Source of the DNA: Chitinophagaceae bacterium
Lineage (GTDB): Bacteria; Bacteroidota; Bacteroidia; Chitinophagales; Chitinophagaceae
DNA: 64,000 bases
Direction: 5' to 3'
NCBI GenBank assembly: GCA_023957155.1
Contig: JAMLHK010000003.1
Coordinates: 62,001-126,000 of the forward strand
The notes below the pieces were generated by a model. It searched no databases and was not told the origin of the DNA. It was given only the letters and a program-made list of their open reading frames with translations. Positions 1 through 64,000 of this stretch are shown here, piece by piece. Both the position numbers and the translations under genes were made by a program. Positions within the stretch are counted from its first letter, which is position 1, and every line of letters starts with the position of its first letter.

Positions 1-172
1 TTCTAAAAAAATACAGGATATGACGGGATGATTTCCATGCAAATAAAAAGTAATACCCGCTTACCAAACGCAGTAAAAAATAAGCAGGGCGAAGCCCGAA
101 TTGCTTCAGCACAGCAATAAATATACTGTACCCTAACCGGTTACCGCTGGATTTACCATGCCACAGCGGCAT
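1..172 (-). CDS. LpxL/HtrB-like acyltransferase, N-terminal part, cut by window edge
   Basis: An open frame runs on the minus strand from an ATG at 172 to the left edge without a stop, giving 57 residues. The start overlaps the acyl carrier protein stop (TAATG), which is typical of translational coupling. The peptide begins MPLWHGKSSGNRLGYSIF and continues with a hydrophobic stretch containing LRPAYFLL and YYFLFAWKSSR. This resembles the N-terminus of the lipid A biosynthesis (LpxL/HtrB) acyltransferase relatives found in flexirubin and aryl-polyene clusters, which would transfer the finished polyene acyl chain from its carrier protein at the inner membrane. The assignment rests on this short segment plus context; the catalytic HX4D motif would lie outside the window. 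Confidence 0.72.
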   Translation of the reverse strand, partial: MPLWHGKSSGNRLGYSIFIAVLKQFGLRPAYFLLRLVSGYYFLFAWKSSRHILYFFR

Positions 173-432
173 TATGCCAGTTCTTTAGCATTTACACGGG
201 AAATAACGTAGTTGTAAAAATCGTGGAAGGTGATGATGTCCCCGAAATCTTCAGGCTTTACCTTAAAAGCAAAATTATTTTCTATTACAACCACTAAGTC
301 TATATAGTCGAGACTGTCTAATTCCAATACCTCTTTAATGTTTCCTTCGGGGGTGATTTTTTCCTTTTCCGCCTCAAATTCTTCAGCCAGGAAATGGTTG
401 ATCTTCTCAATGATTGCTTCATTCTGTTTCAT
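172..432 (-). CDS. Acyl carrier protein of the pigment cluster
   Basis: An 86-residue acidic protein with the phosphopantetheine attachment motif DSL at residues 39-41 (Ser40), inside LELDSLDYIDLV. It would carry the growing aryl-polyene chain as a thioester in the cytoplasm. I chose the ATG at 432; a TTG six bases upstream is also in frame but abuts the ketosynthase stop. The gene follows the ketosynthase by 6 bp and overlaps the next gene by one base shared between stop and start, so the three are almost certainly co-translated. It is distinct from the housekeeping AcpP in sequence around the attachment site, where Tyr-Ile replaces the usual Val-Glu, as is common in pigment-cluster carriers. 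Confidence 0.93.
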   Translation of the reverse strand: MKQNEAIIEKINHFLAEEFEAEKEKITPEGNIKEVLELDSLDYIDLVVVIENNFAFKVKPEDFGDIITFHDFYNYVISRVNAKELA

Positions 433-438
433 AAACAA

Positions 439-1665
439 CTATTTGCTCCATTTTCTGACAACCAGTGACGAGTTGGTACCGCCAAAGCCAAAGGAGTTCG
501 ACAAAAATACATTTATATTCTTTTCCGTAGTAGTTTTTACAATATTCAATTGAGCAGAATCTTCATCCGGATGCTCAAAATTGATATTCGGCGCTATAAA
601 GTTGTTCTGCATCATTAATACAGAATATACGATCTCGCTGGCTCCCGCCATCCAACATTCATGCCCCGTCATGGATTTGGTGGAGCTTACCGGAACATTG
701 GCTTCGCCAAATACGGCACAGAGGGCTTTTGCTTCACTGGCATCACCGGCAGGCGTAGATGTAGCATGGGCATTAATATAATCAATATCCCTTGCGCTCA
801 TTCCTGCATCTCTTAAAGCCATCTCTAAGGAGCGGACCGGCCCCGATACCGTAGGATTAGAGATATGCTCCCCATTTGATGAAAAACCGTAACCAATCAC
901 TTCTCCCAGGATGGCAGCGCCTCGCTGCGTAGCAGACTCTAAGCTTTCTAAGATCACCGAGGCGCCTCCCCCGCTGGGGATCAGCCCGTCCCGGCTTCTG
1001 TCGAAGGGGCGGGACGCCTTTTGAGGTTCTGATTCACGAACGGAAAAAGCCGATAACGCGTCAAAAGTAGCCATAGAGTATACGTTGATCTCCTGCGCAC
1101 CACCGGTAACGATACAATCCTGTAACCCGGTTTTGATAAGATGATAGCCCAGGCCAATAGCATGAGAACCACTGGCACAGGCAGCACTGATAGTGAGATT
1201 GATCCCTTTCAGCTTAAAGATGGTAGAAAGGTTCATGGTAATGGTAGAGTTCAGCGTTTGAAAAACCGAGGCGGAGCCGATCAGCATATTGTCTTTCTTT
1301 TCGCGCATAATATCCGTAGCATCAATTACCGGCTTTGCCGAGCTGTCATTACCATATAAAATACCGATTTCATGTTTATGGATATAATCTTCCTCTATGC
1401 CTGCCTGCTGTAAGGCCTGGAGCGTGGCCATATAAGCATACTCGCCCTGTTCAGGAAGCATTATCCTTGAACGCCTGTCTAATAGTCCTTTCAATACCGG
1501 CCTTTCTACAAAACCCGTAAGACCCGAACGATACCCCATTTCTTTACGCACCGGATCCAGTATGATCCCCGAACGGCCGGCATACAGGGAATCCCTTACC
1601 TCCCCGGAATCTTTCCCGAGGCAGGAATAAATACCCATACCTGTTATGACCACCCGTCTGTTCAT
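439..1665 (-). CDS. Beta-ketoacyl-ACP synthase (FabF-like), flexirubin/aryl-polyene type
   Basis: A 408-residue thiolase-fold condensing enzyme. Starting from MNRR, the catalytic triad is visible as Cys163 (AACASGSH), His300 (NAHATSTPAGD) and His335 (STKSMTGHE), the Cys-His-His arrangement of elongating FabF enzymes. It would extend the coumaroyl starter on the cluster's own carrier protein. The open frame extends two codons further to a TTG; ATG at 1665 is preferred. It lies 58 bp after the reductase gene, and that gap holds a dispersed palindrome, and 6 bp before the carrier protein. Similar ketosynthases occur in all described aryl-polyene and flexirubin clusters, sometimes with a second inactive partner, which I do not see here. 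Confidence 0.93.
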   Translation of the reverse strand: MNRRVVITGMGIYSCLGKDSGEVRDSLYAGRSGIILDPVRKEMGYRSGLTGFVERPVLKGLLDRRSRIMLPEQGEYAYMATLQALQQAGIEEDYIHKHEIGILYGNDSSAKPVIDATDIMREKKDNMLIGSASVFQTLNSTITMNLSTIFKLKGINLTISAACASGSHAIGLGYHLIKTGLQDCIVTGGAQEINVYSMATFDALSAFSVRESEPQKASRPFDRSRDGLIPSGGGASVILESLESATQRGAAILGEVIGYGFSSNGEHISNPTVSGPVRSLEMALRDAGMSARDIDYINAHATSTPAGDASEAKALCAVFGEANVPVSSTKSMTGHECWMAGASEIVYSVLMMQNNFIAPNINFEHPDEDSAQLNIVKTTTEKNINVFLSNSFGFGGTNSSLVVRKWSK

Positions 1666-1717
1666 TTTCAAATTTTCAAATTACCACACCTGCCTGCCGG
1701 TAGGCAGGTTTTCAAAT
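1666..1717. repeat. Dispersed palindrome with TTTTCAAAT flanks, copy 1
   Basis: The gap between reductase and ketosynthase genes contains the palindrome ACCTGCCTGCCGGTAGGCAGGT at its core (1688-1709, one mismatched pair), flanked on both sides by copies of TTTTCAAAT. A second element with the same core and flank lies at 4448-4492. Such GC-rich palindromes in AT-rich flanks are scattered in many Bacteroidota genomes. It could act as an intra-operon RNA hairpin or be a non-autonomous mobile element. Confidence 0.8.
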
Positions 1718-1723
1718 TCTGCT

Positions 1724-2452
1724 TCATGAATACATCCCCCCGTTCACCGACAACACTTCACCTGTTATATAGGAAGATTCCTTAGATGCGAAAAATCCTA
1801 CCGCATGCGCTACTTCCTCCGGCTCGCCAAAACGGCTTACCGGGATAAGCGAACGGAGCTGCTTTTCATCTAATCCTTCCGTCATATCCGTTTTAATGAA
1901 GCCCGGCGCTATGGCGTTTACGGTAATATTCCGTCTCCCCACTTCCTGCGCCAGCGCTTTGGTAGCGGCAATCACGCCTCCTTTTGCAGCCGAATAATTG
2001 GTTTGCCCCGGCAATCCTTTCAACCCCGATAAGGAAACGATATTGATGATCCGCCCGTATTTCTGCATGAGCATATCCTGTAATACCAGCTTAGTAACAT
2101 AGAAAAAACCGTTGAGACTGGTATTGATCACCTGGCTCCACTGCTCGTCTTTCATCCACATCAGCAATACATCCTCTTTGACCCCCGCATTGTTCACCAG
2201 CACTTCTATATGGTTATCCGCATGTTCGGTTATCCATCCACCCAAAACCCGGGTTACCTCTTCCCTGCTGCCTACGTCAAATTGCAACAACACGCCATCT
2301 CCGCCTTTTTCACGAAGCAATGACAAGGTCTTTTCTGCTTCTTCCCGGTTGGATCTATAATTCACCAGCATAAAATACCCCATTGCCGCCAGCTTAATAC
2401 AAACAGCCCTCCCTATGCCTCGTGAACCTCCCGTGACTAATGCGCAGTTCAT
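1724..2452 (-). CDS. 3-oxoacyl-ACP reductase (FabG-like SDR)
   Basis: A 242-residue short-chain dehydrogenase with the NADP(H) glycine motif TGGSRGIG at residues 7-14, NNAG at 87-90, and the catalytic Ser140, Tyr153 and Lys157 (YSAAK). It would reduce the keto group after each condensation in polyene chain growth. The start ATG (2450-2452) is itself the first element of an 85-bp tandem repeat, so its upstream leader has been duplicated three times. Context with the ketosynthase, carrier protein and ammonia-lyase places it in the flexirubin-type pathway rather than housekeeping fatty-acid synthesis. A dehydratase, which the pathway also needs, is not in the window. Confidence 0.93.
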   Translation of the reverse strand: MNCALVTGGSRGIGRAVCIKLAAMGYFMLVNYRSNREEAEKTLSLLREKGGDGVLLQFDVGSREEVTRVLGGWITEHADNHIEVLVNNAGVKEDVLLMWMKDEQWSQVINTSLNGFFYVTKLVLQDMLMQKYGRIINIVSLSGLKGLPGQTNYSAAKGGVIAATKALAQEVGRRNITVNAIAPGFIKTDMTEGLDEKQLRSLIPVSRFGEPEEVAHAVGFFASKESSYITGEVLSVNGGMYS

Positions 2453-2463
2453 CCGTAGTTTTT

Positions 2464-2538
2464 TTATTTTTTATCTGCCGGATGGTACTTCGCGTATACA
2501 TCCCTCTCATAGAGAATACTTATCACGCTTCGTTTCAT
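2464..2538 (-). CDS. Tandem micro-ORF 3 (24 aa), next to the reductase gene
   Basis: ATG at 2538-2536 to TAA at 2464, 24 codons. The peptide starts MKRSVISILYERD and ends AKYHPADKK. Relative to the other two copies it carries Leu to Ile at position 9 region, Trp12 to Arg and Asn22 to Asp, plus a synonymous Arg codon. Its stop lies 11 bp before the reductase ATG, so ribosomes could reinitiate there. I do not recognise the peptide. It may be a real small protein, a leader peptide, or a chance frame in a duplicated spacer. Confidence 0.4.
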   Translation of the reverse strand: MKRSVISILYERDVYAKYHPADKK

Positions 2539-2548
2539 CCGTAGTTTT

Positions 2549-2623
2549 TTATTTTTTATTTGCCGGATGGTACTTCGCGTATACATCCCACTCGTAGAGA
2601 AGACTTATCACGCTCCGTTTCAT
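2549..2623 (-). CDS. Tandem micro-ORF 2 (24 aa)
   Basis: Identical layout to its neighbours: ATG at 2623-2621, 24 codons, TAA at 2549, then ten bases (AAAACTACGG) to the next ATG. The peptide starts MKRSVISLLYEWD and ends AKYHPANKK. It differs from copy 1 at codon 4 (Ser for Asp) and by a synonymous Tyr codon. Function unknown. Confidence 0.42.
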   Translation of the reverse strand: MKRSVISLLYEWDVYAKYHPANKK

Positions 2624-2633
2624 CCGTAGTTTT

Positions 2634-2708
2634 TTATTTTTTATTTGCCGGATGGTACTTCGCGTATACATCCCACTCATAGAGAAGACTTATCACGTCC
2701 CGTTTCAT
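2634..2708 (-). CDS. Tandem micro-ORF 1 (24 aa), next to the ammonia-lyase gene
   Basis: ATG at 2708-2706, 24 codons, TAA at 2634. The peptide starts MKRDVISLLYEWD and ends AKYHPANKK; it is basic at both ends with an aromatic middle. It begins 41 bp after the ammonia-lyase stop. Because the repeat period is not a multiple of three, the three copies lie in different absolute frames, yet each has its own ATG and stop. Function unknown. Confidence 0.42.
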   Translation of the reverse strand: MKRDVISLLYEWDVYAKYHPANKK

Positions 2709-2749
2709 CCGTATAAATTTGCTGTAAAATACTGTATTTGAATTAAAGG

Positions 2750-4324
2750 CTAATGAATGACCGCCTGCTCTGCCGGGTGTGTTTCAAAAAAAACTACGGG
2801 ATGCTGGCGAAAATAAGATGCCAGTTGCTTCAATTCCCGGTAAGGAGGCTTATCATCAACGAACCTGGGAAATATTTCCCTGGCAATGGTATACATTTCT
2901 TTTGTAGCAGGAGATAATTTTTCCACACAGTCTGCATAATCAATGGCCTGCAGCACCGTGACCATCTGTATGGCCAGCACTTCAAAAGTATTTTCGATGA
3001 CTTTCTTAGTCATCAGCGCCGCATTACAACCCATGCTTACAATATCCTGGTTATCATTATTATTAGGAATACTATGGACATACATAGGGAAAGAAAGCGT
3101 TTGATTCTCCGCCACGGTAGAAGTAGCCGTAAACTGCATTCCCTGGATCCCGAAATTAAGTCCAAGCACACCCAGGTTTACAAAGGGGGGAAATTTTTCA
3201 TTGAGCTTATTATTCAGCAGATAATTCAACTGGCGTTCCGAAAGCATGGACAACTTCGTAACAGCAGTCTTCATCTTATCCATCTCCAGCGATACATAAT
3301 CACCATGAAAATTACCGCCGTGAAAGATGTTGCGATTTTCATGATCTATCACCGGGTTATCATTAACCGAGTTGAGCTCCCCGACCAATACGTTTTCCGC
3401 CTGCTCAATTGTATCCAGAACCGGTCCCAGCACCTGGGTAACACAACGGAGCGAATAATATTCCTGCACTTTGTCTTCAAAAACATCGTGATTGATATTT
3501 TCGGGATTATATAAATGCTCGGAACGGCTACGGATCAGCCTGCTGTCTTTCAATACCTCCCTAAGCATGGATGCTATATTATTTTGCCCCCGGTGTTTCT
3601 TAACGATATTCAGTTCATAAGAAAAATGATCATCATACGCTTCCACCACTTCGTTGGTCATGGCAGAAAGCATTACCGCATACTGCAATAATTTTTTTGC
3701 CTGGATAATATTGAGCAGCCCGATACCCGTCATGGCAGACGTGCCATTTATAATGGCAAGCCCTTCCCGTATACGTACAGCCAATGGGGTGATATCGAAT
3801 TGTTTGAACACTTCATCTGTTGGACGAAGCTCCCCGTTTACAAATACCTCGCCTTCACCAATAAGTACCAATGCCAGGTGGGCCAGCTGCACCAGGTCGC
3901 CGCTTGCGCCTACTCCTCCATGCTCAAAAATACAGGGTGTAATATTATTATTGATCAGCTCCCTAAGCACTACCGCCACATCCGTATGCACACCGGAATA
4001 TCCCTGCATTAAACTGTTCATACGTGCTAACATCAGCGCTCTTACCAGTTCCGGGGTAAGATAATTACCGCTACCGGAGCAGTGGCTGCGAATCAGGTTA
4101 TATTGTAGCTGAAGTACATTTTCGGCATTTACCCGGTATTGAGCCATGGGACCAAAACCGGTGTTAATTCCATAAATCAGTTTCTGATCGGAGAAATGCG
4201 TAAGGAAGCGGAAGTTGTCTTCCATCTTTCCCAGCGCCTGGGTATCCAGGCTTATTTTGCTACCATTATAAACAATATCAGAAAAGTCTTTTAAAGAAAG
4301 TGTTCTGCCTCCAACATGTATCAT
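2750..4324 (-). CDS. Tyrosine ammonia-lyase (flexirubin type)
   Basis: A 524-residue member of the aromatic amino acid ammonia-lyase family, which makes its MIO cofactor from Ala-Ser-Gly; here ASG is at 140-142 in GGVGASGDLVQL. The catalytic Tyr lies in YGINTGFG (Tyr51). The substrate-selectivity region reads LIRSHCSG (about 77-84). Histidine lyases also have Ser-His here, but as I remember it the characterised Flavobacterium johnsoniae tyrosine ammonia-lyase has the same RSH and shares long blocks such as GGNFHGDYISLEMDK-like and SIPNNNDNQDIVSMG. It would convert tyrosine to 4-coumarate, the pigment starter. A ligase gene directly upstream and no hut genes support this over histidine degradation. 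ATG at 4324 is chosen over the GTG one codon upstream. Confidence 0.87.
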   Translation of the reverse strand: MIHVGGRTLSLKDFSDIVYNGSKISLDTQALGKMEDNFRFLTHFSDQKLIYGINTGFGPMAQYRVNAENVLQLQYNLIRSHCSGSGNYLTPELVRALMLARMNSLMQGYSGVHTDVAVVLRELINNNITPCIFEHGGVGASGDLVQLAHLALVLIGEGEVFVNGELRPTDEVFKQFDITPLAVRIREGLAIINGTSAMTGIGLLNIIQAKKLLQYAVMLSAMTNEVVEAYDDHFSYELNIVKKHRGQNNIASMLREVLKDSRLIRSRSEHLYNPENINHDVFEDKVQEYYSLRCVTQVLGPVLDTIEQAENVLVGELNSVNDNPVIDHENRNIFHGGNFHGDYVSLEMDKMKTAVTKLSMLSERQLNYLLNNKLNEKFPPFVNLGVLGLNFGIQGMQFTATSTVAENQTLSFPMYVHSIPNNNDNQDIVSMGCNAALMTKKVIENTFEVLAIQMVTVLQAIDYADCVEKLSPATKEMYTIAREIFPRFVDDKPPYRELKQLASYFRQHPVVFFETHPAEQAVIH

Positions 4325-4447
4325 CACACAAAAATTATTTTAAAGTACACGCGACCGCAAAAAAAATAAATATTGGTAAATGTATCAAATTTTTATTCAT
4401 TAGCGGGCCGTTGAATGATCCGTTGTTCATTGCTATGCCCTCATATT

Positions 4448-4492
4448 TCCACACCTGCCTGCCGGCAGGCAGATTTTCAAATTTTCAAATTA
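4448..4492. repeat. Dispersed palindrome with TTTTCAAAT flank, copy 2
   Basis: In the gap between ligase and ammonia-lyase genes. The core CTGCCTGCCGGCAGGCAG (4455-4472) is a perfect 18-bp palindrome, preceded by TTTCCACAC and followed by two TTTTCAAAT copies. It matches the element at 1666-1717, so the same element has inserted, or been kept, twice within one operon. Confidence 0.82.
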
Positions 4493-4496
4493 TCTC

Positions 4497-5789
4497 TTAT
4501 CTCCGGTCTATAAACTTTACCGCCTTCCGCCCTGCTTCCGGGAACTGCATGCGCTGCATTTCTTCCGCCGTAATATATTTAATATGCGGCGTTACCCGCA
4601 GCTTAGCCTGGAGATAGGCTCTTATCTTATGATCAGATGCTTCGTTGTAATTTACCGGTAACAGGTGAAGCCGTACCTCGTCCGTTCCTATTTCATTGGA
4701 ATATACTTCTGCTACATAATCTTTTATATCTTCCATTCCATTCAGCAAATCAAATAAAGCGGGAGCAAAAAGTGTGGTGCCCTTAAACTTGATCATCTGC
4801 TTTTTTCGTCCAATAACCGGGGACAGCCTGATGGTATTCCTCCCGCAGCTACAGGGTTCTTCAAAAAACATACAGATATCGCCCGTTTTATACCGCAGCA
4901 ACGGCATACCTTCTACCCCCAAAGTAGTAATAGTTACCTCGCCCGGCACACCCGGAGGCACCTGGCGGTTGTTCTCATCCAATAATTCGGCTATTACCAG
5001 CTCAGGATTATGGTGCCCGCCTTTGCCTGCACCACATTCCGTAAATGCCGTTTGCATCTCGGTGGAAGCATAGGTAGAGTATAAGCTGATCTTCCATGCT
5101 TCGGTAATTTTTTTTCCTAATACATTCAACGAAAAATCATTATCCCTGATATTTTCGCCAATACATATCGCTTTCTTTACCGGGCTGCTGCTGATATCTA
5201 TCCCATGTTCCGTTGCGTAATGAATGAGCTTTAATATAAAGGAAGGAACTCCTACAATTGCCGTTGGATTTAATCGGAATATGGTTTCCCACTGCATTGA
5301 AGGAACACCCGGACCCACCCGGATTATGCCTGCGCCTAATTTCCGGATACCCGAATAATAAGCCATACCCGCCATGAACTGCCTGTCGAGCGTCAGCATC
5401 AGCTGGTACACATCCGTAGCCTTGCCGTCAGCACAAATAAAGGAAGCATACTCATTGTATGCCAGCCGCTGCAGATCGCTTTCGGTTAACGCAATGGTAA
5501 CCGGACTGCCCAGCGTTCCCGAAGTGGAGGTATACTCAATTATTTTATCACGGCTCACACATAAAAAATCATCATTGCGCTGCTGGAGATCTTCCTTTGT
5601 TGTGGTGGGAATATGAGCCATACCGGCTATTGATCCTACCTGCGTTATATCAATATGATGCGTGGCAAAAAGTTCTTTATAAAAAGGAGACCGCTGCTGA
5701 AGATATTGCAGCAGCTCCCCTAACTTTTTAACCTGAACAGATGCTATCGTTTGCTTTGGCTGAAAGGAAGTATTGATTGAATAGGACAT
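4497..5789 (-). CDS. PaaK-like AMP-forming ligase (probable coumarate-activating enzyme)
   Basis: A 430-residue adenylate-forming enzyme of the phenylacetate-CoA ligase type. Visible motifs are the phosphate-binding loop YTSTSGTLGSP, YASTEMQ in the middle (the adenine/aryl-AMP site), and YKTGD (ATP ribose-binding Asp) followed by the PaaK-like cysteine-rich segment CSCGRNT and the hinge region GRKKQMIKFKG. It would activate 4-coumarate from the ammonia-lyase as CoA or carrier-protein thioester. It is the first gene I can see in the operon. The longest frame begins at a TTG; the ATG at 5789 is preferred. Whether CoA or the carrier protein is the acceptor cannot be told from sequence alone. Confidence 0.82.
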   Translation of the reverse strand: MSYSINTSFQPKQTIASVQVKKLGELLQYLQQRSPFYKELFATHHIDITQVGSIAGMAHIPTTTKEDLQQRNDDFLCVSRDKIIEYTSTSGTLGSPVTIALTESDLQRLAYNEYASFICADGKATDVYQLMLTLDRQFMAGMAYYSGIRKLGAGIIRVGPGVPSMQWETIFRLNPTAIVGVPSFILKLIHYATEHGIDISSSPVKKAICIGENIRDNDFSLNVLGKKITEAWKISLYSTYASTEMQTAFTECGAGKGGHHNPELVIAELLDENNRQVPPGVPGEVTITTLGVEGMPLLRYKTGDICMFFEEPCSCGRNTIRLSPVIGRKKQMIKFKGTTLFAPALFDLLNGMEDIKDYVAEVYSNEIGTDEVRLHLLPVNYNEASDHKIRAYLQAKLRVTPHIKYITAEEMQRMQFPEAGRKAVKFIDRR

Positions 5790-6387
5790 CGTTGTACTGA
5801 TAAACAACAGCGAAAGTATGATTTTCAGAGGACAGTAAACCGAATGGAGCGTATTCCAAATTCCCGCGGGTTGGCGAAGACCTGCTTACCAGTCAGGCAG
5901 ACTTCCCTTTAGCGCTAAACCCTCCACTTTTTCTCTGCTACTTTTTTGCGGAAAAAAGTAGCGCAAAAAGCCGCCGGGGAATCCAGCCTGCCGGCTGGCA
6001 GGAATTACCGCAATTCCCCGGTGTGCCCTGATTAAGCTTTTGCACTACTGTAAACGCAGCTATAGAACCCTGGTACATTATCCCAATAAAGGATATCCGC
6101 CAGTTTATCATCGTTTGACCCCACATATCACGGCACAATCATTGAGGAGCCACTAATCGGGTACTTAGCTATGCTGGAAACACCAAACGGGGTGGCCTCC
6201 ATGTGCGGTGAAACACGACCCATGAAGATATACACGGGTTGCGAAACCCTGAAATACACCCGACCGAAGGAGGAATACTCTGATATTGTATAGGGTAAGA
6301 TATCTGCTTACGGGAACAGACCCGGTTTACTGTTTTACAGACCGGAAATTTTGTAAGGCAGGATGATAACTGTTGTACTAAGCCCGT
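5790..6387. other. Palindrome-rich non-coding stretch, about 600 bp
   Basis: No convincing gene. Inverted repeats include GCTACTTTTTT/GAAAAAAGTAGC at 5937-5962 and CCGGGGAAT/ATTCCCCGG at 5974-5982 and 6013-6021, enclosing CCTGCC/GGCAGG at 5987-6002. From about 6140 to 6300 there is denser structure potential, including GGGTT-GCGA-AACCC (6238-6251 region), a five-pair stem closed by a GNRA tetraloop. Short frames crossing the palindromes have no recognisable content. I tested it by eye against TPP, cobalamin, RNase P, SRP and group II intron domain V patterns and found no match good enough to name. Confidence 0.55.
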
Positions 6388-7248
6388 TTATTGTAAGTCA
6401 TTATCTTCCTCATCGTCCCCGGCTTCACCCGGGAATGGCCCGGTGCCCGGGCTGCTTTCGCCGGATTCTATACCAGGTGTATCCTGGTTTTCTATTTCCG
6501 CACCTGCACCCGTTTCTTTGTCTTCTTTTTCATTTTGTTCTGCTACGGGCAGATCTTCTTCCGGAACCGGAGGCTGACCAGACTCTTCAACGGATATTTT
6601 CACCTGTTGAACAAGTTCTCCATTCTCCGCTACAACCAGATTCTCTTCTGTTTCTACTTCAAAATGATTAGCATTTACGAGGGTGGGCACCACGGCCTGA
6701 TCGGCCAGCACTTCCCTGATCCTGGGAAGATCATCGGGAGAGTTGATCCCAAAATAGTCCATAAAAGACCGGGAAGTTGCATAGATTAACGGTTTCCCCG
6801 GTAAGTCTTCACTTCGCCCGGTGATCACCACCAATTCTTTTTCCAACAATTTCTGTATTACATAATCACAGTTTACCCCCCGGATGGATTCCACTTCGCC
6901 TTTGGTAATCGGCTGCTTATACGCAATGATAGCAAGGGTTTCCATAGCTGCGGCAGACAGTCGCTTTATAAACTTATCGCCATTTAGCTGCGCTATGGTT
7001 TTATGAAAATCTCCTTTTGTGAGAAATTGCCATCCACCGCCGCTTTGCCGTATCTCAAAAGGATAGAACTCCGTAGCATATTTTTCCCGGATCCCCTCAA
7101 CAGCCGATTCTACCTGGTCTAAGGTAGCCCGGTCTTCAATAAATCCCAGCGCATTATTCACCAGGTCTGTCAGCTCAATAGCCGTCAGTGGCTTTTCGCT
7201 GGCAAATATCAGCGCTTCAATATGTAATATGATCTGTGAAATTTCCAT
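6388..7248 (-). CDS. scpB: SMC-ScpAB complex subunit ScpB
   Basis: 286 residues with the ScpB winged-helix pair in the first 190 residues: MEISQIILHIEALIFASEKPL at the start (alpha-helical first wing) and AAMETLAIIAYKQPITKGEVESIRG (the most conserved ScpB block, given here in outline) around residues 95-120, followed by LLEKELVVITGRSEDLPGKP. The protein is a kleisin-associated partner of SMC and acts in chromosome condensation and segregation. The last 90 residues are an acidic, Glu/Pro-rich, probably disordered tail, a common Bacteroidota extension. I chose the ATG at 7248; a GTG 14 codons upstream adds residues not typical of the family. ScpA is not adjacent. Confidence 0.93.
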   Translation of the reverse strand: MEISQIILHIEALIFASEKPLTAIELTDLVNNALGFIEDRATLDQVESAVEGIREKYATEFYPFEIRQSGGGWQFLTKGDFHKTIAQLNGDKFIKRLSAAAMETLAIIAYKQPITKGEVESIRGVNCDYVIQKLLEKELVVITGRSEDLPGKPLIYATSRSFMDYFGINSPDDLPRIREVLADQAVVPTLVNANHFEVETEENLVVAENGELVQQVKISVEESGQPPVPEEDLPVAEQNEKEDKETGAGAEIENQDTPGIESGESSPGTGPFPGEAGDDEEDNDLQ

Positions 7249-7320
7249 CCCGCTTATGCAAATCTGAAGATTCAAATTCTTTACCCGCACAACCTATCGG
7301 TATACGATACGCCCCGGGTA

Positions 7321-8205
7321 CTACCCCTGCAACGCTGCCGCCCCGCTCACGATTTCAGTCAGCTCGGTAGTAATAGCAGCCTGTCTTGCCCTGTTATAGG
7401 AAATACGAAGGCTTTTCAGCAATTCATTGGCATTCTCGCTGGCTTTATCCATAGCGGTCATTCTTGCTCCATGCTCGCTGGCATTTGCATCAAGAACTGC
7501 TTTATATAACTGGGTATTTAATATTTTGGGCATCAGTTCGGCAACCAGCACTTCCCTGCCGGGTTCAAAAATAAAATCAGCCTTTGTTGCTTTACCGCCT
7601 TTATTTTCAGCCTTGGGAATAGGCAAAAACCGCTCTACGGTAAACGCCTGGGTAGCTGCATTTTTGAATTCGCTGTACACTATTTCCACCACATCAAATT
7701 CTTTTTTTGAAAAAGAGGCGATCGCATCCTGGGCTATCTGTTGTACCTGTTCAAATGAAATATGCTGCAGCGCATCCTTATAAGCAGGATTGACGGAAAG
7801 ATTTTCCCGCTGAAAAACATCAAAGGCTTTCTTTCCAATCGGCCATACCGTAACATTTCCTTTTGCTGTTTGTGCCGCATATCTCTCGCGGGCTACCGTA
7901 CGGGCAAGTTTTATCACATTGGCATTATATGCGCCACACAACCCGCGATCGGATGATATAACAACCAGCAATACTTTTTCCACCGGGCGTTCTGTAGCCA
8001 GCGCCCCGCTACTGTCACCCTCAATATTACTTACGATATTACTCAGCATTTCCTGCAACTTCCTGGCATAAGGACGCATTTGAATTATAGCGTCCTGGGC
8101 ACGGCGTAATTTCGCCGCACTTACCATTTTCATCGCTTTAGTTATCTGCTGCGTACTCTGAACGCTTTTAATCCGGTTACGAACTTCTTTTAAGGCGCCG
8201 GCCAT
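7321..8205 (-). CDS. atpG: ATP synthase F1 subunit gamma
   Basis: 294 residues, normal length for the family. The N-terminal coiled-coil helix carries KEVRNRIKSVQSTQQITKAMKMV-type sequence and the C-terminus carries the matching helix SYNRARQAAITTELTEIV, which together form the rotor shaft in the F1 hexamer. The central Rossmann-like domain (VLLVVISSDRGLCGAYN) is intact. The gene stands alone: the flanking genes are scpB downstream and an outer-membrane barrel upstream, with no atpA or atpD. ATG at 8205 is unambiguous. Confidence 0.97.
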   Translation of the reverse strand: MAGALKEVRNRIKSVQSTQQITKAMKMVSAAKLRRAQDAIIQMRPYARKLQEMLSNIVSNIEGDSSGALATERPVEKVLLVVISSDRGLCGAYNANVIKLARTVARERYAAQTAKGNVTVWPIGKKAFDVFQRENLSVNPAYKDALQHISFEQVQQIAQDAIASFSKKEFDVVEIVYSEFKNAATQAFTVERFLPIPKAENKGGKATKADFIFEPGREVLVAELMPKILNTQLYKAVLDANASEHGARMTAMDKASENANELLKSLRISYNRARQAAITTELTEIVSGAAALQG

Positions 8206-8329
8206 ATTAAAAAGTTAAATAGTTGATTGATAATTAGTTAGTTGAATAACAACCTGTTATTCCAAACCAGATATCCGAAAATGACCGCAAAGGTATTTGA
8301 ATTGGGTGAAAAAACAATGTGGATGTGGA

Positions 8330-8500
8330 AAGAATAGTCCGGGATGCAGGTTACAGGGCACAGGATTCAGGGTGGACAGATTGCATGCAGGGTACACGGG
8401 TTTCAGGGAGCGGGGAATTTCCTTTTACCATGCACCCTGTAACCCCATCCCACCTGCACCTTGCTTCCCTGTGACTTGCAACCTGAGACCTGTACCATTC
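8330..8500. repeat. Degenerate TGCAGG/TTACAGG-type short repeats in inverted arrangement
   Basis: The gap between atpG and the barrel gene contains many copies of short words such as GCAGG, TACAGG, ACAGGATTCAGGG on the plus strand, then the reverse (CACCCTGTAACCCC, CACCTGCACC, CCTGTGAC) after about 8430. The two halves could fold into a long imperfect hairpin. Similar words occur at 33962-33995. I see no gene in it. Confidence 0.6.
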
Positions 8501-8501
8501 C

Positions 8502-11312
8502 TCACCATTGCCGGTCTCCTCTCCTTCCACCCCGTTCCGGGAGCATTTCCCTGTTCTGCTCAGGAGGCTGCTGACTGCCTTTGAACTGCATAAGCCGGTA
8601 AGAAAACGTAAGCATAAAGTACCGGGTAAGCCGGTTCGTCCTGCTGTCTATTATAGCATTACCGGTCATTTGCCGGCTGATATTGGTATTTTGATTAAAA
8701 ATATCAAAGCCGGACAGCCGGATATACCCATTCTTCTTTTTAAAAAGGGTTTTTTCTATAGAGGCGTTAAATAAAGTCGGGTTATCATTTACAGCAGCAG
8801 CAAGTCCGTTATTAATAAGATAGTTCAGATCATACCGCAATATCAGTCCCCCCGGAATATCCATGCGCATATTTGTTCTCAACGTCCAGGCGTCAGAGCC
8901 CAGGCGGTTGCCATTTTGAGAGATGGTATACTTTGTTGAATTAAGACTGTATGCTCCACTGAAGTTCAGCTCAAGCCATTCTTTATAATTAAATTCAAAA
9001 TTCAGCCGCTGGGTAGTGATCCAGTTATTACCAACATTTCTTTTACTGTCTACCAGGCCAACATCATGATTATAATTCACATTACCCCCCAGTGATACAA
9101 CATACTTTCTTTTCTGGAAAGGCTGCGAAAAATTATAGAAACCCGACAGGTTGTAGTTGCCCTTGACATTTTCAGGCATACTTAATTGCGCACCGCTGCT
9201 GTCTATCCGCATATTATTATTTACGATGCGGTTATACATCATATTTGCATTCATACCTACCGACATGGTGCGGCCGCTGGTATAGTTGAAATTATTAAAA
9301 AACGTGCGGAAATTATGGTTGAATGCCGGGCGAAGATTGGGATTACCCTGGGTTTGGTACTGCGGATTTGACACATCCTTTACCGGCTGTAGCTGGTCGA
9401 AAGAAGGCTGCTGGTAATTGGCGTTATAATTCATATTCAAACGCATCGTCCGCGAAAAACGATAAGAGAACCTGGCGGCAGGAGCTACGCTGATCCTTCG
9501 CTGGGGAGTATACACGCTGTCTTTCGTAATAGAATAGCCATTAATCTCCATAGGCTGCACATTGATACCCACGCTGTAATTGTAATTTTTATTCACGGTA
9601 CGCAAACTAATACCTGCTCTCTGGTTAATAAACGTGTTTTCATACGCATTGCTCAGGCTGTCAATAAAATGCACTTCCCCGCTAACGGGGGCCCGGTCAA
9701 AAGTGCGGCGCTCATTTTTTGCATAAGACTGATTGTAGGCATAGCTGATATCAAGGAACCTGTTGGCAGCTACCGGCTCCGTATACGTGGCCCGGATACC
9801 ATAATTGTAGTTCCGGTTACGCTGTGTTATGAGCTGATCCAGGTCAGTATCTGAATAGCCTCCTGCTTTCAGGAACTCCCGTGAAAAATTGGTCTTATCG
9901 TCATCGCTGAGCGCAGAAGAAGTGCCCAGCCCTACATTAACGGATATATTCCTGCCCTTTTTTCTGAACCGGTGATTATAGCTGATGTCTCCGCTTACAT
10001 TAGGCGTTTTCCGGTGAATGGTATCTGTGTCACGCCCCTCTCTCGTTTTAACTTCATTGTTTTCCCAATAATTGAAATCGCTGTTGCTCCTGTTGTTGGC
10101 ATACCCGTAAGAAAAATTAGGGCTTACCTTAATGTAATTCAGGGAATCAAAATTATATTCCAGATTAAGATTTACGCGGTGATTGTTATTGATGTTATCG
10201 GAAAGACTGTTCTTATTGTTTACGAAAGAACCCGAACCAAAAAAATTCTGCTGCGACACCTGGCGCAGTATTTCCGTATTGCGATTGGCAAAACTATAGC
10301 TCCCGTAGAAAGAACCTTTTTTTTCTTTGAAATCCGTTCTGAAATTTACCCCGATAGATTTATTATCGGTAATGCCATTCTGGTCGGCATTCGTATCGGA
10401 AGAACCTCCATCACCCCCTCCGGATCCTCCTCTCCCGCCTCCCCTGTTACCGCTGCCTGCATTCCCGCCGAAATTAAAGAGGTTCTGGTTAATATTATTC
10501 AGATTTCCTAAAACAGATAATTGTGTTTTCTCACTGAAAACATTAGCATTTGCCGTAGCCTGGTAGCGGTTATCCGTACCATAGCCGGCAGATGCACGGC
10601 CAAACACACCCTTATTTTTATCTTTTTTTAATTGCAGATTGATAACAATATCCGGGTCGCCGTCCTTAATACCGGATACCGCAGCAAGATCGCCATAGTC
10701 ATCCACCAACTGCACTCTGTCTATAATATCCGCCGGTAATTCCCGGGTAGCGGTTTTAGGATCCCCGCCAAAAAAATCTTTACCATTCACCCTGATCTTC
10801 GATACCGTTTTACCCTGGGTGGTAATCTTACCATCCTTATCCACTTCCAGCCCGGGTAATTTTTTTAACAGGTCTTCTACCGATGAATTAGGCTTTACCC
10901 TGAAGGAATCCGCACGAAATTCAACGGTGTCTTCCTTGATAACAACAGGCGGCGGACTGATCACCACTTCCTGCAGCGTTTGAAAAGAAGGCAGCATAGT
11001 AATACTTCCCACATTGAAGTCAGACTTACCTTCTTCAATATCATACACTTTAATCACATCTTCCAGCCCTGTATTGGTAATTTTTAAGGTAAACCGTTTT
11101 GAGACCACCCGTAAAAAAACAAATTGTCCCGCTTTATCGGTTACCGTTTTCAAGGTGTCTTTACCGGTATCCGGAATAAGCATTACAGTTGCACCAGGTA
11201 AAACCGCATGAGTGCTGTCGTACACCTTACCTCTTACAATGTGACCTGTTTGTGCAACACCCCTTACGGAAAGAACAGTAAGCAATAGAAAAATCAGGAA
11301 GCCGGGTTTCAT
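8502..11312 (-). CDS. TonB-dependent-receptor-like outer-membrane beta-barrel protein
   Basis: 936 residues from the ATG at 11312, which opens a clear signal peptide (MKPGFLIFLLLTVLSVRGVAQ). Residues about 25-105 form a carboxypeptidase-regulatory-like (CarboxypepD_reg) domain (VRGKVYDSTHAVLPGATVML), followed by a plug-like segment (SSVEDLLKKLPGLEVD, RVNGKDFFGGDPKTATREL) and a long C-terminal barrel with many alternating aromatic/polar strands. A Gly/Ser-rich insert with GNRGGGRGGSGGG lies near residue 310. This matches the outer membrane beta-barrel family (OMP_b-brl_3) of Bacteroidota rather than SusC: there is no adjacent SusD. Substrate unknown. The last ~25 residues are Gln/Arg-rich, unusual for a barrel end, so the C-terminus may extend past the last strand. 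Confidence 0.88.
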   Translation of the reverse strand: MKPGFLIFLLLTVLSVRGVAQTGHIVRGKVYDSTHAVLPGATVMLIPDTGKDTLKTVTDKAGQFVFLRVVSKRFTLKITNTGLEDVIKVYDIEEGKSDFNVGSITMLPSFQTLQEVVISPPPVVIKEDTVEFRADSFRVKPNSSVEDLLKKLPGLEVDKDGKITTQGKTVSKIRVNGKDFFGGDPKTATRELPADIIDRVQLVDDYGDLAAVSGIKDGDPDIVINLQLKKDKNKGVFGRASAGYGTDNRYQATANANVFSEKTQLSVLGNLNNINQNLFNFGGNAGSGNRGGGRGGSGGGDGGSSDTNADQNGITDNKSIGVNFRTDFKEKKGSFYGSYSFANRNTEILRQVSQQNFFGSGSFVNNKNSLSDNINNNHRVNLNLEYNFDSLNYIKVSPNFSYGYANNRSNSDFNYWENNEVKTREGRDTDTIHRKTPNVSGDISYNHRFRKKGRNISVNVGLGTSSALSDDDKTNFSREFLKAGGYSDTDLDQLITQRNRNYNYGIRATYTEPVAANRFLDISYAYNQSYAKNERRTFDRAPVSGEVHFIDSLSNAYENTFINQRAGISLRTVNKNYNYSVGINVQPMEINGYSITKDSVYTPQRRISVAPAARFSYRFSRTMRLNMNYNANYQQPSFDQLQPVKDVSNPQYQTQGNPNLRPAFNHNFRTFFNNFNYTSGRTMSVGMNANMMYNRIVNNNMRIDSSGAQLSMPENVKGNYNLSGFYNFSQPFQKRKYVVSLGGNVNYNHDVGLVDSKRNVGNNWITTQRLNFEFNYKEWLELNFSGAYSLNSTKYTISQNGNRLGSDAWTLRTNMRMDIPGGLILRYDLNYLINNGLAAAVNDNPTLFNASIEKTLFKKKNGYIRLSGFDIFNQNTNISRQMTGNAIIDSRTNRLTRYFMLTFSYRLMQFKGSQQPPEQNREMLPERGGRRGDRQW

Positions 11313-11737
11313 TTTTTGTAATATAGGGTTATGTCTAAATTCCGGTATATACGCCGGATGCGCCAAAGTTAGTTCCGATGAATTGATTATAAAAAGAACC
11401 CAGGTTAATAAAGGTTAACATTTACCTGTTACTCCGCTTCGTACCTGTCCATTGTATAGACTAACCGCTCCGGGCAAATCAGAAACGAATGTGTTGAACA
11501 GCTATTGCTTTCCTCCTTTTGTGCACTATATGCTATAGATTAGCTCATGCCGCTAAAAATCAACAGGGCAATAAAACATAACCGGTGCTTTGCTGTTTTT
11601 AATTTATTTTTCATTTAACTTTAGTTTTTAAATCATCCCCAAACCTTAAACTGATCCGGGGACTTTTATAAAGCATCGCCATATTGAGTATAGAATAAAT
11701 AACCCATTATCTTTTTAATACATTATTTCCACAAACG
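11313..11737. other. Divergent intergenic region
   Basis: 425 bp between two divergently transcribed genes. AT-rich, no open frame of note, no clear hairpin or promoter match that I would defend. Promoters for both flanking genes should lie here. Confidence 0.6.
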
Positions 11738-12628
11738 ATGAGAGATATTACACGCCGCGATTTCTTACGTACTTCTACTTTAGCGGGGCTGGGAATAGCT
11801 GCTAACGGAACGTTAAGCAGCTTTAGTCCTGCAGCCTCCCGGATGCGCTTTGGACTGGTTACTTACCAGTGGGGCAGAGACTGGGACTTGCCCACCTTAA
11901 TTGCTAACTGTGAAAAATCGGGCTTACTCGGTGTTGAGCTCAGAACCCAGCATGCACATAAGGTAGAGATCAATCTGTCTGCTGCGGAACGCGCCGAAGT
12001 GAAGAAACGGTTTGCCGACAGCCCGGTTACCTGTATCGGCTACGGCTCCAACTTCGAATATCACAGTCCTGATCCGGCAGAACTGAAAGACAATATCGAA
12101 CAAACCAAAGCTTACCTGCAGCTGTGTAAAGATATCGGGGCCACGGGTATCAAAATAAAACCCAATACCCTGCCCGCTTCTGTTCCCAAAGAAAAAACCA
12201 TCGCACAGATAGCTGCCTCTTTTAACGAGGTAGGAAGATTTGCAAAAAACCTCGGGCAACTGGTAAGAGTGGAGGTGCATGGTCGTTTCACACAGGATAT
12301 CCCCAACATGAAAGCTATATTTGACCAGGTTACCGAACCGAATGTGAAAATCTGCTGGAACAGCAACCCGGAAGATCTTCTTCCCCCGGGGTTAGAGGAC
12401 AATTTCAATACACTGAAAAAATGGTTTGGGGATACGGTTCATGTACGGGAACTGAATATCGGCGATTATCCTTACCAGCAACTCATCGGCTTGTTTACCC
12501 GCATTAAGTACAACGGGTGGATACTCTTAGAAGCGCGGACAGAGCCCGCAGACAGGGTGCTGGCAATGAAAGAGCAGCTCGGGGTATTTAATACAATGAT
12601 TAAACAGGCAAAAAGAAGCAAAAAATAA
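11738..12628 (+). CDS. Tat-exported sugar phosphate isomerase/epimerase (TIM barrel)
   Basis: 296 residues. The N-terminus has a twin-arginine signal (TRRDFLRTSTLAGLGIAA) so the enzyme is likely periplasmic. The mature part is an AP-endonuclease-2-type TIM barrel (xylose isomerase-like): FGLVTYQWG at strand 1, LLGVELRTQHAHKVEI at strand 2, IGATGIKIKPNT, VRVEVHGRF, VKICWNSNPED and GWILLEART as successive strands with the Glu/His/Asp residues expected for metal binding. It would isomerise or epimerise a sugar or inositol-like compound; the substrate is not predictable. The next gene, 55 bp downstream, is a Tat-exported Gfo/Idh/MocA oxidoreductase, so the two probably act on the same compound. 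Confidence 0.87.
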   Translation: MRDITRRDFLRTSTLAGLGIAANGTLSSFSPAASRMRFGLVTYQWGRDWDLPTLIANCEKSGLLGVELRTQHAHKVEINLSAAERAEVKKRFADSPVTCIGYGSNFEYHSPDPAELKDNIEQTKAYLQLCKDIGATGIKIKPNTLPASVPKEKTIAQIAASFNEVGRFAKNLGQLVRVEVHGRFTQDIPNMKAIFDQVTEPNVKICWNSNPEDLLPPGLEDNFNTLKKWFGDTVHVRELNIGDYPYQQLIGLFTRIKYNGWILLEARTEPADRVLAMKEQLGVFNTMIKQAKRSKK

Positions 12629-12683
12629 CGATACCAACTGTAAATTATCTAAACGATTTATTCATTAAAAAAATAAAACAACG

Positions 12684-14066
12684 ATGCAAAAAAATTACCC
12701 GAGAAGGGAGTTTATCCGGAAATCGGCATTAGCCGGCGCCGGTGTCGGTATCAGCGCAATGGGTTTGAGCGCCAAATCATACGCTGCAATACCCGGTGCC
12801 AATGAACGACTGAATTTAGCCGTTATAGGTATTCACGCTCAGGGACAAACCCATATCAAGAGCTGGGCTGCACTAAAAACCAGCCGTAATGTGCGGATCA
12901 AAACCCTGTGTGATACCGATGAACAATGGTTTGCCTCCAGGGCTAAACTGGTAGCTGACCAAACCGGGGAAAAGCCCCTAACGGAATGGGATATGCGAAA
13001 AGTGTTTGATGATAAAGACATTGATGCCGTATCCTTCGCTACCCCCAATCACTGGCACGCACTGGGTACGATATGGGCCTGCCAGGCGGGAAAGCATGTA
13101 TATGTAGAGAAGCCCGCATCGCATGATATTTGGGAAGGACGCAAGATGGTTGAGGCTGCCCGGAAATACGACCGACGTGTACAGGTTGGTTTTCAGAACC
13201 GCTCTATCAGCAATGTAATGGAAGCCATCGAGTTTTTGCACAAAGGCGGCATCGGTAATGTATATATGGCACGGGGATTATGTATCAAGCCCCGTGATTC
13301 TTTTGGTATTACACCCGACAGTGCGCCTCCCGCCACCCTGCATTACGACCGCTGGCTGGGACCGGCTACCTGGCGCCCTTACAATGAAAAGAAAGGACAT
13401 TATAACTGGCACTGGTTCTGGGATACCGGTAACGGAGATACCGGCAACCAGGGACCGCATCAATTTGATATAGCCCGCTGGGGACTGAACAAAAATGAGC
13501 ACCCGGTTTCTATTTTCTCCAGCGGAGCGGTGTATGGTATTGATCCCAAAGAATGTGCCCAGGAAACCCCCAATACACAATCCTCCATTTTCAAATACAG
13601 TGACGGAACCTCGCTGGAATTTGAAACCCGGGGCCGGTATTCAAACGGAGAATCCGGTTTGGATATCCGCATTGGAAATATTTTTTACGGAACTGAAGGC
13701 TACATGGAAATTGAGGGAAGCACCTGGAAAGCTTACCGCCAGAGAGAAAAAGAACCCTTTGCCGGCTCAAAAGGTAAAAGTGATAAGATCCCGGATCCCC
13801 GGACTCCCCCCGGAGGCACGGAACATTACGCCAACTTTATAGACGCTATACGCGCTAATAATAATGATCTGCTGCACTGCGATATTAATGAGGGCTTCTT
13901 TTCATCTGCATTACCCCTGCTCGCTAATATTTCTTACCGTCTCGACAGAGGATTGAAATTCATGGGAGGAAATATGGACAGGGAAAAATTTGCCAATGAT
14001 CCCGAAGCGGATGAGCTGCTTACCCGCGTATACAGGCCGCCGTATATTGTTCCCAACGAGGTGTAG
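12684..14066 (+). CDS. Tat-exported Gfo/Idh/MocA family oxidoreductase
   Basis: 460 residues. A twin-arginine signal (RREFIRKSALAGAGVGISA) precedes a Rossmann NAD(P) domain starting LNLAVIGIHAQGQTH; the usual GxGxxG is altered to GIHAQG. The conserved EKPASHD block (EKP with the catalytic/nicotinamide Lys) is at about residue 150, followed by the C-terminal sheet domain with GHYNWHWFWDTGNGDTGNQG and HQFDIARW. This long subgroup is common in Bacteroidota and Planctomycetota sugar loci. It would oxidise or reduce a sugar-like substrate in the periplasm, possibly together with the isomerase 55 bp upstream. A strong hairpin follows its stop. Confidence 0.9.
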   Translation: MQKNYPRREFIRKSALAGAGVGISAMGLSAKSYAAIPGANERLNLAVIGIHAQGQTHIKSWAALKTSRNVRIKTLCDTDEQWFASRAKLVADQTGEKPLTEWDMRKVFDDKDIDAVSFATPNHWHALGTIWACQAGKHVYVEKPASHDIWEGRKMVEAARKYDRRVQVGFQNRSISNVMEAIEFLHKGGIGNVYMARGLCIKPRDSFGITPDSAPPATLHYDRWLGPATWRPYNEKKGHYNWHWFWDTGNGDTGNQGPHQFDIARWGLNKNEHPVSIFSSGAVYGIDPKECAQETPNTQSSIFKYSDGTSLEFETRGRYSNGESGLDIRIGNIFYGTEGYMEIEGSTWKAYRQREKEPFAGSKGKSDKIPDPRTPPGGTEHYANFIDAIRANNNDLLHCDINEGFFSSALPLLANISYRLDRGLKFMGGNMDREKFANDPEADELLTRVYRPPYIVPNEV

Positions 14067-14093
14067 GATCTGAAGATCATATAGTCCATTTAG

Positions 14094-14127
14094 CACATTC
14101 TCCCGGGGGAAACCGTGGGAGAATGTG
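14094..14127 (+). terminator. Rho-independent-type hairpin after the oxidoreductase
   Basis: CACATTCTCCC (14094-14104) pairs perfectly with GGGAGAATGTG (14117-14127), 11 bp with a 12-base loop, followed by TTGTTTATAA. It starts 27 bp after the stop codon. Confidence 0.85.
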
Positions 14128-14275
14128 TTGTTTATAACAGCCGGGTAATGATGGGTAAAAGGAGCGCGGTAATGAAAAGAAAAAAGAAGGTTTTTTGCGG
14201 GAAAGCCTCAACCATTTTCTTTTTTACCCATTATAATCAACGCTGAACAAACCCGTATGTAAACAGCCGTTTTCT

Positions 14276-14466
14276 TCAACGAATAGTTAATGATATTTCG
14301 CGTCCAAGGCCATATTTCAAAAGTTTGTAGTGCATAGAAAGTTGTATATCGCTGTGGCCATTCTCAATTCTGGAAATAAAACTTTTTTGAGTATCCGTTT
14401 TTTCTGCCAATTGTTCCTGTGTCATCGAAGCAAGTCTCCGCTCTTCTTTTATGATTTCTCCGTTTG
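14276..14466 (-). pseudogene. XRE-type helix-turn-helix remnant without a start
   Basis: On the minus strand an intact frame reads GEIIKEERRLASMTQEQLAEKT, continuing QKSFISRIENGHSDIQLSM and YGLGREISLTIR to a TGA at 14276. This is a clear Cro/C1-type HTH like that of HigA-style antitoxins. Upstream of GEIIKEERR the frame runs into the end of the AraC gene without any ATG, GTG or TTG. The only internal ATG (14425) would remove helix 1, leaving 49 residues. Most likely a 5'-truncated relic; translation from a rare start coupled to the AraC stop is the alternative. Confidence 0.68.
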
Positions 14467-14468
14467 TT

Positions 14469-15353
14469 TTACATAATCTCTTCCAGAGAAAGATATCGTT
14501 GCCTGTACTCTACCGGCGTACACCCCACGAGTTTTCGAAAATGACGGAAAAAATTTGAACGATTATTAAAACCACATTCATAGCAAATACTCTCGGTGGT
14601 ATACGAACCGCCTTCTATCAGCATGCGTTTGGCATGGCTGATGCGGATTTCGACCAGGAAGTCTGTAAATGATTTTTTGGTCATCGTTTTGAAATACCTG
14701 CAAAAAGAAGTAACTGTTAAATGAGCTACAGAAGCGATCTCCTGTAAGGATATATCCTCTTTGTAGTGGTTGAGCATATATGAATATATGCTATTGATCC
14801 TGTTAATCTCTTGCATATTTATATTATCAACTGCAACGCCGGATGCTATTTGAGTCATTTCTTTACTGCTCACAAGAGCATGAACCATATTCATGATCAA
14901 CACGAGCCTGTCGAATCCCTCTACTCCGACAGATTGTTTCATTAAAGCCAGCACCTTCCGCTTTGTTGCTCCATGTATTACAAATCCATACCTGGCACGA
15001 TCGAATAACCTGTGAAGCGCCGCAGATTCTTTCTTCATCATGAATTCTTTACCCATAAAGTCGGAAAGAAACTGAACTACAATTGCTTCTGCGGTGACTT
15101 GTGGGTCGCCCGCAAAATATTTATCACTGCACCGCCACATGTGGGGAAGACCCGCTCCCAGAAAAAGAAGCTCTCCCTCTTCAAAGTTTGAAATATTATC
15201 GCCCACAAACCGCACACCTTCTCCACGGATAATATAATGCAATTCGAGTTCCGGATGATAGTGCCAGACCGACCCGAAATTGGGAAGCGTATGCTGCCTG
15301 CACAAATAGGGGTATTCGGTATTACGCGGAACCAAATGGAAATGGGGCTTCAT
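14469..15353 (-). CDS. AraC family transcriptional regulator (cupin sensor)
   Basis: 294 residues from MKPHFH at 15353; the longer frame to 15404 adds a hydrophobic stretch foreign to the family. The N-terminal cupin-like domain contains WHYHPELELHYIIRGEGVRFVGD and GAGLPHMW. The C-terminal AraC double HTH has ISLQEIASVAHLTVTSFCRYFK and then SICYECGFNNRSNFFRHFRKLVGCTP. It is divergent from the SusC/SusD/BNR operon with 254 bp between starts, and that operon has no sigma/FecR or hybrid two-component gene. I therefore infer that it controls the operon in response to a sugar bound by the cupin domain. Confidence 0.92.
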   Translation of the reverse strand: MKPHFHLVPRNTEYPYLCRQHTLPNFGSVWHYHPELELHYIIRGEGVRFVGDNISNFEEGELLFLGAGLPHMWRCSDKYFAGDPQVTAEAIVVQFLSDFMGKEFMMKKESAALHRLFDRARYGFVIHGATKRKVLALMKQSVGVEGFDRLVLIMNMVHALVSSKEMTQIASGVAVDNINMQEINRINSIYSYMLNHYKEDISLQEIASVAHLTVTSFCRYFKTMTKKSFTDFLVEIRISHAKRMLIEGGSYTTESICYECGFNNRSNFFRHFRKLVGCTPVEYRQRYLSLEEIM

Positions 15354-15607
15354 AACAAACAACCTGTTTAAAAAACATACTACAATAATAAAAGAAGTAA
15401 ACATATCTCACTGTTCCTTCTTCTGCACCGGATCTTTCTTCAATGTAAATATAATTAAGCAATTCTTCTTAGATGAACGAGATGATAAATTAGTATACAG
15501 GGCAGGCAAAATGGTGAACAGATTATAGCTGTTTTAACAAGAATTTTGATCCATCGGAGTTCTGTTGTTCAGAGCAGAATATTTTGTCAAACCATAAATA
15601 ATTGCGT

Positions 15608-18600
15608 ATGAAAAAATTATTGCTATTTTTTTTCCTGCTTCTTATCGCTGCGTTGAATGTGTCTTCTCAAGAAACAAGAGTGGTATCAGGTATCGTAAGC
15701 GGGCCCGACGGCCCCTTGGCAGGCGTTTCCGTGTCGGCTAAACTTGCCGGTAATACGGTTGCTACAAACGAAAAAGGTAAGTATGTTATTACAGCCGGTT
15801 TTGCCGATACTCTGCTGATCAGTGCTATTGGTTACACGCCCATGCAAATACCCGTCGGTAACAGGGAAGTTATAGACGTGGATCTGTCTACGCATAGCTT
15901 ATCATTGGATGATGTGGTGGTGGTAGGATATGGAAGCCAAAAAAGGGTGAATCTAAGCGGGGCTGTCGGATTTGTAAAAATGTCTGATATATCAGATACC
16001 AGACCTGTAACCTCAATTTCTGCTGCATTGATTGGTAATCTGCCGGGATTATCCGGATCTGGATTTTCCGGAGAACCAGGGTCAAATTATGCTCTTAGGA
16101 TCAGGGGGTTTACAAGTATTAATGGGGGAGGGCCATTAGTTTTGGTAGATAATGTGCCAATGGACATTAACAATTTAAACCCTGCTGATATCGAATCCAT
16201 TAGTATACTCAAGGATGCGTCATCATCCGCTATATACGGGGCGCGGGCTGCTTTTGGTGTCATTTTGGTAACTACAAAGAAATCAAAGAAGGATCGGAAA
16301 ACACAGTTTAACTATTCAAATAAAACAACTTTGAGCCGTCCGCAGGCATTGGCTGAAAGGGCTACTCCACTGCAGCACGTTCAATTTCTTCATGACAACG
16401 CCGGAATCAGGAATACTACCTACTGGACCGGTCAGGATGTGCCGGCATGGCTGGATTTACTTAAAGAATATGAGGCAAACCCAGGCAAATATCCCGACGG
16501 GTATGCTGTGATAAATACTCAACGCTATCCTTTAAAACAAACGGATGTGATGGCGGATGTAATGGATAAGTATGGATTGTTAGAAATCAATGATTTCTCA
16601 ATAAGCGGGGGATCCTCGAAAACAACGTATCGTTTATCGGCAGGATCAACAAATGAAAACGGGGTGCTTTATTCAAATAAAGACAGCTATAAGAGATACA
16701 ATATAACTTCTTTTTTAAGTACAGATATCAAACCGTGGCTAACCACCTCCGTTTCGGCGCTCTATTCTAATTCAAACAAAAAAGATCCTTACAGACCGAC
16801 AATCAACGGAGTGAACGTTTGGACGGGAATGTCATACCTGCCATCCTATTTTCCAACGGATGGAGGTATGGATATTGATGGTACTTATTATGAATTTAAT
16901 AGCCCAAGGAACATAATAGAAAGGACTGTTCCGGATAAACTGCGTGAAGACCGGATGACCCTGTTTGGAAGTGTAGTCTTAAAACCGGTATCCGGACTAA
17001 CCATCACAGGTGAATATGCCTATAACAAGGATGACAATTCCCAGATCACTTTTGACAGAAAGATACAGGATATTGCCAATGGACTAATGTACCAGTTAGC
17101 TACACCGAACGTCACTAACTCAATTTATTACAATTCAGAAGCAAGAACTGATTACAAGACCCTGAATCTCTATGCCTCTTATACGAATAGCATTGGAAAT
17201 AATGAATTCACCCTTTTGGGTGGGTTTAATCAGGAACAAAGTGAATGGAAGACTTTGTATTCTCAAAGAACACAAATGATCAATGATGATCTTCCTTCAA
17301 TAGGTCAGGGAGTAGGACAAATAATATCGGGAGATAATTTTTCAGACTATTCTCTCAGGGGAGTTTTTTATCGCTTAAATTATTCCTATAAAAATAAATA
17401 TCTTTTTGAGGCCAATGGACGCTATGACGGATCTTCAAAGTTCCCGCCCGGTAATCACTTTGGGTTCTTTCCATCTTTTTCGGCCGCCTGGAAAATATCC
17501 GATGAAGATTTTATGCAAAATTTGAAATCAATATTCCCTCTTATTAAGCTGAGGGCATCGTGGGGGAGTATTGGGAACCAGGCTATATCGCCTTACCTGT
17601 TTCTTGCCGGAATGACCAGTAGTAATGCGAATTGGGTGACTACAGATGGGCTAAGACCAATAACTTTAAGTGTTCCTTCACTGATCAGAACCAATTTTAC
17701 CTGGGAAGAATCTCAAACAACAAATGTGGGGTTAGATCTTAGTATGTTTAATGGGAAACTTTATTCTTCATTTGACATTTACACCCGTAAAACGTTAAAT
17801 ATGTTAGGTCCGGGCATGGATTATCCCAACATAATAGGGGCTTCATCGCCCTTGCAGAATGCAGCAGATCTTGTTACAAAAGGATGGGAATTTGAAGGAA
17901 CATGGAAAGATAAAGTGGGAAATGTTTCATACAGACTGGTGGTAAACATAAGTGACGCCTATGCTAAAATCACAAGATTTAAGAATGAAAATAAGGTTTT
18001 GAATACTTATTACGAGGGGCAAAAAATTGGTGAAATATGGGGATACGTTACAGATAGATTATATACAGTCGACGATTTCGTGGAAGGAACTTTGAAGGAA
18101 ACCGGTGATGGCGTTTTGACCGGAGGAACCTTAAAACCCGGCATTCCCAAAATGAGAGGAACTTTCCCGAATGTAGGAGATGTTCTATATAAATATCCCG
18201 ATGAAAAAGGGGAGGTCTGGAGTGGGGCAAGTACAGTTGATAACCCGGGCTCAAGGAGAATTATCGGGAATAATACGCCAAGGTATTTGTATGGTATCAC
18301 AGGAGAAGTAGCGTATGGAGGCTTTTCCATTACTATTTTTCTGGAAGGAGTTGGAAAGAGAGACCTGTGGTTAAGTAATAATCTTATTTTCCCGCATGAG
18401 CAAGCACAAACTACGGCTGTATATGCTCATCAGTTAGATTATTGGACTCCTGAAAATCCAAATACAGATGCATATTTTGCCCGCTCATATATCCTCAACG
18501 GATTGAATACCGCTGTTAACCGGCAGGTTCAGACCCGCTATTTGCAGAATGCCGCATATTTAGATATTAAAAGTGTAACTTTTTCTTACAACGTGCCTAA

Positions 18601-18775
18601 AAGCATAATTGATAAGCTAAAACTTGATAAGGCTACGGTATATCTTAATGGTGAAAACATATGGTCTTTTAACCACCTTCCAGAAGGCTTGCATCCCGCT
18701 ACTCAATCAAGAGGCGGGGGGGCTATTTATCCAGTAATGCGAAAAATTACATTAGGGATAAATATTTCATTTTAA
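15608..18775 (+). CDS. SusC/RagA-family TonB-linked outer-membrane transporter (locus 1)
   Basis: 1055 residues from the ATG at 15608 (a TTG two codons earlier is less likely), with a signal peptide ending near ALNVSSQ. Domain order is CarboxypepD_reg (VSGIVSGPDGPLAGVSVSAK), TonB-box region (LDDVVVVGYGSQKR), plug with SALIGNLPGLSGSGFSGEPG and IYGARAAFGVILVTTKK, and a barrel ending in Phe (LGINISF). There is no N-terminal STN domain, so it should not signal through a FecR. It would import the oligosaccharide captured by the SusD partner 21 bp downstream. Six further genes follow on the same strand. Confidence 0.95.
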   Translation: MKKLLLFFFLLLIAALNVSSQETRVVSGIVSGPDGPLAGVSVSAKLAGNTVATNEKGKYVITAGFADTLLISAIGYTPMQIPVGNREVIDVDLSTHSLSLDDVVVVGYGSQKRVNLSGAVGFVKMSDISDTRPVTSISAALIGNLPGLSGSGFSGEPGSNYALRIRGFTSINGGGPLVLVDNVPMDINNLNPADIESISILKDASSSAIYGARAAFGVILVTTKKSKKDRKTQFNYSNKTTLSRPQALAERATPLQHVQFLHDNAGIRNTTYWTGQDVPAWLDLLKEYEANPGKYPDGYAVINTQRYPLKQTDVMADVMDKYGLLEINDFSISGGSSKTTYRLSAGSTNENGVLYSNKDSYKRYNITSFLSTDIKPWLTTSVSALYSNSNKKDPYRPTINGVNVWTGMSYLPSYFPTDGGMDIDGTYYEFNSPRNIIERTVPDKLREDRMTLFGSVVLKPVSGLTITGEYAYNKDDNSQITFDRKIQDIANGLMYQLATPNVTNSIYYNSEARTDYKTLNLYASYTNSIGNNEFTLLGGFNQEQSEWKTLYSQRTQMINDDLPSIGQGVGQIISGDNFSDYSLRGVFYRLNYSYKNKYLFEANGRYDGSSKFPPGNHFGFFPSFSAAWKISDEDFMQNLKSIFPLIKLRASWGSIGNQAISPYLFLAGMTSSNANWVTTDGLRPITLSVPSLIRTNFTWEESQTTNVGLDLSMFNGKLYSSFDIYTRKTLNMLGPGMDYPNIIGASSPLQNAADLVTKGWEFEGTWKDKVGNVSYRLVVNISDAYAKITRFKNENKVLNTYYEGQKIGEIWGYVTDRLYTVDDFVEGTLKETGDGVLTGGTLKPGIPKMRGTFPNVGDVLYKYPDEKGEVWSGASTVDNPGSRRIIGNNTPRYLYGITGEVAYGGFSITIFLEGVGKRDLWLSNNLIFPHEQAQTTAVYAHQLDYWTPENPNTDAYFARSYILNGLNTAVNRQVQTRYLQNAAYLDIKSVTFSYNVPKSIIDKLKLDKATVYLNGENIWSFNHLPEGLHPATQSRGGGAIYPVMRKITLGINISF

Positions 18776-18796
18776 AATCTTTACAAATAATCGGTT

Positions 18797-20659
18797 ATGA
18801 AGAAAATTCTTAAGTATACGGTTTTTATACTTTGCCTGAAAAACTTTAGCGCCTGTAAATCGGATAATTTCCTGGAAGTGCCCCCGAAAAATTTGCAAAC
18901 TGAAGGTACGGCATTTAAAACATATGATAACTTTCAGACCTATGCATGGGGCTTTTATACCCTGTTTGAACAGTTTGCATACGAACGCCCTACAGGCTAC
19001 GAATTTGATGCATACGGTGGCGCCCTGGCACAGACTAACACCACCAATTCAAATTTTTGGGCATACCAAAGAGTCACAGAGGCTGGTCAAAGTGGTGCAT
19101 GGAATTTTTCGTATATACGACAGGTAAACACATTGTTGGATAATGTTGATTTATCGGCTATGACCCAGGCAGATAAGGAGCATTGGCGAAGTGTAGGACT
19201 GTTTTTCAGGTCTTTGAAATATTTTGAGCTTCTTTCGAAGTTTGGAGATGTTCCATGGATAGAACATGTGCTAAAGGAAGCAGATACGGACATTATATTT
19301 GGTAAGCGAACACCTCGCGATGAAGTGGCAAAAAATATATTAAGGGATCTCAATTTTGCTGAACAACATATTAAAGCAGAGGGCGATGGGGCAAATACCA
19401 TCAATGTAAACGTTGTAAGGGCTCTGATATCACGGTTCGGATTATTTGAGGGAACATGGAGAAAATATCATGGGTTAAGTGATGCCGATACCTACCTTAG
19501 AGCCTGTTCTGACGCGTCAGATAAAATTATGAATGCTTTTCCGGTATTACATCACAATTATGATGAATTATTCAACTCCGAAGACCTGTCGGCAACGAAA
19601 GGGATACTGCTCTACAAGAGATATGAGGCTGATGTTTTGACAAACAGTATATCAAGAACTGAAGGAGGCTCCGGAATTTTCTATGAAATGACGAAAGAAA
19701 CGGTGGATGGTTATTTATGCACGGACGGAAGGACCATAGCCAACAGCCCGCTGTATAACGGTGACAAGACAGCCTATGATGAGTTCCGTAACCGTGACAG
19801 GAGACTTCTTTTTACAGCTATTCCACCGTACCGGGTATTTATGCCAGACAGGAATAATTGGCGGTACCTGACAACGCAGGATATCATAACGAGAGGAAAA
19901 ATCACGGAGCAGGTAACTGTGGCTGACAGTGTGCTTTATCGTGAGTACTTGGACTTAATGACAACAATATCAACGCCGGATAAAAAGTACCTCCCGACAT
20001 CGGCATGGACCGGAAATGAGCCGATTCCATATATACCCAGGTTTAGAACGTTTACCGAAGGGTTCGCCGTACATAGCGGTCAGCACGGTTATAAAGTGTG
20101 GAAATACTATAATAAAAATGCAAGGCCGATAATAGCATCGACAGCCGATGCGCCGTTGTTCAGAGTTGGAGAAGTTATGCTAAACTATGCGGAGGCGAAA
20201 TGGGAACTGGGTGCGTTTGATCAGGGTGTAGCCGACAGAACCATAAATGTTTTACGTGTACGGGCGGGTGTTGCTTCCATGAATGTTGGCGAAATTAACG
20301 GGTCCTTTGATCCAAACAGGGATCAGGAGGTTGATCCCGTTTTGTGGGAGATCCGCCGGGAGCGCCGTGTTGAATTATTGGGAGAAGGTTTTGCATTCGA
20401 TGATATTCGAAGGTGGAAAAAGGGAGCGTATCTCAATAAGCAGCCTTTAGGGCGTTGGGTTAATAATGCTGAATATAATAACACCCTGCGTATTCAGGGG
20501 TATGCATCGGTGGCAGCAAGCGCGGATAAAGAGGGATATATTATATATTGTGCGCCACCACCGGGCTGGTTAGAACATTATTATCTTTATCCTTTACCCA
20601 TAACCCAGTTAGTGCTTAACCCCCAGCTTGTTCAGAATCCCGGCTATGCAACGCCCTGA
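18797..20659 (+). CDS. SusD/RagB-family surface glycan-binding lipoprotein (locus 1)
   Basis: 620 residues. A lipoprotein signal with Cys20 (KNFSACKSD) starts the mature protein. SusD hallmarks are FLEVPPKNLQTEG, the tetratricopeptide-like helices (RSLKYFELLSKFGDVPWI), LFRVGEVMLNYAEAKWELG and IRRERRVELLGEGFAFDDIRRW near the C-terminus. It sits on the outer face of the outer membrane as the lid of the SusC upstream. It is longer than average SusD, consistent with a large or decorated ligand. Confidence 0.95.
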   Translation: MKKILKYTVFILCLKNFSACKSDNFLEVPPKNLQTEGTAFKTYDNFQTYAWGFYTLFEQFAYERPTGYEFDAYGGALAQTNTTNSNFWAYQRVTEAGQSGAWNFSYIRQVNTLLDNVDLSAMTQADKEHWRSVGLFFRSLKYFELLSKFGDVPWIEHVLKEADTDIIFGKRTPRDEVAKNILRDLNFAEQHIKAEGDGANTINVNVVRALISRFGLFEGTWRKYHGLSDADTYLRACSDASDKIMNAFPVLHHNYDELFNSEDLSATKGILLYKRYEADVLTNSISRTEGGSGIFYEMTKETVDGYLCTDGRTIANSPLYNGDKTAYDEFRNRDRRLLFTAIPPYRVFMPDRNNWRYLTTQDIITRGKITEQVTVADSVLYREYLDLMTTISTPDKKYLPTSAWTGNEPIPYIPRFRTFTEGFAVHSGQHGYKVWKYYNKNARPIIASTADAPLFRVGEVMLNYAEAKWELGAFDQGVADRTINVLRVRAGVASMNVGEINGSFDPNRDQEVDPVLWEIRRERRVELLGEGFAFDDIRRWKKGAYLNKQPLGRWVNNAEYNNTLRIQGYASVAASADKEGYIIYCAPPPGWLEHYYLYPLPITQLVLNPQLVQNPGYATP

Positions 20660-20739
20660 TCGTTTCGGAACCTGTAAAGAAGGAAAATTTTCAAAGTTGC
20701 ACAATGAAATTTCAGGTATTTATTTGATTTCAAAGTATT

Positions 20740-22512
20740 ATGAAACTAAAAGCTTTATTTATTGGTGTCGCGGTTCTTAGATCAGTGTGTATTTACGCAC
20801 AGGATCATTTTGTCGAGCACAATATTTCTGATTTCCGAGAGATATATAAGCCCGTGGTTCTTGCTATTCCGCCTGCTGACGCCGGGCGTGGCTTAATTAA
20901 ACTAAAAACCGGAGAGATCAGGCACTATGGAGGCGAAGTTTACGGACAGGAAGTTTCACGGGTTAATTATATATACTCTATCGACAATGGGATTCACTGG
21001 AAAGAAGGGTTTCTTCATCCGGGCGAAATTTCGGCAGACTTTCAAAGCCCAAAGACAGGAGCGTTTTACCGTTTATTCTCAGTAAGAAATAAGGGGTTAT
21101 TTTTTGCCAAAACAGAAGGTGGCATAAATGGAAAAACCATTTTTTCAACAATTGATTCCTTAGGAACCTGGCTATGGCCGCGAAGAGCTATTTATATCCC
21201 GGGAAAAAACAGGATACTCTTTCCTTGCAATACAGATCAAAGTGGGTCTATAGTTTATTATACGGATGATGAGGGTTTAAGCTGGAAACGCACAGATTGG
21301 ATTACTGTTTCCGACGGGCGGATCGAAGGCGATAATAAAAGCCTGCGTTGGCAGCAGCTTGGGGTGGAACCCTCTTTGGTTCAATTAAAAGATGGAAGAA
21401 TATGGATGATATTGCGCACGTCACATGATCAGTTTTACGAATCCTTCTCGGAAGATTTTGGGGAAACATGGAGTTCTCCCACTCCTTCCCGTTTTTATGG
21501 AACGAATACAATGCCGAATATCTTTCGAATGTCTGATGGTAGGTTGCTGTTTTTTTGGTGCAACTCAACGCCATTACCTGAGTTTCCAAAGCCATCCTAT
21601 ATGAAATATTTTCTCGGCGATGGTATAATTGAAGGTAAAAGGGAAGATGTTTTTACCAATAGGGATGTAATTCATGTAGCTATATCCGACGATGATGGCA
21701 ATACATGGAAAGGTTTTCGGGAATTGTATCTGACAACGCAAAGGAATAGTTCAAATTACGGGCTTTTGGGGGAAGGGAATGATAAAAGTGTCCATCAGTC
21801 TCAATGTATCGAATTGGGCGAGGGGAAGATCCTTCTTTCCTGTGGGCAAAATAGTGCATTTCGGGTGCTTGTTGCCTTTGATGTTGCATGGTTGTATGAA
21901 AAAGAGCGGAAAAATGATTTCTCATCCGGTATTGATGATCTATGTGTCTTTCAGTATATCTCCGGAAAGGTCGGGCACTGCTCCCTGAATAGAAAAGCCG
22001 GGGCTAATATTATTCCGGATCCTGAAGACAATAACAACAAGGTTCTTAAGATTTGCAATCCCATGGAATCCAGCTTGGTGATAGAAAATCAGGGGGCTAC
22101 CTGGAATTTTCCCTCCGGTAAGAAGGGAGAGGTATCATTAGATTTATATTTAACGGATGAATTTAAAGGAGCTAATATCTCTCTTATTGACAGATGGTTT
22201 AACCCGGTAGATACAACCGCTTATAAAAACGCAATGTTTGTTCTTGATATAGGAGCAGATGCATACCTGGCAAAGAAGATTAAGTTAGACCGGAATAAAT
22301 GGTATCGTATTACAGTTTCGTGGGATTATTTAGATAAGAGTGAAAAACTTTCTGACTGTTCTGTTGTGATCAACGGACAGAAACAAAAAATTAAATTACC
22401 ACTTATAAATAATACACTAAATGGAATATCGTACCTCCATCTTCAATCACGCGCAAAGGAAAAAGACTCCGGAGGATTTTATGTTGACAACTTTTATTCG
22501 ATTGTTAAGTAA
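20740..22512 (+). CDS. Sialidase-fold (BNR) enzyme with C-terminal LamG-like domain
   Basis: 590 residues with a Sec signal (MKLKALFIGVAVLRSVCIYAQ). Four Asp-box-like motifs mark a six-bladed propeller: SIDNGIHWK, TDDEGLSWKR, SEDFGETWS and SDDDGNTWKG. Residues from about 400 onward look like a concanavalin/LamG jelly roll (EVSLDLYLTDEFKGANISL, WYRITVSWDYLD). The canonical FRIP/arginine motif of true GH33 sialidases is not visible near the N-terminus, so the bond cleaved is uncertain. GH33 members also act on Kdn and Kdo, and related BNR propellers include rhamnose-glucuronate lyases. Its position after SusCD argues for cell-surface or periplasmic attack on an acidic glycan. Confidence 0.82.
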   Translation: MKLKALFIGVAVLRSVCIYAQDHFVEHNISDFREIYKPVVLAIPPADAGRGLIKLKTGEIRHYGGEVYGQEVSRVNYIYSIDNGIHWKEGFLHPGEISADFQSPKTGAFYRLFSVRNKGLFFAKTEGGINGKTIFSTIDSLGTWLWPRRAIYIPGKNRILFPCNTDQSGSIVYYTDDEGLSWKRTDWITVSDGRIEGDNKSLRWQQLGVEPSLVQLKDGRIWMILRTSHDQFYESFSEDFGETWSSPTPSRFYGTNTMPNIFRMSDGRLLFFWCNSTPLPEFPKPSYMKYFLGDGIIEGKREDVFTNRDVIHVAISDDDGNTWKGFRELYLTTQRNSSNYGLLGEGNDKSVHQSQCIELGEGKILLSCGQNSAFRVLVAFDVAWLYEKERKNDFSSGIDDLCVFQYISGKVGHCSLNRKAGANIIPDPEDNNNKVLKICNPMESSLVIENQGATWNFPSGKKGEVSLDLYLTDEFKGANISLIDRWFNPVDTTAYKNAMFVLDIGADAYLAKKIKLDRNKWYRITVSWDYLDKSEKLSDCSVVINGQKQKIKLPLINNTLNGISYLHLQSRAKEKDSGGFYVDNFYSIVK

Positions 22513-22531
22513 TAAGTCTTTAACATTTTAT

Positions 22532-23809
22532 ATGAAGGTATTATTTGCTGCTATTCTAGCATTGGCTACTCTGCCTGCTTTGTCACAGAATAAAAAAGAG
22601 ATAAAGCGGATCGAACAAAAAAATGAAACTCATTTTCAAAAAATGAGTGCTGAAGAAGTTAAACGCTACGAACGTAAACTGATGCGGCAGGTTGCAGACC
22701 TTGCGCTAATACCACCTGCGATCAATACCTCACCGCTTCCCAAGTATGATTACAATACCCAGCATTATGTGATGTCGCTTACTATTGAGCGAACAACCGG
22801 GGGGCGTCTCTGGGCGGCATGGATAGGCGAATGTGACTGTGCGAACTCCTATTTACTGGCGGCTACCAGCGATGACAATGGTGAAACCTGGTCGAAGCCC
22901 AGGCTGGTTATTGATGCAAGGTCTCAATCCATACCGATACAAAGAACTGTTATTATCGGCAACTTTTGGACAGATCCTTTAGGAAGGCTGTGGCTGTTCT
23001 TTGACCAGACGATGAACGCTTTTGATGGTAGAAGCGGACTTTGGTCAATCGTCTGCGAAAACCCTGATGACGAAAGTCCGATATGGTCGGAACCAAAGCG
23101 CATCTCTCATGGCTCAATGCTGAACAAACCGGTTGTGCTATCATCGGGTGAGTGGCTGCTGCCCTCATACCTGTTGCAGAATAATGGGTTTGGCCCCTTT
23201 AGCAGGGTTTTCCCTGAGTTGGATCCCTATCGCGGAGTGAATATATTAGTTTCAGCGGACGAGGGGAAAACCTGGAAGCTACGGGGCGTCAGGTCTTTTC
23301 CAAATCCTGACTGGCATGAGCCGATGATTATCGAAAAAAATGATGGCATATTGTGGATGATGACCAGAACACAAAAAGGGATTATGGAATCGTTTTCTGC
23401 AGATAAAGGATACACCTGGTCTGAGCCTGCATTTACCAGGGCCGATATTCAACACCCCAGCTCAAGGTTCTTTTTCCGCAGGTTGAAATCCGGTCGTATA
23501 CTCCTGATTAAAAATGGAAAGGAGTTACATAAAAACGAGGGGCGCAATTATTTCAGCGCCTGGCTTTCCGAAGACGATGGTGAGACCTGGAAAGGGGGGC
23601 TTGTAATAGATGACCGTCCTAATGTTTCTTATCCGGATGGATTTCAAAGTCCTGACGGAACGATATATATAGCATACGAGCATAATCGCGGACCAGGCGA
23701 AATTACATTGGCGAGATTTACCGAAGATGACGTATTAAATGGTGAGATCGTAAGCGCTCAATCAAGGCTACAAACAATAATGGTTCAACCGGGCAAAAGT
23801 AAAAAGTAA
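22532..23809 (+). CDS. Second sialidase-fold (BNR) enzyme
   Basis: 425 residues from MKVLFAAILALATLPALSQ at 22532, chosen because it opens a signal peptide 19 bp after the previous stop; the frame is open further upstream inside that gene. Asp-box motifs are SDDNGETWS, SADEGKTWK, SADKGYTWS and SEDDGETWKG, with the C-terminal motif SYPDGFQSPDGTIYIAYEHNR-like (residues ~375-395). The IGECDCANSY and NPDWHEPMI segments could provide active-site residues. It lacks the accessory domain of its neighbour and is not a recent duplicate. I infer that the two propellers cleave successive or differently linked residues of one substrate. Confidence 0.83.
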   Translation: MKVLFAAILALATLPALSQNKKEIKRIEQKNETHFQKMSAEEVKRYERKLMRQVADLALIPPAINTSPLPKYDYNTQHYVMSLTIERTTGGRLWAAWIGECDCANSYLLAATSDDNGETWSKPRLVIDARSQSIPIQRTVIIGNFWTDPLGRLWLFFDQTMNAFDGRSGLWSIVCENPDDESPIWSEPKRISHGSMLNKPVVLSSGEWLLPSYLLQNNGFGPFSRVFPELDPYRGVNILVSADEGKTWKLRGVRSFPNPDWHEPMIIEKNDGILWMMTRTQKGIMESFSADKGYTWSEPAFTRADIQHPSSRFFFRRLKSGRILLIKNGKELHKNEGRNYFSAWLSEDDGETWKGGLVIDDRPNVSYPDGFQSPDGTIYIAYEHNRGPGEITLARFTEDDVLNGEIVSAQSRLQTIMVQPGKSKK

Positions 23810-23847
23810 CTTTTACGTGCAACAGAATCAATTAATAAATATTTAGG

Positions 23848-24930
23848 ATGGCGGTTACAAGAATTGCGGGTGTTTTAGCTGTAGGCGCATTGGTGGGTAT
23901 GCTGATTTTTTGGATAACAGGCATAGGTCATATTTATATACCTCCATTGTTAATTTCATTTTTCATTACCACCGCTATTGCATTTCAGGGATACCAGAAG
24001 CTGAAGGGATTTAGCTACACCCAGGTGATACTGGCAAGTTTTACCGCGGCGGTTTGCTATCCCGGATATTTTACCACGTGGGGCAACTTTAATCTTTCAA
24101 CCCTTATAACACCTTCTATCCAGCTCATCATGTTTGGGATGGGAACTACGATGGGATTGCGTGATTTTATCGGTGTTGTAAAAATGCCAAAGGGAGTTTT
24201 CATTGGCGTGGTAAGCCATTTTATTATCATGCCTTTGGTGGGTTTTTTGCTGGCGAGCTCCGGTGGATTGGATCCTGAGATCGCAGCAGGTATTGTTCTC
24301 ATCGGGTGTTCACCGAATGGTATGGCTTCCAACGTAATTTCCTATCTGGCGCGGGCAAACGTAGCGCTCTCTATTACTATTACCGCCATCTCCACTATGC
24401 TGTCTCCTTTAATAACGCCTTTGCTTATGAAATTGCTTGCAGGGGCTTTTGTCGAGATTAATGCTTTTGATATGATGTGGGATATTATGAAAATGGTTAT
24501 TCTTCCCATTGTGGCAGGCTTGCTCTTTAACCGTTTTTTTCATGGTAAATTGAAATGGATGGATCGTGCAATGGCTTATGTATCCATGTTTGGTATTGCT
24601 TTCTCTATTGTAGTGATTGCCGCTGCCGGTCGCGATAATTTATTGTCTATTGGGTGGCTGCTTCTTTTCCTTGTGCTGCTGCATAATATAATTGGCTATT
24701 TTCTGGGCTATTGGTCGGCTAAATTGTTTAAGATGAGTGAACGCGATTGCCGTACTGTGGCGATAGAAGTAGGGATGCAGAATGCAGGGCTGGCCTCAGG
24801 AATTGCAAAAGAAATGGGCAGGTTGGCCACTATGGGATTAGCCCCGGCTATATTTGGACCGCTTATGAATATTACCGGATCTATCCTTGCTTCATGGTGG
24901 CACCGAAAAACTCCGAAAACCGATGATTAA
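23848..24930 (+). CDS. BASS-family (bile acid:sodium symporter-like) transporter
   Basis: 360 residues, about ten hydrophobic segments. The family signature region is present: FGMGTTMGLRDFIGV, HFIIMPLVGFLLA, GIVLIGCSPNGMASNVISYLA and LSPLITPLLMKLLAGAFVE, with EVGMQNAGLASGIAKE near the end. Known BASS proteins import organic anions such as bile acids, pantoate, pyruvate and other 2-keto acids with sodium. In this operon, between propeller enzymes and a kinase-aldolase pair, it is the obvious inner-membrane importer of the released acidic product. The N-terminal ~40 residues are longer than in the minimal family. Confidence 0.9.
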   Translation: MAVTRIAGVLAVGALVGMLIFWITGIGHIYIPPLLISFFITTAIAFQGYQKLKGFSYTQVILASFTAAVCYPGYFTTWGNFNLSTLITPSIQLIMFGMGTTMGLRDFIGVVKMPKGVFIGVVSHFIIMPLVGFLLASSGGLDPEIAAGIVLIGCSPNGMASNVISYLARANVALSITITAISTMLSPLITPLLMKLLAGAFVEINAFDMMWDIMKMVILPIVAGLLFNRFFHGKLKWMDRAMAYVSMFGIAFSIVVIAAAGRDNLLSIGWLLLFLVLLHNIIGYFLGYWSAKLFKMSERDCRTVAIEVGMQNAGLASGIAKEMGRLATMGLAPAIFGPLMNITGSILASWWHRKTPKTDD

Positions 24931-26008
24931 CAGAAAGCATATATATTATTGGAAGTCCGATCGTCCGCATACTTTACTCAACACGCATAATACTTCGGAC
25001 ATCGAGTATAAGGTAATTGAAGCGCAACTCCGTGAATATTTGAATTTAAACTACCGTAAAGACCTGCTCCGGTTAACCGTTGCGGAAGGACAGGGAGATC
25101 ACATCACGTACATTGCTCATTACCCGGACAGGGAATACTTTATCCGGTTGGAGAACGGCCCTGAAAAAGACGATTATATGATGATCGAATCGGCTATTCT
25201 GAAAGAAGTGAAGGCGCTTGGCGTACCTTCTCCCGCTGTATTCCTTACGGATACTTCCCGCAGCCAGGTGCCTTTTGCGATACAGGTGATGGAAAGGATT
25301 GTAGCGAAAGACCTGAATGAGCTTGACAAATATGGTACGTTAGATACAACAGAAGTAGCGGTTGCCATTGGCACTTATATTGCAAAATGGCAGGATATCA
25401 AACCGCTCAAATACGGCCTTTTTAATTCCAACACGCTGTCTGCTACCGGAACATTGGAGGGATATCATAGCACTTATGCGGATTACTTCTACCTTAATTG
25501 GGATGTTCATCTCGACTTTCTTTGCTCATCCGGTTTTATAAGCGAATCGTTGGTTGCAGCGCTTCGGGAAATCCTTCGCCGGTTTGATCACCTGCTGGAG
25601 TTAAGTGAAGGTTGCCTCGTACATAAAGACCTTGCTTTATGGAATATTTTAGGTTCCAATACTGAAATCATTGCGTTTATAGATTGGGCTGACGCCATAT
25701 CCGGAGACCCCACGGATGACTTGTCGCTTTTAGCCTGTTTCCATCCCGGTGAGGTTGTATTGTCGGCTATTGAAGGCTACAAGAGGGTACGCAGGCTGCC
25801 GGTTAATTTTGAACAACGGTTCTGGCTTCATCTGCTGCGCAATATCATTTTCAAAGCGGTGATCCGGGTTAAAGGCGATTACTTCGATAAGCCAGGGAAT
25901 TTCTTTTTACTCAATCCCAGGCAAAATGACCTTAAACAATTTACATTGGATCGGATAGACAGCGCGTACAGGGGATTGAAGGGGGAAAAAGATATTGGTT
26001 CGTTATGA
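24923..26008 (+). CDS. APH-fold small-molecule kinase
   Basis: 361 residues from the ATG at 24923, which overlaps the transporter stop by 8 bp; a longer frame to 24887 is less likely. The choline/aminoglycoside kinase catalytic loop is HKDLALWN (about residues 234-241) and the metal-binding Asp is in FIDWADAISGDPTDDL. The N-lobe has RLENGPEKDDYMMIESAILKEV with a likely ATP-binding Lys/Glu pair. Members phosphorylate antibiotics, choline, amino acids or sugars. Tight coupling to a transporter and an aldolase indicates a catabolic metabolite kinase rather than a resistance enzyme. Confidence 0.85.
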   Translation: MINRKHIYYWKSDRPHTLLNTHNTSDIEYKVIEAQLREYLNLNYRKDLLRLTVAEGQGDHITYIAHYPDREYFIRLENGPEKDDYMMIESAILKEVKALGVPSPAVFLTDTSRSQVPFAIQVMERIVAKDLNELDKYGTLDTTEVAVAIGTYIAKWQDIKPLKYGLFNSNTLSATGTLEGYHSTYADYFYLNWDVHLDFLCSSGFISESLVAALREILRRFDHLLELSEGCLVHKDLALWNILGSNTEIIAFIDWADAISGDPTDDLSLLACFHPGEVVLSAIEGYKRVRRLPVNFEQRFWLHLLRNIIFKAVIRVKGDYFDKPGNFFLLNPRQNDLKQFTLDRIDSAYRGLKGEKDIGSL

Positions 26009-26772
26009 AAAATATAGATCAGTTCAAAGCTAAACATCTCCAGTTCGGTACATGGATCAGCTCCGGTTCACCGGTTGTTGCAGAACTGGCCAGCTATTTT
26101 TCAATAGACTGGCTGCTATTTGATTTTGAACATGGTAATGCCGGCGAAGCACAGGTATTGGAAATGCTGCGTGCTGTTGCATCACAACCCGTGACTGTAA
26201 TTGTACGTGTTGCTGCATTAGATCCTGCTATTATTTCCAGGATACTGGATTGGGGTGCAGATGGTATTATGCTGCCGCATGTTCGGTCTGCCGATGAGGC
26301 CTTGCGTTGCGTATCAGCAATGAGGTATCCGCCACATGGCACGCGGGGCTATTCTTCTTCAGTTCGTGCTTACCGTTATGGCACGGATGTTCCTGCTGAA
26401 GCTGTAAAAATCAAGCCTTTGTTTTTTGCCCAAATAGAAGATATGGCGGGTGTGCAGAATAGCCGGGAGATCGCTGCGGTAGACGGGGTTGACGTGTTGT
26501 TTGTTGGCCCGTCTGATCTACGCCTGGATTTGGAGCATAATCCTGCAGCGCGAATCGTCTCATTTGAATCAGCCATACAGCAGGTAGCAGATGCAGCAAA
26601 TACACATCATAAGAGAGCGGGTATCCTTTTGCGTGACTACTCGGCATTGAAAAGAATGCAAGCATTAGGTTTTAGCAGCGTGGCTATAGATTCGGATATC
26701 GGTATTTTGCGTGCCGGATACAAAAAGATAGCAGAACATGTAGCCGCTATTCGCCAAAGTACCGGGGAGTAA
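26005..26772 (+). CDS. HpcH/HpaI-family class II pyruvate aldolase
   Basis: 255 residues, start overlapping the kinase stop (ATGA). The family pattern is GTWISSGSPVVAELASY, DWLLFDFEHGNA (His43 as the likely base), TVIVRVAALD, GADGIMLPHVRSADEA, GTRGYSSSVRAYRYG, FAQIED (metal Glu) and VGPSDLRLDL. These metal-dependent aldolases cleave 2-keto-3-deoxy acids to pyruvate and an aldehyde, for example 4-hydroxy-2-oxoheptanedioate or 2-keto-3-deoxy-L-rhamnonate. As the last gene of the operon it would complete breakdown of a ketodeoxy sugar acid after phosphorylation by the upstream kinase. Exact substrate unknown. Confidence 0.92.
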   Translation: MKNIDQFKAKHLQFGTWISSGSPVVAELASYFSIDWLLFDFEHGNAGEAQVLEMLRAVASQPVTVIVRVAALDPAIISRILDWGADGIMLPHVRSADEALRCVSAMRYPPHGTRGYSSSVRAYRYGTDVPAEAVKIKPLFFAQIEDMAGVQNSREIAAVDGVDVLFVGPSDLRLDLEHNPAARIVSFESAIQQVADAANTHHKRAGILLRDYSALKRMQALGFSSVAIDSDIGILRAGYKKIAEHVAAIRQSTGE

Positions 26773-26881
26773 CAACAGCATGTATGTACAGGATACCGGT
26801 TTGCAGCTATTGTGCTATCTTTCCCATCAAACCATCAGTATGCCGTATAAACTCAGTAGAAAAAATACCACCTTTAATCCA

Positions 26882-29800
26882 ATGCTCAAAAAATATATGC
26901 TCCCACTCCATTATCGTATTTTATTTTGCTGTGCTTCCCTTTTATTTTCCTGCTCTACAAAAGTGAAGGTAGCACACCGGCTTAACCCTCAACCCAACAG
27001 CCATATTGTATTCATAGGAAACACTTTTGCGGAACGGTTGCAGTATTACAACTATTTTGAGCCATTATTGTATGCAAGCTTTCCCGACCGGGATATCACG
27101 GTAAGGAACTTAGGATGGAGCGCGGATGAGATCAATATCCAATCCCGCCCGTTAAACTTCCCTTCACAGGATGAATACCTGAGCAGAGTGAAAGCGGATA
27201 TTATCTTTGCCTGCTATGGTTTGAACGAGGCATTTAAAGGAGCTGACAGCCTCGACAGCTTTAAGCAACAGCTGGCCGCTTACTTACAGCATATACAGCA
27301 GCAAAAGTACAATGGGGAAACACCGCCGGAAATCATACTGGTATCTCCCATCGCTCATGAAAAGCTGGGCGGCTTTTTGCCCGACCCGGCAGCGCATAAT
27401 AAAAATCTCAGCCTTTACACTAAAGGCATGCAGGAAGTTGCACAACAATTGAACATCCCTTTCATCAATCTTTTTGAGCCATCAAAAAAACCGTCCGAAG
27501 GTGCAGATTCCATTACCATTAATGGCATTCACCTTAACGATGCAGGATACAAAGCGGTAAGCGAAATAATGGCCGCATCACTGGGACTACCTGTTGTCAC
27601 ATGGACAGACGATAGCCATATCGTTAACCTCAAAAAAATAATTGATCAGAAAAATCAGCAGTTTTTTTATTTGTACAGGGCGGTAAACAGCGAATACATT
27701 GTAGGCAGACGTAAGGAACCGTGGGTACAGCCGCCGGGCGGCCCCATCTCCTACCCCCGCGAGCTAACAAAATTAGATAACATGGTTACCCGCTTAGACA
27801 GTGTGATATGGGTGCAAAGTAAAAAAGACGATATCGCTCATTTCGTGCAGGCGAATAAAATATTGAATGACACCATCCAGTACACGCCGATTGATAAAGC
27901 TACGCTAAAAAAGCCAAGCACAGAACAGTTTATTTTGCCGGAAGGATACGAGATCAATCTTTTTGCATCTGAAGTGGATTTTTCACTCACCAATCCCGTA
28001 AAAATAACGTTCGATCCACAAGGCCGGCTATGGGTGGCAGATATGGCTTCCTATCCGCAATACCTCCCGAGTGCTCAACCCAATGATAAAATTATTGTTC
28101 TCGAAGACAGCAATGGCGATGGCGTGGCCGATAAGGAAACCATTTTTGCAGACAGCTTATACGTGCCCACCAGTATGGAGCTCGGCAATGGAGGCATATA
28201 CGTATCGCAACCGCCAAATATATTGTTCTTAAAAGATACAGATGGAGACGGGAAAGCAGATCAGAAAGAAATTATTCTGCACGGGTTCGGAACGGAAGAT
28301 GTGCATCATTCTATAGATACCTATACCTGGGGACCCGATGGTGCACTGTACTGGCATACCGGCACCTTTTTACACTCGCAGGTGGAAACGCCTTACGGCC
28401 CGCAACGGGGCGATTACGGTATTACGTGGCGCTTTGAGCCGCTTACGCAAAAATTAGAACCGTATGTTTCTTATCCTTATGCTAATCCCTGGGGGAACGT
28501 GTTCGCCCGCAACGGCACCCAGATCATCAGCGACGTATCTACCGGCATGAACTATTTTGCACCGCCCCTTACGGTAGCTACCCGGTATCCATTGAAATTA
28601 ACGGGCATGAAGGATTTTTTAACATCGGCTGCAAAGCCCAAAACCTGCGGTACCGAGATCATTTCCAGCAACAACTTTCCCAATGAAGTCCAGGGCAATG
28701 TGCTGTTTAATACCTTCATCGGCTTCCAGGGCATCAAACAGCATCGTATACACGAAGATGGCAGCGGCATCATCGCTCATGAAACAACGCCGCTCCTTCA
28801 ATCCACCGATCCCAACTTCCGGCCGGTTGACCTGCAGTTTGGTCCCGATGGCGCTTTGTATGTGGCAGACTGGTACAATCCCATCATCAATCACGGCGAA
28901 AGAGCGTTGCGCGACCCCTTGCGGGATCATACGCATGGCCGGATATGGCGTATCACGTATAAAAACAAAAAACTGTCGCCGGTTGTTGATCTCACTAAAC
29001 TTGCTATAGCACAACTGCTTGACCAGCTTAAAGCCTACGAGAACAGGCTGCGGTACAGGGTTCGCACGCGGCTCCGGCAAATACCTGCCGAAACTGTTAT
29101 TCCTGCTTTGCAGAAATGGATCGCCGCGCTGGATGTTAATGACAAAGATTATGAGCAGAACAAGCTGGAAGCTTTATGGGTATACCAGCAATTCAATCAG
29201 CCCAACGAAAAATTGTTGGATGAATTGCTGAAAAGTAAAGACCCGCATATAAGAACAGCCGCTACAAGAGTTTTGTTTTACTGGAAAGATGTCATAAAAA
29301 ACGCAGCATCCAAACTGATCCAGCTGTCACAAGACAGCTCGGCTGGCGTAAGACTGCAGGCTATAGTATCGCTAAGCCATTTTAATACGGAGGAAGCTGT
29401 TAACGCTTTGCTGGAAACAACAACGCTGCCAACAGACTATTACATTGACTATACCTTACAACAGGCGTTCAGGCATTTACAACCCGTGTGGATGGGCATG
29501 TTTAAAGAGAATAACCAGTTCCTGGCCAACGAACCCGGGAAAGCTCACCGCCTGCTGGGTTCACTTTCTAATGAAAAGGAATTACAGGTGCCCGGCTTTA
29601 TCACCGATGACCCCGCCTGGCCAAAATACGGGTATAAAGCGCTAACCGACCAGGATTACGAAGCATTAAAGGACGCGGTAGCCGTAACTGCTTTCAGAAA
29701 AAGTCTTGAAGCTCCTGTCGCAGAAGCAACAACAGCAGAAGTTTCCATTCCCGGTAAAACAGTGATCCGTTTAACTGCCGTGCCCGGCCGGATGGCTTTC

Positions 29801-30133
29801 GATAAAACATCTATTACGGTTACCGCAGGAAGTGAGATCGCGCTGATCTTTGAGAACACAGACGGTATGCCGCATAACGTAGTGATCATTAAACCCGGCA
29901 GCATCGAAAAAGCAGGTAAGGCGGCAGAAGCAATGGCTGCACAGAAAGACGGTTATGAAAAAAGCTTCATTCCCAGCATCCCGGAAGTTTTATTTGCAAC
30001 ACCGCTCGTAAACAGCGGAAAAAATTTCAGGCTTGATTTTAAAGCGCCTGATAAGCCGGGTGAATATCCTTTTATCTGCTCTTTCCCCGGTCACTGGCAA
30101 ACTATGCAGGGAGTAATGAAAGTAGTGAGATAG
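26882..30133 (+). CDS. Multidomain lipoprotein: SGNH hydrolase, dehydrogenase-like propeller, HEAT, cupredoxin
   Basis: 1083 residues from the ATG at 26882, which opens a lipoprotein signal (CCASLLFSCSTK); upstream in-frame ATGs lack this. Residues ~30-230 resemble an SGNH/GDSL hydrolase (VFIGNTFAERL, YGLNEAF, NGIHLNDAGY). Then a PVC-type membrane-bound dehydrogenase propeller with calcium-loop-like DSNGDGVADKE and DTDGDGKADQKE, a HEAT-like helical part, and a C-terminal cupredoxin with type-1 copper ligands MPHNVV, FICSFPGHWQTM (His, Cys, His, Met). No CxxCH haem motif is present although relatives often carry one. It follows the aldolase by 109 bp and may or may not be in that operon. A second protein with the same back end is at 49224-52703. 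Confidence 0.85.
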   Translation: MLKKYMLPLHYRILFCCASLLFSCSTKVKVAHRLNPQPNSHIVFIGNTFAERLQYYNYFEPLLYASFPDRDITVRNLGWSADEINIQSRPLNFPSQDEYLSRVKADIIFACYGLNEAFKGADSLDSFKQQLAAYLQHIQQQKYNGETPPEIILVSPIAHEKLGGFLPDPAAHNKNLSLYTKGMQEVAQQLNIPFINLFEPSKKPSEGADSITINGIHLNDAGYKAVSEIMAASLGLPVVTWTDDSHIVNLKKIIDQKNQQFFYLYRAVNSEYIVGRRKEPWVQPPGGPISYPRELTKLDNMVTRLDSVIWVQSKKDDIAHFVQANKILNDTIQYTPIDKATLKKPSTEQFILPEGYEINLFASEVDFSLTNPVKITFDPQGRLWVADMASYPQYLPSAQPNDKIIVLEDSNGDGVADKETIFADSLYVPTSMELGNGGIYVSQPPNILFLKDTDGDGKADQKEIILHGFGTEDVHHSIDTYTWGPDGALYWHTGTFLHSQVETPYGPQRGDYGITWRFEPLTQKLEPYVSYPYANPWGNVFARNGTQIISDVSTGMNYFAPPLTVATRYPLKLTGMKDFLTSAAKPKTCGTEIISSNNFPNEVQGNVLFNTFIGFQGIKQHRIHEDGSGIIAHETTPLLQSTDPNFRPVDLQFGPDGALYVADWYNPIINHGERALRDPLRDHTHGRIWRITYKNKKLSPVVDLTKLAIAQLLDQLKAYENRLRYRVRTRLRQIPAETVIPALQKWIAALDVNDKDYEQNKLEALWVYQQFNQPNEKLLDELLKSKDPHIRTAATRVLFYWKDVIKNAASKLIQLSQDSSAGVRLQAIVSLSHFNTEEAVNALLETTTLPTDYYIDYTLQQAFRHLQPVWMGMFKENNQFLANEPGKAHRLLGSLSNEKELQVPGFITDDPAWPKYGYKALTDQDYEALKDAVAVTAFRKSLEAPVAEATTAEVSIPGKTVIRLTAVPGRMAFDKTSITVTAGSEIALIFENTDGMPHNVVIIKPGSIEKAGKAAEAMAAQKDGYEKSFIPSIPEVLFATPLVNSGKNFRLDFKAPDKPGEYPFICSFPGHWQTMQGVMKVVR

Positions 30134-30163
30134 ATTGCAACGACCGGATAGTGTCTGTCTTCT

Positions 30164-30272
30164 TTCCCAGACGAGTCTCCCGCAGGGGACCCGGCGTAAT
30201 ATGAGTGAACAGTGCCGGGTCCACGCCATATACAATCCTCTGCGGGTGAGACCCGGCTATGAAATCAAGGGA
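30164..30272. repeat. REP-like element, copy 1
   Basis: About 109 bp from TTTCCCAGACGAGTCTCCC to GAAATCAAGGGATA. GGACCCGGC (30187-30195) pairs with GCCGGGTCC (30214-30222), and GTCTCCCGCAGG near the start is roughly complementary to CCTCTGCGGGTGAGAC near the end, so the element folds into a nested hairpin. Related copies lie at 30279, 30462, 31215, about 31357 and 32411. Confidence 0.88.
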
Positions 30273-30278
30273 TACTTT

Positions 30279-30644
30279 CCCTTCCCAGACGAGTCTCCCA
30301 CAGGGGACTCGGCGTAACATGAGAGAACAACGCCGGCACTCCATACAAAAAGCCCCGCAGCAAGACCCGGCTATGAAGCGTTATCCTTATCTGCATAAAA
30401 ATTTGTACATTTAAACATGCCTGTAAAACGAAAAATCACCAACCCCGATGGAGTGTATTTTCCCTTCCCAGACGAGTCTCCCGCAGGGGACTCGGCGTAA
30501 CATGAGAGAACAACGCCGGCACCCCATACAAAAAGTCCCGCAGCGAGACCCGGCTATGAAGCGTTATCCTTATCTGCATAAAGATCTGTATATTTAAACA
30601 TGCCTGTAAAACGAAAAACCACCAACCCCGATGGAGTGTATTTT
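30279..30644. repeat. Tandem 183-bp duplication: REP-like element plus transposase start
   Basis: Two near-identical 183-bp units, 30279-30461 and 30462-30644. Each has a REP-like element (CCCTTCCCAGACGAG onward, variant with CATGAGAGAACAACGCCGGCA), a shared leader (GAAGCGTTATCCTTATCTGCAT) and the first 15 codons of the RAYT transposase (MPVKRK-I/T-TNPDGVYF). In the first unit the coding part is broken off at 30461; in the second it continues into the full gene. A slippage or target-site event has thus copied the transposase 5' end together with its REP. Confidence 0.93.
30417..30461 (+). pseudogene. 5' fragment of RAYT transposase gene
   Basis: Fifteen codons starting at the ATG (MPVKRKITNPDGVYF) match the transposase 183 bp downstream with one substitution (Ile for Thr7), after which the frame enters the next REP-like element. 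It is a by-product of the tandem duplication. Confidence 0.88.
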
Positions 30645-31190
30645 ATTACATTCACCTGCTATCAATGGCTTCATCTCATAGAAATTACCAACAGCTACGA
30701 CTTTGTCTACAACTGGTTTGATCATCTGAAAAGCAAGGGGCATTATATTATTGGCTATGTCATTATGCCCAATCACATTCACGCCCTGGTAGCTTTCAGG
30801 AATACCGGCAAAAGCATCAATACTATTATTGGCAACGGCAAACGGTTTATGGCATACGAGATCGTTAAGCGTCTGGTAAACCGGCATGACATACGAACAA
30901 TAGAACTGTTACAGTCAGCCGTAGAAGCCACAGACAGGAAGAGGAACAAAAAGCACGAAGTGTGGGAAGACTCATTTGACTGGAAAGAATGTATCAGTAA
31001 CGAATTTATAGAACAGAAGCTCAATTATATCCATGAAAACCCCTGCCGTGGAAAATGGCAGCTTGCAGAGGAACCGGCATCCTATCCATATAGCTCTGTC
31101 TTGTTTTATTTAACCGGGGAGCAGGGGCTGTACGAAGTGTTTAATTATTCTGCTTTAGCAGACATTGATCTGACCAATTCTCCCGGGTAA
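30600..31190 (+). CDS. REP-associated tyrosine transposase (RAYT, IS200-like)
   Basis: 196 residues, typical RAYT length. The HUH motif is PNHIHAL (His59, His61) after the conserved GYVIMPNHIH block; a candidate catalytic tyrosine lies in KRFMAYEIVKRL (Tyr86). The C-terminal part has the common YIHENPCRGKWQL and YPYSSVLFYL motifs. Such enzymes nick and mobilise REP hairpins but are single-copy domesticated genes without flanking insertion ends. Several REP-like copies surround it within 2.3 kb, the expected arrangement. The gene appears intact. Confidence 0.93.
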   Translation: MPVKRKTTNPDGVYFITFTCYQWLHLIEITNSYDFVYNWFDHLKSKGHYIIGYVIMPNHIHALVAFRNTGKSINTIIGNGKRFMAYEIVKRLVNRHDIRTIELLQSAVEATDRKRNKKHEVWEDSFDWKECISNEFIEQKLNYIHENPCRGKWQLAEEPASYPYSSVLFYLTGEQGLYEVFNYSALADIDLTNSPG

Positions 31191-31214
31191 AATTGATCTA
31201 TTACCTTGCTTTTC

Positions 31215-31320
31215 TTTCCCAGCCGGACTCCCACAGGGGACCCGGCGTAATGTGAGTAAACAGCGCCGAGTCCACCCTATGCACAATCCTCTGCGGGTGA
31301 GACTCGGCTATGAAATTAGA
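31215..31320. repeat. REP-like element, copy 4
   Basis: About 105 bp, TTTCCCAGCCGGACTCCCAC to GCTATGAAATTA, closest to copy 1 (shares AATCCTCTGCGGGTGAGAC). It lies 25 bp after the transposase stop. Confidence 0.85.
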
Positions 31321-31356
31321 GCTAACATACAGCTACGTATAAATAGACGATTTTTC

Positions 31357-31430
31357 CGGACGAAGTCTCCGAAAGAGGATTGGCATAATATGAGTGAGCA
31401 ACGCCAGTACCAGGTTGTGAGAAGTGACGA
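31357..31430. repeat. Degenerate REP-like element, copy 5
   Basis: Recognisable words GGACGAAGTCTCCG, GGCATAATATGAGTGAGCAACGCC match the copy 1 series but the paired arms are eroded. The remaining gap to 31624 has no gene. Confidence 0.6.
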
Positions 31431-31624
31431 AAAAAAATGCGAAGGAGTAACGAAAGTAATGGAATAGATTAATCGTCAATGATTTGCCAAGAGCTTCTTA
31501 TCTTCAGAATACCCAATAGCGATATTTTAACAGCTCGGTATATTATATTTTGCAGGCATTTAAGTGTACGATTGATTATTTTTATACTTATTAAAGCGAT
31601 TTTTTCAACCCATCCACAGTTATC

Positions 31625-32386
31625 ATGAACAAAGCATTTATTTGTGTTTACCGGCACATTGAGCCAGGTAGTAAAAGGGAAAAAACCGAGGAGGCGGTTA
31701 AAAATGTCCCGGAACTTCGAAATTTTTTAGACACCTACGAAAAGAATTTTTACGATTGGGGAGATGACCCTTCCTTTTTCGCTGCAACTGAATTTGCTGG
31801 TGACGCTAGATTTGCAACATGGGGAGTATGCAGACGAGATGTTAGAAAGCAACTTGACAAAGATGATTTGGTGATTTTCTTTTGTGGTAAGGAAAAGAAC
31901 AAAAGTTGGGATTATTATTTTGTAGGATATGGTACGGTAAAAGAAACGCTATTTGATAGAATGTTAATTTGGAAGGATGACAAGTATAAAAAGTATAGAA
32001 AATATCTCAATTTGTTGATTGATAAAAATAATGGCCATCGGGAGCCATTTGGCGGAAACCACAAGGATTACGAAAAGCGTATGAAAGCACCTTATATATT
32101 TTTTGATACCGACCCCGAAAAAACAAATTTCAATTTGGTTAATCCGATAAAAGTTGCATCATTCAATCCTCTCGTAGATGAAACAGAAGTATGGTTAACA
32201 GGTGACAGGCTCGTCGACGAACTTGAAATATTACTTCTGAAAAAATATTTCAATACCAAGAGGAAGCTGAGGACTACTCATAAGCAAATGCCTCATCGGC
32301 AGATAAGCTTAAAAGGAGATGCGGAAATATTCGATAGCCTACGATTAGAGCTTTCTAAAATTGCTGAAAAAGATAAAAACAGATAA
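31625..32386 (+). CDS. Hypothetical protein, AT-rich, possibly of the nucleotide-modification-associated (Nmad) type
   Basis: 253 residues, not confidently recognised. The N-terminus FICVYRHIEPGS is followed by FAGDARFATWGVCRRDVRKQLDKDDLVIFFCGKE and YYFVGYGTVKETL, a pattern of short strands around a conserved CRRDVRK that reminds me of PUA/EVE-related Nmad domains which are linked to DNA modification. Later segments are HREPFGGNHKDYEKRMKAPYIFF and FNPLVDETEVWLTGDRL. Codon use is Lys/Asn/Ile-rich and AT-rich compared with neighbours. It is enclosed by REP-like copies and has no operon partner, all of which suggests horizontal arrival. ATG at 31625 is the only good start. Confidence 0.55.
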   Translation: MNKAFICVYRHIEPGSKREKTEEAVKNVPELRNFLDTYEKNFYDWGDDPSFFAATEFAGDARFATWGVCRRDVRKQLDKDDLVIFFCGKEKNKSWDYYFVGYGTVKETLFDRMLIWKDDKYKKYRKYLNLLIDKNNGHREPFGGNHKDYEKRMKAPYIFFDTDPEKTNFNLVNPIKVASFNPLVDETEVWLTGDRLVDELEILLLKKYFNTKRKLRTTHKQMPHRQISLKGDAEIFDSLRLELSKIAEKDKNR

Positions 32387-32410
32387 ATCCCTATGCTGAA
32401 TCTTACCTCC

Positions 32411-32477
32411 CTCCCCAGCCGAGTCCACCTTATCCACAATTCTCAGCAGTGAGACCCGGCTATGAAATCAAGGGATA
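32411..32477. repeat. REP-like element, copy 6, internally deleted
   Basis: CCCCAGCCGAGTCCACC joins the beginning of the element directly to the AGTCCACC of its second arm, skipping the central hairpin, then continues to GAGACCCGGCTATGAAATCAAGGGATAC as in copy 1. The rest of 32387-32653 contains no gene. Confidence 0.75.
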
Positions 32478-32653
32478 CATTGTTGCGGCGCTAAGTTAGC
32501 GCAGTGACATCTTCCTCCACCCGATTACCTGATCTTACAGAACCCGTTGGGAAATACTATCCCCAAATTTTTTGCGAATAAACATGATCTTACTTATTTC
32601 TTTCTTAAGTTTAGAAAAATTTTTATTCATTCATTTCAAATAAATATATTGTC

Positions 32654-33937
32654 ATGACTCATCCTCAAAGCAGAAGGCAGTTTATTAAAACAGCCACTAT
32701 GAGTGCTGCCGGTTTTGCTATTCTACCGTCCTTATACAGTAAAGCCGCACCCAGCGATAAGTTGCGTATCGCCCATATCGGGCTGGGCGGTATGGGCAAT
32801 GCGCACATGAAATGGTTCGCCGCTATTCCCGAAGTGGACATCGTGGCGCTCTGTGATGTGGATGAAATACATTTAGGCAATACGCTTAAAACACTGCAGG
32901 GGCTTCACCCGGACACAAAAGCACAAACCTATGGCGACTTCCGGCATATCCTCGACAGGAAAGATATAGACGCCATTACCTGTGCAACGCCAGACCACTG
33001 GCATGCCACGATCGCTTCACTGGCATTCCAGGCAGGAAAAGACGTATATGGTGAGAAGCCGCTCTCCTACGATGTCCGGGAAGGACAGATCATGCTAAAG
33101 AATGCCACCCGCTATAACCGCATTTTCCAGATGGGCAACCAGATCCATGCAGGGGAGAATTTCCATCGCGTGGCAGAGATCATTCAATCCGGCGCCCTAG
33201 GGAAAATAAATACGGTTCGCTTATGGAAAACCGGTGCTCCACCCGATCTCGGCTCACCTTCACCCGAACCCGTACCCTCCACGCTCAACTGGGATATGTG
33301 GCTTGGTCCCGCTCCTTATACCGATTATATTCCCGCCAAATGTCATTTTACCTATCGCTACTTTTTAGATTATTCCGGCGGGATGTTTGCAGACTTCTGG
33401 TGTCATATTGCAGATATCGTATTCTGGTCTATACAACCCAAAGGTCTGAAAAGCATCAGCGCCAAAGGCGAAGCGCCTGCAGGTATAGCAGATGCACCCC
33501 AATGGATAAATGTAGATTATGAATTTGACGGATTACAACTGCACTGGACATCGGAACCACCCAATGTACCGGGAGCGGCCAAACGCGGAATAGGCGCTTA
33601 TTTTGAAGGGGATAAAGGAACCCTGCTCTGTGACTACAGTACCAGAGAGATTACCATCAACGGGGAAACCGTTACCGATATCCCCGGCATCCCTCAAAGC
33701 ATTCCCCGGTCTCCGGGGCACCAGCAAAACTTTGTTGATGCGGTAAAAAACAGGATACAGCCCGAATCAAACCTGGCTTATGCCCGCGAATTAACACTTC
33801 CCATGCACCTGGGGCTGATCTCTTACCGCCTGGGTCGTCCACTGCAATGGAACGCGGCTAAAGAAAAATTCGTTGGTGACAAAAAAGCCAATGCACTGCT
33901 CTCAAGAAAACCAAGGAAAAAGTGGGATTTGGTGTGA
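32654..33937 (+). CDS. Tat-exported Gfo/Idh/MocA family oxidoreductase
   Basis: 427 residues. Twin-arginine signal SRRQFIKTATMSAAGFAI, then Rossmann fold LRIAHIGLGGMGNAHM with an intact GxGGxG and ALCDVD at the end of strand 2. The EKPLSYDVREG block follows at about residue 135, then the sheet domain with DYSGGMFADFWCHIADI and the C-terminal RSPGHQQNFVDAVKNR typical of the subgroup. It should act on a sugar or polyol in the periplasm. It stands alone among unrelated genes; the small neighbours downstream give no substrate hint. Confidence 0.9.
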   Translation: MTHPQSRRQFIKTATMSAAGFAILPSLYSKAAPSDKLRIAHIGLGGMGNAHMKWFAAIPEVDIVALCDVDEIHLGNTLKTLQGLHPDTKAQTYGDFRHILDRKDIDAITCATPDHWHATIASLAFQAGKDVYGEKPLSYDVREGQIMLKNATRYNRIFQMGNQIHAGENFHRVAEIIQSGALGKINTVRLWKTGAPPDLGSPSPEPVPSTLNWDMWLGPAPYTDYIPAKCHFTYRYFLDYSGGMFADFWCHIADIVFWSIQPKGLKSISAKGEAPAGIADAPQWINVDYEFDGLQLHWTSEPPNVPGAAKRGIGAYFEGDKGTLLCDYSTREITINGETVTDIPGIPQSIPRSPGHQQNFVDAVKNRIQPESNLAYARELTLPMHLGLISYRLGRPLQWNAAKEKFVGDKKANALLSRKPRKKWDLV

Positions 33938-33961
33938 GGGGAAAAAGGAGGAAAGTATAGT

Positions 33962-34287
33962 GTTACAAGTTGCAGGGCTACAGGATGCAGGGTGAGAGAT
34001 ACGAAGAATTTCCCAATGGTTTACACGTGTCTTTATCTTATAGGCAGCAAAAGACAGGAACGGACATGGAAAACGTAAGTGAAAACGTGAGTGAAAATCT
34101 TTGTCCCAACCAGCAAAAAATGATCAATGCCATAAAAGATAATAAGAAGATAACCTATATAGAACTATCAAAACTTATAGGCATAGCCCCAACCAATGTG
34201 GCGAGGAACATAAAGAAATTAGTTGAATCTAAAAAACTAACCCGTGTTGGCCCTGCGAAAGGCGGGCATTGGAAAGTTACAGACTGA
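33962..34287 (+). pseudogene. C-terminal fragment of an AlbA_2/ATPase-type regulator (winged helix)
   Basis: The frame EEFPNGLHVSLSYRQQKT, then a small repeated linker (ENVSENVSEN) and a winged-helix tail (KKITYIELSKLIGIAPTNVARNIKKL, GHWKVTD) corresponds to the C-terminus of large ATP-binding proteins with AlbA_2 and HATPase_c_4 domains. The N-terminal ~400 residues are missing; upstream the frame merges into CAGG-type short repeats (33962-33995). An ATG at 34066 would give a 73-residue stand-alone winged-helix protein, so residual function is possible. I think decay is more likely. Confidence 0.65.
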
Positions 34288-34348
34288 TCTAAGAAAAAAC
34301 CATTTGCATAAGAATACTATTCTCAAATAAAATTGATCCAACAACAGC

Positions 34349-35251
34349 ATGTTATACCGTTTTGCTTTGCTTTTTATATTAGCCGGACATTGTTGTTTCG
34401 CACAGCAGGAGGTACCATTATATGCCGGTAGCATTCCAGGTGCGGACAATGAAGAATATAAGAAAGCCAATGACCAGGTAGATTCACTCACTTTCAACGT
34501 ATCCATTCCAACGCTTACGGTCTTTCTTCCGCCAAAAGACAAAGCAAACGGTACGGCAGTTATCATTTGCCCGGGTGGCGGTTACGGCGTATTGCTCACC
34601 AAACGCGAGGGAAGCGATGTAGCCCGCGCCTTCAATCAACTGGGTATAACTGCTTTTGTGTTGAAGTACAGGCTTCCTTCAGACAAAACAATGAAGTACC
34701 GATCCATTGGACCTTTGCAGGATGCACAACGTGCTATTCAACTTGTTCGTCAAAAAGCAGGTCAGTGGAATATTAATCCTATAAAGATCGGCATCATGGG
34801 GTTTTCTGCAGGGGGTCACTTAGCTGCTACTGCAGGTACCCATTACAGTGAGGCATTAATTGACAATACAAAAGCCGTCAGCCTGCGCCCTGATTTTATG
34901 TTGCTCATCAACCCGGTGATCAGCTTTACCGACAGTATAGGGCATACCGGCTCACGCCGCAATTTACTGAGCGATAGCATCACGGATGAACAGATCCGCC
35001 GGTTTTCCAACGAACTGCATGTTAACAAAACAACACCTCCCGCTTTTCTTGTACACTCCAACGCCGATGCGGTCGTTCCCGTAACCAACAGCCTTACTTT
35101 TTATTCCGCTCTTCAGCGTAATGGCGTAACTGCCGAACTGCATATTTATGCAAAAGGAGAGCATGGTTTTCTTACCGCTCCTCCTTTTGATGAATGGTTT
35201 GGCAGATGCGTTTACTGGATGAAAGAAATGGAGCTGATCCCCACAAAATAA
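34349..35251 (+). CDS. Secreted alpha/beta hydrolase (esterase, acetylxylan-esterase-like)
   Basis: 300 residues with a signal peptide (MLYRFALLFILAGHCCFAQ). The catalytic set is visible: oxyanion region ICPGGGYG, nucleophile elbow GFSAGGH, acid in HSNADAVVPV and His in KGEHGF. This is the BD-FAE/dienelactone-type subgroup often annotated as carbohydrate esterase, which removes acetyl groups from glycans in the periplasm. It lies 61 bp after the regulator fragment and has no glycan-utilisation gene next to it. Substrate unproven. Confidence 0.9.
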   Translation: MLYRFALLFILAGHCCFAQQEVPLYAGSIPGADNEEYKKANDQVDSLTFNVSIPTLTVFLPPKDKANGTAVIICPGGGYGVLLTKREGSDVARAFNQLGITAFVLKYRLPSDKTMKYRSIGPLQDAQRAIQLVRQKAGQWNINPIKIGIMGFSAGGHLAATAGTHYSEALIDNTKAVSLRPDFMLLINPVISFTDSIGHTGSRRNLLSDSITDEQIRRFSNELHVNKTTPPAFLVHSNADAVVPVTNSLTFYSALQRNGVTAELHIYAKGEHGFLTAPPFDEWFGRCVYWMKEMELIPTK

Positions 35252-35421
35252 AAATGAAGTAATTTTGCTGTCAGGATATATAAGTACAGGGTAATATGTA
35301 CCTCAAAGCCTGCTTTGAAAACTTACAAATTTCAAGATACGCTGTTTTTGAAATTTGAGTTCCAGGAACAAAAGGAAGATGTAACGATGAAACAGATTAT
35401 TAAACGCATAAATCCATTATC

Positions 35422-36180
35422 ATGAATATTGAAATCAACTCAAACGGGGAATTAGATGTACGTCCGCTTATCCCTATTAAACGGCATGAAAAATTATTAT
35501 TGCTTTTTAAAGAATTACCCGCAGACGAAAGTTTCGTTTTCATAAACGACCATGATCCCCTGCCCTTATACTATGAATTTCGGTCAGTTTACGGCGATGT
35601 GGTGGGCTGGGAATATTTAAACCGTGGCGGAAGAGAATGGAAAGTGAGGGTTACCCGGACGGAAGAGTCACAGGCGCGGGAATTCACCGACATTGCCACA
35701 CTCTTAGATCTCAGAAAAGCAGATAAAAAAGACTGGATACAGATCGTTTTTCACCGCTATGGAATGATGGAAGAGGGTACCACTATGGAGCTGATTGCCA
35801 AAGAAGACCCTGTAGAGATCCATGGTATTTTTATACGGAAATTTGAAGGTAAACACAGCTGGATCTATAAGAAAAAAGAAGAAGAAGAATATGTTGTTCA
35901 CATTACCAAAAAAGACAGAAGCGGGCTGGGCGATGACGGCTTTTCCGTGGTGAATGAATTTGATATTCGTCCTTTCCCGCCCACAGAACGCCATGAGATG
36001 TTCTATAAGGCTTTTGCAGATATCAAGACCGGAGAAGCTTTTGAATTTACAAACGACCATGATCCCCGGCCGCTGTACTACCAGATGGAAGCGGAAAGTA
36101 AAGAACCCTTCCGGTGGGAATACCTGGAAAAAGGTCCTGAAGTATGGAAAGTACGGGTGATTAAGGTTAAGGAAAAATAA
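35422..36180 (+). CDS. Three-repeat DUF2249 protein
   Basis: 252 residues with three copies of one domain at about 10-80, 95-165 and 178-250. The first and third are clear DUF2249: LDVRPLIPIKRHEKLLLLF with FINDHDPLPLYYEF and FDIRPFPPTERHEMFYKAF with FTNDHDPRPLYYQM, each ending in a WKVRV strand. The middle copy is worn down (TMELIAKEDPVEIHGIF, HSWIYKKKEEEEYVVHI) and lacks the His-Asp-Pro motif. DUF2249 proteins commonly pair with hemerythrin-like proteins in nitric-oxide and oxygen-stress settings; a hemerythrin gene converges on this one 20 bp away. Confidence 0.85.
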   Translation: MNIEINSNGELDVRPLIPIKRHEKLLLLFKELPADESFVFINDHDPLPLYYEFRSVYGDVVGWEYLNRGGREWKVRVTRTEESQAREFTDIATLLDLRKADKKDWIQIVFHRYGMMEEGTTMELIAKEDPVEIHGIFIRKFEGKHSWIYKKKEEEEYVVHITKKDRSGLGDDGFSVVNEFDIRPFPPTERHEMFYKAFADIKTGEAFEFTNDHDPRPLYYQMEAESKEPFRWEYLEKGPEVWKVRVIKVKEK

Positions 36181-36200
36181 AAGCTACGCCATACGCCGTG

Positions 36201-36707
36201 TTATCCCGCTAACGCATCATAATCAAAGCCTGCTCTTTCTAAAGCACGCTTGGCAGCTTCTAAAGCAAAGTCGGCCCGATTATGCGGATGCACAGGCACT
36301 TCCGTAACTTTTTCTAATTGTTCCAGCAAAGACCGGGTTTCAGTCCCGGTTAATTTCTCACACACATCATACATGCCCCCCGGCTCTTCTTCTAAAAGAT
36401 CATGTTTTTCCAATACATGACGCAATACTTTTATGACCTGGGGCGCGGGCGGAACAACCATTAAAGCCGTTAATGCGCCGTGATCGAGACGAAGTTTGGC
36501 GGCAAGAGGTAAAGGAATTCCGCCATTGGCTTTCTGCGCTGCAGGAAAGAGGATCTTCTCTTCCATTTTGATATGCTTGAGGAGACCGGTACGAAACCGG
36601 TGATAATATACTTCCTGTATCTCCCCCGGAATCTCTGTGGCTTTGTCCAAAAGCGCCTCAATCCGGTGGTGATCGCTTGTAAAAAAATGATAAAGTGGCT
36701 TATTCAT
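36201..36707 (-). CDS. Hemerythrin-domain protein
   Basis: 168 residues, four-helix hemerythrin HHE-like cation-binding domain. Iron ligands are likely within FFTSDHHRIEALLD (helix 1), LLKHIKMEEKILFPA (helix 2), KLRLDHGALTALM (helix 3) and VLEKHDLLEEEPGGMYDVCE (helix 4). Cytoplasmic, no signal. It may bind oxygen or NO or serve iron-centre repair. It converges with the DUF2249 gene, with only 20 bp between stops, so the pair is not an operon but the association is the usual one. Confidence 0.9.
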   Translation of the reverse strand: MNKPLYHFFTSDHHRIEALLDKATEIPGEIQEVYYHRFRTGLLKHIKMEEKILFPAAQKANGGIPLPLAAKLRLDHGALTALMVVPPAPQVIKVLRHVLEKHDLLEEEPGGMYDVCEKLTGTETRSLLEQLEKVTEVPVHPHNRADFALEAAKRALERAGFDYDALAG

Positions 36708-36887
36708 GTCTGCTTAACACGTTCTTTTGATTTGTACCTACCATGCAAAAATAGGAAAGTTCAGCCGGGCAAGAGATAGTGAACCTCCAGAGAACGATCA
36801 GGAAACCAGGAATGCCACCTTACTATTGCCTTAACACGATGCATGGCGAAGCGTATCTTACTCATCCGGAAATTGTTTCAGGTGCAC

Positions 36888-38018
36888 TCACTGTGCTTTC
36901 TTCCACCATGCGCTGAATTTTTGCGTACTGTCTTTCAGCATAACAGGTTCTCCAATCATTGGCGTAATCAGGTTAAAGGAATGCGCTGCAGAAGCTTCGG
37001 CTATTTTCTGCATCGGCTCATGCCAGGCATGTCTTCCCAATGCATATTTCGAGTTATGTACAGTCATTAGCCGTACGGGTTGTAACTCCCCGACCGCTTT
37101 AACTAAGTCTTCGGGAATAAGATGTATATATTTCCAATCCTCATTATACTGCCCGTTTTCTATAAGGGCAAAATCAATGGTGCCAAACTGCTCTTTGATC
37201 TTACGGAAATGCGTATCATAACCGGTGTCGCCCGATAAATATATATTCCCCAGCGGGCTTTGCAACATGTACCCCGCCCACAGCGTATGATTGGAACTCA
37301 ATCCTCTCCCCGAAAAATGTCGTGCAGGCAACGCCGTTAGCTTAATATCTCCGTCTAACTGTATATGATCATTCCAGTCCAGCTCGATAATAGCTGCCGG
37401 ATCAAATCCCCAGTATTCCAGGTGTGCGCCCACCCCTAAAGGACAAATTACTTTTCCCGTCCGGTTTCTCAGGTTGCGCATCGTTTTATAATCCAGGTGA
37501 TCCCAGTGATCATGGGTGATGACCAGGTAATCAATCTCCGGTATATCGTCAGGCTGGTAGATATCGGTTCCGGGAAAAGCCTTATTGACAAAAGAAACCG
37601 GCGAGGCGGAAACCAGAACCGGGTCTACCAGTATCCGCTTCCCATTGATTTGCATATACAGGGCGGAGTGCCCCATCCAGATCAAAACATCTTCACCGGG
37701 TATAAGCTTGTTCAGGTCAGTTTTTATTGCCGGAAGTTTTTCGGCAGGTTTCAGGTCTTTTACCCGGATAAAAAGAAACTCCCACAACAGGCGAATTTTC
37801 GATTTATCACTCAGCAGCATGCGGGTGGGAGACTGGTTTTGAAATGTCCCGTCTTTATAGTTTGCCGACTGCTTAATTCTTTCTAACCGTTTCCCTTCGG
37901 GCTGCTTTCCAAACATGGGGTGTTGCATAAAAAGAAAGACCGTCAAAACCAACAACAGCACCAAACCTATAATTCCTAACGCCATCTTTTTTATTATTTT
38001 CTTTGTTTTACCGTTCAT
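36888..38018 (-). CDS. Membrane-anchored MBL-fold hydrolase (NAPE-PLD/UlaG-like)
   Basis: 376 residues from MNGKTKK at 38018; a longer frame to 38081 lacks support. An N-terminal transmembrane anchor (GIIGLVLLLVLTVFLFM) is followed by a metallo-beta-lactamase domain with THDHWDHLD (metal motif), LPARHFSGRG, YLSGDTGYDTHF and LMTVHNSKYALGRHAW. This set and the W-x-G-H-S (LIWMGHSA) strand identify the subgroup containing NAPE phospholipase D and UlaG. It probably faces the periplasm and hydrolyses a phosphodiester or lactone. No partner gene is evident. Confidence 0.88.
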   Translation of the reverse strand: MNGKTKKIIKKMALGIIGLVLLLVLTVFLFMQHPMFGKQPEGKRLERIKQSANYKDGTFQNQSPTRMLLSDKSKIRLLWEFLFIRVKDLKPAEKLPAIKTDLNKLIPGEDVLIWMGHSALYMQINGKRILVDPVLVSASPVSFVNKAFPGTDIYQPDDIPEIDYLVITHDHWDHLDYKTMRNLRNRTGKVICPLGVGAHLEYWGFDPAAIIELDWNDHIQLDGDIKLTALPARHFSGRGLSSNHTLWAGYMLQSPLGNIYLSGDTGYDTHFRKIKEQFGTIDFALIENGQYNEDWKYIHLIPEDLVKAVGELQPVRLMTVHNSKYALGRHAWHEPMQKIAEASAAHSFNLITPMIGEPVMLKDSTQKFSAWWKKAQ

Positions 38019-38425
38019 CAGTTCCCCGGTTGTTTTTATTCGTCTCAGTCCGCCAGTTGAGGGTTTCCTCCGGTCTTTCAAAATAAAATTCCTTTATTTT
38101 TATCAAAACACTGCTCTGCCGGAGCTGCTTAGCCCGAATGATCAACGGCAAAAATATGGCTGTTTTTACTGGTATCGAAATTTCTCTTGTTGCAATACCA
38201 TGTATACCATCTATTTTCAGATGCTCATGCTAACCTTAAATTCAATGAAGTGTGCCTGTTCCATACCGTGTATACATACCGGATGCAGCAGCAGTTCCAC
38301 CACTGCTGTTTTTACAAATACCTGTATACAGTATACGGCCGGCATTACGGATTTTCACCAATATGCCGGGAAGCACCGGAGGGGTTCAGGACTATAGCAG
38401 CAAGTGCCAAAACAAGACTTACGAA
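38019..38425. other. Intergenic stretch without a gene
   Basis: About 400 bp between two minus-strand genes. It contains small imperfect palindromes such as GTATACAGTATAC (38329-38341) and several short plus-strand frames with no recognisable content. Promoter of the MBL-fold gene should lie at its left end. Confidence 0.5.
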
Positions 38426-38713
38426 CTATCCTGATTTCTTTTTTATTCTATTGGCAGAACTTAATTGCTTGAAAATAACCTCTATAATTAATTGCGGGTT
38501 TATATCAAGCAAATTTGCCAATTCAACAATATATTTAACTGAAAACTCTTCAGGTTTATATAACTTTTGAATATACCTGCTATGATTAATACCAAGTGCC
38601 TTGGCAATCATGGTGGGATATAATTTCTCAATATCCCGCATCCGTTTAATGCTACCACTTTGAAACATTAAGCGAATGGCTTTGTATTGTGCGTCATTTT
38701 CTTCTTTAGCCAT
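38426..38713 (-). CDS. Small helix-turn-helix protein
   Basis: 95 residues from MAKEEND at 38713. Residues ~30-80 form a lambda-repressor-like fold: IEKLYPTMIAKALGINHSRYIQKLYKPEEFSVKYIVELANLLDINP, with the recognition helix near HSRYIQKL. The N-terminal 25 residues (YKAIRLMFQSG) recur in a Bacteroidota-only family. It is probably a DNA-binding regulator; the target is unknown. Its start lies 347 bp from the divergent ECF sigma gene. Confidence 0.72.
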   Translation of the reverse strand: MAKEENDAQYKAIRLMFQSGSIKRMRDIEKLYPTMIAKALGINHSRYIQKLYKPEEFSVKYIVELANLLDINPQLIIEVIFKQLSSANRIKKKSG

Positions 38714-39060
38714 AAAATCATAAAACGAAAAGATACAGCCATAGAAACAAGATGTAAGCAAAAAATAACAATATGTATTTAAATATTTACTTTTAGTATC
38801 TTTTTTAATATTTTTACAGGGCTATAAATATTTTGCGAACCTTCATAAAATAATTTGAAGCTTTCGCTTTGAGTCTCGACTTGGAAACCTCGGAAATTTT
38901 CATTGAACACGAGATGATAAGCAAGGGCTCACGTTTTGGCGTGGGCTCCCTTATTGTGTTCAAGGGCTCTCCGAGGGCCTCCAAGCCAATTCGTGGAGTT
39001 CCATGCCAATCTTTTTAACATGTACTCCGCAGGCTCAAACTCATCTATTATGTACTATTC
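38714..39060. promoter_or_regulatory. Divergent upstream region of the sigma factor gene
   Basis: The region begins with a very AT-rich segment (38760-38850) that should hold the promoters. A hairpin GGGCTCACG-loop-CGTGGGCTC lies around 38925-38951, followed by CCCTTATTG, and the word CAAGGGCTC recurs at 38962. The hairpin may be an attenuator in the sigma gene leader or a short repeat. No coding frame is convincing. Confidence 0.4.
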
Positions 39061-39645
39061 ATGCAACAGGCGCAACCCAACCAGCCGGATGATTACGCCC
39101 TTGCCTTTAGCAAAGGTAACGAGCAGGCGCTTGCCTGGTTTTTTGAAACGTTGCATCCTGCCCTCACCCTGTACGCCAATCAATGGGTAAAAGACTTTCC
39201 GCTTGCCCAGGAATTAGCTTCAGAAGCATTTGTAAAAACCTGGCAAAAGCATCATCAATTCGATAATTATAACGGTATTAAAGCGTACCTGTATACGATT
39301 GTACGGCGGGACAGCCATAAGGCACTCAGGAAATTAAAACCCGGCACATACCCCGATCCATCCCTGGAGGATCATGATACGCCCTTCAGCTACTTAGTAC
39401 GGGCAGAAACTTATCGCCTGCTATATATGGCTTTGCAAAAATTATCTCCCGGCAACAAAAGGGTCATTACCATGTACTACCTTGAAGGTAAAACTACCGG
39501 AGAAATAGCCCGTGAACTGAACCTTCACCCGCATACCGTACAAACGCAAAAGCTCAGGGGTATCCGGGCACTTCAGAAGATATTGAACCTGTTCGTCTTT
39601 ACCATCTTCTGTGGATTGACAAAAATTTTCTTTTCAACTTTGTAG
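39061..39645 (+). CDS. ECF-type RNA polymerase sigma factor (locus 2)
   Basis: 194 residues. Region 2 contains the helix set LAWFFETLHPALTLYANQWVKD and ASEAFVKTWQKHHQFDN with AYLYTIVRRDSHKALRK; region 4 has LSPGNKRVITMYYLEGKTTGEIARELNLHPHTVQTQKLRGIRAL. This is the Bacteroidota ECF class that pairs with FecR. A hydrophobic tail (VFTIFCGLTKIFF) follows region 4, also seen in relatives. It should direct transcription of the SusC/SusD genes after release by the FecR 55 bp downstream. Confidence 0.95.
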   Translation: MQQAQPNQPDDYALAFSKGNEQALAWFFETLHPALTLYANQWVKDFPLAQELASEAFVKTWQKHHQFDNYNGIKAYLYTIVRRDSHKALRKLKPGTYPDPSLEDHDTPFSYLVRAETYRLLYMALQKLSPGNKRVITMYYLEGKTTGEIARELNLHPHTVQTQKLRGIRALQKILNLFVFTIFCGLTKIFFSTL

Positions 39646-39700
39646 TGCATTTTCCCATTTATATACTTTCTATATAAGAAGCATGTGCTAATTTAATGTT

Positions 39701-40897
39701 ATGAATGACAATCCATACAGCCATATGGATAAGGAGGCCCATCGTATAGCTTACCTTATTGCCGGGTATATCCGTAACACGCTTACCCATACAGAACATG
39801 AAGAATTAGATGACTGGGTAACCGCAAGTGATAAAAACATGAAGCTGTTTGAAGATCTGACGGACGAAAGAAATATTGAAGCTAACCTGCAGATGATGGA
39901 AAAAGTGGAGTCGGAGCGAATTTTCTCGGAACTGCAACAAAGCGGCCGATTTGAAAAACCAAAAGGGAGGAAACCACGGCTGATATGGATGTCTGCTGCA
40001 GCTGTAGCTGTTATTTTATTGGGCTTGTTTGCGGTGTGGCGTGCTGCAGATACCACACCCTCCCCCAATAATCAGTTAGCCACAACAAAAGCAGATATGC
40101 TGCAGCCCGGGAGTAACAGAGCAACATTAACATTACCGGACGGCGCCGTTATTGACCTGACCACCGTTAAAAACGGCTCTCTTTTATCGAAAACAGCAAA
40201 TGTGTCTATACAAAATGACAGCACATTAGTATATGGTCACGCTGAAGCAGGAAATAACAGCATTGAAATCCATACCCTCTCCACGCCGGTAGGCGGGCAA
40301 TTTATGGTAACGCTGCAGGATAGTACAAAAGTATGGGTGAATGCACAGAGTACATTACGTTACCCTGTAGCTTTTAAAGATCGCGAGAGAAACGTGGAGT
40401 TGACAGGTGAGGCTTATTTTGAAGTAGCCCACAACGCAAATCTGCCCTTTAGGGTTACACTGGCAGACAGCAGTACCGTAGCCGTATTAGGTACGCACTT
40501 TAACGTGCAGGCCTTCCCTGGTGAAAAAGTAAAGACAATTACATTAGTGCAGGGAAAAGTAATGGTACAGGCCGATCATAATCAGGCTGTATTAAACCCC
40601 AGCATGCAGGCTATAATTAAAAACAGGAGTATTGCCACAACTGCCAACGTAGATATAGAAGAGGTAACGGGCTGGAAAGATGGTTTGTTTGTATTTCATG
40701 ATGCTCCTATTGAGGAAATAATGAGCCAGGTGGCAAGATGGTACAATGCCAAAATAGTTTACGAAGGCAGCATTAAGCAGCAGTTTAATGCTACCATACA
40801 CAGGAGCGAGCCACTGTCAAAACTGCTATACCTGCTGGAGCTGAATGGATATGTAAAATTTAAAACTGAAAACAATACCATTTATGTATTACCCTGA
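39701..40897 (+). CDS. FecR-family anti-sigma factor (locus 2)
   Basis: 398 residues. A cytoplasmic N-terminal part that binds sigma is followed by one transmembrane helix (LIWMSAAAVAVILLGLFAVW, about 91-110) and a periplasmic FecR domain (IHTLSTPVGGQFMVTLQDSTKVWVNAQSTLRYP in outline) with a C-terminal DUF4974 domain (FVFHDAPIEEIMSQVARWYNAKIVYEG). It would hold the ECF factor inactive until contacted by the STN domain of the downstream receptor. Confidence 0.95.
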   Translation: MNDNPYSHMDKEAHRIAYLIAGYIRNTLTHTEHEELDDWVTASDKNMKLFEDLTDERNIEANLQMMEKVESERIFSELQQSGRFEKPKGRKPRLIWMSAAAVAVILLGLFAVWRAADTTPSPNNQLATTKADMLQPGSNRATLTLPDGAVIDLTTVKNGSLLSKTANVSIQNDSTLVYGHAEAGNNSIEIHTLSTPVGGQFMVTLQDSTKVWVNAQSTLRYPVAFKDRERNVELTGEAYFEVAHNANLPFRVTLADSSTVAVLGTHFNVQAFPGEKVKTITLVQGKVMVQADHNQAVLNPSMQAIIKNRSIATTANVDIEEVTGWKDGLFVFHDAPIEEIMSQVARWYNAKIVYEGSIKQQFNATIHRSEPLSKLLYLLELNGYVKFKTENNTIYVLP

Positions 40898-41030
40898 CGG
40901 ATGAAGCTGACACCGGTTGACCCCGAATAAAAACCGGAAGTGTTACGAGCACCTCCGGAAAGCGTCTGGGCAACCCAAATTACATCTTGCGGAAACAAAC
41001 TGTATTCAGAAACCCAAACAATGCAAATGT

Positions 41031-44000
41031 ATGGAAATAGGCATTTCCTTTAAAAAGTACCGAAAGTATATTGCTATGAGGCTACTTTTTCTATTAACTC
41101 TACTGGGCACCCTTCAGTCCACTGCCCATAGCTACGGGCAGGCTACCGTAACACTCAACCTCAAAAATGAGTCTTTAGAAAAGGCATTCAAAGAAATTAC
41201 CCGCCAAACCGGGTATACGTTTATTTACACGCGGGCACAGTTAAAGAACACTCACCCTATTTCAGCAAAGCTAAAGAGCACTACACTCAAAGATGCATTG
41301 GACTATTGTTTTCAAAGCCAGCCTTTATCTTATGCAATAGATGATAAGTATGTGATTTTAATTAATAAACCCGGAAGCACGTCTCCCTCACAAGACACCA
41401 CAAAAACCGTCTCCGGAAAAGTGGTGGATGAAAATGGTACGGGCTTGCTAAGAATATCCGTAACCGCTGCTAAATCAAAAAAGGGTACATATACCGATGA
41501 AAAGGGGGAGTTCATTTTGAAAGACATCCCGGAAAACGAGGTGCTGGAATTTACCAGCGTAGGATACGATAAAGTGGAAGTTCCCGTTCACAAACAGTCT
41601 TTTGTAACGGTTACCATGAAAGTGACAGTAAGTATGCTCGATGAGGCATTAGTTATGGCTTATGGAAAAACATCCCGTAGGTTTAACACAGGCAGCATCA
41701 GCAAAGTGAGCAGTGAGGAAATTGCCCAGCAGCCGGTAAGTGACCCGCTCGCCGCCCTTCACGGCAAAGTGCCGGGACTGGTAGTAACGCAATCAAGCGG
41801 CGTACCGGGAGGAACTGTAATTATCCAGGTGCGGGGACAAAATTCTCTTAGCCAGCGGTCAGTACCATTGATCATTGTGGATGGAGTGCCGTTTGCTGCC
41901 AATAACCAGCCTGTCAATCTTCAGTTTTCTGTCCTTACTACCGGGTCAATATCAGGCCTTAGCCCTCTTTCCAGCATTAACCCACTTGATATAGAAAGCA
42001 TAGAAGTACTGAAAGATGCCGATGCAACTGGCATATATGGCAGCAGGGGCTCCAATGGTGTTGTTTTAATTACAACCAAAAAAGGTACTGCCGGAAAGAC
42101 TAAAGTATTTGCAAACTTCTACACAGGATGGAACAAAGCATCCAATCTGCCGGAAATGCTGAACACGGCAGAATATATAGAAATGCGTAGAGAAGCTATT
42201 GCTAATGATGGATTTGTACCGAACAATAATCCATCCCAGCGAGGCTATGCCCCTGATCTGTTCAGATGGGACACAACAAGGGAAACCAATTTCAGTAAAA
42301 TGATGCTCGGCAATACTGCCCATACCTATAATGGTCAGGTTGGTCTCTCTGGTGGCAATGAAAATATCCAGCTTTTTTTAAGTGCCGGCTATAATAAAGA
42401 AGGTACTGTTTTCCCGGGTGATATGGGAGCAAACAAAATATCATTTGCTAACAATATCAGCTATACAAGCAAGGATAAAAAATTTGCGGCAAGGCTAGCT
42501 TCAAGTTACTCTAATGCAAAGAATAATCTTTTTAATACATCTATTTCATCGTTTCTTTCCATTCCACCAAATGCACCGCCGTTGTACACTGCCGATGGAA
42601 TATTGAATTGGGAAGAAGATGGCTATTATTTTGCGAATCCATTAAGTTATTTAAAGCAAAAATATGATGCCGTAACGGATAATCTTCTTGCCAACCTGCA
42701 GTTGGAATACAAGATTGTAAAGGGCTTATCTGTTCGCAGCAGTTTCGGCTATAATTCAATGCAGGTATCTGAAAAAGTGATATATCCCATTGCAGCCCAA
42801 ATTGCCATTTATGAGCCTACCGGGACGCTTAGCATTTCTGATAACTTTTTAAAAAGCTGGATCATTGAGCCACAAGTAGAATATGAAAGGATGATAGGAA
42901 AAGGCAGGCTGGATGTTTTCATCGGTTCTACCTTTTCGCAAAACAGGCAAAGTGCTGTATTGGTTGACGCTTCGGGCTATAAAAGCGACAACCTGTTAAA
43001 TTCACTCAGTGCTGCTACATCAACTTACACCAATAATATTTTTTCCGATTATAAATACGCTGCCCTGTTTGGAAGGATAAACTATAACTGGGCTCAGAAA
43101 TATATTCTGAACCTTACCGGAAGAAGAGACGGCTCAAGCCGCTTTGGCCCGGAGAGGCGCTTCGCAAACTTTGGTGCTGCTGGAGCAGCATGGTTGTTTA
43201 AGCAAGAGAAATTTATGCATAAAATACTGCCATTTATCACCTATGGAAAGATAAGAATAAGCTATGGGCTTACAGGAAGCGACCAGATCGGTAATTATCA
43301 GTATTTAGATACCTGGACAATTGACTATTACAATTACCAGGGTACACCTGCACTATACCCATCAGCCTTATATAACCCTCTTTATAGTTGGGAAACAAAT
43401 AAAAAATTTGAAACTGCATTAGAACTCGGTTTATTTAAAGACCGCATTTACCTTTCTGCCGATTACTTCAATAACAGGAGTGGTAATCAATTAGTTCAAT
43501 ATGTTATTCCTTCACAAACCGGGTTTGAATATATTTTAAGCAATTTTCCTGCCATGGTGCAGAATAAAGGATTTGAGTTCCAGATTACAGCAAGTGCCAT
43601 TCAATCAAAGCATTTCAACTGGTCTGTTTCAGCCAATATAACAATCCCATCCAATAAATTAATTTCATTCGAAGGATTAAGTTCTTCAGCTTATTCTAAT
43701 GACTATGTTGAGGGTAGGTCATTGGCGGTGATATATAAGTTAAACTCTCTTGGCACTAATCCCGCAACCGGAGTTTTCGAGTTTGAAGATATCAACAAGG
43801 ATAATGCAGTTTCTATTCCGGACGACTTTGTTGTTAAGGGAAATTCAGACCCCAGATACTATGGCGGCATCAGGAATACCCTTATGTTCAAAAAGATTGA
43901 GTTAGACTTTTTTATTGACTTTAAAAAGCAGACGGGTATTAACTACCTGTATTCATTATACCTCAATAATAAAATTCCGGGCTTTACTGGCGCCAATCAG

Positions 44001-44348
44001 CCCAAATATGTGTTGGAACGCTGGCAAAAGGCCGGAGATATATCAGAAGTGCAAAAGTTCACTACAGTCACAAATAGTGGTGTATATGCAGCCAGAACGA
44101 TGTTTAGGTTCTATTCAAACGGAGTGTATAGCGATGCATCCTTTATGCGATTGAAAACAACATCCATTTCATGGCGATTACCTGCAATCATATTTAAGGT
44201 TATAAAAACCTATGATTCTAAAATATTTATTACAGGTCAAAACCTCTTTACTATTTCCAACTACAAAGGTACCGACCCGGAAGTACAGAACTATTATGCT
44301 TTACCTCCATTAAGAACTATCGCAGTCGGTATTAATGCAAATTTTTAA
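41031..44348 (+). CDS. STN-domain SusC/RagA TonB-linked transporter (locus 2)
   Basis: 1105 residues using the ATG at 41031; the frame is open to 40917 but the upstream part is Lys/Cys-rich and unlike a signal sequence. Signal MRLLFLLTLLGTLQSTAHSYGQ, then an STN signalling domain (VTLNLKNESLEKAFKEITRQTGY), CarboxypepD_reg (VSGKVVDENGTGLLRISVTA), plug (GSISKVSSEEIAQQ, GIYGSRGSNGVVLITTKKG) and a barrel ending in Phe. The STN domain lets substrate uptake activate the sigma/FecR pair. The SusD partner starts 12 bp downstream. Confidence 0.94.
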   Translation: MEIGISFKKYRKYIAMRLLFLLTLLGTLQSTAHSYGQATVTLNLKNESLEKAFKEITRQTGYTFIYTRAQLKNTHPISAKLKSTTLKDALDYCFQSQPLSYAIDDKYVILINKPGSTSPSQDTTKTVSGKVVDENGTGLLRISVTAAKSKKGTYTDEKGEFILKDIPENEVLEFTSVGYDKVEVPVHKQSFVTVTMKVTVSMLDEALVMAYGKTSRRFNTGSISKVSSEEIAQQPVSDPLAALHGKVPGLVVTQSSGVPGGTVIIQVRGQNSLSQRSVPLIIVDGVPFAANNQPVNLQFSVLTTGSISGLSPLSSINPLDIESIEVLKDADATGIYGSRGSNGVVLITTKKGTAGKTKVFANFYTGWNKASNLPEMLNTAEYIEMRREAIANDGFVPNNNPSQRGYAPDLFRWDTTRETNFSKMMLGNTAHTYNGQVGLSGGNENIQLFLSAGYNKEGTVFPGDMGANKISFANNISYTSKDKKFAARLASSYSNAKNNLFNTSISSFLSIPPNAPPLYTADGILNWEEDGYYFANPLSYLKQKYDAVTDNLLANLQLEYKIVKGLSVRSSFGYNSMQVSEKVIYPIAAQIAIYEPTGTLSISDNFLKSWIIEPQVEYERMIGKGRLDVFIGSTFSQNRQSAVLVDASGYKSDNLLNSLSAATSTYTNNIFSDYKYAALFGRINYNWAQKYILNLTGRRDGSSRFGPERRFANFGAAGAAWLFKQEKFMHKILPFITYGKIRISYGLTGSDQIGNYQYLDTWTIDYYNYQGTPALYPSALYNPLYSWETNKKFETALELGLFKDRIYLSADYFNNRSGNQLVQYVIPSQTGFEYILSNFPAMVQNKGFEFQITASAIQSKHFNWSVSANITIPSNKLISFEGLSSSAYSNDYVEGRSLAVIYKLNSLGTNPATGVFEFEDINKDNAVSIPDDFVVKGNSDPRYYGGIRNTLMFKKIELDFFIDFKKQTGINYLYSLYLNNKIPGFTGANQPKYVLERWQKAGDISEVQKFTTVTNSGVYAARTMFRFYSNGVYSDASFMRLKTTSISWRLPAIIFKVIKTYDSKIFITGQNLFTISNYKGTDPEVQNYYALPPLRTIAVGINANF

Positions 44349-44360
44349 ACAGGGTTGAAA

Positions 44361-45740
44361 ATGAAAAATATTAAATACTCAATACTATTAGTGTTCCTGG
44401 TATATTCCACTACATATTGCAGGAAGTTTATTGAAGTTGACCCACCCATTAATAAATTGAGCTCTGACATTGTTTTTACAGATGTAGAAACGGCTACTTC
44501 GGCTGTATTAGGTATATATGCGAATATGATGACTACAATACCTGTCATATCCTCCGGAGGAGTAACGGTATATGCAGGTTTAGCTGCTGATGAGCTGTAT
44601 AATGCAGATTTGGCAAATGTGCCGGCATCGGAATTTTTCAGCAACTCGATATCACTAACCAATTCGGTAATAGCAAATGACTTTTGGCTGAAAGGATTTA
44701 ATATCATCTACCATGCAAATGCCTGTATTGAGGGGCTTGAAAATAATACTTATCTATCGTCAACCGTAAGGGATCAACTACTTGGTGAAGCTTATGTAAG
44801 CAGGGCATTCATCTACTACTATTTCGTAAACTTATTTGGTGATGTACCGTTGTTGTTAAAGACCGACTATATAGAAAATCAAAAAGCGGTGAGAACACCT
44901 TCTACCGCGGTGAATGAACAGATCATCACCGATCTTAAAAGTGCACAGACCCTTTTGAAAACTTCTTATCCTACAGATGGAAGAGTACGTCCTAATAAAT
45001 GGACCGCCACTGCATTACTTGCAAGAGTATATTTAACATCAGGACAGTGGGCATTATCTGAGCAGGAAGCATCATCCATCATCAATAGTGGAGATTATGT
45101 ACTTGAGCCCGATCTAAACAATGTCTTTCTCGCTTCAAGCAGTGAAGCCATCTGGCAAATAATGCCAATAGCTAATGGATACAATACTACTGAAGGTATA
45201 GCTTTCATTCCTCCATCCTGGTCAGCAGGCCAACCAAATTTCCCTATAACAGTCCAATTGATCCATGCATTTGAAGAAGGTGACCTGCGAAAAATCAGAT
45301 GGGTTGCATCCACAATAGTGGATGGGCAAACTTTTTACTATCCATTCAAATATAAAGTAGGGGAATATGGCGAGCCATTAACAGAATACTACATGATTTT
45401 TCGGCTGGCAGAGCAATATCTTATCAGGGCCGAATGCTATGCCCACCAGGGAAAAATTGATGAAGCAAAGAATGATCTGCATATGATAAGAGAACGGGCA
45501 GGCTTGCCTGCTGAACCAGCAAGTACTAATGATGAACTATTAACCGCAATAGCCAATGAAAGGCGGATTGAGCTTTTTGCAGAATGGGGGCATCGCTGGT
45601 TCGATTTAAAACGTATCCAAAAAGCAGCAGAAGTTTTAGCACCCCTAAAGCCGGGTTGGCAACCAACGGACACCTTGTTTCCCATTCCCACAGAGCAAAT
45701 ATTAAGAAACCCTTCTTTAACTCAAAATAAAGGGTATTGA
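44361..45740 (+). CDS. SusD/RagB-family lipoprotein (locus 2)
   Basis: 459 residues from the ATG at 44361; a TTG two codons before is in frame. Signal ends at Cys in YSTTYCRKF. Family blocks include FIEVDPPINKLSS, GEAYVSRAFIYYYFVNLFGDVPLLL, MIFRLAEQYLIRAECYA and IANERRIELFAEWGHRWFDLKR, all typical of SusD. It is short for the family and forms the outer lid of the adjacent receptor. Confidence 0.95.
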   Translation: MKNIKYSILLVFLVYSTTYCRKFIEVDPPINKLSSDIVFTDVETATSAVLGIYANMMTTIPVISSGGVTVYAGLAADELYNADLANVPASEFFSNSISLTNSVIANDFWLKGFNIIYHANACIEGLENNTYLSSTVRDQLLGEAYVSRAFIYYYFVNLFGDVPLLLKTDYIENQKAVRTPSTAVNEQIITDLKSAQTLLKTSYPTDGRVRPNKWTATALLARVYLTSGQWALSEQEASSIINSGDYVLEPDLNNVFLASSSEAIWQIMPIANGYNTTEGIAFIPPSWSAGQPNFPITVQLIHAFEEGDLRKIRWVASTIVDGQTFYYPFKYKVGEYGEPLTEYYMIFRLAEQYLIRAECYAHQGKIDEAKNDLHMIRERAGLPAEPASTNDELLTAIANERRIELFAEWGHRWFDLKRIQKAAEVLAPLKPGWQPTDTLFPIPTEQILRNPSLTQNKGY

Positions 45741-45764
45741 ATATAACCATTAAGCTTACGATAA

Positions 45765-47036
45765 ATGACGTTTACAAAATATAAGATTGAGATACATGCA
45801 TTCATTATAAATATATTGATATTATCGATCTCCACTACCCAATCACAGGGTATGCTGGTGGGTGACCGTATTTCAGATTTTGAGCTGAAGCAAATACTCA
45901 ACTATTCTTCAGATAAAGCCCGATTAACAGATTTTACGAATAATAAGGCACTGCTGGTTGATTTTTGGTTTACCGCCTGTGCCTCCTGTATCGAAAGTTT
46001 CCCAAAGCTTGACTCGATTCAAAAAGAGTTTAAGGACGACCTGAATATTTTGCTGGTTACTTTTGAAACTAGGGAAAAGGTGCTTAAAACTTTCAGCACT
46101 TTAAAGAGGATAAGTCATATAAAGCTACCATCTGTAGTAGCAGATACATTGATGCATCTTGTATTCCCTCATACTTCCGCTCCCCATGAAATATGGATTG
46201 GCAAAGATGGTAAAATCAAAGCCATAACCGACCACAGAAGTGTTACCAGGAATAATATTAAGTCCCTTATTGCCGACAAGAAGTTGAATCTCCCAGTTAA
46301 AAAAGACAACATGGGATATTCGTTTTCTGATCCACTTATACAAAACCTTGACATAGATAAGATTTATAAATCCACGATAATTTCCTCTTATCAGCCAGGC
46401 TTACCAGCCTCTGATGGAATGTATATAAGCCCAGAGAATGGTTTTTTAAGAGCGCAGGCTACAAATGTTCATTTTCAGAATTTATATCAAATAGCTTATA
46501 ACCAATGGGGGAATGGATTTAACTATAGCAGATTTATTATTGATAGCAGTGTGGTGGAGCGCATAAGGGAAACTCAAGACGAACAAAATACTTTTTGTTA
46601 TGATAGCTGGTGGCGTGATACATCAAGGAACAAGGCGTGTGGTGAAATGCAAAAAGAACTGGATCATTTTTTTAATTTGAAAAGTTACCTGGAAAATAGA
46701 AAAATTCCTTGCCTTATTCTCAGGCGAGCAGGATCAAAGAGGCGATTTATTTCGGCAGATTCTTCTGGAAGAGGAGATGCATACTACGAAAAGGATACTT
46801 TCTTTCTTGAAAATGTATATTTAAAATATCCTATTAAAAATATATTCAATTATGGAAAATATTCATGGTCCCCATTTCAATTCATAGATGAAACAGGGTT
46901 TGGAGGGAGGGTGACCATACAGTTACCGAAAAAATTTGAAAGTATTAAACAAGTTAATCGTTTTCTTAAAGAATTTGATCTTGAAGTAGTCATTGAGGAT
47001 AGGTGGCAGCATGTTATTGTTATAAATGACAACTAA
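45765..47036 (+). CDS. Thioredoxin-like protein fused to a DUF3738 domain
   Basis: 423 residues, exported (hydrophobic start FIINILILSISTTQS). Residues ~30-180 form a TlpA/AhpC-type thioredoxin domain with the redox motif WFTACASCIESFP (CxxC) and SAPHEIWIGKDGKI. Residues ~200-423 match the DUF3738 pattern (GMYISPENGFLRAQATNVHFQNLYQIAY, ending QVNRFLKEFDLEVVIEDRWQHVIVI). Such fusions often sit at the end of SusCD operons in Sphingobacteriia-type genomes. It probably reduces disulfides in periplasmic partners or in the imported peptide. A strong hairpin follows. Confidence 0.85.
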   Translation: MTFTKYKIEIHAFIINILILSISTTQSQGMLVGDRISDFELKQILNYSSDKARLTDFTNNKALLVDFWFTACASCIESFPKLDSIQKEFKDDLNILLVTFETREKVLKTFSTLKRISHIKLPSVVADTLMHLVFPHTSAPHEIWIGKDGKIKAITDHRSVTRNNIKSLIADKKLNLPVKKDNMGYSFSDPLIQNLDIDKIYKSTIISSYQPGLPASDGMYISPENGFLRAQATNVHFQNLYQIAYNQWGNGFNYSRFIIDSSVVERIRETQDEQNTFCYDSWWRDTSRNKACGEMQKELDHFFNLKSYLENRKIPCLILRRAGSKRRFISADSSGRGDAYYEKDTFFLENVYLKYPIKNIFNYGKYSWSPFQFIDETGFGGRVTIQLPKKFESIKQVNRFLKEFDLEVVIEDRWQHVIVINDN

Positions 47037-47096
47037 GTGCTATAAATGGTCCATATTAGCCGTTTATGATTAGGTCTTTTTTCTCATGTTTTACTA

Positions 47097-47135
47097 AAAG
47101 AGAGGCTGCTTCATTCCTGAAGCCAGCCTCTCTTT
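47097..47135. terminator. Strong bidirectional terminator hairpin
   Basis: AAAGAGAGGCTG (47097-47108) pairs with CAGCCTCTCTTT (47124-47135), and the loop itself continues as GCTTCA/TGAAGC, giving roughly 17 pairs with one bulge. It lies between convergent genes ending at 47036 and 47148. Confidence 0.92.
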
Positions 47136-47147
47136 GTGATACCCGTT

Positions 47148-47420
47148 TTAAGGTTTTTTAAGATCTGTTATGTGAGTACCTGCTGGTTGGTTATCGGGCG
47201 TTTTTGCAGACCAAACTTCTGCACAGAAAACCCTGTTTATGCCTGGGCAAAGCTTACTTTTTAATGTCATTGTATCAGACGCACTATCAATGAAATTTCC
47301 GGAAGCATCAAATGCATATACAGTAGCAGTTGGAGCTTCCTGTGACGAGGGTGATGTTGTAAACGCAAACGTAATTGCCGCCACCACCAGTGCCAGCAAT
47401 GCAAAACCAATTTTTTTCAT
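47148..47420 (-). CDS. Small exported protein, DUF6520-like
   Basis: 90 residues with a signal peptide (MKKIGFALLALVVAAITFAFTTS). The short mature part has NRVFCAEVW and a second Cys in KLCPGINR, possibly a disulfide. This matches what I remember of the DUF6520 family, small exported Bacteroidota proteins encoded beside MauE-like membrane proteins, which is the case here: the MauE-like gene is 41 bp upstream in transcription. Function unknown. Confidence 0.7.
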   Translation of the reverse strand: MKKIGFALLALVVAAITFAFTTSPSSQEAPTATVYAFDASGNFIDSASDTMTLKSKLCPGINRVFCAEVWSAKTPDNQPAGTHITDLKKP

Positions 47421-47461
47421 AATACTTCGTGTTTTGATTAAAACAATATGTGCCTACTTTT

Positions 47462-47923
47462 TTATGCAGGTGTTCGGCTTATCCTGTCTATTGCAATAGT
47501 ATTTTTATTAAATCCCCCAGTTAAAACTGCCCAAAAGGCAAGACCTGATAACGCTATATTTACTGCGAGGTGCTGTTTCCACGACAACGCCTTCATAATA
47601 CCGCCGCAATTGCAGGGCCGCTCACCGGCAAAAAACATCAGATAGCTTACATACAGCGTAAATGCAACCATTAAAAACAAAGATGCCCAAAGCCCAACCC
47701 TACGGGTGGCAGCAACAACCAGCATGGCTACTATTATCAATTCAATAACCGGAACGGCTACTACGACAAAATCCGCATGGTATTTAAGGATGGGCGATTG
47801 CCCCAACGCAATCCTGAACGTGGGATAATCTATCAGCTTATTCACCGCCGTATAGGTAAACAGGATAATAAAAATAACGGAAGCAATGCCGGCAACAGGT
47901 ATATTTCTCAGCGCTGTTCGCAT
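47462..47923 (-). CDS. MauE/DoxX-like redox-associated membrane protein
   Basis: 153 residues, four hydrophobic segments: IASVIFIILFTYTAVNKL, FVVVAVPVIELIIVAMLVVA, LWASLFLMVAFTLYVSYLMFF and LAVNIALSGLAFWAVL. The motif ERPCNCGGIM between helices 3 and 4 gives a paired Cys-x-Cys facing one side of the membrane, as in MauE-type disulfide handling proteins. It likely passes electrons to exported thiol proteins, perhaps the cysteine-containing small protein encoded next, or the thioredoxin-like protein across the terminator. Confidence 0.82.
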   Translation of the reverse strand: MRTALRNIPVAGIASVIFIILFTYTAVNKLIDYPTFRIALGQSPILKYHADFVVVAVPVIELIIVAMLVVAATRRVGLWASLFLMVAFTLYVSYLMFFAGERPCNCGGIMKALSWKQHLAVNIALSGLAFWAVLTGGFNKNTIAIDRISRTPA

Positions 47924-48016
47924 ACTGATATATTTATACCGTAAATTTTAAAAATGATTTTTACATTATTTCAGTAAAGGTGTTTGCAAATACACTCAAA
48001 AGTTTTGCAACCGGAA

Positions 48017-48991
48017 TTATTTTCTGCGTAAGTCACCCGGGGTAACACCAAACTGCTTTCGGAAGGCGGTAATAAAATTGGTAGTAAGGGGATAACCTAC
48101 CAACCTGGATATCTCTTTAATGGGTTTATCCGTATTTAAAATAAGCTCTCTGCCATGCTGTAGTTTTTGCTCATGTATCCATTGGCTAATACTGGTATTA
48201 TAATACTGGCGAAACCCCTTCTTAAGCTTGTACTCATTTAGTGCTACCTGCTTTGACAAGCTTCTTATAGACGGAGGTTTACTGGCAATATGTGACAATA
48301 ATATTTCCTTAGCTTCCTGAATACGGCTTATCTCCCAGGGAGTAAATGATAGCTGACCATTCTGCCTGAAAGCATTTTCAAGCATACAGTAGAGTAATTC
48401 CCTAACCTTTAGGTCAAAATAAAACTGCCGCGAAGTTTCATTATAGGGACACTTTAACAACTGGTTCGTTATCTCTTTAATGGTGATGGGAATACGAAAA
48501 GACTTTGGCGTAATAAATACACCAGGGTCAGCACCGATTATTGATTCTAATTCCGGGAAGAAAGGAACCAGCTCTTCCAGCAACACCGGAGAATAAAACA
48601 CATCCATGACCTGAAATTCTTTGTCTTCTCCAAAAAATGAACTGCAATCTGAAGGCTGTGTATAAAAGCACATATATTGCCCTTCTCCGAGATGAGCTTC
48701 ACCCAAACTAACTAATGTCTTGCACGTACTATTTTTAAACATGAGGTTTCCGTACAAACCTTCCGCACGTATCCATCCTTTCGCAAAAAGCTGTCGCAGA
48801 AATTTCCCAATGATAAACCGGATATTATATTCCTCACCCTGTAGCTCCTGCACAATGAGCTCCGAGAGATCAGATCGGGCGGAATAACAAGCCGCTCCTG
48901 CCAACACAGAACCTCTGTAATTACCCGGAAGGCCATTAGCAAACACAATTGGTTCTCCATGCTCAGCCGATAGGTTAAATATGTTTGCCAT
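48017..48991 (-). CDS. AraC family transcriptional regulator
   Basis: 324 residues. The N-terminal ~200 residues are a sensor of the PchR-like type (GEGQYMCFYTQPSD, FQVMDVFYSPVLLEEL), and the C-terminus has the two HTH units PSIRSLSKQVALNEYKLKKGFRQYY and KPIKEISRLVGYPLTTNFITAFRKQFGVTP. It sits upstream of the MauE-like gene by 93 bp on the same strand and may regulate it or the neighbouring SusCD locus. Confidence 0.92.
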   Translation of the reverse strand: MANIFNLSAEHGEPIVFANGLPGNYRGSVLAGAACYSARSDLSELIVQELQGEEYNIRFIIGKFLRQLFAKGWIRAEGLYGNLMFKNSTCKTLVSLGEAHLGEGQYMCFYTQPSDCSSFFGEDKEFQVMDVFYSPVLLEELVPFFPELESIIGADPGVFITPKSFRIPITIKEITNQLLKCPYNETSRQFYFDLKVRELLYCMLENAFRQNGQLSFTPWEISRIQEAKEILLSHIASKPPSIRSLSKQVALNEYKLKKGFRQYYNTSISQWIHEQKLQHGRELILNTDKPIKEISRLVGYPLTTNFITAFRKQFGVTPGDLRRK

Positions 48992-49223
48992 AGACTATGG
49001 TGTTTAGGGAAATGAACGACCGGTTACGTACCCGTTAAGCTATCCTCCCGGTTTCAAATACTTCATTCAAATTTAATCTTTCATTTTTAAGATTTCCAAC
49101 ATTCTCATTACTATTACACCACAGCATGGAATAAATACACCCTTTGCCCGCTCAAAAGAAAGGTTCATATCTGCAAAATAAAAAAACAGTCTGGTAATCC
49201 TCACTGAAAAGCCCCTCAGTATG

Positions 49224-52200
49224 TTACCTTTCCACAATCAGCACCCCCTTCATTATCCGCCAGTGCCCGGGGTAAGAACAGATGTAAGGATACTTTCCCG
49301 GGATATCCGGCACCCTGAATTTTAAGCTGAATTTTTGATCCGGGTTTACTAAGGGCGTAGCATAAAGCACTTCCGGTATATCGGGAATATATTGCTGCTT
49401 CAAGCCACCGGGGCTTTCAGCAAGCTTATCAGCAGCCAGCCCCACTTTTTCTGTGGTGCCCGGCGCCAACAGTAAAAAGTTGTGCTGCATAAAATCAATA
49501 TTATCCAGAACAAGCTCCAGCACACTACCGGCCTTGGCGTGAAGCTCGTCTAAAGCAAACTTCATTTCATGCTGAACGGTTTTCAATACAATAACCTGGT
49601 CCGGTTTGCCCAGATCCACTTTCGCCGATTCGGCAAACAGGGTTTCCAGCTTTATATCTTTTACATCGCTATCTTTTAAATTAGAATTGTCCGGGTAATT
49701 GCCTGCTTTTTTCTCTCCCTTTGACCAATAATCCTGTCCTACCCTTAACCCGTTTTGTCTTAATGACACATCAAATAATCCTCTTACTTTAGCTTTCAAT
49801 GCAGGTTTGTCATCTACTACTAACTCCATCGTACCATCTTTTAACAGCCGGGTTACAAAAGTAAACCGGTCACTCACCGGAGCTTTTATAACGGTAGATT
49901 TACCGTTCTGGTTTACCTGGTAATACAATACCTTATTTTCATCAACATAAACCGCATAACCATTGGTTATATTTCCCTGGGCAATAATAGCTCCATACAT
50001 ACCCGGCTTCAGTTCTACTCTTGCTGTTATATATATTTCTTTACGTGACAAATCGGGCAGTTGGTTACTCCAGATACTTTCTCCCTTTGATAAATACAAC
50101 TGGTCAATCTTATTTCCCATTAATATGCGATGCACCAGTTGCGCTTTACCCAGCTCCGGCTCTGTCTTCACACCCGCCTCCTGCATGGCTTTTAAAAAGC
50201 CGCCGTAATGCACACGTGAAGCGATATACAGAGCTTTCTGGATCCACCGGTCTTCCGTATTTATAGTAGGATGGCTTGCCAGTTCAAACAATTTCTTACC
50301 GAGAATTTCAGATTCCGGCAGGTCACAGATCTTCAGGATGGCCTGCAGAATAACCTGCCTGTTGCTATCGGTAAACAAAGAGGATATCCGTATCAGCTCC
50401 GCTGTTTCCGCTGTGGGAGGCAACACCCTGACAGCGGTCTTTCTTACACCTGCAGAAGGATGAGAAAGCGCTCCAATGGCTGCATTCAATGCCTCCTTTC
50501 CGGATTCCCATGCGTCTAATCCATCAAGTGTCCACAAGGCATGTACAGCAGCCGGATTTAATCCTATCGCATCAACGCTCTTGTTATTCACCAGCTTTAC
50601 CAGGTCCGGGACAACAGACAAATCCTTGTTCTCCACCAGCAACCGCTGGGCAGTAGTACGCCAGAACATATTATCATCGCTCAACGCCTTAATGAGACCG
50701 CGCTTATCTTTTTTATCCAGCTTACGTGTTGCCGCTTTGGAAGATTGCACAGGTTGTACATAATAAATCCTTCCATTCACAGAATCCCGCAAAGGATTGA
50801 TGTACGCATTTCCTTTGCCATTGGCAAAACCTTCCGGGGTGGGGTTATGCTGAATAATAAAGTTATACCAGTCCAGAAACCAGACATTCCCATCCGGCCC
50901 TACCTCAGCCTGTATCGGGCCAAACCATTCATCGGCACTGGTAACAAAATTCCAGCCATCTTTCCCTTCTTTAAAAGAAGCACCGTCAGGTTCAATCGCC
51001 ACCTGGTGTATCACCCTTCCGGTAGGCTCATTCACAAAAGCAACCCGGTTCCAAAAGCTCCGCGGATACTTCCTCGCCGTATAAAGATTATGACCTGCTG
51101 CAGAAGTAAATCCATTATGCACATCCACCTGCCTCAGATTTTTAGTAGCCACATGCATCCGGTAATGACTTTCGATTTTTTCAATCCCGGTTTCTCTATT
51201 TAATGATGCCTTTTCGAGATACCTGTAGGGTATAACAAACGCTGCGCTGTGTGTATTGTTGGCGGTAGATAGAAAAGCATCATAATCTTCTGAAAACCCT
51301 AACCCCCAGGTATTGTTGCTCGTATTACCCAGCCACTCGAATGACCTGCCATCTGTTGAGATTGCATAAAGTCCCTGCCCATAACTCAGCGTATCCGCCC
51401 CTGCCGGCACCTTCACGCCGGAATAGCCTACCGTGCCCCATATCCGGTTATCGGGGCCATACCTCAGGTTAGAGGGACCTGCATGGGTATCAAAGGTACC
51501 CCACCCGGGAAAGATCGTTTCACGGATATCGGCTCTGTCATCTCCGTCCGTATCCTTCAGGAAAATAAAATCAGGAGCCTGGGAAACAACGATGCCCCCG
51601 TTTGAAAAAACAAAGCTTGTGGGAATATTCAGGCTGTCTGCAAACACGGTAAACTTATCCGCCTTACCATCGCCATCCGTATCTTCCAGTATTTTGATCA
51701 TATCTCTCCCTTCTTTTTTGTTCTCCCTGACCATGTTGGGATAATCAACTGTTTCGGCAACCCATAGCCGCCCTCTTTCATCCCACGCCATGTAAATAGG
51801 CTTATGAATATCAGGTTCGGAAGCAAACAGCTTCAATTCAAATCCAACCGGCACCTGTAGCAGTTTCATGGATTCCTCCGGCGTTAGCGGATGCTGGAAT
51901 CTTGGCGGCGGATCTCTTCTTTCATAATTCGGGATCACCGCATCTTCATATTTCACTTCGGGCATAGCATAGGCATTATGCAATGCAGCAACCCTGTCAC
52001 CAACTGCCCATACAATACCATTATATACCAGTTGCAGAAAGCCGGGGTTAGTAAACGTCTTTTCATTGTGACCATACGCCGTATAAAACACCCTGCCCTC
52101 ACCATAATTCCGCACCCAGGTATACGGTTCGTGATGATCTCCTTCCACCCGTTCGGAAAGCACTTCTATCTCTTTACTGATCTTATCATGCACGTAAGTC

Positions 52201-52703
52201 TCATCTTCCGTGGAAAAGGCAGGTAAATCCTTCATTACGGGGTGACCGGGTTTTACGATAACGGCAGTAAAAGAATCATACTGATGTGTTTTAAACTGTC
52301 CCCCGATCAGATCCACTACTTCCGGTGAATTACGGAAACACCACGATGCGCAATGCAATGGGATAAATCCTTTGCCGGAACGCACAAATTCCAGCAAAGC
52401 CTTCTCCTGCAAAGCAGAAATACTATCGTGATTTGCATAAACGATCAACCCGTCATACCGCTTAAAATCATCGTTAAGCATATCATCAGGGTCAGTGGTA
52501 TACGTAATATTAATCCCTTTCTTAAAATACTCCTGCATCAATATTTCTGCCAGTTGCTCGGAATCATGATGCTTGCTGTTGTGCCCGAGGAACAGCAATT
52601 CAATACGGCGTGGCTGGTCCGCTTTCTTTTCTTGTCCACAGGAATAAAATAGCGCTGCTCCCAAAACAATACAAAGCAGGGACAGCAGGACATTATGTTT
52701 CAT
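49224..52703 (-). CDS. Multidomain lipoprotein: ThuA, dehydrogenase-like propeller, HEAT, cupredoxin
   Basis: 1159 residues with a lipoprotein signal (GAALFYSCGQE). Residues ~33-245 are ThuA-like trehalose-utilisation domain (IELLFLGHNSKHHDSEQLA, GFIPLHCASWCF, YGEGRVFYTAYGHNEKTF). Then a PVC-type propeller with DTDGDGKADKF and DTDGDDRADIRE, HEAT-like helices, a concanavalin-like insertion (~860-1010) and a cupredoxin end with copper ligands in MQHNFLL and YICSYPGHWRIM. No CxxCH haem motif is visible. The architecture parallels 26882-30133 with a different front domain. It follows an oxidoreductase gene by 109 bp and probably forms an operon with it for periplasmic sugar oxidation. Confidence 0.87.
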   Translation of the reverse strand: MKHNVLLSLLCIVLGAALFYSCGQEKKADQPRRIELLFLGHNSKHHDSEQLAEILMQEYFKKGINITYTTDPDDMLNDDFKRYDGLIVYANHDSISALQEKALLEFVRSGKGFIPLHCASWCFRNSPEVVDLIGGQFKTHQYDSFTAVIVKPGHPVMKDLPAFSTEDETYVHDKISKEIEVLSERVEGDHHEPYTWVRNYGEGRVFYTAYGHNEKTFTNPGFLQLVYNGIVWAVGDRVAALHNAYAMPEVKYEDAVIPNYERRDPPPRFQHPLTPEESMKLLQVPVGFELKLFASEPDIHKPIYMAWDERGRLWVAETVDYPNMVRENKKEGRDMIKILEDTDGDGKADKFTVFADSLNIPTSFVFSNGGIVVSQAPDFIFLKDTDGDDRADIRETIFPGWGTFDTHAGPSNLRYGPDNRIWGTVGYSGVKVPAGADTLSYGQGLYAISTDGRSFEWLGNTSNNTWGLGFSEDYDAFLSTANNTHSAAFVIPYRYLEKASLNRETGIEKIESHYRMHVATKNLRQVDVHNGFTSAAGHNLYTARKYPRSFWNRVAFVNEPTGRVIHQVAIEPDGASFKEGKDGWNFVTSADEWFGPIQAEVGPDGNVWFLDWYNFIIQHNPTPEGFANGKGNAYINPLRDSVNGRIYYVQPVQSSKAATRKLDKKDKRGLIKALSDDNMFWRTTAQRLLVENKDLSVVPDLVKLVNNKSVDAIGLNPAAVHALWTLDGLDAWESGKEALNAAIGALSHPSAGVRKTAVRVLPPTAETAELIRISSLFTDSNRQVILQAILKICDLPESEILGKKLFELASHPTINTEDRWIQKALYIASRVHYGGFLKAMQEAGVKTEPELGKAQLVHRILMGNKIDQLYLSKGESIWSNQLPDLSRKEIYITARVELKPGMYGAIIAQGNITNGYAVYVDENKVLYYQVNQNGKSTVIKAPVSDRFTFVTRLLKDGTMELVVDDKPALKAKVRGLFDVSLRQNGLRVGQDYWSKGEKKAGNYPDNSNLKDSDVKDIKLETLFAESAKVDLGKPDQVIVLKTVQHEMKFALDELHAKAGSVLELVLDNIDFMQHNFLLLAPGTTEKVGLAADKLAESPGGLKQQYIPDIPEVLYATPLVNPDQKFSLKFRVPDIPGKYPYICSYPGHWRIMKGVLIVER

Positions 52704-52812
52704 TTGTTCAATTTTATATTAGCCAATAACCCGGATTAAGGACGAACAATTATAGCGAAGATCAACTATCTTCATACGGTTACAAATCCTCCACATATCG
52801 CTGCAGTATACA

Positions 52813-53940
52813 CTAAGACAGGGTAAATTCCGGGAGCCTGATAATTTCGCCGCCTCTCTTTGCCGACTCATGCGCCAGTATACCTACACAAGTGATATTC
52901 GCAGATTGTCTTGCATTGGGAAAGGGTTCACGCTTTTCTACCAGCGCACTTATAAATTCGTGTACCAAGTGCGGATGAGAACCGCCATGCCCGGCACCCT
53001 GTACAAAAGACAGGTGCTGATGCTCATCGGTATCATACACCCCACCGGTAGTAAACCGCTGAACAGGCTCCGGCAACAAATGCGCATAATCCGGCGATTG
53101 TACTTCTTCCGGAATTTCCGGCTCCGGGCGCTTGGCAGTATGGATTACCAGCGGGCGGCCTTCAATCAATGGCCATTCAACCGATTTTTTTGAACCATAC
53201 ACCTCAAAACTTTCACGGTACTGGCGTGCCGTGTCAAACAAAGAACGGTATACATGTGCACTGATATCCGAATTTCTGAACTTGATATGTGTACTCTCAA
53301 CAGCATAAGGAGACTGGTAAAATGCATGCAGCTCTTCCCGGATGGTTCCCGATCCGAAGCAGGAAACATATTCCGCCTCTGATCGTGTTAAACCCAATAC
53401 CGGCCCCACGCAGTGAGTGGCGTAATACATAGGAGGCAATCCCGGCCAATAGTTGGGCCATCCATCCATTTCCTGCTGGTGACTGGCTTTTAAAAACTGG
53501 ATTTTCCCCAGCTCCCCCTTCTCATACAATTCCTTCATAAACAAAAACTCCCGTGCATATACCACGGTTTCCATCATCATGTACGTAAGCCCGGTATCTT
53601 TTACCGCCTCTACAATTTGCCTGCACTCTTCCACTGTAGTAGCCATAGGAACCGTACAAGCCACATGCTTACCTGCTTTCAATGCCTTCAAAGATTGAAT
53701 GGCATGATCGGGAATGGGCGTATTGATATGAACGGCATCTATATTGGGATCCTTCAATAATTCGTCATAATCCGTATATCTTTTTTCAATGCCAAAGGCA
53801 TCCCCTGTTTTATCTAAATTTTCTTTATTGCGCTGGCATATTGCATACATATTGGCATTGGGATGCCGCTGGTAAATAGGAAGAAATTCAGCGCCGAAGC
53901 CGAGTCCTGCAACGGCAACATTGATTTTGGAAGATGGCAT
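52813..53940 (-). CDS. Gfo/Idh/MocA family oxidoreductase, cytoplasmic
   Basis: 375 residues with no export signal: the Rossmann motif VAVAGLGFGAEF begins at residue 8, and the substrate-site block reads CTVPMATTVEEC where EKP is usual, so the conserved catalytic Lys is replaced by a Pro-flanked VPM. VGPVLGLTRSEAEYV and HQHLSFVQGAGHGGSHPHLVHEF belong to the C-terminal sheet domain. The missing EKP suggests altered catalysis or a lost active site. The lipoprotein with a ThuA domain, which is itself often linked to Gfo/Idh/MocA enzymes, follows downstream. Confidence 0.88.
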   Translation of the reverse strand: MPSSKINVAVAGLGFGAEFLPIYQRHPNANMYAICQRNKENLDKTGDAFGIEKRYTDYDELLKDPNIDAVHINTPIPDHAIQSLKALKAGKHVACTVPMATTVEECRQIVEAVKDTGLTYMMMETVVYAREFLFMKELYEKGELGKIQFLKASHQQEMDGWPNYWPGLPPMYYATHCVGPVLGLTRSEAEYVSCFGSGTIREELHAFYQSPYAVESTHIKFRNSDISAHVYRSLFDTARQYRESFEVYGSKKSVEWPLIEGRPLVIHTAKRPEPEIPEEVQSPDYAHLLPEPVQRFTTGGVYDTDEHQHLSFVQGAGHGGSHPHLVHEFISALVEKREPFPNARQSANITCVGILAHESAKRGGEIIRLPEFTLS

Positions 53941-54117
53941 AAAGCAATAGTTTTTATCTTAAACAATGATCATAAAATAGGAAAAACATTGAAATTAAGA
54001 AAAAATTAAAGCGCGGAGTTAATTTTTCATATTCAGGATAACATGGATCAAAGCAGGACCAGGTTGAATGTAACATAAGTAACGAATAAAATGAAGGTAA
54101 TTCCCGATTTTTACAGT

Positions 54118-54324
54118 ATGAAAAAATGGTTGACAGATAATAAGTTTTGGTTAGCCGGTGCAATAGTCGGGAGTATAGGCGGTTATTTTTACTGGAAACT
54201 GGTTGGATGTAATAGCGGAACCTGTGCCATTACATCCAACCCGCGAAACAGCACTGTTTATTTCGGGATAATGGGCGCTTTACTCTTCAGCCTATTTAAA
54301 AAACATACAAAAGACGTTGCGTAA
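54118..54324 (+). CDS. Small membrane protein, DUF6132-like
   Basis: 68 residues from MKKWLTD (an ATG at 54091 would add nine). Two hydrophobic segments (WLAGAIVGSIGGYFYWKLV and VYFGIMGALLFSLF) flank the motif GCNSGTCAITSNPRNSTVY. The paired Cys and SNP element are characteristic of the DUF6132 family as I remember it. Function unknown; first of three short genes on this strand. Confidence 0.78.
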   Translation: MKKWLTDNKFWLAGAIVGSIGGYFYWKLVGCNSGTCAITSNPRNSTVYFGIMGALLFSLFKKHTKDVA

Positions 54325-54340
54325 CAAAAAATAAATTACT

Positions 54341-54574
54341 ATGTTTAAGACAATATCCTCAAAAAGTGTAGAGTGGTTCAGCCGCATACTGCGTTGGGGG
54401 TTGGGTATTCTTTTTATGACGGTCGGATATATATATTTCCGGGAAGGGGGTTGGCCGGCTATTGTATTTGGAATCGCATTTTTCGTCACAGGTTTCTTTC
54501 GCCCGAAAAGATGTATAGACGGCAGTTGCGAGATCCCTGATAAAAGCGGAAAAAACAATACGCGCTTCATTTAA
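54341..54574 (+). CDS. Small membrane protein with C-terminal Cys pair
   Basis: 77 residues, 16 bp after the previous gene. Two hydrophobic segments (ILRWGLGILFMTVGYIYF and GWPAIVFGIAFFVTGFF) and a tail with RCIDGSCEIP. It reads like a YgaP/DUF2892-related two-helix protein, though I am not sure of the family. The CxxxxC tail matches the cysteine-bearing loop of its neighbour, suggesting a shared thiol or metal role. Confidence 0.72.
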   Translation: MFKTISSKSVEWFSRILRWGLGILFMTVGYIYFREGGWPAIVFGIAFFVTGFFRPKRCIDGSCEIPDKSGKNNTRFI

Positions 54575-54598
54575 AGAAACATCAATACAGGCTCGGTT

Positions 54599-55174
54599 AT
54601 GAAAAAAATTTCTCCGCTCTTTATACCCCTGATCATCTTTTCCGCTCTTCTATCGTCCTGCAGTCAACCGGCAGGAAGCATTACAACAGAAGAGGATTAC
54701 CGCCGTATGGGAGACAGTATTATAAAAGCAACGTTTGATACCTTGCGAAATGCGTTAACTTCTGCCATGCAAAATAAAGGTGTGGCAGGGGCGGTACAAT
54801 ATTGCAATGAAAACGCCTATCCGCTTACGGCTACATTAGCTTCCGAAAAGATCAGTATTAAACGGGTTGCTGAAAGATACCGAAATCCACAAAACGCACC
54901 GGACAGCATGGATGCCATACAATGGGATATTTTTGCATCGGCAAAAAAAAGTGGCGATTCTTTACGTTCCGCTATTGTTACTGAAAAAAATATAATCCGC
55001 TACTATAAGCCCATATTCCTGCAACCCACCTGCACCGCCTGTCACGGAGCAAGCGGCAGGGATATACCACAAGCAGCGGCAACCATAATTGACTCTTTAT
55101 ATCCCCATGATAAAGCAAAGGATTTTGCCGTGGGAGACTTAAGAGGTATGTGGAAAATTTCATTCAGACAGTAA
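54599..55174 (+). CDS. Tll0287-like (DUF3365) c-type haem lipoprotein
   Basis: 191 residues with lipobox Cys in LLSSCSQP. The fold is the Tll0287/DUF3365 sensor-like domain: VAGAVQYCNENAYPLT, IKRVAERYRNPQNAPD, FLQPTCTACHGASGRDIP with one CxxCH (CTACH) for covalent haem, and the ending VGDLRGMWKISF. It likely binds haem in the periplasm and may sense redox state or gas. It is 24 bp after two small Cys-containing membrane proteins and is probably co-transcribed with them. Confidence 0.87.
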   Translation: MKKISPLFIPLIIFSALLSSCSQPAGSITTEEDYRRMGDSIIKATFDTLRNALTSAMQNKGVAGAVQYCNENAYPLTATLASEKISIKRVAERYRNPQNAPDSMDAIQWDIFASAKKSGDSLRSAIVTEKNIIRYYKPIFLQPTCTACHGASGRDIPQAAATIIDSLYPHDKAKDFAVGDLRGMWKISFRQ

Positions 55175-55276
55175 TGAACGAAATGCTGCAAAGCGTGTTG
55201 CTTTTTTTAGCTCCGATCTCAGAGGAAAGACCCCTATACTTACTTTAAGCGCTTCTCCCGGTATACTTTCATCATA

Positions 55277-55780
55277 CTACTGTACATCAAGCAGCTCCAA
55301 GGTATAGATAAGAATAGAATTTGCCGGTATAACGACATTACCCTGCAGGTCGGTCTGATCAACCTGACCATAACCCATGCTGGGAGGAATAAAGAGTTTG
55401 ATTTTACCGCCGGGTTTAATGTATTTAAGCCCTTTTTGCCAGCCGGATATCAAACCGCCCAAACGAAATTGTACCGGCGTGCCGTCTGTTGCCGCAAATA
55501 CCTGGTCATTAGTAAAACTTCCGGTATAATTTACGATAATGAATGAACACACATCAGCCACTGTACCCGTTCCTGCATTCTCAACGATATAATATAAGCC
55601 CGATGCATCTTTCTCCGCAACGATACCCTTGCTTTCCAAATATTGCTCAACAGCTGACACTTCGTTGTCGGGAGCCTTTACACTCAACTCCTTGTAAGGG
55701 CATTCAGCTCCTTTCTTCAGGCATGAAGCCAACGTAATAACTGAAAACAGAACAAAACCGTAAAGGGAAATTTTTCTCAT
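55277..55780 (-). CDS. FKBP-type peptidyl-prolyl isomerase lipoprotein
   Basis: 167 residues with lipobox Cys in TLASCLKKG. The FKBP domain spans ~75-165: VCSFIIVNYTGSF, FRLGGLISGWQKGLKYIKPGGKIKLFIPPSMGYGQ and IPANSILIYTLELLDV. The N-terminal part contains a second Cys (ECPYKEL). It assists folding of periplasmic or outer-membrane proteins. It converges with the haem lipoprotein gene. Confidence 0.93.
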   Translation of the reverse strand: MRKISLYGFVLFSVITLASCLKKGAECPYKELSVKAPDNEVSAVEQYLESKGIVAEKDASGLYYIVENAGTGTVADVCSFIIVNYTGSFTNDQVFAATDGTPVQFRLGGLISGWQKGLKYIKPGGKIKLFIPPSMGYGQVDQTDLQGNVVIPANSILIYTLELLDVQ

Positions 55781-55845
55781 ATTTTTTCTTTAAACCAATG
55801 ATATATACACGTATCAAAACGTTGCGTCACTATTTTGTTTTAACA

Positions 55846-56163
55846 TCATAATTTTTTTTCCTCCTGCTTTAACTCAAGGTAACGCTGTTCATTCATGTCC
55901 CACCTATGCCGCTTATGAAATATAGCAAAAAAAACAGCTATGGCCAGTACCGCAATAATTAATACCAGGGGACTGGATTGGGCATTGCCAACCATAACGG
56001 CTCTTTTATGCCATCCTGATAAATAATTTATTATGATGGGTAAAGCAATCAACAAACCCAGCGGAAGTCCGATGAGTAACTGGTGAAACGTCTTTTTTTG
56101 CCGTAACCGGTTTTGTTCCCAATACGCCATAAATGCCTTTTCTTCTTCACTCAACATGGACAT
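55846..56163 (-). CDS. Small two-helix membrane protein, unknown
   Basis: 105 residues from MSMLSEEEK. Two membrane segments (LLIGLPLGLLIALPIIINYL and PLVLIIAVLAIAVFFAIF) separated by a short loop, with a charged C-terminus (WDMNEQRYLELKQEEKKL). I do not recognise a named family; similar proteins recur in Chitinophagaceae. It is divergent from the HU-SPOR gene. Confidence 0.7.
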   Translation of the reverse strand: MSMLSEEEKAFMAYWEQNRLRQKKTFHQLLIGLPLGLLIALPIIINYLSGWHKRAVMVGNAQSSPLVLIIAVLAIAVFFAIFHKRHRWDMNEQRYLELKQEEKKL

Positions 56164-56300
56164 AAAAAATTTCTGCAAATATAAGTAAGTTGCCAAAGCT
56201 GAACGGATATAACCGGATTCTGTCCCCTTACATTTAATATTTTTGTAACTTGTGCCAGGGAACCGGGATATTATTTCATTATACTATAAAAGCCAAGATT

Positions 56301-57227
56301 TTGAAGATAACATATTTACTGGGACAATACCTGCTTCAACATAAAAAGATGCGCTTACAGGGCATTGGTGAATTTGTATTAGATGATTTTTACGAAAACC
56401 CGTTTGAAAATGAGAAAGGAAAAATCCGGCTTCCTGAAAACAGTATACAATTTGTACCCGACAGGAAAGCAGGTGAAGATGAGGGACTCATCAGCTTTAT
56501 AGCAGAGAAAACAGCCAAAATACGATCACTGGCATCATCCGACCTGGAAGATTTTTTAACCGGGGGGAAGCAATTGCTGAATATCAGCAAGCAATTTTAT
56601 ATAGACGGACTGGGTACTTTAATTTTAAACGATAACGGAAATTACAGCTTCCGGCAAAGTAATGAAGCCATAGTAATGGCTGCTTCCCAGGAACCGCATC
56701 CCGCCGGCTATACTGAAAAGAAAGACGAAAAACAAGAAAGTATATCATTCAAAGACACGTATCTAAAGCCCGGGCACCATACCGGCAACATGTTCCGGAA
56801 ACCGCTGATCATCTTCGCTTTGATCCTGGGACTGGCCATTATCGGAGGGGTTGTGTATTATTTTTTCCACGAATGGCAGGGGAATAAATCCACAAACCAT
56901 AATGTGATGGAAGATATCCGGCCGGTGATGCCCGACCCGGTAACCGTACCAACCGACACACTATCAACCCGCACCGACAGTACGACTGCATTAACCCCCG
57001 CCGGCATCGCTTCCTATAAGGTGATCATTGAAACCACCGGTCGCCAGCGGGCATTAAGCAGGTATGATACTTTACGAAAATGGGGGCATCAGGTGCAACT
57101 CAGCACTAAAGACTCCCAAACCTTCAATTTATATACCACCATCACCGGGCCTTTATCTGATACCGCTCGCAGCCGCGACTCCATTTCCCGGTTTTTTGGA
57201 AGAAAAGCCAGGATCGAATTAAAGTAA
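56301..57227 (+). CDS. HU-CCDC81-like and SPOR-domain protein
   Basis: 308 residues from a TTG at 56301; there is no ATG before residue 17 of this reading, where it would cut into the N-terminal domain (YLLGQYLLQHKKMRLQGIGEFVLDDFY). That domain resembles the CCDC81-type prokaryotic HU repeat, a possible DNA-binding pair in ~1-115. A transmembrane helix (FALILGLAIIGGVVYYFF, ~172-190) leads to a C-terminal SPOR-like fold (ASYKVIIETTGRQRALSRYDTL) that would bind denuded peptidoglycan. It may tether chromosome and division site. Confidence 0.75.
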   Translation: MKITYLLGQYLLQHKKMRLQGIGEFVLDDFYENPFENEKGKIRLPENSIQFVPDRKAGEDEGLISFIAEKTAKIRSLASSDLEDFLTGGKQLLNISKQFYIDGLGTLILNDNGNYSFRQSNEAIVMAASQEPHPAGYTEKKDEKQESISFKDTYLKPGHHTGNMFRKPLIIFALILGLAIIGGVVYYFFHEWQGNKSTNHNVMEDIRPVMPDPVTVPTDTLSTRTDSTTALTPAGIASYKVIIETTGRQRALSRYDTLRKWGHQVQLSTKDSQTFNLYTTITGPLSDTARSRDSISRFFGRKARIELK

Positions 57228-57331
57228 AAAAAGGTGGCATTATCTCAAAAATATTTACCTACTGTACTTTAACCTATTTTACATCTGCCTTTTTTCAATA
57301 GACATTAAATACATCTTTAAAAAAACGAAAA

Positions 57332-57355
57332 AGCGGAGCATAAAAATACTCCGCT
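57332..57355. terminator. Hairpin between convergent genes
   Basis: AGCGGAG (57332-57338) and CTCCGCT (57349-57355), seven perfect pairs around a ten-base A-rich loop, with A-rich sequence before it. It separates the HU-SPOR gene from the SusD gene converging on it. Confidence 0.8.
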
Positions 57356-57417
57356 GTAATAAATAGAATCAGATGGACAGGGTGTGAGCTTTATATATTT
57401 TCAACCTTCTGCTCTTG

Positions 57418-58953
57418 TTATTTATCCCACCAAACTCGTGATTTTAAATCATCAGCTCCTAACCACTGTACAGCCTGATTGTAATTGTCCACATTTATCC
57501 GTGTCTCATCGGCAGGATACAAGCATCTTCTGGCAATATAACCTGGTCCCTGTGTACCCACCACAATACCCGGGAAACCGGTCCTTCTCCATTCGAACCA
57601 GGCCTCAAAGCCTACAAAATACAGTGATAGCCATTTCTGGCGGGCAATTTTTTCAAGCTTCTGCTCCTGCGTGCCGGTATAGGCAACGTCTGACTGAGTA
57701 TAATAGCTGTCACCAGGGATAACATCCTCTCCTTTCAGCTTGAGATAGGAAGCGGCATATCTTGTACCTACTCTCCCGGCGTAATAAGCAAACTGGTCTT
57801 TGATGCCATTCAGATAATAAGCCTCCGCAGCCGCGGCTCCCCCGGATATGTATCCCTTTTCAGCGGCTTCTGCCAGATTGAACTGCTCCTCCGAATAGGT
57901 TAAAATAATTCCCTGTGTTGCATCTCTTGAAGCCAGATCAGGAGAATAGGAACGGGGCGCCCAAAGTATTCCGGGTGCAGAAAAATTCCGGGGATCTCCC
58001 AGCGGTCCATTTGCATTCACTCCTCCAACATAATCAAAACCTGCCGGATCGGGATTGGTACCCACCACACTTACCTGGGTAGGGAGTGCATAAACAGGTA
58101 AACGCGGATCATTAAGCAGTTTTAAATTATCTACCAGGTTTTTAGACACCCGGGTGCTGGTTACATAATCACTCGCGCTCCTGGTAAATAACGGACTTGA
58201 ATTACCATCATTGTCTGCAATATACTGTAATGCTGCCTGATCGGCATTTGATGTAAATAAAGGATATTTACCCGGGTTGTTTAAAATATTAGCCAGGGCA
58301 GACGAAGGATCAACCTGTTTAGACTGGCGCATCAATAAACGGATCATCAGCCCGGTTGAAAATTTTTTCCACCTGCTGATATCTCCACTAAAAAGAATAT
58401 CCCCTTCCACCTTCTCAGTGGTTGATCCGAGCAGGGTGCTGGCCTCTTCGAGGTCGGCAAGCAATCCCTGATATATGGTTTGCTGCTGCTCATACTTCGG
58501 CCTGTTGATCCCCTCTAACTTAGCATTTGCAGCTTCCCGGAAAGGAATCGGTCCATATAAATCGGTAAGGTTCTGAAACATCCAGGAACGCAATACCAAC
58601 GCTATACCTTTGTAATTACCCATTCCGCCTGCATCGGCTATCGAGATCACTTCATTGAGATCGCGGATATAGTCATAATATTTCCACAGAAAAAGCCCGC
58701 TCGCATCTGCCCGTGCCCAGTTACTGAAGTCACCGCTGAAATTATTATAATTCATATCCCCTACTATTACCCCCATTCTATAAGAGCTGCTAAAATTATC
58801 GTTAACCGATCCCCGGATAACGTTGGTAAACAGTACACCCGGGGTGGTAATTTTTTCAGGAGAGTTAGGATTACTGTTGATCTCTTCAAAATCCTTTGTA
58901 CAGCTTACAAGGAAAAGGAAGAAGAAGAATATAACCGGTTTATACTTTTTCAT
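57418..58953 (-). CDS. SusD-like lipoprotein (SusD-like_2 type, locus 3)
   Basis: 511 residues, lipobox Cys in FLVSCTKDF followed by EEINSNPNSPEKIT, the opening typical of the SusD-like_2 subgroup. Further blocks are LRSWMFQNLTDLYGPIPFREA, LMIRLLMRQSKQVDP, ILTYSEEQFNLAEAAEKGYI and LYFVGFEAWFEWRRTGFPG. It is the surface partner of the STN-SusC gene, which ends 20 bp upstream. This subgroup often serves peptide or non-starch substrates, so the ligand is open. Confidence 0.94.
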   Translation of the reverse strand: MKKYKPVIFFFFLFLVSCTKDFEEINSNPNSPEKITTPGVLFTNVIRGSVNDNFSSSYRMGVIVGDMNYNNFSGDFSNWARADASGLFLWKYYDYIRDLNEVISIADAGGMGNYKGIALVLRSWMFQNLTDLYGPIPFREAANAKLEGINRPKYEQQQTIYQGLLADLEEASTLLGSTTEKVEGDILFSGDISRWKKFSTGLMIRLLMRQSKQVDPSSALANILNNPGKYPLFTSNADQAALQYIADNDGNSSPLFTRSASDYVTSTRVSKNLVDNLKLLNDPRLPVYALPTQVSVVGTNPDPAGFDYVGGVNANGPLGDPRNFSAPGILWAPRSYSPDLASRDATQGIILTYSEEQFNLAEAAEKGYISGGAAAAEAYYLNGIKDQFAYYAGRVGTRYAASYLKLKGEDVIPGDSYYTQSDVAYTGTQEQKLEKIARQKWLSLYFVGFEAWFEWRRTGFPGIVVGTQGPGYIARRCLYPADETRINVDNYNQAVQWLGADDLKSRVWWDK

Positions 58954-58973
58954 AATGAATAGTTTTGGAGATG

Positions 58974-61900
58974 TTAAAAATTCAGGTTAAGACTAACGCC
59001 CACCTCTCTCATGGAAGGAACACTCATATTTTCAAAGCCCGGAACCAGGCCGCTGCCCGTAGTGGCTACAGCAACTTCAGGATCAAAATGCTGATTGCTC
59101 TTCGGCCTGAATAGTAAAAGATTTCTGCCTGTTAAGGAGATCTTCGCGTTTTTAATAAAACTGCTGCTGATCAACTTATACGGTAAGCTGTATCCTACAG
59201 ATAATTCACGTAATTTAAAGTAAGTGGTACTGAACAACTGCGCTTCGGAAATATGATCCATCAGCCCCTTCACCATTGACCGGATATCGGTACCATATAC
59301 ACCGGCATCTAACTTACCTTTATCGCCTGTTGAATTGGGCTGGTAGGAGCCATCCGGCATCAGCGCTGCACCCTCCGCGTAATAAGGCGCGCTGTATTCT
59401 GTGCCGGGAGCTCTTTCACCTCGTCCCATGGCACTTTCTATCAACTGCCCGGATCCATTGGCTTTGTTATAAAACCGGGAAATGAATTTACCACCCATCT
59501 GCCCGGCAAACAGGAAATTCAAATGAAAATTCTTATAAGTAACCTGGTTGTAAAAACCGCCGATCCAGTCGGGGTTGATGTTACCCAGGTACATTTCTTC
59601 CGGTGCTATCATCGCTTTCCCGTTAGTGCCGATAACGATCTGCCCTTTTAAAGGCCCGTCAGGAACCCTCCTGTAACCCGGCCCCCATATAGCGCCCATT
59701 TTTTCTCCCACTCTTGCCTGTATAGAAGCATCTTCACCAGGTGCGGCCTGTACAATTTTATCTACTTCTGGATCCAGCGAAATTACTTTTCCTACATTGT
59801 GCGACCAGTTGACGCTGAAGTTCCACTTAAACCCTCCTGCTGTGCTCACTGGCGTGGCGGAAAGCATTACTTCAACACCGGAGTTTTTGATCTCCCCCGC
59901 ATTAATGATGCGCTTCAGTTGACCAGAGCTTTGAACCATTGTCAGGTCAATCACCTGGTTCCTGGAACGGATATCATAATAGGTAACATCCAACCCTAAC
60001 CGGTTATTAAAGAAGCCGAGCGAGGTTCCCACCTCATAGGTTGAGGTGATCTCCGGTTTCAGATTTGCATTCTTCAGTACGGCATCCCCAATCAGGGAGG
60101 GATTGCTCCCCCACAAAGCGCCGTACCCGTATGTATTATAAAGCGCATACGGGTCTGTATCATTACCTACCTGCGCCCAACTAAACCTCAACTGTGCCTG
60201 GCTTATAGCGGCAGGAAGAGTTAATATATCTTTAATGTTGGTATTTAAGCCTACGGAAGGGTAGAAATAAGAATTATTGTTGGAGGGCAAAGTGCTCGAC
60301 CAGTCGTTGCGTGCAGTTACGTCTAAATATACAAGCCCTTTATAATTAAGGTTTGCCATGGCGTACACACTGTTGATCCTTTTCCTGTAACTATAATTTT
60401 TCGGAGGTGTTAGTTCGGAGGTGTTAGACAAATTATAAATGCCGGGTATCAATAGTCCATTATTATACCCGTTAAGGTTCCTGCCATTTTGATCGAAGCG
60501 GTTAGCGCCGCCGGACAATACATAACCCAAATCACCATCTGCCGCTTCTCCGTTATACGTTAAAAGCAGATCGCTGTTTCTTTCCTGGTATTTGATGACG
60601 GTTTCCTGGTAAGCACCTTTGGGCTGGTCGGCCGTACTGACTGCCCATTTCATAGGACGGAAATCATAATACCAGTCATCTGCCGTGCGAAGCTTTAACT
60701 TCAGCCGGTCGGTGAAAGCGTATTCAAAAGCAATATTCCCGTATAGCCTGTCTTTATCCTGGGCCTTGGTATTTTCATACATCAGGAAAAAGGGATTATT
60801 GTGATTTTCTCCATAATTAAACTGGAACTGGCGGAGTCCTTCATAACCAGCCTGCCAGTAATCGCGAAGGGCATTGATATCCACCTGCCTTGTCATCCAG
60901 GTAAAAATATACATAAAGGTATTTCGACCGTAACCGTTATCGGGGCGGTTAGGGCTTTTCTGCTTCATGTAATTAAAATTGATGGATGAGCTCAATTTAT
61001 TGGTGAGCTTATAGCTGCCGTTGAAGCCTACCTGGTAACGGTCGAGATTATTGTTAGGTATTACGCCTTTATCATTAAGCGAGGTAAGAGAAAGCCTGTA
61101 CGTACCCTTGTCGTTACCTCCTGATAAAGCGAGATTATTATAAAACTTATTCCCTGTATTAAAGAAGTCCTTGATATTATCAGGATGGGAAACCCAGGGT
61201 GTTGCAATCACATCTCCCCGGTTATTGATCGCCACATCACCTCCCCGGAAACCGCCGGTAGTGGGAGAAGTAACCTGCTTTTCCAATGTATTATTGTCTA
61301 AACGGGGACCCCAGCTTTCGTCGTAAGAATCCTGCACACCGCCGGGGTAAATGGACCAGGAGGCACCGAAATTGGAGCCTGAGTATTTCCCATCCCTACC
61401 CTGTCCGAACTGGTTCTGGAATTTAGGCAGCCAGGCCACTTCCTGGGCAAAATAATAAGTATTGAAACTCACATCCATACCTTTGCGCGCACTTCCCTTC
61501 TTTGTAGTGATCACAATAGCGCCATTGGCTGCACGCGATCCATACAAAGCAGCCGCCGCCGGGCCTTTCAGCACGTTCATTGATTCTATATCAGCCGGAT
61601 TGATCTCAGCCGAACTATTCCCGTAATCTGCGTTGGCACTTGTATTGCTCACTCCATCGTTGCCCACCGGAACTCCATCTATTACAAAAAGCGGCTGATT
61701 TTTTTGCATGTTTAAAGACGACTCACCCCTGATGACCATCTTCGAGGAAGACCCCACCGCTCCCGAGCTTGATATCTGTACCCCTGCCACTTTTCCGGCA
61801 ATGCCATTTACGAAATTAGATGCCGGTGATTCATTAAGCTGGGCGCCATCAATCCTTTGCGTGGCATATCCAAGCGATTTCTTTTCCCTCGAAATACCCA

Positions 61901-62534
61901 GCGCAGTCACTACCACTTCCGACAATCCCTTTTTATCGGTTTCGAGCCGCACATTAGCTATCCCGCTGCTGCCGGCAGCAACCTCCCGTGTGATGAATCC
62001 TACAGACGAAAAAACAAGGATAGCATTGTTACCGGCATCTATACTGAACTCACCATTCGCATTGGTAACCGCGGAAGTACCGGCACCTTTTACCTGCACT
62101 GTAACGCCCGACAAAGGACTGCCGTCTTCATCCGTCACTCTTCCACTGATAATAGCCAATCCGGCAGAAGGCGCAAAGCTCAGTATTACCAGCTCATTAT
62201 TATTAATCGTATATCCCAGTCCGGTGCCTTCCAGTATGCGGCTCATCACTTCTTCTAAAGCCGCCTTCTGTACCCTGATCGTAACCCTGCTGTTTTCAAA
62301 AACAGGATCATCGGTGTACAAAAACCGGTAATCCGAATGTTTTTCAATAAGCGTCAACACATTTCTTAATGGTTCCTTTTTTACAGAGAGAGAGATTTCT
62401 TTTTGCGCATTAGCTAAAAGAGCGATTTGTAAGCTTAATAACGTGGTAATAATGAAAGAAACTTTCATAATGAACTTCCATTTCAGGGAATGAAGCAGTC
62501 CTTGCCTGTCCCAATTAGTTTTGGAAAAATGCAT
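58974..62534 (-). CDS. STN-domain SusC/RagA TonB-linked transporter (locus 3)
   Basis: 1186 residues from MHFSKTN; an internal ATG 22 codons in (MKVSFIITTLLSLQ) would give a tighter signal peptide. STN domain (EISLSVKKEPLRNVLTLIEKHSDYRF), CarboxypepD_reg (ISGRVTDEDGSPLSGVTVQVK), TonB-box region (LSEVVVTALGISREKKSLGYATQ), plug (ALYGSRAANGAIVITTKKGSA) and a long barrel ending in Phe. The STN domain links it to the upstream FecR and sigma genes. Confidence 0.94.
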   Translation of the reverse strand: MHFSKTNWDRQGLLHSLKWKFIMKVSFIITTLLSLQIALLANAQKEISLSVKKEPLRNVLTLIEKHSDYRFLYTDDPVFENSRVTIRVQKAALEEVMSRILEGTGLGYTINNNELVILSFAPSAGLAIISGRVTDEDGSPLSGVTVQVKGAGTSAVTNANGEFSIDAGNNAILVFSSVGFITREVAAGSSGIANVRLETDKKGLSEVVVTALGISREKKSLGYATQRIDGAQLNESPASNFVNGIAGKVAGVQISSSGAVGSSSKMVIRGESSLNMQKNQPLFVIDGVPVGNDGVSNTSANADYGNSSAEINPADIESMNVLKGPAAAALYGSRAANGAIVITTKKGSARKGMDVSFNTYYFAQEVAWLPKFQNQFGQGRDGKYSGSNFGASWSIYPGGVQDSYDESWGPRLDNNTLEKQVTSPTTGGFRGGDVAINNRGDVIATPWVSHPDNIKDFFNTGNKFYNNLALSGGNDKGTYRLSLTSLNDKGVIPNNNLDRYQVGFNGSYKLTNKLSSSINFNYMKQKSPNRPDNGYGRNTFMYIFTWMTRQVDINALRDYWQAGYEGLRQFQFNYGENHNNPFFLMYENTKAQDKDRLYGNIAFEYAFTDRLKLKLRTADDWYYDFRPMKWAVSTADQPKGAYQETVIKYQERNSDLLLTYNGEAADGDLGYVLSGGANRFDQNGRNLNGYNNGLLIPGIYNLSNTSELTPPKNYSYRKRINSVYAMANLNYKGLVYLDVTARNDWSSTLPSNNNSYFYPSVGLNTNIKDILTLPAAISQAQLRFSWAQVGNDTDPYALYNTYGYGALWGSNPSLIGDAVLKNANLKPEITSTYEVGTSLGFFNNRLGLDVTYYDIRSRNQVIDLTMVQSSGQLKRIINAGEIKNSGVEVMLSATPVSTAGGFKWNFSVNWSHNVGKVISLDPEVDKIVQAAPGEDASIQARVGEKMGAIWGPGYRRVPDGPLKGQIVIGTNGKAMIAPEEMYLGNINPDWIGGFYNQVTYKNFHLNFLFAGQMGGKFISRFYNKANGSGQLIESAMGRGERAPGTEYSAPYYAEGAALMPDGSYQPNSTGDKGKLDAGVYGTDIRSMVKGLMDHISEAQLFSTTYFKLRELSVGYSLPYKLISSSFIKNAKISLTGRNLLLFRPKSNQHFDPEVAVATTGSGLVPGFENMSVPSMREVGVSLNLNF

Positions 62535-62761
62535 ACCTTTAATTGTTGAGTTGAATAATAAGGGAACATAATACCTGTTCCCGTTTGCTTGACAGGGAGG
62601 TGTTGGCGCATCTCCCTTTTTAATTTCAGATCATAAATATTTTTTTAGTATTAATAAATATTTTTAGCTGCTATAAATACAAGTTGCTCTCTTCTGCTGT
62701 CAACACGAAAAACCTCACAGGCTGAAAGCACTGACTTAGCCATAACATAATATAGCAGTCT

Positions 62762-63862
62762 TTAGCGCCGGCCTGCTTTTCCGATGATCACCTCCCTGTT
62801 TTCCATCCTGTATTCAAATGGTGTGATCTGCCTTAGCGCATCCAGTGCTTCCGTGATGTTTTCCTTTTCAAAAGAGCCGGTAAAAGTGATCTTCGTTAAG
62901 CTTTCATCATCAAACCGTACAGACACGTTGTACCAGCGTTCCATTTTGTGTGCCAGGCTGAAAAACGGTTCCCTGTTAAAGACCAGCTTGTTCTGTATCC
63001 AGGCGATCTCACTGATGCTGCTGTCGGAAGGATTTGTTCTGACCTTTCCCAGGATAAACAGCTCTTCCTTTTCGGGCAGGGCGGGCGCATCTTTCCCCGG
63101 TGATTTGATGGTGGGCACTTTACCGATCACGATCTTCTCGTTGGGGCGCAGCAATATTTTCCTTTCCTGATCATTTTTAGAGCATACTTCTATAGCGCCC
63201 CGTATCAGCGAAGCCTCCACGGTGGAATCTTCCGCATATGCTTTCACATTAAAAGCCGTTCCTTTTACCCTGATATCCACATTGCCGGCATGCACCGTCA
63301 ATGGCACTTTTTCATTCCTGGCTATATCAAAAAAAGCTTCCCCGCTTAAGTATATCTCGCGTGTACCAACACCAAAATCCTTATTGTAGGAAAGCTTGCT
63401 CCCCGTATTAAGTATGACAGTGGAACCATCGGGAAGATGTATCGTACTTTTGGATTCGTTATTAGTCACTACTTCATTAAGCGAGGTGCTTAGCGGTGCT
63501 GCCGGCTCATTGGTATACAAAAAGAACCACGAGGCCATCATTATAACAAGCACAGCCGCTGTTAGCAGGCGGTACCCTCCTCTTTTTCTTTTTACTTCCC
63601 CCTGGGGCTCCTCTATACATTGGCTTACCGCAGCAGTATTTTCGGATCTTATTAAAAGTCGCAGCATATCCGCACTCTTTGCCTCATCTGCTTCAGAGGT
63701 CATTTTCTGAAGCGGTATGGACTGCAGCTCATCCAGCCATTCATTTAAATGAATGGCTTCTCCGGGCTGCTGCAATAAACGGTTCAGCTCGGAAAGCTCG
63801 TCTGCAGATAGCTCATTGTTATATTTCCGGGCTAATAATTCCCATATCCTCGAATCAGGCAT
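62762..63862 (-). CDS. FecR-family anti-sigma factor (locus 3)
   Basis: 366 residues. Transmembrane helix LLTAAVLVIMMASWFFLY at about 98-115; FecR domain with TIHLPDGSTVILNTGSKLSYNKDFG and EIYLSGEAFFDIARNEKVPLTVHAG (in outline); C-terminal DUF4974 (FNREPFFSLAHKMERWYNVSVRF, ITEALDALRQITPFEY). It would sequester the sigma factor encoded 68 bp upstream and be released by the STN domain of the next gene. Confidence 0.95.
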   Translation of the reverse strand: MPDSRIWELLARKYNNELSADELSELNRLLQQPGEAIHLNEWLDELQSIPLQKMTSEADEAKSADMLRLLIRSENTAAVSQCIEEPQGEVKRKRGGYRLLTAAVLVIMMASWFFLYTNEPAAPLSTSLNEVVTNNESKSTIHLPDGSTVILNTGSKLSYNKDFGVGTREIYLSGEAFFDIARNEKVPLTVHAGNVDIRVKGTAFNVKAYAEDSTVEASLIRGAIEVCSKNDQERKILLRPNEKIVIGKVPTIKSPGKDAPALPEKEELFILGKVRTNPSDSSISEIAWIQNKLVFNREPFFSLAHKMERWYNVSVRFDDESLTKITFTGSFEKENITEALDALRQITPFEYRMENREVIIGKAGRR

Positions 63863-63930
63863 ATTACGCTACAGGGTTTATAAACAGAAGGATACCTCTG
63901 CCGGGCGTTTACCCCCAAAGAATATTTTTT

Positions 63931-64000
63931 TCAGGAAGAAAAAGAGAGCGGAACAGACTGGCTCAGCTTCTTTAAAGCAATACTCATCTGGTTTTCAACA
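63931..64000 (-). CDS. ECF sigma factor C-terminus, cut by window edge
   Basis: On the minus strand the frame reads VENQMSIALKKLSQSVPLSF and ends at a TGA (63933-63931). V-E-N-Q-M-x-x-A-L-x-x-L is the end of the region 4 recognition helix in Bacteroidota ECF sigma factors, and the gene is directly upstream of the FecR as expected. Only 22 residues are visible. Confidence 0.85.
   Translation of the reverse strand, partial: VENQMSIALKKLSQSVPLSFSS

Follow-up and report, generated by a model that had tools for sequence, protein, structure and literature searches.

In the NanA-NanK-NanE route of sialic acid catabolism, NanA is a lyase of the DHDPS fold and NanK is a kinase of the ROK family. Known aldolases of the HpaI type (GarL, HpaI and RhmA) act on unphosphorylated 2-keto-3-deoxy acids, the substrate of GarL being a diacid. 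Inner-membrane sialate transporters are placed in TRAP, SSS, ABC and MFS, and not in BASS, in the accessible sections of a review (PMC10017367). The same text treats the Sphingobacterium aldolase that is specific for Kdn (Nakagawa 2022) as a NanA of this genus in which Asp50 is a key residue. AmGH181, the founder of family GH181, acts as a sialidase on Neu5Ac substrates (PMC10067855); roles have been assigned to its catalytic and metal-site residues, and its N-acetyl pocket was derived from docking (PMC12018670).

The locus described here lies in a stretch of 64,000 nucleotides from a Chitinophagaceae bacterium, which was analysed as a whole and is called the window below. An earlier note on this DNA had described a single co-directional run at 15608-26772 whose last three genes overlap, and both statements were borne out. 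All genes are on the forward strand and in the order claimed, i.e. a SusC-like TonB-dependent transporter (15608..18775, with an ATG start at 15608 and an in-frame TTG at 15602), a SusD/RagB-like glycan-binding lipoprotein (18797..20659; Pfam SusD_RagB, 147.7 bits), two BNR propellers (propeller 1, 20740..22512; propeller 2, 22532..23809), a PanS-like organic-anion:Na+ symporter of the BASS/SBF family (23848..24930), an APH-fold small-molecule kinase (24923..26008) and a pyruvate aldolase of the HpaI/GarL family (26005..26772). Read directly, the BASS and kinase genes overlap by 8 bp (24923-24930) and the kinase and aldolase genes by ATGA (26005-26008). The start of propeller 2 was set at an in-frame ATG ahead of a signal-peptide-like stretch, the longest ORF beginning at 22421. 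Pfam scores of the window proteins were above the cut-offs for SBF (134.2 bits; cut-off 24.3), APH (64.7 bits), HpcH_HpaI (111.9 bits) and BNR_2 (67.5 and 110.7 bits for the two propellers).

Divergent from the run, an AraC-family regulator (cupin + HTH_18) is encoded at 14469..15404 on the reverse strand; its homologues (563-573 bits) are found upstream of SusC in three other loci (L011, L012 and L013) and beside a propeller in a fourth (L018). Downstream, after a gap of 7 bp, the forward strand encodes a protein with GDSL hydrolase, DUF7133, HEAT and cupredoxin parts (26780..30133). It is a possible continuation of the operon, yet no homologue was clustered beside the triplet of BASS, kinase and aldolase in the ten other loci compared, which makes its membership uncertain. 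A tRNA scan of the window found none.

On balance, we lean towards reading this run as a polysaccharide-utilisation locus combined with the catabolism of a 2-keto-3-deoxy ulosonic acid, in which the kinase would act before the aldolase. SusC/D would bind a glycan carrying such an acid and import the oligosaccharide, and the two exported sialidase-fold propellers, acting on the cell surface or in the periplasm, would free the ulosonic acid at the glycan terminus. The BASS protein, proposed here as the importer of the free acid sugar, would carry it inwards together with sodium. In the cytosol, the acid would be phosphorylated by the APH-fold kinase, and the HpaI-family aldolase would then split the product into pyruvate and a phosphorylated aldose. 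The latter would be mannose-6-P if the acid is Kdn and arabinose-5-P if it is Kdo, and would enter central metabolism without further dedicated enzymes. A Kdn- or Kdo-like acid is more likely than Neu5Ac.

The earlier note had made its case depend on the triplet recurring with BNR genes in other genomes. The gene set is rare but it recurs in Bacteroidota and Verrucomicrobiota, and the kinase-aldolase pair, mostly with BASS, is again found with BNR genes. Among 28 kinase-bearing loci from these two phyla, 26 have an aldolase gene on the same strand and no more than 0.8 kb from the kinase, with a gap of at most 190 bp save in L013 (431 bp; the kinase is split there and the distance was taken from one of its pieces) and L054 (784 bp). 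Aldolase is missing in two loci, L060, which has a different context, and L065, where the contig ends inside the kinase. BASS is within 1 kb in 20/28 loci and propellers are within 12 kb in 25/28. In 13 triplet genomes with counted BNR_2 genes, placing by chance would put such a gene within 12 kb in about 0.8 loci, and a propeller of the locus's families was observed at this distance in 12 of the 13. BNR genes cluster, which makes the chance probability too small, and the two counts rest on different models, the expected one on PF13088 matches and the observed one on profile families built from the loci. The divergence of BASS was less in step with that of the kinase (r 0.46), in a comparison that left aside L013, with its kinase in two pieces, and the two loci without aldolase.

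Several loci depart from this pattern. The triplet is present with no propeller within the stretch examined in L021 and L054, and five GntR loci show no BASS within theirs; as these stretches were unequal (4 to 21 kb), absences close to contig ends mean little. Several propellers of the GntR loci have no signal peptide visible by eye, hence the release step would not always take place outside. In L049, an MFS protein stands in place of BASS; a BASS-kinase fusion considered for this locus was rejected, the upstream part of the frame being an overlapping read and the upstream gene an MFS transporter. The contig scan for the kinase relied on two patterns derived from three kinases, so that its locus count is an undercount. 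It gave 10 loci, of which 7 were used (L017, L019 and L022 being the genomes of L011, L012 and L013). The carriers it named include the cultured Parapedobacter composti, Larkinella punicea, Sphingobacterium haloxyli and Pollutibacter soli. Verrucomicrobial genomes with a match numbered 20, the centre included, and regions were taken for 17; the three left out were G299, already included as L021, G886, which is a fragment, and G795, at 49.6 bits. The profiles used for locus annotation were built from these same loci.

The BASS protein stays under the PanS equivalog cut-off (229 vs 400 bits), and the aldolase scores 168.5 bits against GarL (cut-off 393), 162.9 against HpaI (cut-off 368.8) and 110.9 against RhmA (cut-off 441). 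The aldolase keeps the HpaI/GarL catalytic residues: H43, R68, Q143, E145 and D171 are conserved in 11/11 sequences, H43 corresponding to the His base of HpaI-type aldolases and the other four to their metal/substrate residues. His92 is invariant as well. In the kinase, the APH domain is present with its HxDxxxxN motif and metal-site Asp, and invariant basic residues lie on a C-terminal helix.

These two enzymes could work in the reverse order, since the closest named relatives of the aldolase use unphosphorylated acids: the aldolase would cleave the free ulosonic acid, giving pyruvate and an unphosphorylated aldose such as mannose or arabinose, which the kinase would then phosphorylate. Sugar kinases of the APH fold do exist, and the structural matches of the kinase include methylthioribose kinase, fructosamine kinase and maltokinase. 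Against this, the basic residues of the C-terminal helix suggest an acidic acceptor, and we regard the reversed order as rather unlikely.

Propeller 2, of the BNRb family, has the six-blade sialidase fold. In its family, E300, R316, R375 and Y404 (numbering counted from 22421, where the ORF starts) are invariant in all 29 rows longer than 200 residues, 3/32 shorter rows having been dropped, and in the five alignments listed they fall on GH33 residues, i.e. the Glu/Tyr nucleophile pair and two Arg of the triad. In GH33, the remaining triad Arg sits in the N-terminal FRIP motif, and no such Arg was found in the 29 rows: the only invariant Arg are R316, R375 and R423, none of them in blade 1. We propose that R423, in the last blade, replaces it. 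The earlier note had suspected, from the lack of an obvious FRIP motif, that the propellers may not be classical sialidases; the motif is indeed missing, but propeller 2, which keeps the four GH33 active-site residues above and lacks an invariant Arg in blade 1 but has one in the last blade, indicates that a missing FRIP does not by itself imply a non-sialidase active site. Propeller 2 is classed as a GH33-like candidate ketosidase.

Extra propellers are carried by other loci, some BT_1020-like and some of another type, and their role falls outside the account given above. The BT_1020-like family occurs in L011, L013, L014, L015 and L016 (Bacteroidota) and in L055 (Verrucomicrobial). The other type (BNRc4/GH573) gave no convincing PDB match, and Pfam gave no match for one stand-alone Bacteroidota member and one Verrucomicrobial member.

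The BT_1020-like propellers, present in 6/28 loci, speak for a narrower variant of our main reading, which overlaps with it: the acid would have 7-8 carbons and come from plant or algal walls or from LPS (Dha, Kdo), and would not be a nonulosonic acid. The N-terminal domain of BT_1020 is the GH143 Dha hydrolase, and the aldolase is closest to GarL, with its diacid substrate. However, two members of the family match this domain weakly and below cut-off (24.9 and 22.6 bits vs 27), and the window has a GH181 homologue in place of such a propeller; restriction to these shorter acids seems rather unlikely to us.

Propeller 1 is this GH181 homologue, a putative inverting sialidase-type ketosidase. 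In its alignment to 8hls, all seven GH181 residues are kept (the triad R234, R305 and Q367, together with H349-Q350, E218 and D345). W298, H171, N214 and E344 are changed, as are the named residues of the N-acetyl pocket (I88 and M154 fall in gaps, P109 is N and I110 is K), in a region where the alignment is uncertain. The change in this docking-based pocket weighs against the catabolism of Neu5Ac itself by non-homologous enzymes, with ManNAc or its phosphate passing to an amino-sugar route. That reading would draw on the Neu5Ac activity of AmGH181 and on GntR proteins in two scanned loci for which NanR was the closest model, a weak likeness (about 80 of 260 bits). Yet NanE has no match in this genome and the conserved module holds no epimerase, deacetylase or deaminase gene, so we judge it very unlikely.

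The absence of NanA, NanE, NanK, KdgK and KdgA asserted by the earlier note holds within the run but not genome-wide, a KdgA-family aldolase being encoded on the same contig. On another contig, two BNR-type genes have a DHDPS-family lyase at a distance of 3-6 kb; this lyase belongs to the NanA superfamily and scores below the NanA cut-off. With TIGR00683, 0/11 genomes were above the NanA cut-off, with sub-cut-off matches only, a result that settles little since 13/14 control genomes were also below it and one passed. The KdgA family (PF01081) is above cut-off in all 14 genomes searched, 13 of which carry the triplet; the module is therefore no replacement for a missing KdgA, and this part of the earlier proposal is weakened. 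The same observation, together with the sialidase catalytic residues invariant in propeller 2, the GH181 residues kept in propeller 1 and the 50 structural matches listed for propeller 2 (49 sialidases by name and one designed protein, 4j9t, with no PL27/PL42 lyase, an absence that is not diagnostic there), makes it hardly credible that the propellers are lyases yielding an unsaturated uronate for a kinase and aldolase in place of KdgK/KdgA, even though some polysaccharide lyases have propeller folds and BNR_2 is a broad family.

The earlier interpretation is therefore upheld in part, through the recurrence, the ketosidase-type residues of both propellers and the aldolase residues; its lyase option and its KdgA replacement are weakened. 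The gene set may be an unrecognised way to use sialic-acid-like sugars. More specifically, and tentatively, we suggest a previously undescribed phosphorylated-ulosonate pathway common to Bacteroidota and Verrucomicrobiota, in which the APH-fold protein would be an ulosonic-acid kinase and the HpaI-family protein an ulosonate-phosphate lyase; a BASS importer of acid sugars and GH181 and GH33-like ketosidases tuned to an ulosonic acid without N-acetyl group, such as Kdn, would supply them. No description of such a pathway was found in the accessible portion of the open-licence PubMed Central literature. If true, it would be a second chemistry for ulosonic-acid catabolism with three non-orthologous cytosolic or membrane parts. 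An APH-fold kinase clade and an HpaI-family aldolase clade without a curated model name would thereby gain functions, and the BASS family a new substrate class. The GH181 branch and the FRIP-less GH33-like branch would then be likely sources of new ketosidase specificities, bearing on the sialic-acid-like sugars of algae, fungi, plants and soil bacteria.

Compared with known systems, the proposed pathway would share with NanA-NanK-NanE the release by sialidase, the import, a pyruvate-giving aldolase, a kinase and a sugar phosphate as product, but it differs by its HpaI-family aldolase, APH-fold kinase and BASS transporter and by a module without epimerase. The Sphingobacterium Kdn aldolase, as that review describes it, likewise concerns Kdn breakdown in Bacteroidota, and triplet orthologues occur in Sphingobacterium (L014 and L016); the enzyme there is a NanA, whereas here it belongs to the HpaI family. 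GarL, HpaI and RhmA have the family and catalytic residues in common with our aldolase, which scores far under their curated cut-offs and carries the invariant His92 at a position that is Phe in the GarL structure. Finally, relative to AmGH181 (Amuc_1547), propeller 1 retains the named catalytic and metal-site residues, departs at the N-acetyl pocket and at the four further positions given above and, unlike AmGH181, is partnered with a catabolic triplet.

The run at 15608-26772 (+) of the 64-kb window, in a draft genome of 4.61 Mb (26 contigs, 88% complete), follows a divergent AraC gene and comprises SusC, SusD, propeller 1, propeller 2, a BASS transporter, an APH-fold kinase and an HpaI/GarL-family aldolase, with successive gaps of 21, 80, 19, 38, -8 and -4 bp. 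The next gene begins 7 bp past the aldolase and encodes a GDSL hydrolase, DUF7133, HEAT repeats and a cupredoxin in one protein; since no clustering homologue was found beside the triplet (BASS, kinase and aldolase) in ten other loci compared, its operon membership is only possible. Past AraC, positions 11738-14066 encode two proteins whose starts look twin-arginine-like: a TIM-barrel protein resembling xylose isomerase, and a Gfo/Idh/MocA protein. A comparable position in another locus, L012, is taken by a TIM-barrel-like gene together with a Gfo/Idh gene.

Comparison of 28 loci annotated by profile bore out the expectation that the kinase-aldolase pair, mostly with BASS, keeps company with BNR genes in other genomes. 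In 26 loci the aldolase shared the kinase's strand and was no more than 0.8 kb from it; BASS lay within 1 kb of the kinase in 20, and at least one propeller of the locus families within 12 kb in 25 (exceptions: L060 and the triplet loci L021 and L054, the latter two with no propeller within the stretch examined). Pairwise divergence of kinase and aldolase agreed closely (r 0.91, 25 genomes) and that of kinase and BASS more loosely (r 0.46, 19 genomes), both values including the effect of common descent. Regulators varied, i.e. AraC in five loci (the window, L011, L012, L013 and L018) and GntR in five Verrucomicrobial loci (L061-L065), which had no BASS within the stretch examined; two GntR proteins scanned gave NanR as best model (82.9 and 79.7 bits, below the cut-off of 260). 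In L049, the BASS position is occupied by an MFS protein whose best model is a D-galactonate transporter (279 bits, below the cut-off of 395). L060 (G1030:C199, 9098-10159) holds a kinase-family member, possibly of different role, whose surroundings, as far as examined, contain neither aldolase nor BASS nor propeller; its neighbours, labelled from sequence reading, are an SDR and a GH4-like gene, and its genome has 24 HpaI-family matches elsewhere. Propeller, BNRc4-type protein and kinase of L013 (G201:C15; 5945-7434, 10142-11838, 12871-14011) and the aldolase of L061 (8282-9047) are each in two overlapping frames, probably through assembly errors or decay.

A kinase search of 294 same-family genomes yielded 7 matches, own genome counted: four close (own, 54%, 51%, and one in two pieces of 51% and 56%) and three weak (E 1e-5 to 8e-4), with none in the four same-genus genomes listed. 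A profile built from ten kinases matched 1/395 sampled Bacteroidota genomes, i.e. the own genome, versus 20/387 genomes of Verrucomicrobiota, the phylum to which the Prosthecobacter MAG with locus L021 belongs (that MAG counted); the module is thus rare and patchy in Bacteroidota and commoner in Verrucomicrobiota. A GTDB genome pattern scan returned 10 loci, from Sphingobacterium, Parapedobacter, Pedobacter, Pollutibacter, Larkinella, Prosthecobacter and other MAGs.

Propeller 1 matched 8hls (phmmer, E 2.2e-84) and was mapped onto the positions named for GH181, whose founder Amuc_1547 is an inverting sialidase, in the excerpts used of PMC10067855 and PMC12018670. Among these, R40, W212, E218, R234, E289, E299, D300, R305, D345, H349, Q350, Q367, H411 and C412 are conserved, I88 and M154 face gaps in the alignment, and six change (P109 to N117, I110 to K118, H171 to N164, N214 to Q206, W298 to R301, E344 to N347). 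All four residues that docking in PMC12018670 assigned to N-acetyl-group contacts (I88, P109, I110 and M154) are lost, in an uncertain part of the alignment. We infer a working GH181 machinery that would accept another C5 substituent, as in Kdn. The GH33-like family of propeller 2 occurs in 23/28 loci, fused in 8 Verrucomicrobial loci to the BNRc4 propeller family. The latter (L011:9352-11073, L018:11822-13498, L056 and others) is conserved, with no Pfam match for the two members scanned and no convincing PDB match; its blade number, possibly five, is guessed from weak similarity to a mannooligosaccharide phosphorylase.

The conserved cytosolic set across loci is kinase and aldolase alone. Neu5Ac as substrate would need an epimerase, a deacetylase and a deaminase, and the own genome has no NanE match. 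A Kdn- or Kdo-like 2-keto-3-deoxy ulosonic acid would instead be released, imported, phosphorylated and split, Kdn yielding pyruvate and mannose-6-P, Kdo pyruvate and arabinose-5-P; both sugar phosphates feed into central metabolism via general enzymes. Invariant basic residues on one kinase helix hint at an acidic acceptor, and hence at the kinase acting before the aldolase.

The earlier note suggested that the pair could replace KdgK/KdgA or the sialate pathway. It need not stand in for a missing enzyme, because KdgA-family aldolases are present in 14/14 genomes searched and a further candidate acid-sugar cluster exists in the own genome (G000:C5, L046 2710-12155). This cluster encodes two BNR-type proteins (one BNR_2 over the Pfam cut-off, one just under), a DHDPS-family lyase 3-6 kb from both, an SDR and an MFS transporter (best model: galactonate transporter). 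Also counting against the proposed route are the triplet loci L021 and L054 and the five GntR loci, which show no propeller and no BASS, respectively, within the stretches examined. Elsewhere in the own genome, its second HpaI-family aldolase (G000:C11, L048 8407-9222 (-)) is separated by 9 bp from a further gene for a BNR_2 propeller (9232-10407 (-)). By eye, among the matches listed, HpaI lies within 2 kb of BNR_2 in G299:C12 and in G1030:C61, C124 and C258, and most remaining HpaI matches have no BNR_2 match nearby; BNR and HpaI genes may pair up beyond the kinase triplet too.

No description of the module was found in the open-licence PubMed Central literature searched. A review (PMC10017367), in the parts used here, treats a Sphingobacterium Kdn aldolase as NanA and places sialate transporters in the TRAP, SSS, ABC and MFS classes, whereas the transporter of the module is a BASS protein.
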